Assembly (NCBI GenBank): GCA_964023275.1
Contig: OZ029914.1
Span: 10,733,561-10,797,560, forward strand
From: Norana najaformis
Taxonomy: Eukaryota > Annelida > Clitellata > Crassiclitellata > Hormogastridae
DNA length: 64,000 nucleotides
Direction: 5' to 3'
Both the position numbers and the translations under genes were made by a program. Below the pieces are notes generated by a model that did no database searches, was not told the DNA's origin, and was given only the letters and a program-made list of their open reading frames with translations. This document shows positions 1-64,000 of the stretch, in pieces (the first letter of the stretch is position 1; each line of letters starts with the position of its first letter).

Positions 1-437
1 CGAATGGCAGAGGTAGCACAAGCCTGCCGTACGCCATCTAGCGAGCTAATCGGGAATCAATCGCAAGATATTTTGCGTCAGCTAAGTTCTTAGGTTGACA
101 TCATACTAAAAGTAAATGTAATTGCACATGATTTTCTGTAACGAACGCATGGCCTCGACCCTGCTTATTTTTTTCAGTAAATCGATCGAGTGAGATCCTT
201 CACTGCTGCTGCCCGTTTGAACGGGTGGGGCGCCATTTAAGGTCCCTTTTGGCATTGTAGCTTAAGTTTGAAGTTCCTTGTGACATATTAACTACTTATT
301 GTTTTTTAATAACTGCTAATGTATCCTGAAACTTAAAAAAACATAAAAAATGACAGAAAATAGGTCATTGCAATGCATAGTAAAATGTGAATGTATATGT
401 TTTAGTAAGAATGGCTTATAAGGCCTACAGATAAACC

Positions 438-560
438 GTGAATCGTAGTCGTAATCTCGAGATTTCTACAGCGCCCAATGAAAGCTAAGTCGCGGGAACC
501 AGCTTTTTCACAGGCTCTCAGTCAAAACAAAATCGATAGGTAAGGTGGGTTCTGTTCCAG
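438..560. repeat. Dispersed repeat with core 'cagcgcccaatgaaagc'
   Basis: A stretch running from about 'tcgagatttctacagcgccc' through 'cactcagtcaaaacaaaatcga'-like sequence recurs at 16060-16200, 32712-32860 and 58861-58985, with a weaker trace at 18890-18950. Where LINE fragments are adjacent (16-17 kb), it lies at the 3' side of a minus-strand L2/CR1-like fragment. It is probably the reverse complement of a LINE 3' region, but that link is an inference. Confidence 0.6.
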
Positions 561-966
561 ACGATGCACAGTTGGCATATGCCATATGATGTATTAAATC
601 GACAGCTCGAATTTAAAAGGGTTAATTTAAATGTACAACTTTTCTATAGCGACCTATGATCGCGCCTCTGCTCAGTTTTCAATGAATTAATCGGGTGAGG
701 TCCTTCGCCACCGCTGTCCGTTTGAATGGACGCCACGCTGTGAAGGATTTAACTATAGGCGCGGGGGCGGTTCCTCTTGGTTACATGCCGGCGCCCCTCA
801 GACCACACCCGTGCATGGGGGACTGCCAGAATGTGGCTCTTCCCCCCCCCCCCAAACGCAAGCAATCCTGGATCCGCCACTAGGGCGCCACGCAATTTTA
901 GGTCCCCTGTATGGACCATGGTATATAGGCCTATAAAACCTCTGAAATATAACCACAGTTGGTGCG

Positions 967-1860
967 CTATGGGGTGTGTGATATTCTAGTGGTTAGCGTG
1001 CTTGACTGTCAACCGAGAGATCGGGGCAGGCCCGGCCTTAGGGCAAGGCGAACGAGGCAACCGCCTTGGGCCCCTCGCTTTCAGGGCCCCGCGCTTCTGA
1101 CTAAACATTTTTACTGCTTTTTACTAATATTACGTAACGCTTGTTTTTTTTAACCGACAGTAATTAAGAAAACTTTATAATAAATGAATTGTTTATTTTC
1201 TTTGTGAATTTGTTTATATTGCAGGATAAAAAAATAGCATACTAATAAATTACCTGTCAATGTCATTGATTTAAAACTATGATGTTGCTAACGATCTGGA
1301 CTATAACGAACTCATTGCGGATTTTGCATCCATCAAGCTGGCAAGATTTGCTTGTGAGTAGTAAAAACATGTTAGAAGTAGAAGATACAACCCACGATAG
1401 AGTCTATAATATTGATAAACAAACCCTCAATTAGCATACCAAAATATTTTAATTATCAGCATCTTTTTTGAGTTTTCATATATTCAGTTAAATGAATAAA
1501 ACTGAAATTGTTGCTCTCATAGTAAAATTTTTAGCATTTTTAGTTTTGAGGCTGATTTACATTTTGTCAAATTGTATTCAATAACCAATTTACTATGGAT
1601 TTCGCATTATTTTAATATATGTCGAAATGCAATTTTTGCAAGGGTCTCGCTCATCGCTTGCTGCCTTGGGCCACGCATACTTTAGGGCCGGGCCTGGATT
1701 GGGGTTCATATCCCTCCCAGGATAGAAATTTGTTTTGAAATTCGGCTTCACTTGTACACCTAGCCAACTCAGCTATAGTGAATACATTGACCGCATAGTC
1801 AGTGGTAAGGCCAGATGGCTAGGGAGGGGTCTAGCCACAAGCCCTCATATGTCAAAGCTA
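967..1860 (+). mobile_element. tRNA-derived SINE split by a MITE
   Basis: A tRNA-like head (A-box-like 'tctagtggttagcgtgc' near 985, B-box-like 'ggttcatatccc' near 1703) is followed by the body 'gaaatttgttttgaaattcgg', the same body seen in the SINE at 37770-37990. The head is interrupted at 1027-1696 by a DNA element. Joined across it, the spacing of the two boxes becomes tRNA-like, with 'ctgtcaac' in the anticodon position. The same split copy sits at 59381 to about 60230. Confidence 0.7.
1027..1696. mobile_element. hAT-like non-autonomous element (MITE), copy 1
   Basis: A 670-bp element bounded by inverted ends CAGGCCCGGCC / GGCCGGGCCTG and by 8-bp direct repeats gatcgggg (1019-1026) and gattgggg (1697-1704), which differ at one base. 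An 8-bp duplication with a CAGG-type terminus is the hallmark of the hAT superfamily. No transposase reading frame is visible. Subterminal 'gccttgggcc' motifs occur near both ends. Confidence 0.8.
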
Positions 1861-2201
1861 AGTAAATGAAATCGCTAACAGTTCTACGATGGATGGTGTT
1901 TGAAACTGAAGCGAGAATACAGATAAGGGGAAGAGGAAGAATTAGGATAAGACCTATGGAAAAAAGTATTTTTCCCCAGTTTTTGAGTGAAAGACCAGTG
2001 CATGAAGCGCAAGAGGTGAAGTGCTGGTGAGTTCTTATGATGAATCAACTTAATAATCTAATGGCGCCTCGTGGGATGGCATACGAGACTGCTCTTCTAC
2101 TCTTCTTCTGCCATGCGCCAAAACAGCGTGCAAATTAAAACCAGTTAGCATACAAGCCCTTTCATTTGGGTTTAGTCTCGTAACGAACAAGTTAAATGTA
2201 A

Positions 2202-2231
2202 ATATAGGCCTACACGGTTGTAGGCCTATAT
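2202..2231. other. Perfect hairpin with TAGGCCTA arms
   Basis: Two perfect 12-bp arms (2202-2213, 2220-2231) flank a 6-base loop. Each arm carries the palindrome TAGGCCTA, a motif frequent elsewhere in the window. The same hairpin is at 60604-60633, unchanged in arms and loop. Confidence 0.8.
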
Positions 2232-2987
2232 AGCGACCAATGGCCTCCACCGTGCTCGTTTTGCAATGACTTACAATGAATCATAAGCGAATCGTTGTTG
2301 TCATATCGATCGAAGGATGTAGACAAATGTTGTGAAAAATATTGACCTCACCTAATAGGCCTATCGATTTGGTTCTGACTGAACGAGTGTGAATAAGCTG
2401 GTTTTTGCGACATAAATTTTTTCCGTGCCGCAAACCGCTCGAAATTACAATTACGATACAATAACGACTGATGGTGATCGATGTGCATATTGATTTATTG
2501 TATTATGGTGTTTATATTGATTTATGGTTTCAGTTTGAAAAGGGTGAGACGATCCGGGTAATTTACGAGGTAGAAAACGGCAATGTCAACTGTCGAAATA
2601 CTTATGAGAACGCTAGTGTCTAGAACCCTGGAGTTGAGCATCGCAAGGGGCCCGTGTAAAAATATTAACGGTGCATAATTTTTGCACACCAATCTACTTT
2701 CAACATGGCCTTGACACGTTTTTCGAGAAGAAGCAGAAAAATATCGACTGAAATCCAAAATAAATTGGAATAATGGATTGAAATAAAAAGTGAGGCTTTA
2801 CTCTCATACGAAAGTATTTGACCAGAGCCCACTAAAGAGGTAAATGAAATTTTATTGAAGGGTGGATTTTGGAATTGAGTTGAAGAAAATTGCGTGGGAT
2901 GGAGTGTTTGACATTCTGTTCTTGGCCTCTCGGGTTCTTAAGCGCATTATGTGTACTTTGCGGTTTAGTTAAAATTAGTTAATTTGA

Positions 2988-3180
2988 TTCATTTAAGAAG
3001 CCGTGGAAGATAACCAAAAACTTGGATGGACAATATAAGGGAGGATCTGAAGGCGTGGAACATGAATATGAGAGAAGCGTTGGACAAAACCAGAGACAGA
3101 GGTGCCTGGAGGCGACAAGTTGAGGCCTCATCGTTGGCCCGTTGGCCTGACGGAGGAGAATAAAAGAAGAAAGAAGAAGA
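2988..3180 (+). mobile_element. 5'-truncated LINE tail with target-site duplication
   Basis: One frame reads TWMDNIREDLKAW...TRDRGAWRRQ and then a stop, the C-terminal end of a LINE reverse transcriptase, related to the RWMDDIKEW...TRDRTAWRG end at 8305. A purine-rich tail (aataaaagaagaaagaag) follows. Perfect 11-bp direct repeats 'agttaatttga' flank it at 2977-2987 and 3181-3191. The duplicate block near 61377 has a single copy of that repeat and no insert, which is a clean empty site. Confidence 0.92.
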
Positions 3181-3272
3181 AGTTAATTTGAACCATTGTT
3201 GAAATGAGTTATATTTATTGATGTGGCGCTATTAGAATACCCACTTGCCTAAGTACATAGAACATGTAATTA

Positions 3273-5572
3273 CACTGGCCAACAGAAAAATTTTTGTTCT
3301 TGTTGCCTTCGGTTTTAGACCTGTTCTTGGGGTAATTTTGGGCGCTGATTCGAAAAATGTCATTGGATTGAGTGCATCAGGTCTATATAAACCGCCTCCT
3401 GAAAGCTAGAGCAGCCGCAGTCGTCTTAGGGCATATTAAGAGTTGGTCGCAAGAACAATATGTGAATGTGAGCATTAAATAACTACATGTTCTTACTATT
3501 TTTTAGGTTAGTCATTGAATTCCTCAGATGCGAACATCCTTAAGGTTATGGCTACTTCCAGACGGAGCTGCATTAACCATCCAGACATATTCTGCTACAT
3601 TTGTGGGGAATACACACTAAAAGCAAACAGGAAACCGATTTCTGAGTTTGTAAAAAGAGCATACAGTATGTAGGTTATTTTAGTGTCAAACTTGGAGATC
3701 AAGATAAGCAATGGGCTCCTCATACAGTATGCAAAACTTGTATTGAACAATTGCGCCACTGGACAACTGGAAAGAGAAGCTGCCTGAAATTTGGTGTACC
3801 GATGGTTTGGAGGGAACAGATAAACCACTTGGACGACTGTTACTTTTGTATGGTTAATATCATAGGCATCAATCGAAATAATCGTCACAAGTTGTCTTAC
3901 CCTGATATACCTTCAGCCAGGAGACCTGTTCCGCATTCGGATATTGTACCAGTTCCACCTTTTCGCGAACTACCTCAGCTCTCAGACGATGACACTTGCA
4001 TGTCCAATATCGGACAAGATGACGAAAGTGAAGAAAGTGGGGGCAGTGACAGTGATTTCCAATCAACTTCACACAGTGAACGTTTTGACCAAAAAGAGTT
4101 GAGTGATCTGATCAGGGACTTAAATCTTTCGAAAGAGTCCTCTGAATTGCTTGCGTCCAGACTAAAGGAAAAGAATGCACTTCAGCCTGGAACGAAAATT
4201 ACAATTTATAGAAACAGAGAAAAGGATTTGCTGCCATTCTTTACCGAAGACAACAACCTAGTATTCTGTAATGACATCAGCAACTTATTGAAGAAAATTG
4301 GTCTGTCGGATTACAGCCCAGATGAGTGGCGTCTTTTTATCGACAGTTCAAAACGTAGTCTGAAATGTGTGCTTTTAAATAACGGCAACAAATTTGGTTC
4401 TATTCCAATCGGTCACTCCACCAGGATGAAAGAAGAGTACAATGCCATCTCTTTAGTACTGGAAAAGATAAAATACAAAGAACATCAATGGGTAATTTGT
4501 GTAGACTTGAAGATGGTAAATTTCCTCCTTGGTCAACAAAGTGGCTACACAAAGTATCCCTGCTTTTTGTGTCTTTGGGACAGTAGAGCCAAGCATGAAC
4601 ATTGGACAAGAAAAGATTGGCCTTCGAGGAAAGACATGGTGGTTGGAGCTCAAAATGTAATCAAGGAATCTTTGGTGGCACGAGATAGGATCATACTGCC
4701 ACCACTACATATAAAGCTAGGCCTGATGAAACAATTTGTCAGGGCTTTGAATAAAGAAGGTTCATGCTTCGAATACATAGTACACAAGTTACCAGGAATT
4801 ACAATGGAAAAATTGAAGGCTGGAATCTTCGATGGTCCACAGATCAGGCAACTTATGAATGACCCACTTTTCATACCATCAATGAATGAAATCGAATCTT
4901 GTGCCTGGTCTTCCTTTGTTCTTGTAGCTAAAAATTTTCTTGGCAACAAGTAGGCAGACAATTATGCACAACTAGTAGAGGATATGCTTCTTCATTTCAA
5001 CAAGCTTGGCTGCAACATGAGCATTAAAGTCCATTATCTCCACAGTCACTTAGATCGCTTTCCAGACAATCTTGGTGACTTCAGCGAAGAGCAAGGTGAA
5101 AGATTTCACCAAGACATCAAAACAATGGAAAATCGATATCAAGGAAGATGGGATGCACACATGATGGCAGACTATTGCTGGAATATTATGCGCGATTGTT
5201 CCGGCAGATGCCACACTCGGAAATCGTACAAAAGGAGCTTCTTCGGTGTCGAATGACTTGAAATTTTTATAACAAACTTGTTCTGTTTGGTATCATATAA
5301 GTACAGTTTCAGGTACTACCATTTTCTTTTAAGTATTTGTATTATTATGTTTATTTAGTGTATCACATAATAAATTGAGCACTACATAATTATAGCTATA
5401 GCCTTATGTTTTATGGGCGAGCAGAGGCAAGGACTGGTATATGGCATAATGTTCTATATCTCGAAAACTAGACTTGCTGGGAGAAAACTGGTGCCTTTTC
5501 TGGAATCAGCAGGTCAAATATACCCAGAAACAGTTCTAACATTTGAGGCAACAAATTATGTGTTGGCCAGTG
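3273..5572 (+). mobile_element. CMC-like DNA transposon, copy 1
   Basis: Begins CACTGGCCAACA and ends with its inverted complement; TTA is duplicated on both sides (3270-3272, 5573-5575). The duplicated block at 61462-61475 shows the empty site with a single TTA. Compared with the other two copies it has lost about 330 bp of 5' leader, the junction being near 3384. A TATATAA box (3384-3390) was kept. CACTG-type ends with 3-bp duplications fit the CACTA/Mirage/Chapaev (CMC) group. The superfamily assignment is an inference. Confidence 0.88.
3548..5256 (+). pseudogene. Transposase of CMC-like element, copy 1 (inactivated)
   Basis: Same protein as the copy at 41437. The reading frame opens at 3548 but is closed early by a 5-bp insertion (about 3664-3675) that creates a stop. 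A long frame from 3751 then runs to a premature TAG at 4951-4953, where the other copies have AAG. The remaining C-terminal part (about 4954-5256) reads on in the same frame, through the conserved EEQGERFHQD segment. The copy is therefore non-autonomous unless stops are bypassed. Confidence 0.85.
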
Positions 5573-8289
5573 TTATACATTCAGCTGTTCCCCAGCATCA
5601 CTGCGCACTTCAGAACTTTGTAAGAAGGGCTTTATCGGGTTGGCATGATCAGATTATACAGTTGTACTTTATTATGTTGTATACGTGCATACAATGTGCA
5701 TTGTTCTATAATTCTTTACGACTGTGGTTTAATATGAGTTGCAAAGTAAGATAAGGCCAAAATAAACGACCCTGGCACTGGCAACGACACAATGTCATTA
5801 AACGCTGGATACTATGAGTGAACTTTGTGGCTGTTAAATCACTGTTGAATTGCCACAGTTTTGGCTGTGATAGCCTTGCTGTTGAAAATCCTTTGAAAAT
5901 CTCTCTTCAGTTGTTCAAAACATTCAGCAAATTATCACAGAGCCCTGAAATTGCTTTGAGAATTGTTATATTTAAATCTCTGATTAACTATTTTGTTATT
6001 TACTTTGCATTCAGCACCTTTCTAATACAAGTTGTTCTTAACTTCAGCCAGTGAAATTGAAATGAATAAGTATCTTCACAACTTTACTCAGCTTACTGTG
6101 GTTCTAAGGAAGATGAGTCATTGTAGTGACCACTGTATTCATTATTTTATAGATTTTAGGGGAAACTTAAATTAGACTGCAGCTTGTTTATGGCTAGAAA
6201 TTACTTTTAAAGCAGTCTTTCTGGATAACTTTTCTCTAATGTTACAATACATTTTGCACATGTTTCCCTGTCAGAACTGCATGATTATGATACAAGTACT
6301 CAGATCTTTGTGTGTAGTAACTCACCAAAAACAAAATGGTTGATGCTAAGGTCAGGTAAAGTTAGAATCTTTATCGGTTATAAATAGTCCAGGAACTCCG
6401 ACCATAACATCATATGTCAACTCTGGATTAGAATCAGCTGATTGAGCTTTGCGTTTAAGCCTGCCACTGGTGACTTTTCTAGTTATCTGAGCACTGCTTA
6501 CTAACTAATTAATTTCCTGTTGTTAATGAAATTTAACATCATTAAGGCTAGCATAATAGTGCCTGTTACTAGTTTCTCTTGAAGTGGCATTGTATAAATT
6601 TCCAATTACAATTACAATTATACCAGGAGACAGATGGTCAACTGAAAGGCTGTCAGAATCAAAGAAATTAATGCAGCAGCAATTCAATAATTGTCGTAAA
6701 GACAATCATAAGCAACAAAAATGCACGTAACGTTGAAACTCCGTGCTTTACCATTTTGAAACCATGTTACCAATTTACAGACATCTCAGCTGTTGCAGTC
6801 AGCTTCACTTCCTTATGGATTGCATGGATTCATGAAATTCAAACTTTGTACGTTCGTTTTATCTTTGATATAAACACAGGCTAAAATTTATACATGTGAA
6901 AATGTGGGTAGCAAAACATTTCAGTGTTTGCTGCTGTAATATACTGGAAAAGTGCCTACACCATGAGTGACTATAATAATTAATTGAACTGAAGTGAATG
7001 GAATTAGTCATTTACTGATGTGACATTGGCACATAAGTAATTTCAGTGGAAATTGATAGGAAACTTGAGAGGTCAGTTCTAAATGGTCCAGATAACCCTA
7101 TTAGGAGGGACCACTTCCCTACTTCTGTTGCATGTCTGAATGGTCAAATGTTTTAATGTCCAAGTTCTAACCTGCTGTTAGACAGTCTCTGTGTCTTTGA
7201 TGCATAGTTACAGATTCTTAAAAGGTGCTTTATGAATATACTGGTATTTACTTGTGTAATTGCATAGTGCAGTTGATTGATGTAATCATTAGATATAATC
7301 ACTGGCAGTACAGAAATAGCATAAAATTACATCATAACTAGGAAATAATTTCCGCAAAGCTCTTTTATTGTCAGTGCCAGCTAGATTTTAACCTAATTAC
7401 CTGTATTTGTATTGACGTGCTATTATCTTACCTGTTACATTGAGCAGTCTGTTGAAAATGTGTTCAGAGTGTCACATAACGTAATATCAGATGTCAAAGG
7501 AGACAACTCACCATCCGTTCTCTTATGTCAAGGCCAACAAAATTTTGTCTCTATTGTTTCATATCTGCTTTAAGCTCAAGATGCCGATCATCCTTTCATT
7601 AAAAAGACCTTTTCTGCACTCAGGTCTCCATCGTCTTGTGTAAGCAGCGGTTATCCTTGTTTTAGCATATATGAAAATCCCTACCCTGGATACAGACATG
7701 AGAAATCTTTCCTTGAAAATGTGGATCAGATTTCAAATATACATTTTAATGGCTATCAGTAACAGGTTTAGAAGGCATGAAAATCGTAGCTTATTGGGTA
7801 CAGACACGGTGCAAAATGAAGGGTTTGAATTACAGTGCATCAGATGAAATTGGTAGGTCATTTTCAGCCATGAAATCTATATGCAAAAGGCATCAAGTTA
7901 TTCAATTCTTTTAATTTTTTTTATTTAAAAGGTGCTTTAATATCTAAGGTGATGGTTGATATTCATAATACCAGGTACAGCAATCAAGGATTGAATATAT
8001 GCTTTTAGGTGATGATGACAGTGATTATGTGATTAAGGATTTAATATATGCTTTTATAATACGTAAGGTGATGGCTGAAATTCATAATACTGGGTATAGT
8101 AAATCAATATTTGGAAAACTGCTGGAAACTTTTTTCCGAGTTAACACTAACACTAGTCCATGTGACAGTATCACCGCAGGATTCAGTCATTGGGTGCTAC
8201 TGGGTGATGGAGTGATAGTCAGTTAATAGGGAATTTTTGTGTTGTAAAGAATTATAGAACAACACACAATATATAGATGTATCCATATC

Positions 8290-8907
8290 CGTATATGTCC
8301 ATCCTCATTTCTGAAGGTCGGAGACCAGAGTCTTCGATATCAACCCTCTCCATGCCGTCCTATCCCGTGTGCTCCCGATGCATTCCGCTTCTGATAGTCC
8401 AGTCCATTCTTTTATGTCGTCCATCCATCTTCGCCTCGGTCTTCCCCTTGGTCTTGATCCCTCTACATATCCCTGTAGTAGGTAAGCAGAGAGTTTGTTT
8501 TCGCGGAGTAAGTGGCCGAAATATCTCAACTTCCTGTCCTTCACTACCTCCAGCAGTCTTTTCGTTGGTCTCAGTTCTTCCAATATTGAGGCATTTGTTC
8601 TGTGTTCCCTCCAGCTGACCCGCAGTAACTTCTTATATGTTGTCATTTCAAAAGCTGATATTCTTTTTCTATCTACGGCCCTCAGAGTCCATGTCTCACA
8701 GCCATGCAACACCACCGACCACACCATCGTCTCCACCAGCCTCCTCTTCAGGTCCCGGCCCATAGATCGATCCTTCCAGATGTATGAAAGAGAACCCATA
8801 GCCGTCCTCGCCATGCCGAGTCTTGATCTTATCTCTTTGCTGCCATCGCCAGTTTCATCTATTACAGCCCCCAGATATCGGAAAGACTCAACCTGCTCCA
8901 GCTTCAC
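8290..8907 (-). pseudogene. LINE reverse transcriptase C-terminal fragment
   Basis: About 200 codons open on the minus strand, from EQVESFRYLGAVIDETG through VVLHGCETWTL, LRYFGHLLREN and GRPRRRWMDDIKEW. This is the region after the reverse transcriptase palm in non-LTR retrotransposons of the endonuclease/RT type: thumb, then the basic RGRPRRRW tail. The catalytic palm (FADD) and endonuclease are missing, so it is a truncated copy. It begins exactly where the segmental duplication stops matching, so its insertion or a related break may define that edge. Confidence 0.85.
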
Positions 8908-8929
8908 CGTCCAATCACCCCCACTCTAC

Positions 8930-9330
8930 CTGTTCATCCTTACCTCACTCGTCAACTTCCCTCTCTAACAAGTAACTACTCATCCTTAAGTTCTCTAACC
9001 GATCCATATTCTAAACTGCACCACAAATCTGGAACAATCTCCTTCCTAAATTTTCTTAAATGTTCGGTTCCTCTCTGCCTTCTGTCATCTACCCACCATC
9101 ATCTATCTCACTCAAGGCCCTCTATCGATTATTCCTCAAGCACTCCATTCAAGATTGAAGTTTCACCCTTTCAAGAAATTCTACCCTGATTCAGCGAATC
9201 CGGCGCTTTCCAATTTCTCTCAGCTTAAGCATAATACAACTTAGCAGCTGCTCTGCCCTTCTTTCTCCGGTAATCTGGCAACCGGACTTGGTTCTTGACC
9301 TGGCATTTATGTACTAACATTCCGACTTGA
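8930..9330 (+). pseudogene. L2/CR1-like LINE 3' remnant
   Basis: Broken frames read TAPQIWNNLLP-like and then SFKALYRLFLKHSI-like text, the usual 'W-N-x-L-P...F+..LK..L' C-terminus of L2/CR1-type reverse transcriptases. Several frameshifts are present. It adjoins, on the opposite strand, the LINE fragment at 8290-8907. Confidence 0.6.
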
Positions 9331-9424
9331 TGCAGCGCTCGTAAGTAAGCAGTTGTCCTGCTTTTAAGTAGCGCTTTAGAAATTTTGAATTTACGATTAC
9401 GATTTCCCTTGTGAACTTTTGAAA

Positions 9425-10075
9425 CTGCCAGTTAACTTCTAGTTATTAATTTCGCTTTAAAATATGATGCACGATAATACATCAAATTACTATGTATCAG
9501 GGCATTGATATTGCGCACTTCTCCTAATTCGTAACCTCTTAAAAGCGCAGATCTGAGCATTATAGATGATTTTCGTGTTCGCTTTCTTCTCAGTTTAGTT
9601 ATGACGTCTTTCGTGAAAATGAAACAGTATGCTGGACTTGCTAACATATGCCGATATCATTGTCTTGGCCTTTACTTAAAGCTGCACATGCAGCGACCAT
9701 CGAACATTAATTGCTGCTTGGTGATGTTCGCAGTTGCTGTTTAGCAACGCTGTGTCATAACGAAGGTGACTAGCGTAGCCTTCCTCCTTTATTCAGGCTT
9801 GCCATTGGCACCACCCGAAAAAGAGAGTGGCAGAGTTGTCATTGCTTATTTAAACTTGGGGGCACGTATTACCAAGATGATGGCCACCTTGCACAATATA
9901 CATGATATTAAATGTCAAAATTTGTCCATGAACACGTGTAATGAAAAGTTTCTCTTTAAACAGCTTATGGTCTCTGAACATTCTTTATCAATCAGTCACT
10001 TCTGGGGAAGTACAACGAGCTGGCTATCCAGCCCTAATCCTTTCCATGTCATGGCGAGAGAGGTAAGATATCGTT
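9425..10075. repeat. Old duplicated segment, copy A
   Basis: Aligns with 55745 to about 57235: shared stretches include 'tttcgctttaaaata', 'gatgattttcgtgttc', 'cttggtgatgttcg' and 'gctggctatccagcccta'-like text. The other copy carries an inserted MITE and additional sequence. No gene is supported. Short open frames here are parallel in both copies but not maintained. Confidence 0.75.
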
Positions 10076-10439
10076 GTGCTCTAAGATGCATATTTCTTAA
10101 AACATGAAACACCTCAAACAAGTGCACGTATAAGTGATTAAATAAGGTGACATGTTAAGTTTCCTTCACTCTTAGTAATATAAAAATTTGCATAAATACT
10201 AAACTATTAGCTTGGATAAGTCCAAGAAAGCAGTGAGTTGTTCGAAAAGTGGATAAAAGCATAAAACTTGTCATATGTACTGAAAACATTATGCTGAATC
10301 CAAATTTAAAGGGATGCAGCGATTTATATTTCAACCAAAATGGTTGGATCGCTTTCCAGGCACTGACCCTATTCCCCTTTAACGCTATCGCGTGAATTAT
10401 CTTAGCTTCTAACTGAAAAAAGGACTTCTACTCGGCCCG

Positions 10440-10740
10440 AGTTTTGGTTTAAATTCCTTACCATTGTTTATGCCGTGATCGGCTCTTTCTCCGTCTCTCG
10501 GCGACGACCACTGCATGAAGCACCTTCTCCACGGCAGGCTGCAACGACAGACTTCCCTTACATCCTAGCTTTACTTGGGCGTCTACTAACTCCACCCCGT
10601 TGACCTCCTTCCTTGCCCGATCTGGCCTAACCCGGTTCCAGCCAGATTTCTGCTTCCACCCCGCCTGCCGGAAATGCTTCTTTCAGCCGTTGGGTCGCAT
10701 GCACATTCATTCATACCAGCCTGTAAATTAGTGTCTAGTT
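10440..10740. other. Unassigned GC-richer segment
   Basis: A C/T-rich stretch that stands out from the AT-rich surroundings. No open frame of note, splice-flanked exon or repeat partner in the window was found. It may be an old LINE 5' part; nothing in it is diagnostic. Confidence 0.3.
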
Positions 10741-10854
10741 GGGCAGTTACTTAAACGTTACTCTGTCGGAGTCCGTTTCTTCACAATGCGTTAGCTGAAT
10801 TTCAAATACTATGAGATCTGCAAAACGTGGTCCTACATAAATATAAGTTATACA

Positions 10855-11065
10855 TCCACCCAAACATATATGAACCCATATATATACACAAGTACGTACG
10901 TGCATGTGTGCATATATATACACGGTACATACATAGAGTCGTATACGCGCATACATGCATACATACAAACGCAAATACACAGGGACGTGCATGTCAACGT
11001 AGAATATATGCATACATAAATACAAACATACACACATACATGTATGCATGCATACATACAAACCA
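10855..11065. repeat. ATAC/GTAT-rich microsatellite
   Basis: Runs of catacata, tacatacata, tatatata and cacacata with purine-pyrimidine alternation. It generates overlapping open frames on both strands that look like Tyr/His/Cys/Val-rich proteins and are artefacts. Confidence 0.9.
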
Positions 11066-11663
11066 AAATATATATGCAGCTGCTGGGTCCCACTCCACAT
11101 ATGTTGACACTGACTTGGGACATCAGTTTGTACGTGTAGACAATTTATTAGTGTACGTAACTCATACATGAATTCAATTGATTCGGCAAAGAGTGCACCC
11201 GGCTGCTCTCCTCGTTGCCATTGTTAGATAGTTCATATGTCAGACACTGCATTATAAACATAAATTTTGTCCAACATTATGTTACGAAAGGAGCAAATGT
11301 TAAGGGTTTTCGTGTATAGCGTGAGGGTATTAACCAATCTTGAAAGTTTCCGTATTCGTTTAAAGTGTTCGTTTGCGATTATTTTAATTCTGTTCGCGTT
11401 TTAAGCCTACTGCACATTATGATTTTCTGCGGCCTACTTAAGATGTTATATCAACACAGCAAGTTAGGAAGTATGAGGCAGTTTAAAGTGGAATGGAGTT
11501 AGCGTTGGATCAAAAGTACCTGCAATGTAGTATTTTAGCACAATGTTTATCTGCATCAATTTTATTTGCTTCTGTTTACTTGTAAGCGACTTTCCTCTTT
11601 CAACATCGTAATGTTTTCTCTATATATTTAGCGTATATTACACTAATGCAACCTTTTCCTTCA

Positions 11664-12109
11664 GACATATACAAAGGTCTCCTGACTACAGACATATACA
11701 GAGCTGTGCGCCAGTTTGACAGTTTTCTTCCTGGCTCGATGAGAATTCATGTTAAAGAAAGCCACAAACTACTCTAAAACTTCTGATAATCTAAAATTCA
11801 AATTCAATAACGTTCTTAATGTTTCCGACAGAAAAACGACTCGAGAAACGACCACAGTATGCAGATCGAAAAGTCGCCTCAGCTGCGAAGCCACAGAACG
11901 ATGGCCTGGCAGTCGGCGCCTCACACCTCCACCTCCATCACGAACGACACTCCGAAACAGTCTCGGTCGAGTCTCAACGCAATCATACACAACGACGGAA
12001 CGAAAACGACAGCCGAACATCACTCGATAACAACACAGGCGTCGAATTCCACGGTCTCAACGACAACTTGAACCGATCCTCGCTTGTGCGATTGTTGGCG
12101 AACGGATAG
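11664..12109 (+). CDS. Possible terminal exons of an unrecognised gene
   Basis: Two adjacent stretches look coding in composition. From an AG at about 11664 a frame reads DIYKGLLTTDIYRAVRQFDS and closes at 11777. From the acceptor-like 'tttccgacag' at about 11830 a frame reads KRLEKRPQYADRKVASAA to a TAG at 12107-12109; it is rich in Arg, His, Asn and Ser, and in CGA/GTC-type codons, in an otherwise AT-rich area. No domain is recognised. No convincing donor joins the two pieces, and the frame could be chance. Confidence is low. Confidence 0.25.
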
Positions 12110-12499
12110 GTATTTTTGCTGTAGGTTACTATTAATATGGTCAGTGCAAATTCAACCGATCATGTTTTTGATTCGTGGCTGGTTAAATATCTCAGTTAGA
12201 AAGTGAACGAAACCTCTTCTATTGATGCATTTGTAATGTATGAAGGTGTTGACCTTAGTTATTTAATTATTCCGAAGTAGAGTGGAGTAACGTGTGACAA
12301 AGCCCAGATCTAAAGACTTTCAAGATAATGTCACGTACTATGACGTTAAAAATCGGTTACAAGTTTTTTTACCCCCAACGAAGGACGACTCCGCGCATGA
12401 TATGCAGTATTCTAGAAGCCTGTCGTGGCACTTTCTAATAAGCGAATGAATAGTCCTTTCAAAATATCAAGATCAAGGAAGTCGTAGAAACAGAAACGG

Positions 12500-12585
12500 T
12501 AGGATACCAGAATGGTTAACAAGTCAGCTGTTTATTTCTAGGATATCAGTTCGATTCTCGGATTTACCAGATGAAGTCGACCCGC
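12500..12585 (+). mobile_element. Possible SINE head (tRNA-like)
   Basis: The sequence has an A-box-like 'accagaatggttaac' near 12507 and a good B-box match 'agttcgattct' near 12547, at tRNA-like spacing. The arms do not pair well enough for a functional tRNA. No body shared with the other SINEs is obvious. Confidence 0.4.
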
Positions 12586-12589
12586 GCAT

Positions 12590-14550
12590 CCGATTCGCAT
12601 TTCTGTGTGAACTTGCGCGCGTTAAAAATTTTCGCACTGTTTTACATCTCGTACCAAGACAAATGGAAGTGATAGCAGAATGTTCGCGTGAAAAACACAT
12701 GGTGAGATTTGATTAACTAATACTTTAAAGTAACCCAGTACAAACACTTGGCAGTAAACAATTAAAATTACTTGATAATCCACAAATGTTGGCGGACATT
12801 AAAGTTTACAAAATTGAATAAAACATAATTTTTGCACCAGAAAAGTTTGCATTAATAATGTTGTTGCTAAATGACGCTTCGTACCGGAAAATGCTGGCAG
12901 CCAGAAAACTTTGTAATTTTTGGCCACTGGCAAAATTCGCTAAAAAATGGCGTGCAAATATTTGTGGATTTGCAGTATTTGCTATGAAACTTTGTTATAC
13001 TAGAAATACAGAAATTTACCGCACTATATTGCGTTCGACTATTCCTCATTTTGGTTTGCGTGAGCGCATCCTCCAAAGGCTAATAGGTACGATCATTTTC
13101 CAGTGTTACCTGGTTCACTCACGGCGGATTCAATAAGTTCACCAAAAAGGGCGGCGCATGATGCTCTTGCCTCTGTAGGAATTCATATAACGAGCGCTTC
13201 TCTTATGAATGAGTGCAGTAGGTTCCGTACTGGAGTTCCAAGACGGCACAGTCCGTCCGAAGCTGACTGCATTAGACTAGGACTACTTCTAATAATACCA
13301 CTAATAAGGCAGCCTATGCAATACAGAAAGTCAGCAGAAATAAAACTGGAGAACACAGCGTTTACGTAAACAAAGGCTGAAGAGTTTTGTGTTCATTTAT
13401 AAATGATTAATGTTCGGTACTTCTTTAATTATATACTCTCCGGATGGTCATTAAAATTTCGCATGTTATCATACATATTGGCTAGATGGCTCATTCCTTG
13501 TGATATACGTTTCTACTTTAAAAATCAGTTGAGAATCGCCATCTAGCGAAAATAATGGAACTAGAAGACGGATTAACTTACGAGTGGTTTTCTGTTACAG
13601 GCATTTATAATATTTCTAAATGTTTTACTTTTCGCGCGAAGTTGAAGTTAATTAATTTGAATTTCAGTATCAATGACATTATTTTCTATTCTAATTCGAC
13701 CTCTTTGCCAGGAGCGGCTATTCGTAATTTCTAAATTTCACAAATTTCTATGTATTTAGTTTCTTTTTGTTATAAATTTCATTCGGCTGAACGTTAGTTT
13801 TTTCGATTATTTACCGCACTCGAGTCCACCAGAGCCATATTTCTTAGGTCAGCACGGTGCCAAGTCAAAGATTTGAATAGACAAAAATGAGTTGGAAAAT
13901 AAGTCAACTTATCATGTTTACATGTATGTCGACCGCTTGCTCTTCACTTTCAGCCAGTGATCGTCCTGAAAGTACGACCACAGTGGGAGAGGCGTATGGG
14001 TAATACGAATGCGTACAAAGAAGGGGAAACCTAATCCGGACTTGTTCAACTAAATTTCGAAGATATTTTAGTATTGCCTGTGCCTTAAATACCAACGTCA
14101 GCAATCTGTAACTCCGCCACTTTAGTAGTGCCAGTCCCAAGCTTGGATAAAGGAGGAGGGCGACGTCAACGGCCTTTGATGCCATAAGATGTCGTTAAAC
14201 ATTAGAACTACTACTGTACTGCAGCAGTGTCAAATTACCCCGCCCCGTACCACAGACACCCCTGAAAACTAAACAGAGTAGCCTAATCTAGGCCTTAGTA
14301 CTCCTCTGGTGTGCAGACGACCACAAAAAGGAGATGGAAGGGTAATGCCAAAAGCGGACAAGTTGGAGGGAGGGCCCACAGTAGGTCGTTGTTTGAGGAC
14401 TTCATTAACTGTCAGCAGAGGCTTCCAACTCTGAAGCATGGCGCTATAGAAGCTCTAAGATTAAAAAGATTTACATAATTTAAAACAAATTTGGATCATC
14501 ATGCTAGAACTGACCAAGACAAAGTAGTCACATGTTCATTCGAAGCATTT
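12590..14550. other. No gene seen
   Basis: AT-rich sequence with short open frames on both strands (for example 12858-13136, 13103-13369 and 13904-14185) that lack domains, paired splice sites or a repeated partner. Nothing further can be supported. Confidence 0.5.
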
Positions 14551-14781
14551 ATATAGCGCCCCTTTGGGAGGAATATGTCACAGACTCATCTACACATCAC
14601 TCCAATAATTCTGGAAAAAATTCAGTAATTTTTTAAAATAAAAGCGGTAAAGCCTTTGCTTGAAAGCACTTAGAGTGATTTTTTAAATTAAAAATTTCAA
14701 TGGGCTATATATTTTAATATTATTGATAAAATAAAAATACGCATTACCCTGGTTTCAAGTTAATATATTATTGTATTTTGT

Positions 14782-15673
14782 TTAATTATTTAATTTGAAA
14801 ATCAAAATTTGTCCATCTGTGTAAATATCCTTCTTGAAGTCAAGTTTCTTTTCAGCCACAAACAGTCGACCGTTTGTCTGATCCAGAAAAATCCTGCAGG
14901 GATATTGTAATCTGTGTTTTCTTTCTGAGAGAATTTCTCTCTCAAATTTCAAATCTGAATCTAATAACAAAACTCGAAGGTTTCCTGAATCAGCGACCAT
15001 CACGAATCCATATCTATCGACGGCCAAATAGAGTGGACGATTCATTTTTTCTTAGAAAATCCATGTTTTCCACCGAATGACTCTTCAAGTTTTCCATCCG
15101 AAGCCATTAAACATACTCTATGCTGACCTGTATCACGTTTGCCATGACTGACTACGAACTGATCATTGGTCAGTTTTATAGCATGAGTTGGCCAAAGAAT
15201 ATCTGAGTTTGGTGATGGATTTATTACACGGAGCAGCTGTCCATCTGACGAATATTCATTTAATTTATTTTCAACACCAACAGCTAAAATGACATTCGAT
15301 TCATCTGTAACAGACAGACTTTCTCCATGATCGCTTCCTGTTGACCAATTACTTAGTAATTTTCCATTTGGATCAACTCTCAAGATTTCACTCAACTTAT
15401 AATCGTTTTTGTAATCAAAGATGTAGAGACATTTATTTCTGTTGCAGGATCCTATGTCCTTTGGATTAATAAACTCCTTCGAGTTCCATCGACGACTGAG
15501 GCTGAAATTCATCGAATCATAAACTTCAACTTCTGAACTCTCTTCATTCACAACAAATAATTCTTTGTCTAAGATCGTCAATCCACTGATCGATTTCGTT
15601 TTCTCTTCTGCGGCTTTTGTTCTTATGCTCTTAACTAAAACTAGTTTCGAGTTATATTCATTTCGAGGTTTAT
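14782..15673 (-). pseudogene. NHL-like propeller exon, copy A (frameshifted)
   Basis: Terminal exon by analogy with its paralogue at 30778-31676. An acceptor 'ctttactttcag' precedes it and the reading frame starts in phase 1. It encodes repeated β-propeller strands: LTILDKELFVV, CLYIFDYKND, GESLSVTDESNVILAVGV, HAIKLTNDQFVVSHG, LYLAVDRYGFVMVADSGN. The stop is at 14782. A frameshift falls in an A6 run at about 15046-15051 (coding strand AAGAAAAAATGAAT), so codons before and after it lie in different frames. It may be a pseudogene, or a homopolymer sequencing error. No upstream exon is visible; the next gene upstream on this strand ends at 21214. Confidence 0.75.
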
Positions 15674-16199
15674 CTGAAAGTAAAGACAAATCCGGTATTT
15701 AAAAAATATTACCATGTAATGTATAAAACTGATGTTATTATATTGTTACAGTAGCCCCTATTCGAAAATCGCAATACAACCGAGTGACATCCCGTGGCTT
15801 TGATGATAATCAGAAGACAGTCATAAATAGAGGCAGAGAAAATGAAAAGAACAGCGAAAAGGAGAGGGAGGGAAAGCGATATCGGCAGAGGAAGACCCAG
15901 CATAAAAAGAGACATTCGCAGACATGCAGCGGGACACACAGACACAGACAGAAGAATACAGAGGGATTGTTTTCAAGTGTATTTTCAATGCGTAAAGTAT
16001 GGATCGCCGTTGCATTCCAAAATGCGTTAAAAATATATTCCATAGATATATCATTATTTTGTGATCGTATTCTCGAAATTTCTACAGCATCAAAGGAAAG
16101 CTAATTAGCGGGAACGAGCTTATTCACAGACGCTCAGTCAAAACAAAATCGACAAGCAGGAAGATTTCGGTTCCGGGTCAAGATCCAAGTGTCAGACAG

Positions 16200-17370
16200 G
16201 CAGACAATCCGACGGCTACGGTGGATAGTGCTTGAAATTGAAGCGAGAAGAGAGATAAGGTGAAGAGGAAGAATAAGGGTATGATTTGTGGAAGAGGAGT
16301 GTTTTCATCTTCCAGTGAAAGATCTGTTCAGAAATTTCCAAGAGGTGAAGAGTTGGCGAGTTCGTATGACGGGTCAGATAATTGTCGTAGTTCTGGTGGG
16401 AGTTCATTCCAGATGGGTAGGGCATCTAGGGCTATGAAGCCATTTCCAAATTTTAAGGATGAGTTGACGGGAGGGCGAAGAAGTGTCAGGTCGGAAGAGG
16501 AGCAGGTTGAGTGGATTATTTGGATTGTAAATAACTGTCGAAGTTAGAAGGATTGAGAGGATTGAATTGTGTTGTATGTGAGGCAGACGACTGTGTATTC
16601 TATTCGTTCGGATATTTTAAGCGAGAGAAGCGATTTGATTACAGAAATGTTCGGAGTTTTTGGTGCAGCAAGAGCAAGAACATTATGGATAGTTTGAAGG
16701 CGGTTTATTTGGGTTGTATTATTTTCAAGAAAATTGAGCAGCAGTGGTCAAGTTTTGCATGGAGTATGGATTGGCTTTGGTGCGTCCAGTTTTGAAGTCG
16801 AGGATTGAGCGGATTCCGCGACATGCATGAAGCAAGACGAGATAGCTGGGTGATATGATCAGAAAAGCTGAGGTTTTGGTCGAAGATCACACATTAGTTA
16901 TGGACAGGAGAAATAGTGGAAAAGGTGTGAATACAGGCAGAGTCAAGGTGAGGGAAATAGAATGGTCATGCATTTTCTTTAGTTCATCGCGCAAACCTGT
17001 GAGTAGGAATTCTGTCTTTGTAGAGTTCAGGCAGAGAAGAAATGTCATCCAGGAGCAGATCTGTGTGACCATACGAAGAAGATGATCTACGGAGTCGGTG
17101 AAACAGTTCGAAGAGAGATGAATAGAGGTGATGGTCAACTGAGGATGCTTTAACGAGTGAACTGAGTTTGGTAGCGTAGGGCATAAACAGAAGAGATTCA
17201 AGAACGGAGCCTTGAAGAACTCCGTAAGTAAAAAGGCATGGTTGGGATAAGACCCGGTGTTTTAACGGAGAAAGAGTGGATGAAAAGATAGGGCTGCACT
17301 CAGAGAAGAGCGTTGTCACTAAAACGAGATCAGATTTAAGTACGCTGTCTGCAACTTGAAAACTGTACAC
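16200..17370 (-). pseudogene. L2/CR1-like LINE reverse transcriptase remnant
   Basis: Overlapping minus-strand frames spell a decayed reverse transcriptase in order: GVLQGSVLESLLF (palm motif normally PQGSVLGP), SSVDHHLYSS (where the catalytic YADD should be), SWMTFLLCLNSTKTEFLLTG, then MIFDQNLSFSDHITQLSRLA, LHAKLDHCCSIFL and the C-terminal end. Several frameshifts are present and the active-site aspartates are lost. Confidence 0.8.
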
Positions 17371-17950
17371 GGTTGAGACTGTTAGTTAGCTAATTCACCA
17401 AGACAGCCGTCATCCACTCCTTAAGGTTTTATTTCATAATTCTGAAGCCCAAGATAACACGGCTGGCAATCTTTTAGGTTTTCTTACAAGAGCTAGTGAA
17501 TCACCCACTCACTAGCTGAAGCCCTTTTTCTGTCGCGAATACACTATGTCTTCATTTTGAAGCTCACAGCGGCGTTTCCATGTTCTTCAATGTTTCTGGT
17601 CAACTAAAGCCCATTGTCAACTTATCGGAGTGTTTTGCTATACCCCATGTCATTGGCTCTTCTTGCATGTCTACACATTGTCTCAGTACCTCCTGTTAGT
17701 CACACCGATCTTTTTCAATATTGTCAACTTTTCAAACATTCTAAATATGCTTTTTTCTTCAATTGTGATCCCTCTTCTTAAACTGATTCTCTTCCAAGAT
17801 AGTTGTATATTACCTCAGCTAAAAACTGGCAAAAAGTCGCGTTTATCATGTAGAAAAGTTAAAACTTCTACCATTGAACGTTGCCTCTACCCGTTCAAAA
17901 TCACAAATTACCTCATTCGGCAACAATTTCACATCATGGCACTTAATGAA
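17335..17950. repeat. Repeat shared with 33340-33850 and 34390-34800
   Basis: Common stretches include 'ggcaatcttttaggttttctt', 'tgtcttcattttgaagctca' and 'attgtcaacttttcaaa'. The copy at 34390 starts further along, so the 3' half occurs three times. It is part of the older duplication, with one extra local copy. No coding content. Confidence 0.6.
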
Positions 17951-18759
17951 ATTTGATTAAGTTCTGATGATAATTATACCGTACATTCCTTCCTTTCAGA
18001 TATAACTCCCCTTCATTATTACTGCTACAAGAAGCATGACTGAGCGGAAACGGTGGTGGGGTAGCTTTCCTTTACAAATCCCTCTTTCTTTTGTTTAAAC
18101 CTGTTCTCTCGACACCTTCGCCAACGTCTTCTCATAGCTTCAGCTATGTTAAAGGGCATGGATAATCTTTGGAATTGCGTCAACCGTCAACCATGTAGAG
18201 GTTTCTCAATCATTTAGCTGGTTAATGGCGAATAGTTGCGCAGCGCAGTCTACACAGACAAGGTGACTCGGTAGATACCAGTACGCTGTCATACCTTTTA
18301 GAAAAGACTCTTCTGATTCAGTTCATATCCACTATTTTTGCAAAATATAGGAGTATAAATGCCTGTGCTGAAAAATGCTCACAAGTATTAACCTATTTTA
18401 AATATTTATTAATTACATCAATTTTATTTTTACTGAGCATTATATTCCTCAAAACTCCTCACCTAAAATATTAACGTTTCGCATAAAAATTATAAAAACA
18501 AAATATGCCACAAATATTTAACACAACATCGAATTAAACAAAGACATAAAAATAAAAGACAAAACTAGACAGCAACTGTGACGATCTGATAGATATAGAA
18601 ACAGAAAACCAACGGCTAATAACAAGTGGAGACAATAAAGGATTGATCTAGTATATATTGTTGTATAATAAGACCAATGACCACAGTAGTGGACACAATT
18701 AAGGTCTGGTCCAGTATATACATTTGGTCTACAAAGCATAAACCTGGGCCAGAGGAATT

Positions 18760-19090
18760 TGTATGGATAGTGTTAATTAGACTAAGTATTTTCTATGAAA
18801 AGAAACGTCCTTACAAATGTTCACCAATTTTAGAATGAACGCGAAATTAAATGGTTAAATTCTATAGCACTACTTTAAATCTTAGTTCAGGGCACCAGCT
18901 TATTCATGAGCGCTGGGACAAGTCTGAGGGCTTGCCCAAAGATGCCGTAGGTAGAACAAAGTCCGGTTGCGAGAAGAGCAGAAAGAGGAGTACAAAGCAG
19001 CTGTAACGGCGAGTTGTGTTTACGTTGAAAAGATGCGACTTCACATTTGAATGGAATTCCTAGGAGTAATAGATAGAAGGATTTGAGATA
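18760..19090. other. No gene seen
   Basis: AT-rich sequence with weak similarity to the dispersed repeat around 'caccagcttattcatgagcgct' (18894). No open frame or signal can be supported. Confidence 0.4.
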
Positions 19091-19278
19091 GCTGGTGATG
19101 GGTGAACAACAGAAGGGAAAGGGGAACGAGGAATTTGCGAAATTCAGGAGGGAAATCGTTCCAGAGTCGAGGTGCAGTGTGGTAGATGGATCGATTAGCG
19201 AACTTAAGATGAGTAGTAATTACAACCTAGGTAGCCATTATTTATTTGTAGGTTCAAATACCGATGACGACACTCCTC

Positions 19279-19545
19279 TCAAGGCTGAGCTTCTTCTTTC
19301 AGCCTGCTGTATCCACCCGTTATCATCCAATCCAGCAGCATCTGTATGGGTCTTCCTCCCTGCATTCTGCCCTCAATGACGGTTCTCAAGAGAGAGTCTC
19401 CTCTCAATATGCGACCAATCCATTTTCTCTGTCGCCTCCTTATTGTAGCTGTTATAGATCTCTCTGCCCCAACTCTATATGGACAAACTCTTGCACTCAA
19501 CCCACAAGTCAGAGGATCGTCTCCCTTTTCGACTCCATACTTCAT
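19279..19545 (-). pseudogene. LINE C-terminal fragment (WIGRILRGD type)
   Basis: The minus-strand frame contains RRQRKWIGRILRGDSLLRTV and IEGRMQGGRPIQMLLDWM. These are the 'R+..W.GH.LR.D.L...v.eGr..G.R.R' end of endonuclease/reverse-transcriptase LINEs, a different family from the 8290-8907 copy. It is only a C-terminal piece with no palm domain. Confidence 0.75.
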
Positions 19546-19639
19546 AATTTGGCATTTCAGATTCTGCTCTTCTCTGGATATCTTCTTGTCTTAATGATCG
19601 TTCTCGACGAATGGCAATAAACTCATCCCGCCCTGATCC

Positions 19640-20115
19640 AGTTCAGTTGTACCTCAGGGTTCTGTCCTCGGTCCCTTCCTTTTTTTAAATCTTTATTTCG
19701 CCCATTTGGCAAATTCTGCGCATGCATAACACAATGGTCCAGCAATTTGCTGATGATACTCAACTCTACGACACTCACTCTGTCACAGATTCCTCAGCTG
19801 AAATTGAACTCTGATTATCCTCATTTCTCATTTGGTTCTGGTTCAGTGACCTTGCAATCAACCCACATAAGTCAGAGGCTTTTCTTTCTACAACTCAGTT
19901 ATGTATGCTGTCTTTCTCTTCTCTTTCACCTGTTAACCTTGCAGGACCAAAAGATTTCGTCGCATAAGGCATACTCTGACTGATGGCGTGTGGCTAAAAC
20001 AGTGGCATATGGACTTGTTAGCTCTCGATTAGACTCTGCAAATGCAGTGTTATACGGCATATCCTCTTTTAATCTAAAAAAGCTCCACACAATGCAACAC
20101 TCTTTCTATGGTTGA
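19640..20115 (+). pseudogene. L2/CR1-like reverse transcriptase palm remnant
   Basis: Plus-strand frames give PQGSVLGP (from 'cctcagggttctgtcctcgg'), QFADDTQLY at about 19743-19769, INPHKSEAF and SSFNLKKLHTMQHS. These are the palm motifs B to E in order, including the catalytic ADD. In-frame stops and frameshifts between them show it is dead. Confidence 0.8.
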
Positions 20116-20119
20116 TGAA

Positions 20120-21200
20120 TGTTCTTCTACTTTACCAAATGCATTAGATCAAGTATTTTGCTCTTATATAGCCCAATATAAAATCAGAGGTTGTCCAATT
20201 AATTAAAGTGATTTTCCAGGTAAAACCTAACCAAATACAGGCAGAGATAACCCATTAGGAGAAGTATACTCAAAAGTAGTTCATTAGGATACAAGTTATC
20301 TTCCACAGAAGGCAAACGACCCTGCTATATCTCATTTAATGTATGCGTGCACCAAGACTTGTATGTAACAGAACTTCGCAGAAGTGCTAAAATGTTCAAA
20401 AATATCTGTCAGAGCAGGTTTGACCAAAAGCAAAATTAGAAGCTCGAACAACATAAACAATTTCAGAACACTCGTAACTGAAATATCTCCTTGCAAAAAC
20501 TATTTAGATGATCCTATAAAACAAGAATGTAAGCACTGGTTGTCACAGACATGAACATAATTATTATTTGCAGTTGCACTCAACCCACATCAAAATAAAT
20601 GAACGGTGCTGAACAAAAATTTCTGGATACTGAAGCAAAGATGAAACCCTCTTGACATAATGACCAACTCCTCCGATCACTCACCACCTCTTGCAAACTC
20701 TGAGGTAAAACAGAAAACCATCCACATCAGTCCCATAATTTTGGCTCCAGATTCATAGACCCCTGTAGTGTTTAGGCCATGCTTATGGGCTTGCTCAAAA
20801 ATGACATATAAATGATATCTGTTTTAATGTTAAAACAGTGCCATATAAGTATTTAGATTTTGTCAGATACGTGTAACTACTTAGCCAGCGCCTGTTATAG
20901 CGACATCGCTTGCAAATCAATCACTTATCACTGGTCACTTCAAAACTGGACTGTGGCAACCCATTGTTCAGTAATGAAGCCTTAATGTACAGTAGTCTGA
21001 GTTCATCATTCAATGCTCTCGGTAATGCACTACTAAACTGTCCTTCTCTCCCTATCAACCTTTGTTACCTTCAGTACAAGGATAAACACACATATTCAAA
21101 AAGTGAATAAGGGAAGTGCTTAAGGTGTTTTGGTTGATACCTGTCTTAATGGTGGTGGATTTGTGCAACAAGCTACTGGCAACTGGAAATTTAAACTCTA
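20120..21200. other. No gene seen (3' flank of the Ig gene)
   Basis: AT-rich sequence downstream of the Ig-superfamily stop at 21214. It may hold the 3' UTR. No poly(A) site can be assigned with confidence. Confidence 0.4.
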
Positions 21201-21213
21201 ATAAACGCGGTTT

Positions 21214-21317
21214 CTACATACAAATTTTCCTCCAGAGATATATGACAACACCGATTAGTACAATCACTGGTAGAACAAGCAGAACCAACAATGCCAACAG
21301 ATTTGTATCGCTGGCAG
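21214..21317 (-). CDS. Ig-superfamily membrane protein, last exon (TM and tail)
   Basis: The acceptor 'tttttgtttcag' opens a phase-1 exon encoding AASDTNLLALLVLLVLPVIV, then LIGVVIYLWRKICM and a stop at 21214-21216. The hydrophobic run of about 22 residues ends in a basic stop-transfer WRK, so this is a single membrane span of a type I protein with a cytoplasmic tail of only about 6 residues. It is too short to be reported as an open frame and was found by splice-site reading. Phase matches the donor of the Ig exon at 21716. A tail this short suggests signalling through a partner, or a purely adhesive or decoy role; that is inference. Confidence 0.8.
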
Positions 21318-21715
21318 CTGAAACAAAAAATACGTTACCTACATTAAGAAAACAGTGTTGTCATTCATAAATTGTTAGAGATTGAATTCACAGACTTGTC
21401 CAGCTCAAGCGACTTCTAAAGACATCCCAAATGTAAAAAATCTTCTTTTGGTGCAGAAAAAGCTATTGTTGACAAAGCAGTCAAAGCAGTCGATTTTAGA
21501 CGCATAGTTTCGGAATAGAAAGTTAAAAGTAACCCATCGATATAGAAATTTTAGAGCAAGAATTTAAACATTAAATCACTCATGATTCAAAAATAAATAT
21601 CAGAAATGAGTGCAAATCATGATGAGCAACCCCAAATAACATGGAGAAAAAGAAATTGCGGTTACCATCGCAGTAGAGAGAGCCAGATTCCGTGATTGGA
21701 CTGAAAAACTCTTAC

Positions 21716-21961
21716 CTAATGTTGAATAAACCTCGACATACATGGCCTCCACTGTACACGATTTGTTCCCTATCGAACACGTAGCTTCGCACCGATACGA
21801 TCCAACTTTATTCGGTTTTAAAGTATGATCATCAGACACTGTGATCGAATCGTCGCCACTGAACCATTTCCATTTGTAACTGCATGATTGGCTGGTGTTC
21901 GCGATACAAATGACTTCGTCATACATTGTCATTTGAACTGTTACGTTGCTGCTGAAGATAT
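21716..21961 (-). CDS. Ig-like domain exon (membrane-proximal)
   Basis: A 246-nt phase 1-1 exon between 'ttcaatcag' and 'gtaagag'. It encodes one Ig-like fold: VICIANTSQSCSYKWKWFSG (B strand Cys, C strand Trp), then DDHTLKPNKVGSYRCEAT (the Y-x-C of the F strand), and ends VEAMYVEVYSTL. Phase 1-1 single-exon Ig domains are typical of the superfamily and can be shuffled freely. A potential N-glycosylation site (NVT) lies near its start, another at NTS and another at NKS. It joins in frame to the transmembrane exon at 21317. Confidence 0.85.
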
Positions 21962-23086
21962 CTGATTGAATTAAATACCAAAAGAGTTGATACACCAAAC
22001 TACTTCATACATATACCATGCTGACTGCGTCAAGGACCTTGGAATTCGTTGGGGAATCAGCGTCTGCTCTACGTTTCACCGTGGGATATTGGTGCAATGT
22101 TTCCATTTAGGTATCCATTTAGGCATTCGCAAAAAGTGGATTTAACGTACTGGCATCAAACGCTTGCGATGTTCATGTACACATGCAATTCATAGGACAA
22201 CTTAAAGAGATACAATGAAGTACATTTAGCCTCCCTTTCAGGTCGAGACATAATTATGTACTTCTGCTACATTAAGCAAGTGACTGGCATGCTCCTGTCG
22301 CCATCCAACGGAGTATGTTTATTTGATAAAAAAAGGAGTAAACCTACCAAACAAGACTAGTTATTATTTTCCACGTTAAAGCAATATTCGAATATGAACA
22401 ATCGATCAATCAAGACAGTCTTGGCGGTGAGCGGTACAAATTCAGCGTCTTTTTGGGGAGCAATCGGAAAAAATTAGAAGACTTGAATCGGTTTTGTAAT
22501 ATGATAATATGTACATACAATGTAGGCCTATTTACAACTACGCCGATTCCTAGCAACTTGCATAGCAATATTTCCCAATCATCCCGAAATTTGATCTGCT
22601 TTAAACCGAGATTCGCTAACTGGGTTCTTCCGATGTCAACCGTACTGTAGAACGTTTTAGAACGTCTCTTAGCCCTACCCGTTTGTATGGTTTCTCTTTT
22701 CTCTTCTAATGCTTTTCTGGTTATTTTCATTCCTTCTCTTCTCCTGTCTGCCTTCCGCACACAACTTGTACCAAATCGTTAATTAGCCCTTTGCCCCATT
22801 CTCAAACCTTCGTATCTCGCTATCCACAATTTCAGAAAAGGTGCACTTTAGTATTGAAAGTTTAGACTGTCTAATTTCTAGAGCCGTACAAGTTAATTAT
22901 TTAATTGGTCGAATGTGAAAAAATATAATTTAAATGTTGTCCGTATGAATGGTTACTCCTAACCTTATATTTTAATCCCGAGGAATCACTTATACCTAAG
23001 GGAGACAATAGTAAAACAATTAAAGTAATAAACTCTAGTCATCGACGCCTTGCCTCTGTTTCACTGCATTGGAAATGTGTACTCAC

Positions 23087-23410
23087 ATAAAATTTTGATA
23101 GCGTCAGATGAACAACTGTAGTTTCTTATGGAAGATCTCGTCATCTGGCAAATAAACGAAGAGTCACTAAGAGCAAGTGTACTTTTAATCGTTAGTGTGT
23201 AGGCCATATCATTCTTATTGGAGGTAAAGTTGACCGCTCCTTCTATGATGGATTGATTGTCTCCTCTCGCTTCCCACTGAAGAACTGGAAAAATGTTGCC
23301 ATAGTATGTTACACTACACGAAAATTCAATTTTGTCTGGTTCTATGTCGCAATTGTTTGGTCCAATGACTCCGCTTGAATGCATGTTAGATTTGCAGACT
23401 GGATCGTCGT
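23087..23410 (-). CDS. Ig-like domain exon (middle)
   Basis: A 324-nt phase 1-1 exon (acceptor 'gtgttttag', donor 'gtgagt'). It encodes DDDPVCKSNM, then IEFSCSVTYYGNIFPVLQWE (B strand Cys and C strand Trp), AYTLTIKSTLALSDSSFICQ (F strand Cys) and ends SSDAIKIL. The V/C2-like spacing is complete and open. It joins in frame with the next exon at 21961. Confidence 0.85.
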
Positions 23411-23962
23411 CTAAAACACATTAGGTTTACAATATCTTAAGGATGCTTCCGAAAACCCGACTATAATCACTCAACACAAAACTGAGAGTAACATGTTGGT
23501 ATTGGTGAAATTATAGCAATCTACTACCTGAAGAAATTCATCTTCAAGTTTACCAATATAGCAATTCCCTGAGAAGTATTTAAATAGGAAACGTTTTGCC
23601 ATCATTGGCTTAGTTTACTTATCTGGTAATTTAAGAGTGTTTCAAGCGTTTCGTCGACATATTTTGCAATCATTAATGTAAGTAGCGCGAGATTGTAACA
23701 GTCTTGGCATGATTAGGTGAATAATAGGGTTTGCCCATTGGAAGGCTGTCTGTAATATAATCAGCATGTCCATATTGATCTAATTAGTAATTGAGAACTG
23801 TATTTGTAGTCTATAACCAGACTACTGTGGCCTTTTGGAATAACTGGACAAAACTATTTAGCAGCTCTGATGGTGTTTTGACAGCAGATAGTTTATGTCT
23901 GATGTCGGGTCTTAGCAGACACTACTCTCAAAATTTGTGAAAGAGATAAAATGTAAGCATAC

Positions 23963-24262
23963 CTAACACTATTAACTCAGCCGAACTTCGTTCTCCAAAC
24001 CCTTCATCCTCTAAACATTCGTATTGTCCGGCATCGGAAAGTTGGACTGATCTAATAAGTAAATTGCTTGTTCCTGTAGATGAGGTTATTTCAACTGAAG
24101 ACCTGACATTATACGGCTCTAGTATGTTTCTTCCGGCGTAAACATAATTGCTACCACAACGCCATTGGACTTTCTCCGCTTCAAGAGTCGTCTAACAGTT
24201 CATTTAAGTCGAATCATTGACCTTCACTTCTGTGTCGCGAGGAATCACGTTCAACTCTGCAT
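23963..24262 (-). pseudogene. Ig-like domain exon carrying two stops
   Basis: A 300-nt phase 1-1 exon with good borders ('gactttcag' acceptor, 'gtatgc' donor). It reads DAELNVIPRDTEVKVNDST, then TAA, four codons on TAG, then TLEAEKVQWRCGSNYVY and LLIRSVQLSDAGQYECLED. The D-x-G-x-Y-x-C motif is textbook Ig. The two in-frame stops sit where the B-strand Cys should be. Either the exon is dead and skipped, which would not shift the frame, or the gene is a pseudogene, or the assembly has errors there. Confidence 0.7.
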
Positions 24263-24539
24263 CTGAAAGTCCACAAATAAAAATAATGTAATAATTTTTG
24301 TCACGTAGTTCTTAAGAATCATCACATCCTATTTCTGTGAAATGAAAATCTCACCTACAGTGTCCTACACATTAAATGAGAGTGGCTTCCGCTTTGCCAT
24401 TTGGTTTAATATTTTTGATCCCTACATCGGATTTAGCAGTCCATATTTATTTGTTTCGTTTAGGCCCATAATAGTTCCGCTTCCATAAGTTATACCAAAT
24501 ACAAGTCATACTGCGCAGTCTCTTATTCAGCGCTGCAAT

Positions 24540-24990
24540 GTTTCTCATTCACTCCTGTTATTGACTCACCTAGATTACTATAATGCAAATTTTGTAGGTT
24601 CACCCCACGTTCCTGTTGCGCCAGTTCTAGCCTGTCCTGAACTGCGCGTTCACATTCCTGACCTTCGCCGTATTCGATCTACGCTCGATTTTGATACTAT
24701 CTTCACCATCGCTACTTCCATTGTCCACTCCCAGCTCAATTACTGTAATTACTATAATTTCCTCTTCCGTAAGAATGAATCCACTGAAATTAAGAATTTT
24801 CAACTCATCCAAAATTCACATGCCCGAGCGGTCACCAGGACACCCCAGCATCACCATATCACGCTGGGCACCCTTAAACTATTCCACAATTCTAACTCAC
24901 TAGTACTCATTCTGGTCACTGAACCCAAAGCCTCACTCCATCTTACCTCTCTTTATCATAACATGATCAAAAGCGGCTCTACACCGTAAT
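24540..24990 (+). pseudogene. L2/CR1-like LINE fragment
   Basis: The plus-strand frame reads PDLRRIRSTLDFDTIFTIAT, then VHSQLNYCNYYNFLFRKN and IQNSHARAVTRTPQHHHITL. This is the conserved thumb-region text of L2/CR1 reverse transcriptases (DLRRIR...VHS.LDYCN...IQN..AR.V). The 5' part is missing. It lies upstream of the Ig exons, antisense to that gene. Confidence 0.85.
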
Positions 24991-24994
24991 AAGT

Positions 24995-26750
24995 ACTTAA
25001 GCCGTGTGCACGATACAGTCAGTGACCAAGTGCCGCAGTTCACATAAAATCAAGCACTTACCCCACCAAACTGTGTTGGATAATATAATGGCTCGCATTG
25101 TCATATGGTAAATGTTTCGTTTAAATAATTCTTCATTAAAAATAATTTCCAGTGTATCTTCAGCCAAAAGACAAAATTGTGAGAAAGGTGACATGTTACA
25201 TACCTTACCTAAAGCCAACAGTTAACTATACTAAAGAAATAAAAGTAATTATTACATCCCACCCATGATGACTGTAGCCATGATCCGTTTCCGGCTTCAG
25301 TTTCTCAGGCGTCGAATGTTTCTGGATACAGTGTTCTTATAGCAGTGCAGACGTAGGATTACGACCAAATTCTCTATTAGTTCTCTCGATTTCAATTGAA
25401 TGAAAGCATAGATAACGCTCCACATTTCGCCAACACAACACTTCGATAAGTTGGTCAACCCAATTCTCAATCTACTGACATCGTCAAGCGTCACGTTTCA
25501 AAGTTCGCACAGCCATAACGGCCAACCACGATCTCAGTCGCCTCACTTGTAGTCGTCAAACGTCTTATAGGTAAGCAACTATCGCAGCTTCGCTCACTGC
25601 ATGTAAACAATTTTAACGAGTCACATAGCTAGGCAGTTAGCTATAAAATCACCTTTGACTCGGACTTTTCGAAGGAGTTCTTCAGTGATCTTCACCCGAC
25701 CACATCCAGTGTAAAACAACGCGCACGGTGAGACCGGTGACAACTTCTAATTTATTATGCAGACCAGGCGGGAAGGAATTTTCACATCCTAGGCGAGTCG
25801 TATGGCTTTGCCATATAGTGCATGGAAACTTTCGCTGTCTTAGCATAGTAAGCAAAACATGCCAGAAGATGTAACAATGAGCTAAATTTAACCTTTAAGT
25901 AATCGGAAGGTTCACAAATGTGTGCGCTGGACGGAAATATTGTATCGCGCGCTATCCTCACAACTTGCGCGCGTGCCCCCACGCGCACAGCTATGAGGGA
26001 ACATTGCAGAGGCTTACTCTGTTCAATCGTCCGAGAGCTTATTATTATACAGGCTACTTAACAAGTTTTGGACTGCGATTTGTAACGCTTAAATTAATCG
26101 ATTAATTGTAAACATTTTAATCGAGTAGTTTTCATTTGGTTTCAGTTAAGTTGAGATAACGAAACTGGAACGGCTTTACTATCGGGATATGTAAGTATAC
26201 TTGTATTTCGCCGAGACCAGCTAAACTGATGATAGCCATCAACTTGCTAAATAATAGCTAACTGGTTTCAGTTTTTCCGGCGTATGCATCGCTAACAAAC
26301 TGTTTTCTAAACGATATAATGTTTTAAAACTTGCCATCAAAAGTTAAATTTTTAACACAACTATTGTCAATTTGTTCAAAATTAATCTGTTAATCAATGG
26401 CTCTTAATGGATCATCAATTTTGACCGATAACAGCCCTGAAAAACCAATTCAAGCATCACTTGCGATTGAATCGCTGCTAACACATAAAATATAGCTTAT
26501 CGGTGTTCTGGTAAGGGGGTTAGATTTGCCATGATGTTAGTTGGGGGTTGACACCCTAGCTGAAATTTATACCTACGCCCGTGATAAAGAAAATCAGGAC
26601 ATTTTAGTCCCATTGTTTATCCTTATGTCCACACTCTAGGGTGAATAATACACAGCTATACGACCAAGCCCCAAGCGGGTGATGCAAGAGTACCCTAAAT
26701 TTTGTCAGATTATTTGCGATTCGCTAATGATAGCATTGCACAAGACACCT
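24995..26750. other. No gene seen
   Basis: Sequence upstream of the Ig gene, where its signal-peptide exon would be expected. No ATG-plus-hydrophobic exon with a matching phase-1 donor could be identified. Small open frames on both strands have no recognisable domain. Confidence 0.4.
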
Positions 26751-26759
26751 GCAGTGTTA

Positions 26760-26930
26760 TAAGCAAGACTAAAATTCCAAGACCAAGTCCACTTGGTTGG
26801 ATAACAGGACCACAGGGTTGAAAAATAAAAAGCCCACAGAGTTCAAGACCAAGATCAGACCACAATGTTGAGATCAAGACCAAGGCCGAGACCGGCACAT
26901 TCGAGACCAATACCAAGATCGCATTTTTGG
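26760..26930. repeat. Degenerate 'caagaccaagatc' minisatellite
   Basis: About ten imperfect repeats of the type (c)aagaccaag(a/t)(t/c)c, interrupted by 'acaggaccacagggttgaa'-like text. It is too degenerate for a fixed period. Confidence 0.7.
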
Positions 26931-27387
26931 TGTCAAAACTGTCTTCATGTAATCAATGTAGGCCTACAATCCTATAAATCTACAAACAATCCACTGTAAC
27001 CACCTTTAAATGTTCATGCAGTGGCGAGTTTTGTATTCTTCACATTTACTTTACATCCGTTTTACCCTAGCCAGTATCTTGAATTACATTTGACACTGAA
27101 AACATCAGAACTCCGAAAACCAGAAGGCTTTCGGATAAGCGCATCATTTTCCGTTTTATTTTGAGTTGTTGTTGACATCATATGTTAGCCCAGAAAGCTT
27201 TGTATGTGTAGAAAAAACTCGGTGGGAGAAAATTGGTGCAATGTAAATTAGACTGCTCTTTCAAGAACAGTTAAGCAAGGTTAGATGATATTGAGAGCAA
27301 GGCCGATAGACATTTGTGTCGTTTTTGATGAATCATTTAGAACTTCTTTTGAAACGAGAGAGAAGTGCTTAAACTATTTAAAAAATT

Positions 27388-27602
27388 TTGAAAACAAGAA
27401 ACCAACGAAACAATGACAGAGAAAACAATCCCAAACAGGCCACTAAAATCCAAATCAAAATAGTGAACATTAAATAAAAACAAACATCTCTAATATCAAT
27501 TAGTTTAAGAAACCAACAAAACAATGACAGAGAAAACAATCTCCAACTGGCCACTAAAATCCAAATCAAAATAGTAAACACCAAACAAACTTCACAGATA
27601 TC
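27388..27602. repeat. Two-copy tandem repeat, about 120 bp
   Basis: 'aagaaaccaacgaaacaatg...ccaaatcaaaatagtgaaca' (27395-27468) recurs as 'aagaaaccaacaaaacaatg...ccaaatcaaaatagtaaaca' (27509-27580), with a similar 'cacagatatc'/'ctctaatatc' follow-on. The minus-strand open frame at 27378-27662 is a product of this duplication. Confidence 0.85.
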
Positions 27603-27927
27603 AAACAGTTTCTCATAATGAACGAATTGATGTAACACGCAGAGCACTTGACGAAACATCATGCATTCATAGTTGAGTCTATACTTTGTATTAAATCATC
27701 CCACTGGAAACTGGCAGTTCATTATCAAAACATTATACACACAGCAAACTACTGTCAAAAATGCTCTCTTACATTATGCTGCATAAAATGGTCTAAAATT
27801 AAGCAACTGTTGCTCTCTTCTACCAAACTTTGATTTTCCATTGGTTTCTTTAGCCTTCCTTCACTAGTTGCCGCAATCTTTACTTCAACACCCTTCTCAT
27901 GATGGTGATGGATGCGTGGTCAGATTA

Positions 27928-30556
27928 CACTGGCCAACACATAATTTGTTGCCTCAAATGTTAGAACTGTTTCTGGGTATATTTGACCTGCTGATTCCAG
28001 AAAAGGCACCAGTTTTCTCCCAGCAAGTCTAGTTTTCGAGATATAGAACATTATGCCATATACCAGTCCTTGCCTCTGCTCGCCCATAAAACATAAGGCT
28101 ATAGCTATAATTATGTAGTGCTCAATTTATTATGTGATACACTAAATAAACATAATAATACAAATACTTAAAAGAAAATGATAGTACCTGAAACTGTACT
28201 TATATGATACCAAACAGAACAAGTTTGTTATAAAAATTTCAAGTCATTCGACACCGAAGAAGCTCCTTTTGTACGATTTCCGAGTGTGTCATCTGCCGGA
28301 ACAATCGCGCATAATATTCCAGCAATAGTCTGCCATCATGTGTGCATCCCATCTTCCTTGATATCGATTTTCCATTGTTTTGATGTCTTGGTGAAATCTT
28401 TCACCTTGCTCTTCGCTGAAGTCACCAAGATTCTCTGGAAAGCGATCTAAGTGACTGTGGAGATAATGGACTTTAATGCTCATGTTGCAGCCAAGCTTGT
28501 TGAAATGAAGAAGCATATCCTCTACTAGTTGTGCATAATTGTCTGCCTTCTTGTTGCCAAGAAAATTTTTAGTTACAAGAACAAAGGAAGACCAGGCACA
28601 AGATTCGATTTCATTCATTGATGGTATGAAAAGTGGGTCATTCATAAGTTGCCTGATCTGTGGACCATCGAAGATTCCAGCCTTCAATTTTTCCATTGTA
28701 ATTCCTGGTAACTTGTGTACTATGTATTCGAAGCATGAACCTTCTTTATTCAAAGCCCTGACAAATTGTTTCATCAGGCCTAGCTTTATATGTAGTGGTG
28801 GCAGTATGATCCTATCTCGTGCCACCAAAGATTCCTTGATTACATTTGAGCTCCAACCACCATGTCTTTCCTCGAAGGCCAATCTTTTCTTGTCCAATGT
28901 TCATGCTTGGCTCTACTGTCCCAAAGACACAAAAAGCAGGGATACTTTGTGTAGCCACTTTGTTGACCAAGGAGGAAATTTACCATCTTCAAGTCTACAC
29001 AAATTACCCATTGATGTTCTTTGTATTTTATCTTTTCCAGTACTAAAGAGATGGCATTGTACTCTTCTTTCATCCTGGTGGAGTGACCGATTGGAATAGA
29101 ACCAAATTTGTTGCCGTTATTTAAAAGCACACATTTCAGACTACGTTTTGAACTGTCGATAAAAAGACGCCACTCATCTGGGCTGTAATCCGACAGACCA
29201 ATTTTCTTCAATAAGTTGCTGATGTCATTACAGAATACTAGGTTGTTGTCTTCGGTAAAGAATGGCAGCAAATCCTTTTCTCTGTTTCTATAAATTGTAA
29301 TTTTCGTTCCAGGCTGAAGTGCATTCTTTTCCTTTAGTCTGGACGCAAGCAATTCAGAGGACTCTTTGGAAAGATTTAAGTCCCTGATCAGATCACTCAA
29401 CTCTTTTTGGTCAAAACGTTCACTGTGTGAAGTTGATTGGAAATCACTGTCACTGCCCCCACTTTCTTCACTTTCGTCATCTTGTCCGATATTGGACATG
29501 CAAGTGTCATCGTCTGAGAGCTGAGGTAGTTCGCGAAAAGGTGGAACTGGTACAATATCCGAATGCGGAACAGGTCTCCTGGCTGAAGGTATATCAGGGT
29601 AAGACAACTTGTGACGATTATTTCGATTGATGCCATCGATATTAACCATACAAAAGTAACAGTCGTCGAAGTGGTTTATCTGTTCCCTCCAAACCATCGG
29701 TACACCAAATTTCAGGCAGCTTCTCTTTCCAGTTGTCCAGTGGCGCAATTGTTCAATACAAGTTTTGCATACTGTATGAGGAGCCCATTGCTTATCTTGA
29801 TCTCCAAGTTTGACACCAAAATAACCTACATACTGTATGCTCTTTTTACAAACTCAGAAATCGGTTTCCTGTTTGCTTTTAGTGTGTATTCCCCACAAAT
29901 GTAGCAGAATATGTCTGGATGGTTAATGCAGCTCCGTCTGGAAGTAGCCATAACCTTAAGGATGTTCGCATCTGAGGAATTAAATGACTAACCTAAAAAA
30001 TAGTAAGAACATGTAGTTATTTAATGCTCACATTCACAGATTGTTTTTGCGACCAACTCTTAATATGCCCTAAGACGACTGCGGCTGCTCTAGCTTTCAG
30101 GAGGCGGTTTATATAGGCTATAAATGCTGACTTCAGCATAATCTATTTACATAGTTCGAAACCATGAAACGCTGTATAAGCACAAATAAATTCTAAATGA
30201 GGCCATGAATTTAGTGCTGAGTAAGCTGTAGGCTACGGAATAGTTATTTCGTTGAATCAGCAATATCTCAGCACGCGGCAAGATATGCTGATTTTACATT
30301 ATAAGGATGTAGGCATTATATGAATCAGCAAGAATTATAATTAGCCATAAATAAAGCTTATTATGACATTTTAGTTTTGCCAAAGACATCGTTTAAAGAG
30401 TGGACTGGGTTTTCTTTACAAAATCGACGATATCTCAGAAACTAGACCTGATGCACTCAATCCAATGACATTTTCTGAATCAGCGCCCAAAATTACCCCA
30501 AGAACAGGTCTAAAACCGAAGGCAACAAGAAAAAAAAATTTTTCTGTTGGCCAGTG
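27928..30556 (-). mobile_element. CMC-like DNA transposon, copy 2 (full length)
   Basis: Complete element in reverse orientation with CACTGGCCAACA at both ends. The flanks are TTA on the left and TAA on the right, which do not match as a direct 3-bp duplication, unlike copies 1 and 3. It lies about 220 bp past the stop of the NHL exon at 30778, in the 3' flank. It retains the roughly 330 bp of leader missing from copy 1. Confidence 0.88.
28244..29951 (-). pseudogene. Transposase of CMC-like element, copy 2 (inactivated)
   Basis: Nearly identical to the other two copies. Two lesions are visible. It shares the 5-bp insertion of copy 1 near 29826-29842, which truncates the N-terminal zinc region. 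It also lacks one A in a run at about 28845-28847, which shifts the frame between DMVVGAQ and VIKESLVAR. Unlike copy 1 it has no stop at the NKKAD position, and unlike copy 3 none at SIKVHY. The C-terminal EEQGERFHQD segment is intact. Confidence 0.85.
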
Positions 30557-30777
30557 TAATCATTCGTTCATTTAAGCATTTTTATTGCGCCCATTTGGGA
30601 TGAAGTTGCCACAGATGCAACTATACATCAGCCCCATAATTCCGGAAAAGATTTATTAAATTTCTTAAATAAAAGCGGCAAAGCCTTTGCTTGTAAGTTC
30701 TTAGAGTGATTTTATACACTTTAGATTACTTATGAAATAAAAATACACATTAACTGGGTTTCAAGTTAATATAATAT

Positions 30778-31676
30778 TTATATTTTACTTAATTGTCTAA
30801 ACTGAAAATTCAAAATGCGTCCATCTTTGAACTTATGGTTCTTATAGTCCCATTCGTTGTCAGCCACAAACAATCGATTATTTGTCTGATCCAGAAGAAT
30901 CCTCCATGGGTCTTGTAATCCATGTTTTTCTTTTGACAGAATTTCTCTCTTGAATTCCAAATCTGAATCCAGTAACAAAACTCGACTGTTGTATCGATCA
31001 GCGACCATCACGAATCCATTTACATCGACGGCCAAAAAGACTGGCTCATCCATTTGTCCAGTGGTCGATCCACGTTTTCTACCGAATGACTTCTTCAGTT
31101 TTCCATCTGCATCCACTACACACACTCTATGCAGTTTATTAAGATCTAAGCCATGACTGACTACGAAGTGACCACTGGTCAGTTTTATAGCATGCATTGG
31201 ATGACGAATACGTCCGTCTGAAAGAATTATTTCACGGATCAATTGTCCGTCTGACGAATACTCATTTAATTTATTTTTATGTAAAACAGCTAAAATGACA
31301 TTCGATTCATCTGTAACAGACAGACCCCATCCCCAATTGTCTCCTGTTGACCATTTTTTTATTAACTTTCCATTTGGATCAACTCTCAAGATTTCATTCG
31401 ACTGATCATGCGATTCTTTGCTATCGAAGATGTAGAGACAATTATTTCTGTTGCAGGATCTTATGTCATATGGATTAATTAATTCCTTCAAATTCCATCG
31501 ACGACTGAAACTAAATTTCATCGAATCATAAACTTCAACTTCTGAACTCCTTCGACTCACAACAAACAATTCTTTGTCTAAGATCGTCATTCCAAAGATT
31601 CCTATATCTTCTGCGGCTTTCATTTTGATTGTCTGAAGCAAAACTGGATCCGATTCATATGCACTAGGCAGTTTAT
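30778..31676 (-). CDS. NHL-like six-bladed propeller, terminal exon
   Basis: An 899-nt phase-1 exon after the acceptor 'tctttattttcag', ending at the stop at 30778. Six propeller blades can be followed: TILDKELFVVSRRSSEVEVY; NCLYIFDSKE..EILRVDP; GLSVTDESNVILAVLHKNK; HAIKLTSGHFVVSHG; VFLAVDVNGFVMVADRYNSR; LDQTNNRLFVADNEW. NHL-type propellers bind protein or RNA ligands. Open sequence continues upstream to an ATG at 31932, but the paralogous intron in copy A aligns there, so 31676 is the better start. The preceding phase-1 exon on this strand is at 36438, so this may be the 3' end of the CARD gene. Confidence 0.8.
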
Positions 31677-31959
31677 CTGAAAATAAAGACAAATCCAATA
31701 AATAATTTAAAATATTTCCATGCATTGTTGTCATTATATTATTGCAGAATTCAAAATTCGCAATAAAACCGAGTAAATACGGTGGTTGTGATGATAATCG
31801 CGAGACAGACACAGACAAACGAAGGCAGAGAAACTGAAACACACAGTGAAAAGGAGACGGAGAGAAAGCAATAGCAGTCGAGAGGCAGAACCAGCAATAT
31901 AAAGAGACATTCACAGATGTCGAGCGAAACACACAGCTACCAGGAGAAGAGCAGAGAGG

Positions 31960-32700
31960 TATAAATCAGGTCTAAACTTAAGACTCATTTCTTCCAACTT
32001 GCTTACCCACAGTATAGCCTGGCTTCTGGTTTCTCTGACCTGTTTGAATTCGATCAGGTTTCTCCAAAGGTTTATGATTTCTGACGGCGATTTTGACCTG
32101 AAGCGACCATCGACTGATGCCTTGGGCATCATGTTAACGGCGCTATAGAAGTTTTTAGATTAAATTGCAGAAATACTATTTTCAAGTGCATTTTTAAGGC
32201 CATCATCTGGAGAGTATGGAACGCCGTAACATTCTGAAATAAACTGAAACAAAATAATCCCTACAAATTATATCATTACTTAATGGTCATAGGAACATGA
32301 AATAAAGTTATGAAATAAAGTACAAAACACAGTTTCATCGACGATAGGAATGTTTTGATGATTTTTACATTAAAACGTGATCTTTGTGCAAAAAAACACC
32401 CTCATAATCGTTGGTCTACTTTTAGAATGATACAAAAATGAAATGGTCAATAGGGAAATCGGTTTCAATAGTCGTATGCATAAGAGACGCCATCATCCAC
32501 TTGACAGTCTCTGTATAAACGCTATTCCGCAATCTTTTTAAATTTCATTACCAATTTGCTTAGAGTAAAATTGACCTTAGCACTGTGTTTATTACTATTA
32601 ATTAATTAGAAAGTCTAGAGCGCCGTTGTCTAACGCACAAGGCGTCAAGCGAAGGCGCCCTTTTTAAGGCCAACTTAACTGCATTAAAACGAACACACAA
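31960..32700. other. No gene seen
   Basis: Intron-like sequence upstream of the NHL exon. The open frame at 31911-32132 (minus) lacks a matching donor and overlaps sequence shared with the intron of copy A. Confidence 0.4.
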
Positions 32701-33339
32701 ACTAGACTGTAATCGTAATCATAATTCCGAGATTTCTACAGCGCCCAATGAAAGCCGCGCCGCAGGGACCAGCTTATTCACAGGCGCTCAGTCAAAACAA
32801 AATTGATAGGCAAAAGGGTTCGGTTCCAGGTCAAGATCCAAAAGTCAGACAGAGAGCGTGGCAGCTATGGGTGGTGGTGTTTGGGATTGGAGAGGAGAGA
32901 GATAAGAGGAAGAAGGGGTGTCAGGATAGGATCTGTGAAAAAGGAATGCTTGTGAATGAAAAATTACGAATTTAAACATTTGAGTGCCTGACAGAACTTT
33001 GTGGAGTTGTTAAATACCTCGATTATGAGATTATGGATTAAACTATTTAATATGGATTAAACTAATCAACCCTAACAACTTATGTCGTGCTGTTATACTA
33101 ATGCACGAGGCGCTGGTCACGTGTTCTGTTGTGCTGATTCTGCCATTTCGACAGTTGTTTATCTCAATGCGGAAGTTGCTTTTATAATTCTATGTTCGGA
33201 CTTCTACTGAGTCGGCGTTTCAAATTTGTCTCTCGATTCCGCATAAGAATTTGTGTTTTTCAACGGTAATTGGTCGATTGTAACTCTCGGACCGATTCAC
33301 CTATTAAGATGGAACAGGTTCTCCACCAAGGGCATTCGA

Positions 33340-34800
33340 ATGTCAGACCTACACTAAGTATACTGTCTCTAACTTGTAAATTGTACACGGTTGACACTGC
33401 TAGTTTGCGGATTCACCCAATGAGTCGTCTTCCTCTCTCTAAGGTTATAAACCATTAATTTGTGACCCAAAAACACTGTTGGCAATCTTTTAGGTTTTCT
33501 TGTTCTAGTAAGTCGCTCACTATCTGAAGTTCTTGCTCTCTTGTGAACACACTTTGTCTTCACTTTAAAGCTCATTCCTCATTGTTTCTATTCAACTATG
33601 GCCCCACTCACAACCTCCCCAAGAACTGTCCTATACTTGATCAATTACTTGACTATTGTTCCGTGACGTTTATGCATTGTCTCGTACCTCTTGTTAATCA
33701 ACCACCGCTCTTCTGTCACTCTTGTCAACATTTCAAAACTAATAATGACGCTTATTCCTTTTTTGTGTTTCCTCTTCTCGATTAATGTTCATTGCCAAAG
33801 CAATTCTATTCTATTCTATATCTGTCTTACATTTCAAAAAGTCGCAGTTATCATGGAAAAAACCTAATAGCATACAAGTGATATCTATTCAGTCCAGTCT
33901 ATCTCGCCCTTAGTCATCCGTCTGACTCAGTCTGACATTCTGATAGCGTGTATCGGAAGCCGTCTGAACTCGGAGTCGATGTCAAAATGTTCTTTAGCCA
34001 AAACCACTTTATCTTCTTCACTGGGAGTAAAAGACAGGTTTTTATTGTCAGATGAGTCGAAATTGTCATCATCTGATGCAAATTCATGAAGAATTTGCGA
34101 ATTCCTTGTCGTCAGTAAGGCCACAACATGCCGCCACTTTGGGTTATTTAATGTCCGATTCGACTGGTTGGTTCTCATGTTTATGACCCAATTTAAAAAA
34201 TATCTTCCACTTATTTCTGTGCTTAATTATATTATCTTGACCTAAATGACGTAAGATTTCAAAAATATAACGTCTGCTATAGGCTGAGAGCCATCTAATA
34301 TTAATGCTAATTACCCCAGTCACGCTCGGGGTTAACCGTTTTTACATAGAATTTTGGGCCCGAGTAACGCTCGAGGTTAACGCTAAGAAGATTAATTTTA
34401 AAGCTCACCGTAGTGTTTTCGCATTCTTCAGCATTTCTGTGTCAACTCTGGCTCCATTGGCAATATCCCTGAGAGCCGTCCTATGCCTAATCATTTATTA
34501 GCGCCTGATAATTTTATTGCCTGTTCTTGCCTGCCGTTTATGCATTGTGTCCATACCTCTTGATAGACAGCCACTGTTCTTATGACATTCTTGTCAACTT
34601 TTCAGAACTAATAATTACGCCTTTCCGTCTATTGTGTTCCATTTTCTCGATTATAGTTCACTGTCTAACTGATTCTCCTCAAAGACTGTACTATCTTGCA
34701 TCCATGGTAAAAAGTTGCGGTTATCTTACAAATCACTTTGCTGTCACTGCATCCATTTCTTTTCCTACTAAACCAACATCGAATTACGTAAGTACAGCCA
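33340..34800. repeat. Two copies of the 17.3-17.9 kb repeat
   Basis: 33340-33850 matches 17335-17880 along most of its length. 34390-34800 repeats the second half ('atgcattgtgtccatacctc', 'cttgtcaacttttcagaac', 'ctcgattatagttcac'). Both are non-coding in all frames. Confidence 0.6.
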
Positions 34801-34899
34801 TTTTCAGCCTTTTCTGTCTCTGGCAATAGACTCTCCAGGCGAACGTTCGCTCTTCAAAGTCTGTTTTGGCCTTCAGATCTTGACTAAAACTCATCCCAT

Positions 34900-36400
34900 T
34901 GCAAGGTCTCACAGCCTGCCTCTGTGGCTCGCTATGGAATTTTACAATGTCAAAAAGGCCGGGCCAGTGGGGCTTAAATGTCTGAAGACAGCATGACAGC
35001 AAAGTTTATTATATATTATTAATTAGCGACTTCTGTAACAGCGGTGTCTAGTGCACAAGGCATCAACCGATTTCACACCAGAACCAAGTCGTGATCACTG
35101 ATCAGGTCAATATCCAGGTCAGTCCACTGGGCCCACATTGCTTCTCCAGCTGGAAAACAGTTGCCCCAAGTGGCAAAATGCGGGCCAGCTATACGTGGGT
35201 CCTATCTATAGGCCTATTCTCAACTTCATGTCCGAATTTATAGGGTCCTGAGTTTCCCTCTAATCGGATGGAATATCATACATCTGTTTTGTCATTTCCC
35301 GTTCTCCTCTCATCAATCAGCCTACCATAAGTACGGTTACTATCCCATTTAATATGACACTATTCATTTTGTCGTTCACAAGAACATTACATGTACTTTG
35401 TTCTAATGACAAAGGATATGCGATACTCTGATTCTCCTGTACCTCTCAGGCAAAACTGGAATTTGCTGCATATATTGGCTATAAATAGGCCTTACGCAAC
35501 TTTTGTACGCAACATGCGCCAGTGTTTAATGCTGTCACCACGCTCATGCATCTACAACTGTCCATCCGCAGCTACTTAAAACTTGTTTTGTAACGTGGCC
35601 AATGCTAGATATTAGCACAACACCAGTTTTCTTTCATTTTTTTTTTACTTTTAATCGTCACTTTACAAATCGCTTTCAGTTTATAAAATTTACAGTTAAC
35701 AGAAACAACGCTATCGACATCAATCTAACACAGTGAATGCCTATACCTTGACTGTCAATACAATACAATAAAAAATTCTATAGTTTTAAAATTGGCAAAT
35801 AAGGCTCATTCACAAATATTTTCAGGCCAATCCTAATCAGTTACCATTAGCAACGATCGGCCTAGCGCTGCATATGAACTGGCGGGATTCAAAACTCTTC
35901 TCTCCGCTTAAACCCGAACATCGTCATCAGCAGTGCGCTTTTGCCCATGGACTCCCCAAGCCCGTTCTAAAATGCGCCGACAGGGTTCATGGCCGATGCC
36001 TAACATCCCATAATTAATGTCTATTGAAAGAATATTATCCAACTTGAGTATTGTCTATAGAAGGCTAATATGGCCTCTTTCAGTAATGCTCGATGAACAC
36101 AGAATGTGTGGGTTTGTGCTTCCTCTGAGAAGTTTATTGTGTAGGAAACTTGACAGTGTTTCACGCACAATTGTTGAAAGCCTTCAAATCATGCTACAGT
36201 CATTAGACTGTGATGCTTAATAAATACATAAATAATAATAGTTATATATATAATCATAAATATGTGTGTGTGGACTCCACTTTTTAAAGTTAAGTGGAAT
36301 ATAAAAATGGAATGCAGAGGGCCTAAGTTTACATATTAAACCAAAAATGTTCCAATTACACCACAAGCAATCTACAACATATTAAAAGAGTACAAACTTT
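34900..36400. other. No gene seen
   Basis: AT-rich sequence with a poly(T) tract at 35636-35647 and short open frames without domains. It lies in the proposed intron between the linker exon and the NHL exon. Confidence 0.4.
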
Positions 36401-36437
36401 AAAAATCTGGAATACATTTAAACAAAGGAACACTTAC

Positions 36438-36653
36438 CAGAGGGTTGTTCGTGGTCATTGTTTTGTAAATCTACAGAAAAAAGAGGATTCGGGTATGATG
36501 TCTGTTGGGAATAGCTGATATCCACAGTTGCTGTTTGTTGAGCCATTTCAGGCATCAGGATGTCATTACTGAGAAGCTCAGCGTGACTCGAGGCTGTTGG
36601 TTGTTGACCACCAACATCACACAAAGCTGCTGTCTCGGCATTAGGTAAAAAGC
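36438..36653 (-). CDS. Linker exon after the CARDs
   Basis: A 216-nt phase 1-1 exon (acceptor 'tctggtatag', donor 'gtaagtg') encoding 72 residues: GFLPNAETAALCDVGGQQPT, then MPEMAQQTATVDISYSQQTS and ending NNDHEQPS. It is polar and low in complexity, with no recognisable fold, so it is probably a flexible linker. It joins in frame to the CARD exon above (38503). Joined to the phase-1 NHL exon at 31676 it would read EQPS-DKLPSAYESD without a frame break. Confidence 0.7.
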
Positions 36654-36801
36654 CTATACCAGATGAAACACCACATGGTTTTTTCATACAATTCTTTATA
36701 GATCATTTATTATATATTAGATTTGTAAAAGTTTCAAATATATGCTCACTGACCTTGTAATTGTAATTTGAGATTTATAAAGCTCCTCTTAGGGGATAAA
36801 C

Positions 36802-37239
36802 TCAACAGAGGTGCTTCCGACCCGAAAAAGTAAAATCACTGTTGAACAGTACAGTCTTCAGGCGCCTGCGGAACATTAAGTGGGGGAGAGAAAGGAGCTC
36901 TAGTCGCAATTCTTGAGGGAGACGATTCCAGCAAGTGGGACCAACATAGGCAAAGCTTCGAGACTGGGCCGCAGCCGTACGCATGCGAGGGACAAACAGG
37001 AGATCTTGAGTGGCCGAGCGAAGGTTGCTTCGGCCCGGCAACGAGGAGACCAAAGTGCAGAAGTCAATGAGGTAAAGGGGAGCAGAGCCAAGAACACAAT
37101 TGCGCATGAGGGAGAGGATCTTAAAGTGGACACGCTGCTGGACGGGGAGCCAGTGAAGAGTGTCACGAATATAAGACGAGATGTGGCCATACTTTGGAAT
37201 GCCCCCTATGAGATGAGCAGCAGAGTAGAGCACAGATAA
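36802..37239 (-). pseudogene. L2/CR1-like LINE C-terminal fragment
   Basis: The minus-strand frame reads SYIRDTLHWLPVQQRVHFKI, then LRSATQDLLFVPRMRT and FAYVGPTCWNRLPQELRLEL and ends RRRLKTVLF. This is the conserved 'LHWLPV..R..FK...LRS.....L.VPR....G.R.F...AP..WN.LP' C-terminus of L2/CR1-type LINEs. One long open frame survives, so it is younger than its neighbours. It sits in the intron between the linker exon and the second CARD exon. Confidence 0.88.
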
Positions 37240-37769
37240 GTGCCTTTAAGAAATTATTTCGTGTCCAGCAACTTTCTCTGTTTCAGTTCAAGTCCATTAT
37301 TTTCGCAAAATAGGGGAGTATAAATGTCTGTGCTGAAAAATATTTATCAGTATTAAACTATTTCAAACCATTAAAGATTATATCAATTTATTTTTACTGA
37401 GGATTATATTCCTCAAAACTCCTCAGTTACTATATTAATTATTTTGCACAAAAAGAGTTATTAAACGAAAACATCCCAGGAATATCTAGCCCAACATGGC
37501 ATTAAACATAGACACATAAAAATAACAGACAAAACTAGACAGCAACAACGATGACTTAAGTTTCTTAATAGTTAGATAGAGAGACAACCAACGGCACATA
37601 ACAAGTGGAAGAATGTAAAGGAAAGATCTAGTAGGCATATACATTGGTATACAAAAAGACCAATGACCAAAGTAGTTGAAAGAATTAAGGTCTGTTTGGT
37701 CCAGTATATAAATTTGATAAACAAAGCATAAACCTGGGTCACAGCCATTTATGGATAGGCTTAATTAGA

Positions 37770-37990
37770 CTAAGCCTGTAGGGATGCGCGACGGTGTAGT
37801 GGTTACTATGCTGAACAAACTTACGGCCTAAGTTTGGGGGTACAATCCTCGCCATAGCAGAAATTTGTTTTGAAACTTTGGTTCCACTTGCGCCTCCTAA
37901 AGAACTCAGCAATAATGAATACACAGATCATACACTAGGTTGGAAGATCTGGGTAGCCGATCTCATAAACTGAGGCCAAGTGAGGCCAAG
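37770..37990 (+). mobile_element. tRNA-derived SINE
   Basis: The head 'gcgacggtgtagtggttact' (A box) with a B-box-like 'gggtacaatcctc' near 37848 is followed by the body 'cagaaatttgttttgaaact', matching the body of the split SINE at 967-1860. This fixes the family from two independent copies. Confidence 0.7.
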
Positions 37991-37994
37991 AACA

Positions 37995-38500
37995 TGTTAA
38001 GCGTCAGTGTAAAGTGCAGAAACACCTATGGAACATGTTTGCAAAAGGAGATTCCATTTTCCGCCCGACGTGCAGGCCTCTATAGTGACAATAATTTACC
38101 TCTTTACCAGCATCGGCAAGATAAGAGGTTCAACGTAGCAGCATAAATAGCGATTTGCATCAGAGCAACGGAGAAATTAGAATTAACACAGAATGAATTG
38201 CCTCACAGCACTAGGATACAGAGGATTCATGATCTTTGTGATATTAGTTCAACGCAAAAATACTCTGTTGTTTTAACTGTGGACATCCATTTGCCTCTTC
38301 GGGATTTACATCGTTATCCTTTTGCTTCATTGATTTGGAACAATTAATTCTTAAGTATGTCAAAAACATCCAAAGAGCAAATACGGAATCCATTTAACCA
38401 CTCGCTTATACATAAGAATTTTTAACTTAGGCTTACCTCATTTTCCTTTTCTTATATAGATACTGTCCAACTACTTACTAATTGAAGAACAAATAAACGT
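37995..38500. other. Intron sequence, no gene seen
   Basis: Lies between the linker exon and the second CARD exon. Nothing beyond short open frames. Confidence 0.5.
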
Positions 38501-38502
38501 AC

Positions 38503-38811
38503 CTTCTGCAGCTTCTTCCAAAATTTTCAGAATATGATCTTGGTTTAATTCCCGAAGAGATTCGATGGTTTGCTTGTAATGCTCAATGCTGCCCTGTCTA
38601 AGTATTTCCAGCATGGCTTCGTTTTTCTCTGAGTTGGTTGGTTTGGACAAAATGAATTCGTGTTGCCTCTTGTTTATCACGCCTTTGAAGTGTAATTTGT
38701 AGCTCAAGTATGATGCGTCCAGACCATCAATCAGGGCTTGACGATTTGAAATTAGCTTTCCGAGTTCATTTTCTGACATTGGCCAGACATCACCATATGC
38801 CTCTTGGTATT
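38503..38811 (-). CDS. Second CARD domain exon
   Basis: A 309-nt phase 1-1 exon (acceptor 'gatgtgtttag', donor 'gtacgt') encoding EYQEAYGDVWPMSENELGKL, then the six-helix CARD: NRQALIDGLDASYLSYKLHF, GVINKRQHEFILSKPTNSEK, NEAMLEILRQGSIEHYKQTI and NQDHILKILEEA. The pattern (R..L...L....L...L...GV+....E.I......+......L..L...G...Y...I..L......+L...L) is the death-fold CARD signature. CARDs pair with one another to build signalling assemblies such as caspase- or MAVS-type platforms. It follows the first CARD directly, with frames joining as DGE-YQEA. Confidence 0.85.
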
Positions 38812-38814
38812 CTA

Positions 38815-40105
38815 AACACATCAACATTTTCTATTTATATTTAGGGTATAAATTTAGTTCCTCGTGAAACATTACAAGTAGCACCGTATTAGATTACAAT
38901 TATGATAATATAAAGATTGTCTACAAAGACGACGCTACTCAATTGTTTTCTGACTAAAGGGCCTGTGGGTGTTTATAATGCTCTCCATCATGATCAAGAG
39001 CAGAGATTTCAAAGTGTATCCTTAAAAATATTAAAGGGTATACTAATTTGTGCGTAAAAACTGGGACAAGGGAATAAAACTGTCGCCCTTTGAAATAAGC
39101 GCTTAGATGGTCCGCCAACAATCTTCAAGCGTCCCTTGAATATTTCTATAGAAATTTTACTTGGAAATGGTATTCATGCGCACACAGCTCGTGATTGCCA
39201 GGAAAGTTAAAATCAAAAACCACAAGCCTGAACTGTTTGTATTTTGGTGTCTTTAGCCCTTTATACAATAAACTACTTAATCAAGGCCAGAGTAAAAGCA
39301 ACTCACTTTGATTTTGAAGGATACCATTTGAAAATATCAATCCGAAAATTGACTTTTAAAGGATTATTTGATTATTATCTGGTAGTGGCCAGCTGTTGAA
39401 ACTGACAGTCACCCAAAACTTTTTAAACAAGACTTATTAGCTTGACTTTTGACCTCAATGGAGTGGTCGAACATGGCTTCAGGCAAATAGAGCAGTGCAG
39501 CCAACCACTGTTTGCAGCCAAAGCAATGGAGACGTTTGTGGACCTACAGCTAGAACTGTACAATGACTGTAGCATCAGGTGCAAAGTCACACCAAGCTCA
39601 ACCAAACTTCAAACAAAAACCATTACGGTAGAATGTCATAGCCGTAGTATCTAAGCATTTATTCGATTGTGGATGTGATGAAAATAACTGTGACTTAGCT
39701 ATGATGGGGATCGAAGTGGGTTAAATTCGGCTACGTGGGCTTTTTAAAATTACGTTTGAATATTTACTTTAACCTAGGGCAGTACCCCATCATTCCCAGA
39801 AACCCCAGCCTCAATTTCGTTCAAGTGAGTAAAAGTAGTCACATTCAAACATAGGTACCAAAGTGCAACTTAAGTGAGGTGCTTTACAACAAAAAATCAC
39901 ATGTCTGGGATGCCAATGCATAGCAAGAAGTGCCATTCACTTTGCTGACAAAACCCGGAGTGAATGTTTTGGTGAAAAGCACAATTGGATGCTGCCCAAG
40001 ATCGATAACAGTATCTGCTTTCCGTTATCGAATTGACAACCATGGTGCAACAATACATTATCACTGCCAATTAGACCAACCTGCTGCATTGTTGTATAAG
40101 TCAGC
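38815..40105. other. Intron between the two CARD exons
   Basis: No repeat partner, RNA gene or additional exon was found. Open frames at 39423-39654 on both strands lack splice borders. Confidence 0.5.
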
Positions 40106-40109
40106 TTAC

Positions 40110-40394
40110 CCCCATCTGAATTCAAGTAGTTGGCCAAATGCATCTGCCTGGCTTCTGCTAGAGCCGCAATCAGTTTGTCGGCCTTGTTTTTGTCAATGAT
40201 GTAATTCAGTAATTTCTGATTTCTGTCTTCGACCGTTGATGGCATAGATCGAATCTGGTGAAACTCCGCCATGGTGAGATCTTTACGGGGGAGCATGACA
40301 TCCAGAAGACCAAAATCTGGATCTATTCTGTCCACCAGGAAGTCCATATGTGCCTTGAGCAGGCTTATTTGCCACTCCTCTTGAATCATGTTTT
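40110..40394 (-). CDS. First CARD domain exon
   Basis: A 285-nt exon, phase 1 at both ends (acceptor 'tctactttaag', donor 'gtaagc'). It encodes ENMIQEEWQISLLKAHMDFL, VDRIDPDFGLLDVMLPRKDL, TMAEFHQIRSMPSTVEDRNQ, KLLNYIIDKNKADKLIAALA and QMHLANYLNSDG. Helix pattern and spacing (L+.H...LV..I.....L.D.L......+...E...I.......+R...LL..I........LI..L.......LA..L) match CARDs of the NOD/RIG-I-like class. It is about 30% shorter in its N-terminal lead than the second CARD exon, and the sequences are clearly diverged from each other. Confidence 0.85.
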
Positions 40395-40551
40395 CTTAAA
40401 GTAGAAAAGAACACGCAGAATTTCCTAAACTGTTGAAAGCTTAAACGTCAAAGCGAATGATCATGAGGAATGTGAGGGCGATGGGCGATGATGAGGACAC
40501 TGATCATGACAACAAAGTGGGTAACCACAAGTCAAGTAACTTATTACTCAC

Positions 40552-40603
40552 CGCTTCTTGTAAGAACAGTATCACTCAGATCCGTCCTTAAACTGTTGTT
40601 TAT
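40552..40603 (-). CDS. Micro-exon before the CARDs
   Basis: A 52-nt exon with strong borders ('accattttcag' acceptor, 'gtgagt' donor). It starts in phase 0, reads INNSLRTDLSDTVLTRS and ends in phase 1, exactly what the CARD exon at 40394 requires. It was found by splice-site reading and is far too short for an open-frame call. Its phase-0 start matches the end of the exon at 43603. Confidence 0.7.
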
Positions 40604-41272
40604 CTGAAAATGGTGAAGAATAAAACATTGCCTTACAAATTAGAGTTTTATAAAGCATTCCTTTAGCACAAAGTATGACAACCTTTTTAAAACGTTATAC
40701 TTGCTCTTTAATAACCCATTTAAAATCCATTAAAAAAATAAGAACATAGTTGGTCCCTACTAGTCAATCAACAAAGTTAATGAAACTCAACGAACGAACG
40801 AGTATCATATTGGTTCCTGTTTCATTACAAACACTGGCCAACAGAAAAAAATTTTTTTCTTGTTGCCTTCGGTTTTAGACCTGTTCTTGGGGTAATTTTG
40901 GGCGCTGATTCAGAAAATGTCATTGGATTGAGTGCATCAGGTCTAGTTTCTGAGATATCGTCGATTTTGTAAAGAAAACCCAGTCCACTCTTTAAACGAT
41001 GTCTTTGGCAAAACTAAAATGTCATAATAAGCTTTATTTATGGCTAATTATAATTCTTGCTGATTCGTATAATGCCTACATCCTTATAATGTAAAATCAG
41101 CATATCTTGCCGCGTGCTGAGATATTGCTGATTGAACGAAATAACTATTCCGTAGCCTACAGCTTACTCAGCACTAAATTCATGGCCTCATTTAGAATTT
41201 ATTTGTGCTTATACAGCGTTTCATGGTTTCGAACTATGTAAATAGATTATGCTGAAGTCAGCATTTATAGCC

Positions 41273-41311
41273 TATATAAACCGCCTCCTGAAAGCTAGAG
41301 CAGCCGCAGTC
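41273..41311 (+). promoter_or_regulatory. Transposase core promoter
   Basis: TATATAAA at 41273-41280 is followed about 30 bp later by CAGTC (41307-41311), an initiator-like start. All three copies keep it. In copy 1 the TATA is at 3384-3390, right at the deletion junction. Confidence 0.55.
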
Positions 41312-41436
41312 GTCTAAGGGCATATTAAGAGTTGGTCGCAAGAACAATCTGTGAATGTGAGCATTAAATAACTACATGTTCTTACTATTTTTTAGGTTAA
41401 TCATTTAATTCCTCAGATGCGAACATCCTTAAGGTT

Positions 41437-43140
41437 ATGGCTACTTCCAGACGGAGCTGCATTAACCATCCAGACATATTCTGCTACATTTGTGGGGAAT
41501 ACACACTAAAAGCAAACAGGAAACCGATTTCTGAGTTTGTAAAAAGAGCATATGTAGGTTATTTTGGTGTCAAACTTGGAGATCAAGATAAGCAATGGGC
41601 TCCTCATACAGTATGCAAAACTTGTATTGAACAATTGCGCCACTGGACAACTGGAAAGAGAAGCTGCCTGAAATTTGGTGTACCGATGGTTTGGAGGGAA
41701 CAGATAAACCACTTCGACGACTGTTACTTTTGTATGGTTAATATCATAGGCATCAATCGAAATAATCGTCACAAGTTGTCTTACCCTGATATACCTTCAG
41801 CCAGGAGACCTGTTCCGCATTCGGATATTGTACCAGTTCCACCTTTTCGCGAACTACCTCAGCTCTCAGACGATGACACTTGCATGTCCAATATCGGACA
41901 AGATGACGAAAGTGAAGAAAGTGGGGGCAGTGACAGTGATTTCCAATCAACTTCACACAGTGAACGTTTTGACCAAAAAGAGTTGAGTGATCTGATCAGG
42001 GACTTAAATCTTTCCAAAGAGTCCTCTGAATTGCTTGCGTCCAGACTAAAGGAAAAGAATGCACTTCAGCCTGGAACGAAAATTACAATTTATAGAAACA
42101 GAGAAAAGGATTTGCTGCCATTCTTTACCGAAGACAACAACCTAGTATTCTGTAATGACATCAGCAACTTATTGAAGAAAATTGGTCTGTCGGATTACAG
42201 CCCAGATGAGTGGCGTCTTTTTATCGACAGTTCAAAACGTAGTCTGAAATGTGTGCTTTTAAATAACGGCAACAAATTTGGTTCTATTCCAATCGGTCAC
42301 TCCACCAGGATGAAAGAAGAGTACAATGCCATCTCTTTAGTACTGGAAAAGATAAAATACAAAGAACATCAATGGGTAATTTGTGTAGACTTGAAGATGG
42401 TAAATTTCCTCCTTGGTCAACAAAGTGGCTACACAAAGTATCCCTGCTTTTTGTGTCTTTGGGACAGTAGAGCCAAGCATGAACATTGGACAAGAAAAGA
42501 TTGGCCTTCGAGGAAAGACATGGTGGTTGGAGCTCAAAATGTAATCAAGGAATCTTTGGTGGCACGAGATAGGATCATACTGCCACCACTACATATAAAG
42601 CTAGGTCTGATGAAACAATTTGTCAGGGCTTTGAATAAAGAAGGTTCATGCTTCGAATACATAGTACACAAGTTACCAGGAATTACAATGGAAAAATTGA
42701 AGGCTGGAATCTTCGATGGTCCACAGATCAGGCAACTTATGAATGACCCACTTTTCATACCATCAATGAATGAAATCGAATCTTGTGCCTGGTCTTCCTT
42801 TGTTCTTGTAACTAAAAATTTTCTTGGCAACAAGAAGGCAGACAATTATGCACAACTAGTAGAGGATATGCTTCTTCATTTCAACAAGCTTGGCTGCAAC
42901 ATGAGCATTTAAGTCCATTATCTCCACAGTCACTTAGATCGCTTTCCAGACAATCTTGGTGACTTCAGCGAAGAGCAAGGTGAAAGATTTCACCAAGACA
43001 TCAAAACAATGGAAAATCGATATCAAGGAAGATGGGATGCACACATGATGGCAGACTATTGCTGGAATATTATGCGCGATTGTTCCGGCAGATGCCACAC
43101 TCGAAAATCGTACAAAAGGAGCTTCTTCGGTGTCGAATGA
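41437..43140 (+). pseudogene. CMC-like transposase, best-preserved copy (one stop)
   Basis: Open for 491 codons from ATG 41437 to a TAA at 42910-42912, where copies 1 and 2 have AAA. The frame then continues to a natural TGA at 43138-43140, about 567 residues in all. N-terminal zinc-ligand pairs are C16-x2-C19, C60-x2-C63 and C96-x2-C99, resembling ZAD-type DNA-binding modules. An acidic Ser-rich linker follows. Candidate DDE residues are D in LFIDSSKRSL, D in VICVDLKMVN, and E in SEEQGERFHQ beyond the stop. YPCFLCLWDS between the second D and the E gives the C-x2-C seen in the CMC group. The catalytic assignment is inferred, not proven. Confidence 0.8.
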
Positions 43141-43252
43141 CTTGAAATTTTTATAACAAACTTGTTCTGTTTGGTATCATATAAGTACAGTTTCAGGTAC
43201 TATCATTTTCTTTTAAGTATTTGTATTATTATGTTTATTTAGTGTATCACAT

Positions 43253-43258
43253 AATAAA
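43253..43258 (+). terminator. Poly(A) signal of the transposon
   Basis: AATAAA lies about 115 bp after the transposase stop and before the right terminus. It is conserved in all three copies (near 5370 in copy 1). Confidence 0.55.
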
Positions 43259-43602
43259 TTGAGCACTACATAATTATAGCTATAGCCTTATGTTTTATGG
43301 GCGAGCAGAGGCAAGGACTGGTATATGGCATAATGTTCTATATCTCGAAAACTAGACCTGCTGGGAGAAAACTGGTGCCTTTTCTGGAATCAGCAGGTCA
43401 AATATACCCAGAAACAGTTCTAACATTTGAGGCAACAAATTATGTGTTGGCCAGTGAAATCAATATCCTCTATTGCAAAGAAACTTGCATATTTCCACTT
43501 CATTCCACTGCGCATCTCAGCCAAAACATTAATCGTTAGGGTGATGTACCATACTAGAACATAGGCAAAAGCCATTCTAATCTGCCATAGGCATATGCTT
43601 AC

Positions 43603-43781
43603 TCTATCTTGTTGCCAAGGAAAAATAGGTGCATTCGCAGAAGTTGAATTTACATCACTGCACTGTTGTGCACTGGCTTGTAATCCCAAAGGACCAGAAG
43701 CATAATTCATCACAGAAAACAAGCTGCTAGTATTTAAGGGTTGTCCAAAACTGGTACTCTGCCCAGATATCCCCTGAAGAC
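43603..43781 (-). CDS. Ser/Gln-rich exon after the 52-residue repeats
   Basis: A 179-nt exon (acceptor 'aaattttttag', donor 'gtaagc') that starts in phase 1 and ends in phase 0. It encodes GLQGISGQSTSFGQPLNTSS, LFSVMNYASGPLGLQASAQQ, CSDVNSTSANAPIFPWQQDR. Rich in Ser, Gln, Asn and Gly, it is likely disordered. It receives the frame from the repeat exon at 45358 and hands phase 0 to the micro-exon at 40603. Confidence 0.7.
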
Positions 43782-44322
43782 CTAAAAAATTTAAAAGAAT
43801 GCAGAACATAATAACATGCTAACAGCAGTCTTACACAATAAACAAGTATGCTGACACAGTCAAATGTTAAAATCCACTGAACAGAATTTACCTTTAGCTT
43901 GAACCAAAGCATCAAATCGATCATACTCTTTAATTTGTAGAAAAGAAGCAAAAACCCAGGCTACCATTTGAGGGAAAGACTCTCAAATTAATGTTACAAC
44001 ACATCAATCATCTATGCAAGCTTGATATTGACTCAAATGCCTCACGCTTGTCTTTCTGCAGTTGATACCTAGACGAAGCCCGTAAACTGATCCTCTCTAA
44101 ACATTGCAGGCACTGAATTCTGTGGACACTTATAACATCACAATCACTCCAAATCATGACGAGACCGAACTGAAAGCATGTTCCCAATGGCATTGCTAAC
44201 ATAAGGTTGTGGCAGCTTCAGAGGGTCACTAGATCGTGTGTTACGAACAGGAACATGACAATCAATAAATGATCGGAGATAGGCAGGTTGCTGGGTATGG
44301 AGAAGTCGGTAGGTAATTATAG

Positions 44323-44595
44323 CTATTTAAAAATCAATGCGTCTCGAAACCGGCAGTGAAGTTGGGAGAGAATGCCAGCAGATGAAAGGTTGAAATTAGG
44401 ACGGACAAGGTGTGCTGCCAAGTTCTGTACTCGCTGTAATTTTCTGATATTATAAGACGGGATATGGAAAAGGATATGATTGCCATAGTCAAGTCTAGAC
44501 TGGACAAGAGCAACGGCGATCGCACCAGCCATATTATCAGTGAGAACCAACCGATGGAGAATCGATTGCGATATCCACATAAGGTGGTGCGGCAC
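44323..44595 (-). pseudogene. LINE fragment in array unit 1 (repeated in each unit)
   Basis: The minus-strand frame holds DNMAGAIAVALVQSRLDYGN, IRKLQRVQNLAAHLVRPNFN and ILSQLHCRF, the L2/CR1 thumb-region text (A..IA.ALV.SRLDYGN....L..L+.L.RVQN.AAR). Equivalent copies are at 46006-46278, 47687-47959 and 49370-49642. The array unit starts at the edge of this fragment, so the LINE was in place before amplification. Confidence 0.85.
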
Positions 44596-44790
44596 GGTAG
44601 CCTATGTGGGGCAAGGTAACCTATTGGAGAGAGTGCTCGGCTTGTAATGCAGAGTACCGGTTCGAAACTTAACTGAGACGGTTACTATGTATGGACCTTC
44701 AGCAAGTTCTTCACTCACAACTGATCGCCGCCATGGATTGATGCTAAGTTATTAGATAGTGGCGCCTAATAAATGCAGAAATAATAAGGT
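44583..44790 (+). mobile_element. tRNA-derived SINE in array unit 1 (repeated in each unit)
   Basis: An A-box-like 'tagcctatgtgg' near 44599 and the B box ggttcgaaac at 44659-44668 lie at tRNA-like spacing, followed by a non-tRNA body ending in A/T-rich repeats. Copies of the B box are at 46340-46349, 48022-48031 and 49705-49714. This family has a different body from the SINEs at 967 and 37770. Confidence 0.65.
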
Positions 44791-45357
44791 TTGATAGAGC
44801 AGAATAACAGTTAAATGCAGAATAGAAGACAATTACAAAACAGAACTAAACTTGCAGAATAAGAGTGAAGAATTTGTCCAGTAAGAGTAAAATGACTTAA
44901 ACCATTAAGTTAAACCAACTTGAACAAATATAAATATACATACTTTAAGATCCATTTCATTGTAATTCAGAAGTTGTGCAATTAAGATAACACTTTACTT
45001 AAACCAACCTCAGAGCTAGATTTTGTCTAGTGCCACAATCTTGCTTTTATTACCAGAACAAAAGGAGAGTCCCCTTAAGTGCAAGCAGATAAAGTATTAA
45101 AACTAAGAATGTCACCATCACCTTTTCTACAAGTTTATAATAATGATACTACTAATAATAGTAGTAATAATTATAATAAAGTCTACAACCGTGTCGGAAT
45201 TTTGAATTGTAGGCCTACCACGGAAAACAGCCCCGAAACCTGGAATTTACTGCTCCTAGCAAATCTTCATATGGAACTCACTAATTCATATTATACTTAA
45301 AATTTCAAACGGCATCAATCAAGCTTCTTTAAAGTGCTGTAAGAAAGATATACCTAC

Positions 45358-45449
45358 CAACAGACATGGGTTGTACAGTTTTTGTTTGATTTCTTAATTC
45401 TTCCATGCCACCCATATCGTTAGCCACGAAACTATTTGCATCGGCATAT
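45358..45449 (-). CDS. Repeat 4, second exon
   Basis: A 92-nt exon between 'tgcag' and 'gtaggt' encoding YADANSFVANDMGGMEELRN then QTKTVQPMSV. It begins in phase 2 and ends in phase 1. Its end hands phase 1 to the Ser/Gln-rich exon at 43781. The translated sequence equals that of the other three second exons. Confidence 0.75.
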
Positions 45450-45788
45450 CTGCAAAAGGTATAACACCTATTGCGTTAAATTAAATGTTTAATTTAATTG
45501 CGCATTGCGTATCGGAGAAAACAGAAGAAAGTCTGCAAGTCGTATGAAGTAAGATAAGGTGAACACTCACTCATCACATGTCTCCATCATTATTAGAGGT
45601 TAATTAAAGGATCAAACATACATGTCACCTTTACTTGTTGGGCTATTTAACCTAATCTAAGGATGTCTATTGAGCCACTGTAATATCAATGGTTACTTCC
45701 TACGGAAGACAATTTCAAATTAACTTTAAGACCAATGAAAACTTTTTGAGACAGCAAAATGAGAAAACACTTCAAAAGACTTTCTTAC

Positions 45789-45852
45789 GTTGTCAGTTCA
45801 CATTTGTTTTCATTGTCAGGTGGATACTTTCTCTTCTTTGGAGGTTTGCATT
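45789..45852 (-). CDS. Repeat 4, first exon (NLS-like)
   Basis: A 64-nt exon with acceptor 'tatttctag' and donor 'gtaag'. It completes the codon left by the preceding phase-1 exon (G+AA) and encodes ECKPPKKRKYPPDNENKCEL, then TT. PPKKRK is a classic monopartite nuclear-localisation pattern. It joins the 92-nt exon in frame, for a total of 156 nt. Confidence 0.75.
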
Positions 45853-47038
45853 CTAGAAATAAGCAAGGTCTTCGACCGTTAATTAATAACGTATTAGTGA
45901 AGCTTTAATGAATCCTTATCACTGTGTAATCAATTTACAAATAAACAATAAATGATCGGAGATAGGCAGGTTGCTGGGTATGGAGAAGTCGGTAGGTAAT
46001 TGTAGTTATTTTAAAACCAATGCGTCTCGAAACCGGCAGTGAAGTTGGGAGAGAATGCCAGCAGATGAAAGGTTGAAATTAGGACGGACAAGGTGTGCTG
46101 CCAAGTTCTGTACTCGCTGTAATTTTCTGATATTATGAGACGGGATATGGAAAAGGATAGGATTGCCATAGTCAAGTCTAGACTGGACAAGAGCAACGGC
46201 GATCGCACCAGTCGTATTATCAGTGAGAACCAACCGATGGAGAATCGATTGCGATATCCACATAAGGTGGTGAGGCACGGTAGCCTATGTGGGGCAAGGT
46301 AACCTATTGGAGAGTGCTCGGCTTGTAATGCAGAGTACCGGTTCGAAACTTAACTGAGACGGTTACTATGTATGGACCTTCAGCAAGTTCTTCACTCACA
46401 ACTGATCGCCGCCATGGATTGATGCTAAGTTATTAGATAGTGGCGCCTAATAAATGCAGAAATAATAAGGTTTGATAGAGCAGAATAACAGTTAAATGCA
46501 GAATAGAAGACAATTACAAAACAGAACTAAACTTGCAGAATAAGAGTGAAGAATTTGTCCAGTAAGAGTAAAATGACTTAAACCATTAAGTTAAACCAAC
46601 TTGAACAAATATAAATATACATACTTTAAGATCCATTTCATTGTAATTCAGAAGTTGTGCAATTAAGATAACACTTTACTTAAACCAACCTCAGAGCTAG
46701 ATTTTGTCTAGTGCCACAATCTTGCTTTTATTACCAGAACAAAAGGAGAGTTCCCTTAAGTGCAAGCAGATAAAGTATTAAAACTAAGAATGTCACCATC
46801 ACCTTTTCTACAAGTTTATAATAATGATACTACCAATAATAGTAGTAATAATTATAATAAAGTCTACAACCGTGTCGGAATTTTGAATTGTAGGCCTACC
46901 ACGGAAAACAGCCCCGCAACCTGGAATTTACTGCTCCTAGCAAATCTTCATATGGAACTCACTAATTCATATTATACTTAAAATTTCAAACGGCATCAAT
47001 CAAGCTTCTTTAAAGTGCTGTAAGAAAGATATACCTAC

Positions 47039-47130
47039 CAACAGACATGGGTTGTACAGTTTTTGTTTGATTTCTTAATTCTTCCATGCCACCCATATCG
47101 TTAGCCACGAAACTATTTGCATCGGCATAT
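47039..47130 (-). CDS. Repeat 3, second exon
   Basis: Identical in translation to the other second exons. Borders are 'tgcag' and 'gtaggt', and its phase-1 end feeds the first exon of the next unit at 45852. Confidence 0.75.
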
Positions 47131-47469
47131 CTGCATAAGGTATAACACCTATTGCGTTAAATTAAATGTTTAATTTAATTGCGCATTGCGTATCGGAGAA
47201 AACAGAAGAAAGTCTGCAAGTCGTATGAAGTAAGATAAGGTGAACACTCACTCATCACATATCTCCATCATTATTAGAGGTTAATTAAAGGATCAAACAT
47301 ACATGTCACCTTTACTTGTTGGGCTATTTAACCTAATCTAAGGATGTCTATTGAGCCACTGTAATATCAATGGTTACTTCCTACGGAAGACAATTTCAAA
47401 TTAACTTTAAGACCAATGAAAACTTTTTGAGACAGCAAAATGAGAAAACACTTCAAAAGACTTTCTTAC

Positions 47470-47533
47470 GTTGTCAGTTCACATTTGTTTTCATTGTCAG
47501 GTGGATACTTTCTCTTCTTTGGAGGTTTGCATT
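47470..47533 (-). CDS. Repeat 3, first exon (NLS-like)
   Basis: Same as the exon at 45789, with identical translation (CKPPKKRKYPPDNENKCELT). Confidence 0.75.
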
Positions 47534-48721
47534 CTAGAAATAAGCAAGGTCTTCGACCGTTAATTAATAACGTATTAGTGAAGCTTTAATGAATCCTTAT
47601 CACTGTGTAATCAATTTACAAATAAACAATAAATGATCGGAGATAGGCAGGTTGCTGGGTATGGAGAAGTCGGTAGGTAATTGTAGCTATTTTAAAACCA
47701 ATGCGTCTCGAAACCGGCAGTGAAGTTGGGAGAGAATGCCAGCAGATGAAAGGTTGAAATTAGGACGGACAAGGTGTGCTGCCAAGTTCTGTACCCGCTG
47801 TAAATTTCTGATATTATAAGACGGGATATGGAAAAGGATAGGATTGCCATAGTCAAGTCTAGACTGGACAAGAGCAACGGCGATCGCACCAGTCGTATTA
47901 TCAGTGAGAACCAACCGATGGAGAATCGATTGCGATATCCACATAAGGTGGTGAGGCACGGTAGCCTATGTGGGGCAAGGTAACCTATTGGAGAGAGTGC
48001 TCGGCTTGTAACGTAGAGTACCGGTTCGAAACTTAACTGAGACGGTTACTATGTATGGACCTTCAGCAAGTTCTTCACTCACAACTGATCGCCGCCATGG
48101 ATTGATGCTAAGTTATTAGATAGTGGCGCCTAATAAATGCAGAAATAATAAGGTTTGATAGAGCAGAATAACAGTTAAATGCAGAATAGAAGACAATTAC
48201 AAAACAGAACTAAACTTGCAGAATAAGAGTGAAGAATTTGTCCAGAAAGAGTAAAATGACTTAAACCATTAAGTTAAACCAACTTGAACAAATATAAATA
48301 TACATACTTTAAGATCCATTTCATTGTAATTCAGAAGTTGTGCAATTAAGATAACACTTTACTTAAACCAACCTCAGAGCTAGATTTTGTCTAGTGCCAC
48401 AATCTTGCTTTTATAACCAGAACAAAAGGAGAGTTCCCTTAAGTGCAAGCAGATAAAGTATTAAAACTAAGAATGTCACCATCACCTTTTCTACAAGTTT
48501 ATAATAATGATACTACTAATAATAGTAGTAATAATTATAATAAAGTCTACAACCGTGTCGGAATTTTGAATTGTAGGCCTACCACGGAAAACAGCCCCGA
48601 AACCTGGAATTTACTGCTCCTAGCAAATCTTCATATGGAACTCACTAATTCATATTATACTTAAAATTTCAAACGGCATCAATCAAGCTTCTTTAAAGTG
48701 CTGTAAGAAAGATATACCTAC

Positions 48722-48813
48722 CAACAGACATGGGTTGTACAGTTTTTGTTTGATTTCTTAATTCTTCCATGCCACCCATATCGTTAGCCACGAAACTATT
48801 TGCATCGGCATAT
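48722..48813 (-). CDS. Repeat 2, second exon
   Basis: Same exon and borders as the others. Translation unchanged. Confidence 0.75.
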
Positions 48814-49152
48814 CTGCATAAGGTATAACACCTATTGCGTTAAATTAAATGTTTAATTTAATTGCGCATTGCGTATCGGAGAAAACAGAAGAAAGTCTGC
48901 AAGTCGTATGAAGTAAGATAAGGTGAACACTCACTCATCACATATCTCCATCATTATTAGAGGTTAATTAAAGGATCAAACATACATGTCACCTTTACTT
49001 GTTGGGCTATTTAACCTAATCTAAGGATGTCTATTGAGCCACTGTAATATCAATGGTTACTTCCTACGGAAGACAATTTCAAATTAACTTTAAGACCAAT
49101 GAAAACTTTTTGAGACAGCAAAATGAGAAAACACTTCAAAAGACTTTCTTAC

Positions 49153-49216
49153 GTTGTCAGTTCACATTTGTTTTCATTGTCAGGTGGATACTTTCTCTTC
49201 TTTGGAGGTTTGCATT
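49153..49216 (-). CDS. Repeat 2, first exon (NLS-like)
   Basis: Same exon and borders as the other first exons. PPKKRKYPP conserved. Confidence 0.75.
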
Positions 49217-50404
49217 CTAGAAATAAGCAAGGTCTTCGACCGTTAATTAATAACGTATTAGTGAAGCTTTAATGAATCCTTATCACTGTGTAATCAATTT
49301 ACAAATAAACAATAAATGATCGGAGATAGGCAGGTTGCTGGGTATGGAGAAGTCGGTAGGTAATTGTAGCTATTTTAAAACCAATGCGTCTCGAAACCGG
49401 CAGTGAAGTTGGGAGAGAATGCCAGCAGATGAAAGGTTGAAATTAGGACGGACAAGGTGTGCTGCCAAGTTCTGTACCCGCTGTAAATTTCTGATATTAT
49501 AAGACGGGATATGGAAAAGGATAGGATTGCCATAGTCAAGTCTAGACTGGACAAGAGCAACGGCGATCGCACCAGTCGTATTATCAGTGAGAACCAACCG
49601 ATGGAGAATCGATTGCGATATCCACATAAGGTGGTGAGGCACGGTAGCCTATGTGGGGCAAGGTAACCTATTGGAGAGAGTGCTCGGCTTGTAACGTAGA
49701 GTACCGGTTCGAAACTTAACTGAGACGGTTACTATGTATGGACCTTCAGCAAGTTCTTCACTCACAACTGATCGCCGCCATGGATTGATGCTAAGTTATT
49801 AGATAGTGGCGCCTAATAAATGCAGAAATAATAAGGTTTGATAGAGCAGAATAACAGTTAAATGCAGAATAGAAGACAATTACAAAACAGAACTAAACTT
49901 GCAGAATAAGAGTGAAGAATTTGTCCAGAAAGAGTAAAATGACTTAAACCATTAAGTTAAACCAACTTGAACAAATATAAATATACATACTTTAAGATCC
50001 ATTTCATTGTAATTCAGAAGTTGTGCAATTAAGATAACACTTTACTTAAACCAACCTCAGAGCTAGATTTTGTCTAGTGCCACAATCTTGCTTTTATTAC
50101 CAGAACAAAAGGAGAGTCCCCTTAAGTGCAAGCAGATAAAGTATTAAAACTAAGAATGTCACCATCACCTTTTCTACAAGTTTATAATAATGATACTACT
50201 AATAATAGTAGTAATAATTATAATAAAGTCTACAACCGTGTCGGAATTTTGAATTGTAGGCCTACCACGGAAAACAGCCCCGAAACCTGGAATTTACTGC
50301 TCCTAGCAAATCTTCATATGGAACTCACTAATTCATATTATACTTAAAATTTCAAACGGCATCAATCAAGCTTCTTTAAAGTGCTGTAAGAAAGATATAC
50401 CTAC

Positions 50405-50496
50405 CAACAGACATGGGTTGTACAGTTTTTGTTTGATTTCTTAATTCTTCCATGCCACCCATATCGTTAGCCACGAAACTATTTGCATCGGCATAT
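50405..50496 (-). CDS. Repeat 1, second exon
   Basis: Same translation as the other second exons. It lies at the inner edge of the diverged end of the array. Confidence 0.75.
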
Positions 50497-50835
50497 CTGC
50501 ATAAGGTATAACACCTATTGCGTTAAAATAAATGTTTAATTTAATTGCGCATTGCGTATCGGAGAAAACAGAAGAAAGTCTGCAAGTCGTATGAAGTAAG
50601 ATAAGGTAATCACTCACTCATCACATGTCTCCATCATTATTAGAGGTTAATTAAAGGATCAGACATATATGTCACCTTTACTTGTTGGGCTATTTAACCT
50701 AATCTAAGGATGTCTATTGAGCCACTGTAATATCAATGGTTACTTCCTACGGAAGACAATTTCAAATTAACTTTAAGACCAATGAAAACTTTTTGAGACA
50801 GCAAAATGAGAAAACACTTCAAACGATTTTCTTAC

Positions 50836-50899
50836 GTTGTCAGTTCAAAATTGTTTTCATTGTCAGGTGGAAACTTTCTCTTCTTTGGAGGTTTGCATT
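50836..50899 (-). CDS. Repeat 1, first exon (NLS-like, variant)
   Basis: Same borders and length as the other first exons, but it reads CKPPKKRKFPPDNENNFELT: Phe for Tyr, Asn for Lys and Phe for Cys. The NLS-like core is unchanged. It requires a phase-1 donor upstream; the next recognised exon upstream, at 52369, ends in phase 0. Confidence 0.75.
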
Positions 50900-50989
50900 C
50901 TAGAAATAAGTAAGGTCTTCAACATTTAATTAATAACGTATTGGTGAAGCTATAACAAATCCTTATCAATGTGTAATTAATGTACAGCT

Positions 50990-52365
50990 TTCTTTAATAC
51001 AAACTTCAACCAATGATAATTAAATTTTCAGGAATTTACAGTTAAATATATGCCTTTGCACTTGATAAAGTGCTTAATCATGTAAATGCTGCTCATCTGC
51101 GCTTAGGGAAGAAAAGAGATACAGAATTCACTATCTATGTGTGATTTCTGTTCGAAATAAAATTGCACTCGTATTGAAGACCTTATATTGAATGTTATTC
51201 CTCTAACCATTTTTTCGACCAGATGTCACTTGAATTTTCGAACTCATATCAAGAAGTTCGTTCTCTTTCTACAGAAAAAACTTCAATATTATTATACAAA
51301 ATGATATATTACCGGGAAAAGAAAAGATAGCAATAGAGTGAAGTATTTCTACAGCATTTTTGTGCACCACTTAATACTTTGTTGAACTGCCAACGGTACT
51401 TATGGGCAAAGCCACATTTTTGTACCCTTCTGATTTCAGTCATCATACGGATCATGTAAAAATTTCTTCCAACAGTTAACTGTCATCATGTTCTCCAACT
51501 TTTTTTAAATGCAGAAGACCAGTGTGTTACAGAAGTTGTGACCCTCCAATTGCCATAAACAAATAGATATAATTTAACATATAAATGTCAAATTATATGC
51601 TTGCAAACACCATTCAGCCATTTATAGTACAATAACATTGAAAGTTGTTTTAATAATACAATATCAAAATGTTACATTTTACATCAATACTCATAGGAGT
51701 CACATATATGCATGCACATAATGTTAATAGTATGATCCAGTACAGATACTCGGGACACGCAGCCTCAAGACATTGTAGCTTTGACTCCAGCACGTATGAG
51801 AAGAGACAAGCAAACTCCCAAGACTTTCAGTATTTAGATTTCTAGTTAGCTGTTTATTTCATAATAAACATATGAAACTTCAAACAGCAGTGCATATCTT
51901 ACAATAGGAATATGTTTATTTCATTCTGCAAAGCCAAAGCAGAGTAAATAAAACATTAGAATTTTATATTCTCGAATGTACCCAAACATAAACACAACAT
52001 GAGTATTATGGGTTAAGTCTACTCCATTTAATCCGACTTAATATGCCAAATTTAAGCCTAAAATCTGGAGCTTACTGTCCACAAGTAAGAACAACGGAAA
52101 TGTAGTTTCACATTCTTATACTAACCGGTACCCAAAAGTATTCTCAGCATCTCTTTGTCTCTTGGATGCAACCTGTTATTACATCTTTCATGTAAATGTC
52201 TGTTATAAGAAGTGGTTATGTTGACATAACCACTTTTTAATTTCAAAAATCTACCACATGCCCCAGTGACCAATGACAAAATTAAATAGCTTAAATGTGC
52301 TTACGATGCCACTTTTACATAAGAATTAAAACTCTGTGAGGAAAAACTTCACCCAGAACTATACT
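50990..52365. other. Unresolved intron; one exon expected here
   Basis: Phase requires an exon starting in phase 0 and ending in phase 1 between 52369 and 50899. One candidate, about 52127-52174 on the minus strand after 'aataacag', reads VASKRQRDAENTFGYR, but neither of its possible donors gives the needed phase. Otherwise AT-rich with no recognised feature. Confidence 0.4.
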
Positions 52366-52368
52366 TAC

Positions 52369-52752
52369 TTCTACATAGATGGGTAAAGTGGATGGCTGCT
52401 GATTTAGTGAAACTGACGAGTTTTGGGGTGCAAATAATGACTGGCTGATGTCAGAGGAGGCAACAGTTAGCCAAGGTTGTGAGGCTAATGGTTCATCACT
52501 TTTTTGAGATGCCTGAACGAATGTTAAAATTGGAGTCTCGTGAGTGGTAGGGGGAAGAGGAATAGCAGAATTGAAAGAAACAGAAAAAGGTCCAGAGAAG
52601 CAGCTATTTGTGGGTAGTAGGTCGGGTGCTATGCTCATTTTCGAAGGTGAATGAGGAGAAGGGGTGGATGATACAGAATTCTGAGAATCATCTTCATCGG
52701 CTGAAGGAGAGTTAGGCCGAGGAGAAGGAACAGAACGAGATGCTGGTGCAGC
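52369..52752 (-). CDS. Ser/Pro-rich linker exon
   Basis: A 384-nt phase 0-0 exon between 'tttctgtgacag' and 'gtaagtat', open throughout. It encodes AAPASRSVPSPRPNSPSADE, DDSQNSVSSTPSPHSPSKMS and ends QQPSTLPIYVE. Rich in Ser, Pro and Thr, with many SP/TP dipeptides, it is likely disordered and a phosphorylation target. It was recognised from its borders, because the in-frame Met at codon 39 is not a start. It joins upstream in phase 0 to the exon at 54165. Confidence 0.75.
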
Positions 52753-52755
52753 CTG

Positions 52756-54160
52756 TCACAGAAATAACACAATGCAACTGTACCTCAAAATGTAAGTTAA
52801 ACATCTGCTTAAAAAGTTAGCTAAACAGTAATAAATTTGTATACTTGCATAAATAGAAGCATACTTACAATTGATATCTATCTTAACATAGTTTTTTAAG
52901 CTAAGATTTAATGCTCTATCTTCAATATTAAATAATATCTGTAAAATAACGAACTGTTGCATATTCTGTGAACTTTTTGCGATGATTCCAGATAGCATTC
53001 TCAAATATGCTGCGGAAGAATTTTTGGGATTTTTGAGAGCATTTTAGAAAATTGCTAAATTTTACTATTACAATTTGTGCATTAACTTTCATGGTGTTTT
53101 ATTTAAATAGTGGTCTACTACTTGAATAGGTCTATCTAATTAATCACACTGTAAATGCTGATGGGATGGACTGGTATAACTGTGTAAGTCATTACCATCA
53201 CCTGTGCAGCCACATTGTCCACCAGTAATCATTTAACTGAAAAAAATATGTGCTTCAATATATTTACAGGACACATTTTTAGTGTTAAACCTCCATAGAT
53301 TAGGATTCAATTATGTCAATGATCTTTTGTAGTTGACAACGACTGGGCTTCAAGTCGTAGATTTGCTCTATCCGTAGCAAAGTGCTTACTCGAGTAAAGA
53401 CACAGTCTTTGATTTTCTAAATTATAATTTAAATGAACAGTACAATTACAACAGTACCGATCGTCGGTTTCTAAATCTCTGAATGCATCAACAACATCTG
53501 TAACTCAAACTCTCAGCTTAGCACTTGCTAGACCAGTTTTTCTTCTAGCGTATGCGGTTCCTGCCAAGCCAGTTGCAAACGTCATCATCAGCGAGATAAA
53601 GAGCATTAATCCGCCACTGAAGCGTGTTTGCGGACAAACACCGACAATGTGCACCATTGCCAGTACTACTCCACAGCTGCAAAAGAAACCGTAGCCTGAG
53701 CAGAGCTACAAATCTTCGCGCTCTATCTGCTACAAAATCTTTGCACTCACTTATATGGGCCAGTACAAACTGGTTTAGACTAGCCTCCCATTACTGTGCA
53801 ATTGTGGGTTTTCCAAAAGGTCACTGACACATCACAATATAGATAGCACGAGCACCCACATGATATAATAAGCGTTAGCAGTAATTACTACTGATGTCAA
53901 CCCGCTAAGCCAAAGGGCTCTTTCAGTCAATCACACCGTCCCCTACACGTGTTCGGTGCATGCCGGCCAGTACATGATTCACGCGTGGACAAACAAATCA
54001 ATAACCCAATGACTCATGAAATTCTCCTATGCAAACACGCCCTCAAAACTTGCTGAATAAGCTGTCCAGTATATTACATTCCCAGTCACCAAGTAGTTTC
54101 CCATAAGGTTGCAATGAAACCTGGGTACTGTAGCTATGTCAGTGTAATAATTTGTAAACA
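52756..54160. other. Intron; no feature seen
   Basis: AT-rich. Short open frames at 52756-53004 (minus) and 53624-53827 (plus) lack splice borders and domains. Confidence 0.5.
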
Positions 54161-54164
54161 GTAC

Positions 54165-54415
54165 CTGAAGTTTGATGTAAAGACATGATCTGTTGAGTTC
54201 CTCACAGTTGCACAGAGCCACTGCATTGTCTATTTCGGATGGAAGAGGAATAAGGGACGTCTTTGTTTCGGTCCTTGCATTTGTGCATGCCAATCGCCAG
54301 AGAGAAAATTCTTTTCCCTGCAGAGATGGAAACGCATTGCAGAGTGTCTCTCGGAAGTGTGAGGGATCAGAATTCCTCTTCTCAAACGTCACCTTCTTCT
54401 TTTCAAACGTTTCCG
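54165..54415 (-). CDS. Conserved-looking N-terminal domain exon
   Basis: A 251-nt exon (acceptor 'ctttttccag', donor 'gtactg') that starts in phase 1 and ends in phase 0. It encodes PETFEKKKVTFEKRNSDPSH, FRETLCNAFPSLQGKEFSLW, then SLIPLPSEID and SCLYIKLQ. The order (basic lead; S.HFRETL...FP.L....L; a proline segment; YIKLQ) recalls a module found in uncharacterised animal proteins, some annotated as G2/M E3-ligase-like. That resemblance is from memory and weak. Joins are exact on both sides. Confidence 0.6.
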
Positions 54416-54599
54416 CTGGAAAAAGAGCAAAACAAATCTATCATCTGTGAAAGATCACCACTGTTATAGTATCTCCAAAACACGTTTGCAAATTTAAAAA
54501 TTAAGTAAAAATAGCGTAAAATGTTGAAGATTGCATTACACGTTATAACACTACACACATTAACTGCTTTATGCACATTCAGATGAAGCTAAGTACTAT

Positions 54600-54740
54600 A
54601 TCTGAGTAGTAATAGTAGAAGGAAAAGAGCAATCCCTTAAGCTCAAGAAACCGCGGATAGGAAGAGCTAGCAACTTCCTCGGCAAATGAGGACAGTCGAC
54701 TATTTCTCTTTCTTGCCATCTGATTTTTACATAAAAATAG
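54600..54740 (-). other. Possible alternative exon
   Basis: After 'aaaaatcag' a frame opens with ATG and reads MARKRNSRLSSFAEEVASSS then YPRFLELK. It lies in the intron between the exons at 55005 and 54415. No good donor with the right phase was found, so it is either an alternative first exon or chance. Confidence 0.25.
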
Positions 54741-55004
54741 CATGGCCAGTGCATCGTTTTATACCTAGTTCACTAGGACTGCAGCTGGAAGAGAAATTTT
54801 AGAATCTCTTTGCCTTGGCAGAGATTTGAACTATAGTAGTCTAAAAGAACTTGTTGCTCTCAATAAACTATAGCACCTTTAGGCTAGCGAGGAACGCCTT
54901 CAATGGATAGTCAGAGGGTGCTACAAAATGTGCAGTTACATCACATACATTATGTGTACATCTACTGAGCTACCAGCTTTTATATATTAGTGACAACAGC
55001 TTAC

Positions 55005-55128
55005 GGTTATTTCTGAGTTTGTTACTGTCAATTTTCTCCAGTGTGGCATCTTTGACGAGGTTGATCCTGAAAGATTTGAACTTGTGATGCTGACCACGCC
55101 TGGTTGTCACTGGCTTATTCTTAGGCAT
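55005..55128 (-). CDS. First coding exon of the CARD gene (proposed)
   Basis: From an ATG with A at -3 (55126-55128) the exon reads MPKNKPVTTRRGQHHKFKSF, RINLVKDATLEKIDSNKLRN and ends at donor 'gtaagc' in phase 1. The codon completed with the next exon at 54415 is Pro, giving an unbroken frame. It is basic and Lys/Arg-rich. The frame stays open nine codons further, to an ATG at 55155. A 5' UTR exon is possible but unseen. Confidence 0.55.
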
Positions 55129-55129
55129 T

Positions 55130-55215
55130 GTCACTAGCTTCATAAAACATGACATACATATTCATACATACATACATGCACATATGTATAAATGCGTACA
55201 TACGTACAAGTTGTA
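55130..55215. repeat. Short 'cata' microsatellite
   Basis: 'catacatattcatacataca' followed by degenerate tacata/tgcgtacata units, of the same class as the 10.9 kb array. Confidence 0.7.
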
Positions 55216-55744
55216 CATAAATACAGAAAGATTGGCTAATATTTGGCAGTATACAATATGTTGTTCACTAGACCAAAACTGTGAGGAATGACTAGCTGGT
55301 GCGTTTTTAGAGGTGGATCCATAGGGGAGGGGATTCCGGCTATGCTACTAAGTCTTGTGATTTTTTAGGGCATGCCAGAATTTTTTAAGTATAAACATCT
55401 AAAATGAAACTGTGAGAGTAAACAAAGTTGAAAAATCAGGGAAACTAATGCAAAGGGGTTTCGAAAATACAAGAAATTGAAAAAACGACATAGGATATCA
55501 ATAAAAAGAGAGTTGAAAGTCAAGGCAATGGGAAAAGCATCAAGGAAAATTAGAAAACAAACAGGATAAAACATGGATGACTAAAATACTCATGAAGAAC
55601 TTAATACTAATTTCAAAGATCAGATGAAGTCTCGTGATAAATCTATAGCTACAGCATTCTGGAACAGTGGGTAAATCTTCACCATTACCAAGTTTCCAGA
55701 ATATTAATTTATTATCACCATGGTAAATGTCTCCTTTCCTTGTC

Positions 55745-57235
55745 ACCTTCTGAAACTGCCAATTATTTCTAGTTATCAGTTTCGCTTTAAAATACGACGC
55801 ACGATTATACATAGAATTATCATGAGGCATATCAGGGCACTGATATTGCGCGCGGCAATCTTATAGTATCGTCACAGATTCTTATATGTACTATTTATAT
55901 AGTATATGTGGTACCAGGGCTAGGGCTGCAGCAAGGGCTCTGCCAGGGCTGCGCAGCCGGTTGTAAGGCTGTAATTTTATTACTTTCAAAATATTGTCCG
56001 AATTGTAATACTTTCCAAACAGTGTCCAACGAAAATTACACGCCCGGCAATGGCGCGCCCTAGCCAGGGCTGCAGCCAGGGCTGAAGCCACGCCCACATG
56101 CTGATGGAAACATTGGACCACGATACTATAAGATTGCCCTTGCGCGCTTCTCGTAATCTCATAAAAGTATTGATCTAAGTATCAAAGATGATTTTCGTGT
56201 TCAGTTTCTTCACAATTGGTTGTGCCATCTATCGTGAAAATGAAACAGGATATCGAACTTGCTTAAATATGCCAAAATTACTGCTTTGGCCTTTGCTTAA
56301 AATTGCATAAACTCGCAGCGAAACTGCACAAAATATGAAATGAAAGCGTGAGCGCTTACAAATTTCGTCAATTCGAACGTTCTTGTCGAAAATACTGCTT
56401 ACAGTTTGGACCAAGGGGTTCAGGTTGAACAAAGTGTCGTAGGCCTAAGTCTACTACGTCTATGCATCGTGTGTTCTTCATGGTTTTATAATGGTTTCCC
56501 ACTAGGTATTTCCGAACAAGGAGGTTAGATAATAGGAGGCAAATTGTTAACATAGTAAGCACCACACTGGGCGCCAATTAACACAAACTTGAAGTTTTGC
56601 CAATTTTCTGTGGGTACGGCTTAGCTCTTGTGTCTCAAGTGTAAATGTACACGGTTTTCTACAACTATCGTATGGACTCGACCCTGCTCATTTTTCAATA
56701 GGTCTTTCATAGCTACGCTACGTAGGCCTAAGCATCTACTGCAAAGTCCGAGGCGGAAAAGGCGGCGAATCTCTTCCAGGTCGGATGCGTTCAGCGACTA
56801 GCGTAGTCTGTCCAAGGTGAGGGCATTCAGCCACCAGCCGAGACCTTTCGAGGTGAACAAAAAGTTCAACAACCGTCAAACATAAATTGTTACTTGGTGA
56901 TGTTCGTGGCTGCTGTTTAACGACGCCTTACTATAACGAAGTTGATTAGCGTCGCCCTCCTCCTTAATCCAGGCTCGGGACTGGCACCACGCAAAGGCGG
57001 GGTTGTTATTGTTTATTGAAATTTGGGGAGCACTTTCACCAAGGTGATGGCCCCTTACACAAACTAAATGATGTTAGGTGTTAGTTTGTCTCTAAACATG
57101 TGTAGTGAAAAGTTTTACCGTTGAACAGTTTATGGTTTCTGAACATCCAATGGCATTCAGTCGCTTTTTGGGAAGTGCTGCCAGCTGGCTATCCAACCCC
57201 ATTCCCTATCTCCGTACGATGAGGAAGGTAGGATT
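55745..57235. repeat. Old duplicated segment, copy B
   Basis: Aligns with 9425-10075, interrupted by the MITE at 55854-56139 and by roughly 500 bp of further sequence (56300-56870) absent from copy A. Non-coding. Confidence 0.75.
55854..56139. mobile_element. hAT-like MITE, 286 bp
   Basis: Inverted ends GGCAATCTTATAGTATCGT and its exact complement (19 bp) are flanked by perfect 8-bp direct repeats ttgcgcgc (55846-55853, 56140-56147). The paralogous site near 9517-9530 is unoccupied. Its interior is unusually rich in 'ccagggctgc'-type GC repeats. Confidence 0.92.
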
Positions 57236-57639
57236 TCCCTGTTTTCTTCCTCCACAGTTCTGGTGTTTTCTCTGCTCGTAGTTTAGGTCTTTCGGGCTCC
57301 TTTTATAGAATTTCACTTCGGCTCCTTTTGGTCTTGGTTCCCTCTTGACGTTCATGTTAGCAAACTGTGCAGTCAGTGGCTCGAGAAGTGTTTAAACGTT
57401 ATGTGAATCAACCTCAGCCAAGTACAGATGGATCAAATTATACACTATATCCGATATAATCAATTAGAATATTTTTGTCATTTTTTTGCAACCACTGGAA
57501 AAGAATATTTCGTCACTTGCAAAATATTTGACGCAATATCAGAGTATAATTATAAGCTTATCACTGTATTATATTTTAGTATTAATGTATGTTCAGTGGC
57601 ATAGATAGATATCTCCGTTGCCCAAAAAGGTTGTGTGAG

Positions 57640-58357
57640 CATGCTCCTGTCTCGGCCAAAACTTGTGTGAGCGTCGGCGCTTTTACCGCCATGGCTCCCA
57701 GGCCCCTGTGTGCAATATCAATCTATCCCATTTACGTTCTTTCTTAAGGTTTAAAGTGAGTCATCATATAATCTGTTTGATAGGAGCTCGTAGCTGGTAT
57801 TTGGCAGATCATTGGCACCTTTGTTTTGGCTGTTTTAATTTGTGTCAAAAGTTGTAGTGCTTATATTCTGAGAGGAAGTGTTTTATCGTTTCCTGAGTGT
57901 TACAGTGGTCACATTTTCCGGTTGGGTGCTGACCTATTTTCTTAGTGTGCAAAGCCGTAACTTTAGTTTAGTTATTAATCTGTCTTTACCCCGTTTTCCG
58001 TATTAAGTGTTAGCTTATTACTTACCGTTGCCTCTAGAGCTTAATAGTGCAATCCTGAAGATTGGCTTTCGCATTCTTTCTGCCATAGAGACATGATAAA
58101 GGCTACTTAACTATACTGCATAATAAGCATCTTTCAGTTCTTTACTTACTTCAAGGTCTAGAGTGGTGTACAGCTGCTTCCTTACACAATGAGTTAGCCT
58201 TCTCAATACCAATTATACACACGGGGCTTGGTATCCATACAAAGGTCACCGTGCAGTTTTGACGATCCAGAGTTTTAAACGCTTTGATGCACGAACACTC
58301 CGTCAGTGGCGCCAGCAAAACGAATGGCAGAGGTGGCACAACCCTGTCGTACGCCAT
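57640..58357 (-). pseudogene. LINE RNase H and zinc-knuckle remnant
   Basis: The minus strand holds FVWIPSPVCIIGIEKANSLC then KEAA, the end of an RNase H domain (usual text W.PSH.GI.GNE.AD.LAKEA), and about 300 bp further on PTGKCDHCNTQETIKHFLSE, the Cys/His-rich tail that follows RNase H in I-clade LINEs. Stops and frameshifts separate them. The right end touches the start of the segmental duplication at 58321. Confidence 0.7.
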
Positions 58358-58649
58358 CTAGCGAGCTAATCGGAAATCAATCGCAAGATGTTCTGAGTCA
58401 GCTAAGTTCATAGGTTGACATCATACTAAAAGTAGGGCCTAAATGTAATTGCACATGTTTTTCTGTAACGAACGCATGGCCTCGTCCCTGCTGATTTTTT
58501 CAGTAAATCGATCGAGTGTTATCTTTCACTACCGCTGCCCGTTTGAACGGGTGGGGCGCCAATTAAGGTCCCTTTTGGCATTCTAGTTTAAGTTTGAAGT
58601 TCCTTGTGAGATGTTAACTAGTTATTGTTTTTTAATAACTGCTAACTGC

Positions 58650-58700
58650 AGTATCCTGAATGTATCCTGTTTGTATCCTGTATGTATCCTGATACTTCGT
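58650..58700. repeat. Tandem 'tgtatcctg(a/t)' repeat
   Basis: About five copies of a 10-bp unit present only in duplication copy 2. Copy 1 has one unit at the same place. Confidence 0.85.
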
Positions 58701-59440
58701 TGCAAGAGTTATGTGCCTTATGCAACAGTAATTACTTGTTTAGTTTTAATCATCCGAGAACATAAAAAATGACAGAAAATAGGTCATTGCAACGCACAGT
58801 AAAATGTGAATGTATAGGTTTTAGTAAGAATGGCTTATAAGGCCTACAGGTAAACCGTGAATCGTAGTCGTAATCTCGAGATTTCTACAGCGCCCAGTGA
58901 AAGCTAAGTCGCGGGAACCAGCTTTTTCACAGGCTCTCAGTCAAAACAAAATCGATAGGCAAGGTGGGTTCTGTTCCAGACGATGCACAGTTGGCATATG
59001 CCATATGATGTATTAAATCGACAGCTCGAATTTAAAAGGGTTAATTTAAATGTACAACTTTTCTATAGCGACCTATGATCGCGCCTCTGCTCAGTTTTCA
59101 ATGAATTAATCGGGTGAGGTCCTTCGCCACCGCTGCCCGTTTAAATGGACGCCACGCTGTGAAGCATTTAGCTATAGGCGCGGGGGCGGTTCCTCTTGGT
59201 TACATGCCGGCGCCCCTCAGACCAGACACGTGCATGGTAGACAGCCAGAATATGGCTCTTCCCCCCCAAACGCAAGCAATCCTGGATCCGCCACTAGGGA
59301 GCCACGCAATTTTAGGTCCCCTTGTATGGACCATGGTATATAGGCCATAAAATCTCTGAAATATAACCACAGTTGGTGCGCTATGGGGTGTGTGATATTC
59401 TAGTGGTTAGCGTGCTTGACTGTCAACCGAGAGATCGGGG

Positions 59441-60097
59441 CAGGCCCGGCCTTAGGGCAAGGCGAACGAGGCAACCGCCTTGGGCCCCGCGCTTTCAGGG
59501 CCCCGCGCTTCTGACTAAACATTTTTACTACTTTTTACTACTATTACGTAACGCTTGTTTTTTTTAACCGACAGTAATTAAGAAAACTTTATAATAAATG
59601 AATTGTTTATTTTCTTTGGGAATTTGTTTATATTGCAGGATAAAAAATAGCGTACTAATAAATTACCTGTCAATGTCATTGATTTAAAACTATGATGTTG
59701 CTAACGATCTGGACTATAACGAACCCATTGCGGATTTTGCTGGCAAGATTTGCTTGTGAGTAGTAAAAACATGTTAGAAGTAGAAGATACAACCCACGAT
59801 AGTCTATAATATTGATAAACAAACTCTCAATTAGCATACCAAAATATTTTAATTATCAACATCTTTTTTGAGTTTTCATATATTCAGTTAAACGAATAAA
59901 ACTGTAATTGTTGCTCTCATAGTAAAAATTTTAGCATTTTTAATTTTGAGGCTGATTTATATTTTGTAAAATTGTATTCAATAACCAATTTAATATGGAT
60001 TTCGCATTATTTTAATATATGTCGAAATGCAATTTTTTGCATGGGTCTCGCTCATCGCTTGCTGCCTCGGGCCCAGCATACTTTAGGGCCGGGCCTG
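59441..60097. mobile_element. hAT-like MITE, copy 2
   Basis: Counterpart of the 1027-1696 element inside the second duplication block, with the same ends and the same imperfect 8-bp flanks (59433-59440 and 60098-60105). The insertion therefore predates the segmental duplication. Confidence 0.8.
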
Positions 60098-63000
60098 GAT
60101 TGGGGTTCGTATCCCTCCCAGGATAGAAATTTGTTTTGAAATTCGGCTTCACTTGTGCACCTAGCCAACTCAGTTATAATGAGTACATTGACCGCATAGT
60201 CAGTGGTAAGGCCAGATGGCTAGGGAGGGGTCTAGCCACAAGTTCTCATATGCCGAAGCTAAGAAAATGAAATCGCTAACAGTTCTACGATGGATGGTGT
60301 TTGAAACTGAAGCGAGAATACAGATAAGGGGAAGAGAAAGAATTAGGATAAGACCTTTAAAAAAAAAGTATTTTTTTCAGTTTTTGTGTGAAAGACTAGT
60401 GCATGAAGCGCAAGAGGTGAAGTGCTGGTGAGTTCTTATGATGAATCAAATTAATAATACAAATGGCGCCTCGTGGGCTGACATAAGAGACTGCTCTTCT
60501 ACTCTTCTTCTGCCATGCGCCAAAACAGCGTGCAAATTAAAACCAGTTAGCATATAAGCCCTTTCATTTGGGTTTAGTCTCGTAACGAGCAAGTTAAATG
60601 TAAATATAGGCCTACACGGTTGTAGGCCTATATAGCGACCAATGGCCTCCACCCTGCTCGTTTTGCAATGACTTACAATGAATCATAAGCAAATCGTTGT
60701 CATATCGATCGAAGGATGTAGACAATTGTTGTGAAAAATATTGACCTCACCTAATAGGCCTATCGATTTTGTTCTGACTGAACGAGTGTGAATAAGCTGG
60801 TTTTTGCGACATAGATTTTTTCCGTGCCGCAAACCGCTCGAAATTACAATTACGATACAATAACGACTGTTGGTGATCGATGTGTATATTGATTTATTGT
60901 GTTATGGTGTTTATATTGATTTATTGTTTCAGTTGATAAGGGTGAGACGATCCGGGTAATTTACGAGGTAGAAAACGGCAATGTCAACTGTCGAAATACT
61001 TACGAGAACGCTAGTGTCTAGAACCCTGGAGTTGAGCATCGCAAGGGGCCCGTGTAAAAATATTAACGGTGCATAATTTTTGCACACCAATCTACTTTCA
61101 ACATGGCCTTGACACGTTTTTCGAGAAGAAGCAGAAAAATATCGACTGAAATCCAAAATAAATTGGAATAATGGATTGAAATAAAAAGTGAGGCTTTACT
61201 CTCATACGAAAGTATTTGACCAGAGCCCACTAAAGAGGTAAATGAAATTTTATTGAAGGGTAGATTTTGGAATTGAGTTGAAGAAAATTGCGTGGGATGG
61301 AGTGTTTTGACATTCTGTTCTTGGCCTCTCGGGTTCTTAAGCGCATTGTGTGTACTTAGCGTTTTAGTAGTAATTAGTTAATTTGAACCATTGTTGAAAT
61401 GAGTTATATGTATTGATGTGGCGCTATTAGAATACCCACTTACCTACGTACATAGTACATGTAATTATACATACAGCTGTTCCCCAGCATCACTGCGCAC
61501 TTCAGAAGTTTGTAAGAAGGGCATTATCGGGTTGGAATGATCAGATTATACAATTGTACTTTATTATGTTGTATACGTGCACACATTGTGCATTGTTCTG
61601 TAATTCTTTATGACTGTGGTTTAATATGAGTTGCAAGGTAAGATAAGGCCAAAATAAACGACCCTGGCACTGGCAACGACGCAATGTCATTAAACGCGGG
61701 ATACTATGAGTGAACTTTGTGGCTGTTAAATCACTGTTGAATTGCCACAGTTTTGCCTGTGATAGCCTTACTGTTGAAAATCCTTTGAAAATCTCCCTTC
61801 AGTTGTTCAAAACATACAGCAAATTATCACAGAGTCCTGAAATTGCTTTGAGAATTGTTATATTTAAATCTCTGATTAACTATTTTGTTATTTACTTTCC
61901 TTTTAGCACCTTTCTAATACAATTTGTTCTTAACTGCAGCCAGTGAAATTGAAATGAATAAGTATCTTCACAACTTTACTCAGCTTACTGTGGTTCTAAG
62001 GAAGATGCATCATTGTAGTGACCACTGTATTCATTATTTTTGTAGATTTTAGGGGAAACTTAAATTAGACTGCAGCTTGTGTATGGCTAGAAATGACTTT
62101 TAAAGCAGTCTTTCTGGATAACTTTTCTCTAATGTTAGGCCTACAATACATTTTGCACATGTTTCCACGTCAGAACTGCATGATTATGATACAAGTACTC
62201 AGATCTTTGGGTGCAGTAACTCACCAAAAACAAAATGGTTGATGCCTGTGAGTAGTTTCTCTTGAAGTGGCTCTATATAAATTTCCAATTACAATTACAG
62301 TTATACCAGGACACAGATGGTCAACTGAAAGGCTGTCAAAATCAAAGAAATTAATGCAGCAGCAATTCAGTAATTGTAAAGACAATCGTAAGCAACAAAA
62401 ATGCACGTAAAGTTGAAACTCTGTGCTTTATCATTTTGCAACCATGTTACCAGTTTACAGACATCTCAGCTGCTGCAGTCAGCTTCACGTCCTTAGGGAT
62501 TGCATGGATTCATGAAATTCAAACTTTGTACGTTCGTGTTATCTTTGTTATAAACACAGGCTAAAATTTATCCATGTGAAAATGTGGGTAGCAAAACATT
62601 TCAGTGTTTGCTGCTGTAATATACTGGAAAAGTGCCCACACCATGTGGATCTAGATTTAATTGAACTGAAGTGAATGGAATTAGTCATTTACTGATGTGT
62701 CATTGGCACATAAGTAATTTCAATGGTCACTGATAGGAAACTTGAGAGGTCAGTTCTAAATGGTCCAGATAACCCTATTAGGAAGGACATCTTCCCTACT
62801 TCTGTTGCATGTCTGAATGGTCAAATGTTTTAGTGTCCAAGTTCTAGCCTCCTGTTGGACAGTCTCTGTGTCTTTGACGCATAGTTACAGATTCTTAAAA
62901 GGTGCTTCATAAATATACTGGTATTTACTTGTAATTGCATAGTGCAGTTGATTGATGTAATCATTAGATAATCATCAGATATAATCACTGGCAGTACATA

Positions 63001-64000
63001 AATAGCATAAAATTACATCATAACTAGGAAATAATTTTTTGCAAAGCTCTTTCATTGTCAGTGCCAGCCAGACTTTTACCTAATTACCTGTGTTTGTATT
63101 GATGTGCTACAATCTTACAATCATTGAGCAGTCTGCTGAAAATGTGTTCAGGGTATCATATAACGTAATATGAGATGTCAAAGGAGACAACTGACCATCC
63201 GTTCTCTTATGTCAAGGCCAACAAAATTTTGTCGCTATTATTTCATATCCGTTCTAAGCTCAAGATGCCAATCATCCTTTCATTAAAAAAGCCTTTTGTG
63301 CACTCAGGTCTTCATCATCTTGTGTAAGCAGCGGTTATCCTTGTTTTAGCACATTTGAAAATCCATACCTGGACACAGACATGAGAAATCTTTCCTTGAA
63401 AATGTGGATCAGATTTCAAATATACATTTTAATGGATATCAGCAACAGGTTTGGAAGCCATTAAAATCTTAGCATTATTGGGTACAGACACTGTGCAAAA
63501 TGAAGGGTTTGAATACAGTGCATCAGATGAAATTGGTAGGTCATTTTCAGCCATGAAATCTATATGCAAAAGGCATCAGGTTATTCAATTCTTTTAATTT
63601 TTTTATTTAAAAGGTGCTTTAATATCTAAGGTGATGGCTGATATTCATAATACCAGGTACAGCAATCAAGGATTTAATATATGCTTTTAGGTGATGATGA
63701 CAGTGATTATGTGATTAAGGATTTAATATATGCTTTTATAATACCTGAAGTGATGGCTGAAATTCATAATACCGGGTATAGTAAATCAATATTTGAAAAA
63801 CTGCTGGAAACTTTTTTCCCATTTAGCACCGATTGTCGATATTGTAGCCCATGTGACAATATCACCGCAGGGTTCAGTCATTGGGTGCTACTGGGTGATG
63901 GAGTGATAGTCAATCAATAGGGAATTCTTGTATTATAAAGAATTATAGAAGACACAATATATAGACGTATACAGTGCAATAAATACCATGGTCATCATCA

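Follow-up and report, generated by a model that had tools for sequence, protein, structure and literature searches.

A tandem array of four frame-neutral two-exon cassettes in an apparent two-CARD gene of the annelid Norana najaformis

Coding repeats that span several exons and differ in copy number are difficult to detect with short reads, and LPA shows that they can matter greatly. The locus described here raises the question of whether a tandem array of predicted exon pairs belongs to a gene, what it would add to the encoded protein and how the array arose. The window, i.e. the whole stretch of DNA analysed, comprises 64,000 nucleotides of the Norana najaformis assembly GCA_964023275.1 (contig OZ029914.1, positions 10,733,561 to 10,797,560). 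Between positions 44264 and 50985 of the window lie four head-to-tail units of ~1,683 bp each, with unit-to-unit identities of 97.97 to 99.40 % over 1,676 aligned columns, far beyond chance. Every one of the four is a genomic tandem unit that contains whole predicted exons, A and B, together with introns, and the cassette exons lie on the minus strand:

44264 to 45946, minus strand: unit U1, transcribed last; on the left it runs on into the original flank
45358 to 45449, minus strand: exon B of U1, 92 nt
45789 to 45852, minus strand: exon A of U1, 64 nt
45947 to 47627, minus strand: unit U2, with a 2-bp deletion in its intronic part
47039 to 47130, minus strand: exon B of U2, 92 nt
47470 to 47533, minus strand: exon A of U2, 64 nt
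47628 to 49310, minus strand: unit U3
48722 to 48813, minus strand: exon B of U3, 92 nt
49153 to 49216, minus strand: exon A of U3, 64 nt, CKPPKKRKYPPDNENKCELTT
49311 to 50985, minus strand: unit U4, transcribed first; at its right edge it has diverged from the other units
50405 to 50496, minus strand: exon B of U4, 92 nt, YADANSFVANDMGGMEELRNQTKTVQPMSV
50836 to 50899, minus strand: exon A of U4, 64 nt, CKPPKKRKFPPDNENNFELTT

Successive A exons are spaced 1683, 1683 and 1681 bp apart, the shorter spacing being due to the 2-bp deletion in U2. The array is missing from the output of Tandem Repeats Finder because the longest period that the program covers is 500. A tblastn search of the window for diverged copies of the unit (E 0.1) matched the array only; since exon A of U4 itself escaped this search, weak copies of the unit could have been overlooked as well. 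A tRNA-like head suspected by eye within the unit was rejected (ARAGORN, 0 genes), and Rfam gave 0 matches at gathering scores.

The sequence-only reading had described the exon pair as a frame-neutral cassette with conserved borders, and both points hold. The exons of 64 and 92 nt add up to 156 nt, a whole number of codons (52), the cassette is entered and left in phase 1 and no unit contains a stop, while the borders AG/A...AAC/GTAAG and AG/A...TTG/GTAGG are intact in four of four units. Either exon alone would shift the frame and only the pair is neutral; such neutrality would be expected among exon-cassette duplications that survive. Conservation of the translation, which had been extended to all four units, applies to U1, U2 and U3, which translate identically, and not to U4, where F for Y and NF for KC leave 49 of 52 residues equal. 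Each cassette reads E-CKPPKKRK-(Y/F)PPDNEN(KC/NF)ELTTYADANSFVANDMGGMEELRNQTKTVQPMSV, with KKRK present in the translations of all four. We take PPKKRK, or KKRK, to be a putative import signal on the grounds of motif, as it fits the classical nuclear localisation signal core K-K/R-X-K/R. An upstream extension of exon A was ruled out by an in-frame TGA at that position in U4.

The cassettes sit within a larger predicted minus-strand gene; the sequence-only reading had given neither the strand nor a gene. Joining of 17 exons, in the order N, E54, PS, X, four A-B pairs, C, D, CARD1, CARD2 and F, gives 815 codons with no stop and with phases matching at each join (55128 to 36438); the exons were hand-picked, and this frame is a model rather than a prediction tested on its own. 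The exons outside the array are:

55005 to 55128, minus strand: exon N, candidate first coding exon (MPKNKPV...), ending in phase 1; further upstream exons are possible
54165 to 54415, minus strand: exon E54, phase 1 to 0, in which no known domain was found
52369 to 52752, minus strand: exon PS, 384 nt, Ser/Pro-rich, phase 0 to 0
51208 to 51268, minus strand: exon X, 61 nt, KENELLDMSSKIQVTSGRKN, phase 0 to 1
43603 to 43781, minus strand: exon C, phase 1 to 0
40552 to 40603, minus strand: exon D, 52 nt, phase 0 to 1
40110 to 40394, minus strand: CARD1 exon, phase 1 to 1
38503 to 38772, minus strand: CARD2 exon, phase 1 to 1
36438 to 36653, minus strand: exon F, phase 1 to 1, beyond which the gene would reach its 3' end

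Exon X is the weakest link of the model. It was included because a change of phase from 0 to 1 is needed upstream of the array; it came second among 68 mechanical candidates ranked on a simple splice score, with a weak donor, and the first-ranked rival has a codon score of -0.18 compared with +0.19 for X. Exon X finishes in phase 1 and exon C begins in phase 1, so the downstream CARDs stay in frame whether no cassette or any whole number of them is included. In the intron that follows exon PS, an inverted repeat was noticed by eye at 52210-52235, its 12-bp arms separated by 2 bp (AAGTGGTTATGT TG ACATAACCACTT).

The host gene apparently encodes a two-CARD signalling protein, as suggested by profile matches to the Pfam CARD family. 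The CARD2 ORF (E 1.2e-06, 28.9 bits) exceeds the curated cut-off of 23.9 and the CARD1 ORF (E 7.7e-05, 23.1 bits) falls just under it; with both CARDs together, the whole single-unit model reaches 42.1 bits (E 9e-11), also above the cut-off. Single-sequence AlphaFold2 models of CARD2 (inspected for the six-helix death fold; pLDDT 57.9, two long helices) and E54 (pLDDT 56.0) were too poor for a fold search. In the PDB, searched by sequence, the CARD1 ORF had no match at E 0.1 and the N-terminal 125 residues none at E 5, and the match of CARD2 to chain 8fre_A (RBL4, E 1.4e-05) was set aside as probably chance, since it covers residues 53-75 only and contains no stretch that passes alone.

Apart from the CARDs, the gene is apparently an orphan. 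A protein database that includes animal proteins was searched by a method that detects relatives only if they have short exact words in common with the query and are 0.55 to 1.75 times as long; there, residues 1-659 of the spliced single-unit model had no homologue at E <= 0.001 (scored for the 7,992 candidates with the most words in common) and residues 262-590 had none at E <= 1 (4,258 candidates). NCBIfam gave no match to the N-terminus and, for two joined units, two weak matches far under the cut-off; the six Pfam matches to two joined units were likewise all under the cut-off. The best of these, PF22506 (E 7.9e-05), was dropped as inflated by the doubled segment, its E value being 0.14 in the single-unit model. 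The predicted protein is like other CARD-containing proteins (PF00619) in its two CARD matches, but differs from them in its Ser/Pro-rich region, its repeats with KKRK and an N-terminal region to which the searches gave no relative.

The explanation that we favour, and consider fairly probable, is that a two-exon cassette in a two-CARD gene was duplicated once and then multiplied by unequal exchange with gene conversion. A single event of illegitimate joining within the introns would have duplicated the pair of 64- and 92-nt exons, unequal exchange would then have multiplied the cassette to four copies, and gene conversion between units would have taken place alongside. With the cassette symmetric, a transcript containing 0 to 4 of them would be in frame, and each one included would add a 52-residue segment with KKRK between the Ser/Pro-rich region and the CARDs. 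The protein may therefore contain several 52-residue repeats, each with a motif like that of a nuclear import signal. The sequence itself shows the anatomy of the array, the phases, the common junction, the diverged edges and the conflicting sites; splicing of the cassettes as drawn, their translation, nuclear import and variation between individuals are inferred.

The origin of the array can be read from its junctions and edges. The three internal junctions are identical (61 bases printed), and their joint is absent from both outer flanks. The sequence to the left of U1 does not match that to the right of U4, and in these flanks homology with the units ends at about 44260 and 50986. Identical internal junctions together with unmatched outer flanks imply that one joint founded the array and has been copied since; judged by these features, the array is founded by one illegitimate duplication. 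The left break, by eye, lies inside a LINE-like remnant, with the flank of U1 continuing into the remnant and the other units cut there. The stretch concerned is open at 44326 to 44601 (minus strand) in U1, with counterparts at 46009-46284, 47690-47965 and 49373-49648, and presumably represents a LINE reverse-transcriptase remnant, which it resembles by eye in its motif; its U3 counterpart matches another such ORF in the window (19 of 53 residues, E 6e-05). The LINE-like ORFs at 8305-8907 and 36802-37233 could be assigned to no family by Pfam.

The sequence-only reading is supported in part: frame neutrality and amplification hold, and the identical junctions, the diverged outer edges and the conflicting sites are all marks of exchange between units, with one rival reading of the edge divergence. 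The array may also still be growing or shrinking and its copy number may vary between individuals, as that reading further proposed. Private changes number 8 in U1, 4 plus the 2-bp deletion in U2, 1 in U3 and 21 in U4, such that 29 of 34 singletons fall in the two end units (P 1.9e-05 versus an even split). Within these, the outer 380 columns of U4 contain 20 of its 21 (P 2e-12) and the outer 334 columns of U1 seven of its eight (P 8e-05), both zones having been chosen after the sites were seen. Going inward, U4 differs from the other units at 7/52, 8/110, 5-6/220, 1-2/260 and 0-3/300 columns. At columns 418 and 927, two of the seven informative sites pair U1 with U4 against U2 with U3, whereas the other five (columns 1116 to 1567) pair U1 with U2 against U3 with U4, so no single tree fits without repeated change. 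Diverged outer edges and conflicting sites are expected from unequal exchange or gene conversion.

Alternatively, little exchange may have occurred since the founding, with the diverged outer part of U4 derived from a different haplotype at that event instead of from age combined with homogenisation. A single crossover between diverged haplotypes could also yield a diverged edge, and founding of this kind would explain part of the edge pattern. However, the stepwise fall of U4 divergence, the outer-edge excess of private changes in both end units and the conflict of informative sites along the unit all argue against it, and we regard this origin, which is compatible with the coding part of the favoured explanation, as possible, if unlikely.

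The coding status of exons A and B gains support from phase-compatible neighbours and codon usage: exons on both sides join in phase and two CARDs lie downstream, which favours A and B as real exons. Codon scores were trained on a small set of 1,060 codons from seven other exons and two NHL-type ORFs. A and B together score +0.113 in U4 and +0.094 in U1, and the six training exons printed score +0.06 to +0.18, values favoured by their own place in the training set. Among 2,000 random stop-free intronic 153-nt windows, which overlap and hence are not independent, the U4 score was reached by none and the U1 score by 0.65 %. Exon A alone scores +0.21 and exon B alone +0.049, close to the null 95 % point of +0.027, under which exon D falls with only +0.014. 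Change is no slower in the exons than elsewhere in the unit (3 of 156 columns compared with 40 of 1,520, the latter including a 2-column gap; P 0.79), nor do the rates differ inside the diverged zone of U4 (P 1.0). In the comparison of synonymous and nonsynonymous changes that the sequence-only reading had suggested, all 3 exon changes proved nonsynonymous, too few to judge selection.

The duplication could also be real and the exons nevertheless dead or mostly skipped, in which case the array would be intronic, the mRNA would omit all or most cassettes and the protein would contain one repeat or none. Omission of every cassette is itself in frame, and the lack of detectable constraint on A and B is in keeping with this reading, but the splice borders intact in all four units, the freedom from stops and frameshifts throughout and a codon usage that resembles that of other exons make it improbable in our judgement. 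Still less credible is an assembly artefact in which two haplotypes with fewer units were placed end to end, giving a true per-allele number below four: unit differences of 0.6 to 2.0 % could equal heterozygosity and duplicated stretches are abundant in the window, but a tandem junction with a sequence of its own has to be present at least once, three junctions share that sequence exactly and every unit has private changes.

On the favoured explanation of a duplicated and exchanged coding cassette, this kind of repeat is already known, and the novelty lies in the present member, whose gene is apparently an orphan. PMC6314250 describes human LPA KIV-2 as an in-frame tandem unit of 5.6 kb that comprises two exons (160 and 182 bp). 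An allele has from 1 to more than 40 copies, each of which codes a kringle domain; the first base of the first triplet of a unit comes from the preceding repeat, i.e. phase 1. The array described here is similarly a tandem genomic unit of two exons, in frame and in phase 1. It differs from KIV-2 in its unit length of 1.68 kb, in its four copies in one assembly and in coding a short basic segment without a known fold in place of a kringle. The triplicate region of human nebulin (NEB), as described in PMC9109913, consists of eight exons in about 10 kb present in three highly similar copies, and is variable in copy number. It shares with our array a block of exons tandemly repeated within one gene with highly similar copies, but comprises eight exons in three copies and belongs to a muscle protein. 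Among the literature matches listed, nothing was found on such an array in a CARD gene, which is not proof of absence.

The array preserves a readable record of its own origin, in the form of one joint followed by exchange. If copy number does vary, a simple length assay could ask whether cassette count alters localisation or signalling. A more far-reaching and rather doubtful proposal is that the gene encodes a nuclear CARD signalling protein in which a heritable, variable cassette count sets import strength or partner valency, with alternative splicing giving a ladder of 0-4 cassettes per allele.

Several other features of the window were noted. A minus-strand ORF at 21600-21998 has a sub-threshold immunoglobulin I-set match (E 0.018). 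Minus-strand ORFs are also found in two paralogous stretches, 14534-15967 and 30566-31962, with a DNA identity of 76 % and proteins 64 % identical over 211 aa; the ORF of the latter has an NHL repeat match and that of the former no NHL match above the cut-off. Three mobile-element-like copies, about 99 % identical, occupy 3383-5576, 27923-30557 and 40831-43461, the last of them lying in the intron between exons C and D and containing a 491-aa ORF with a weak zf-AD match below the cut-off. This ORF has 2,404 related proteins among 5,900 candidates, and those named among the 120 listed include proteins of beetles, Hydra and vertebrates. Finally, 1-8285 recurs at 58321-63973, some 56 to 58 kb away and with order and orientation preserved, in blocks (1-330, 340-2993, 5573-6346 and 6560-8285 of the left end) that match at 90 to 96 %; this is apparently a large tandem segmental duplication whose left copy is interrupted by a mobile element.
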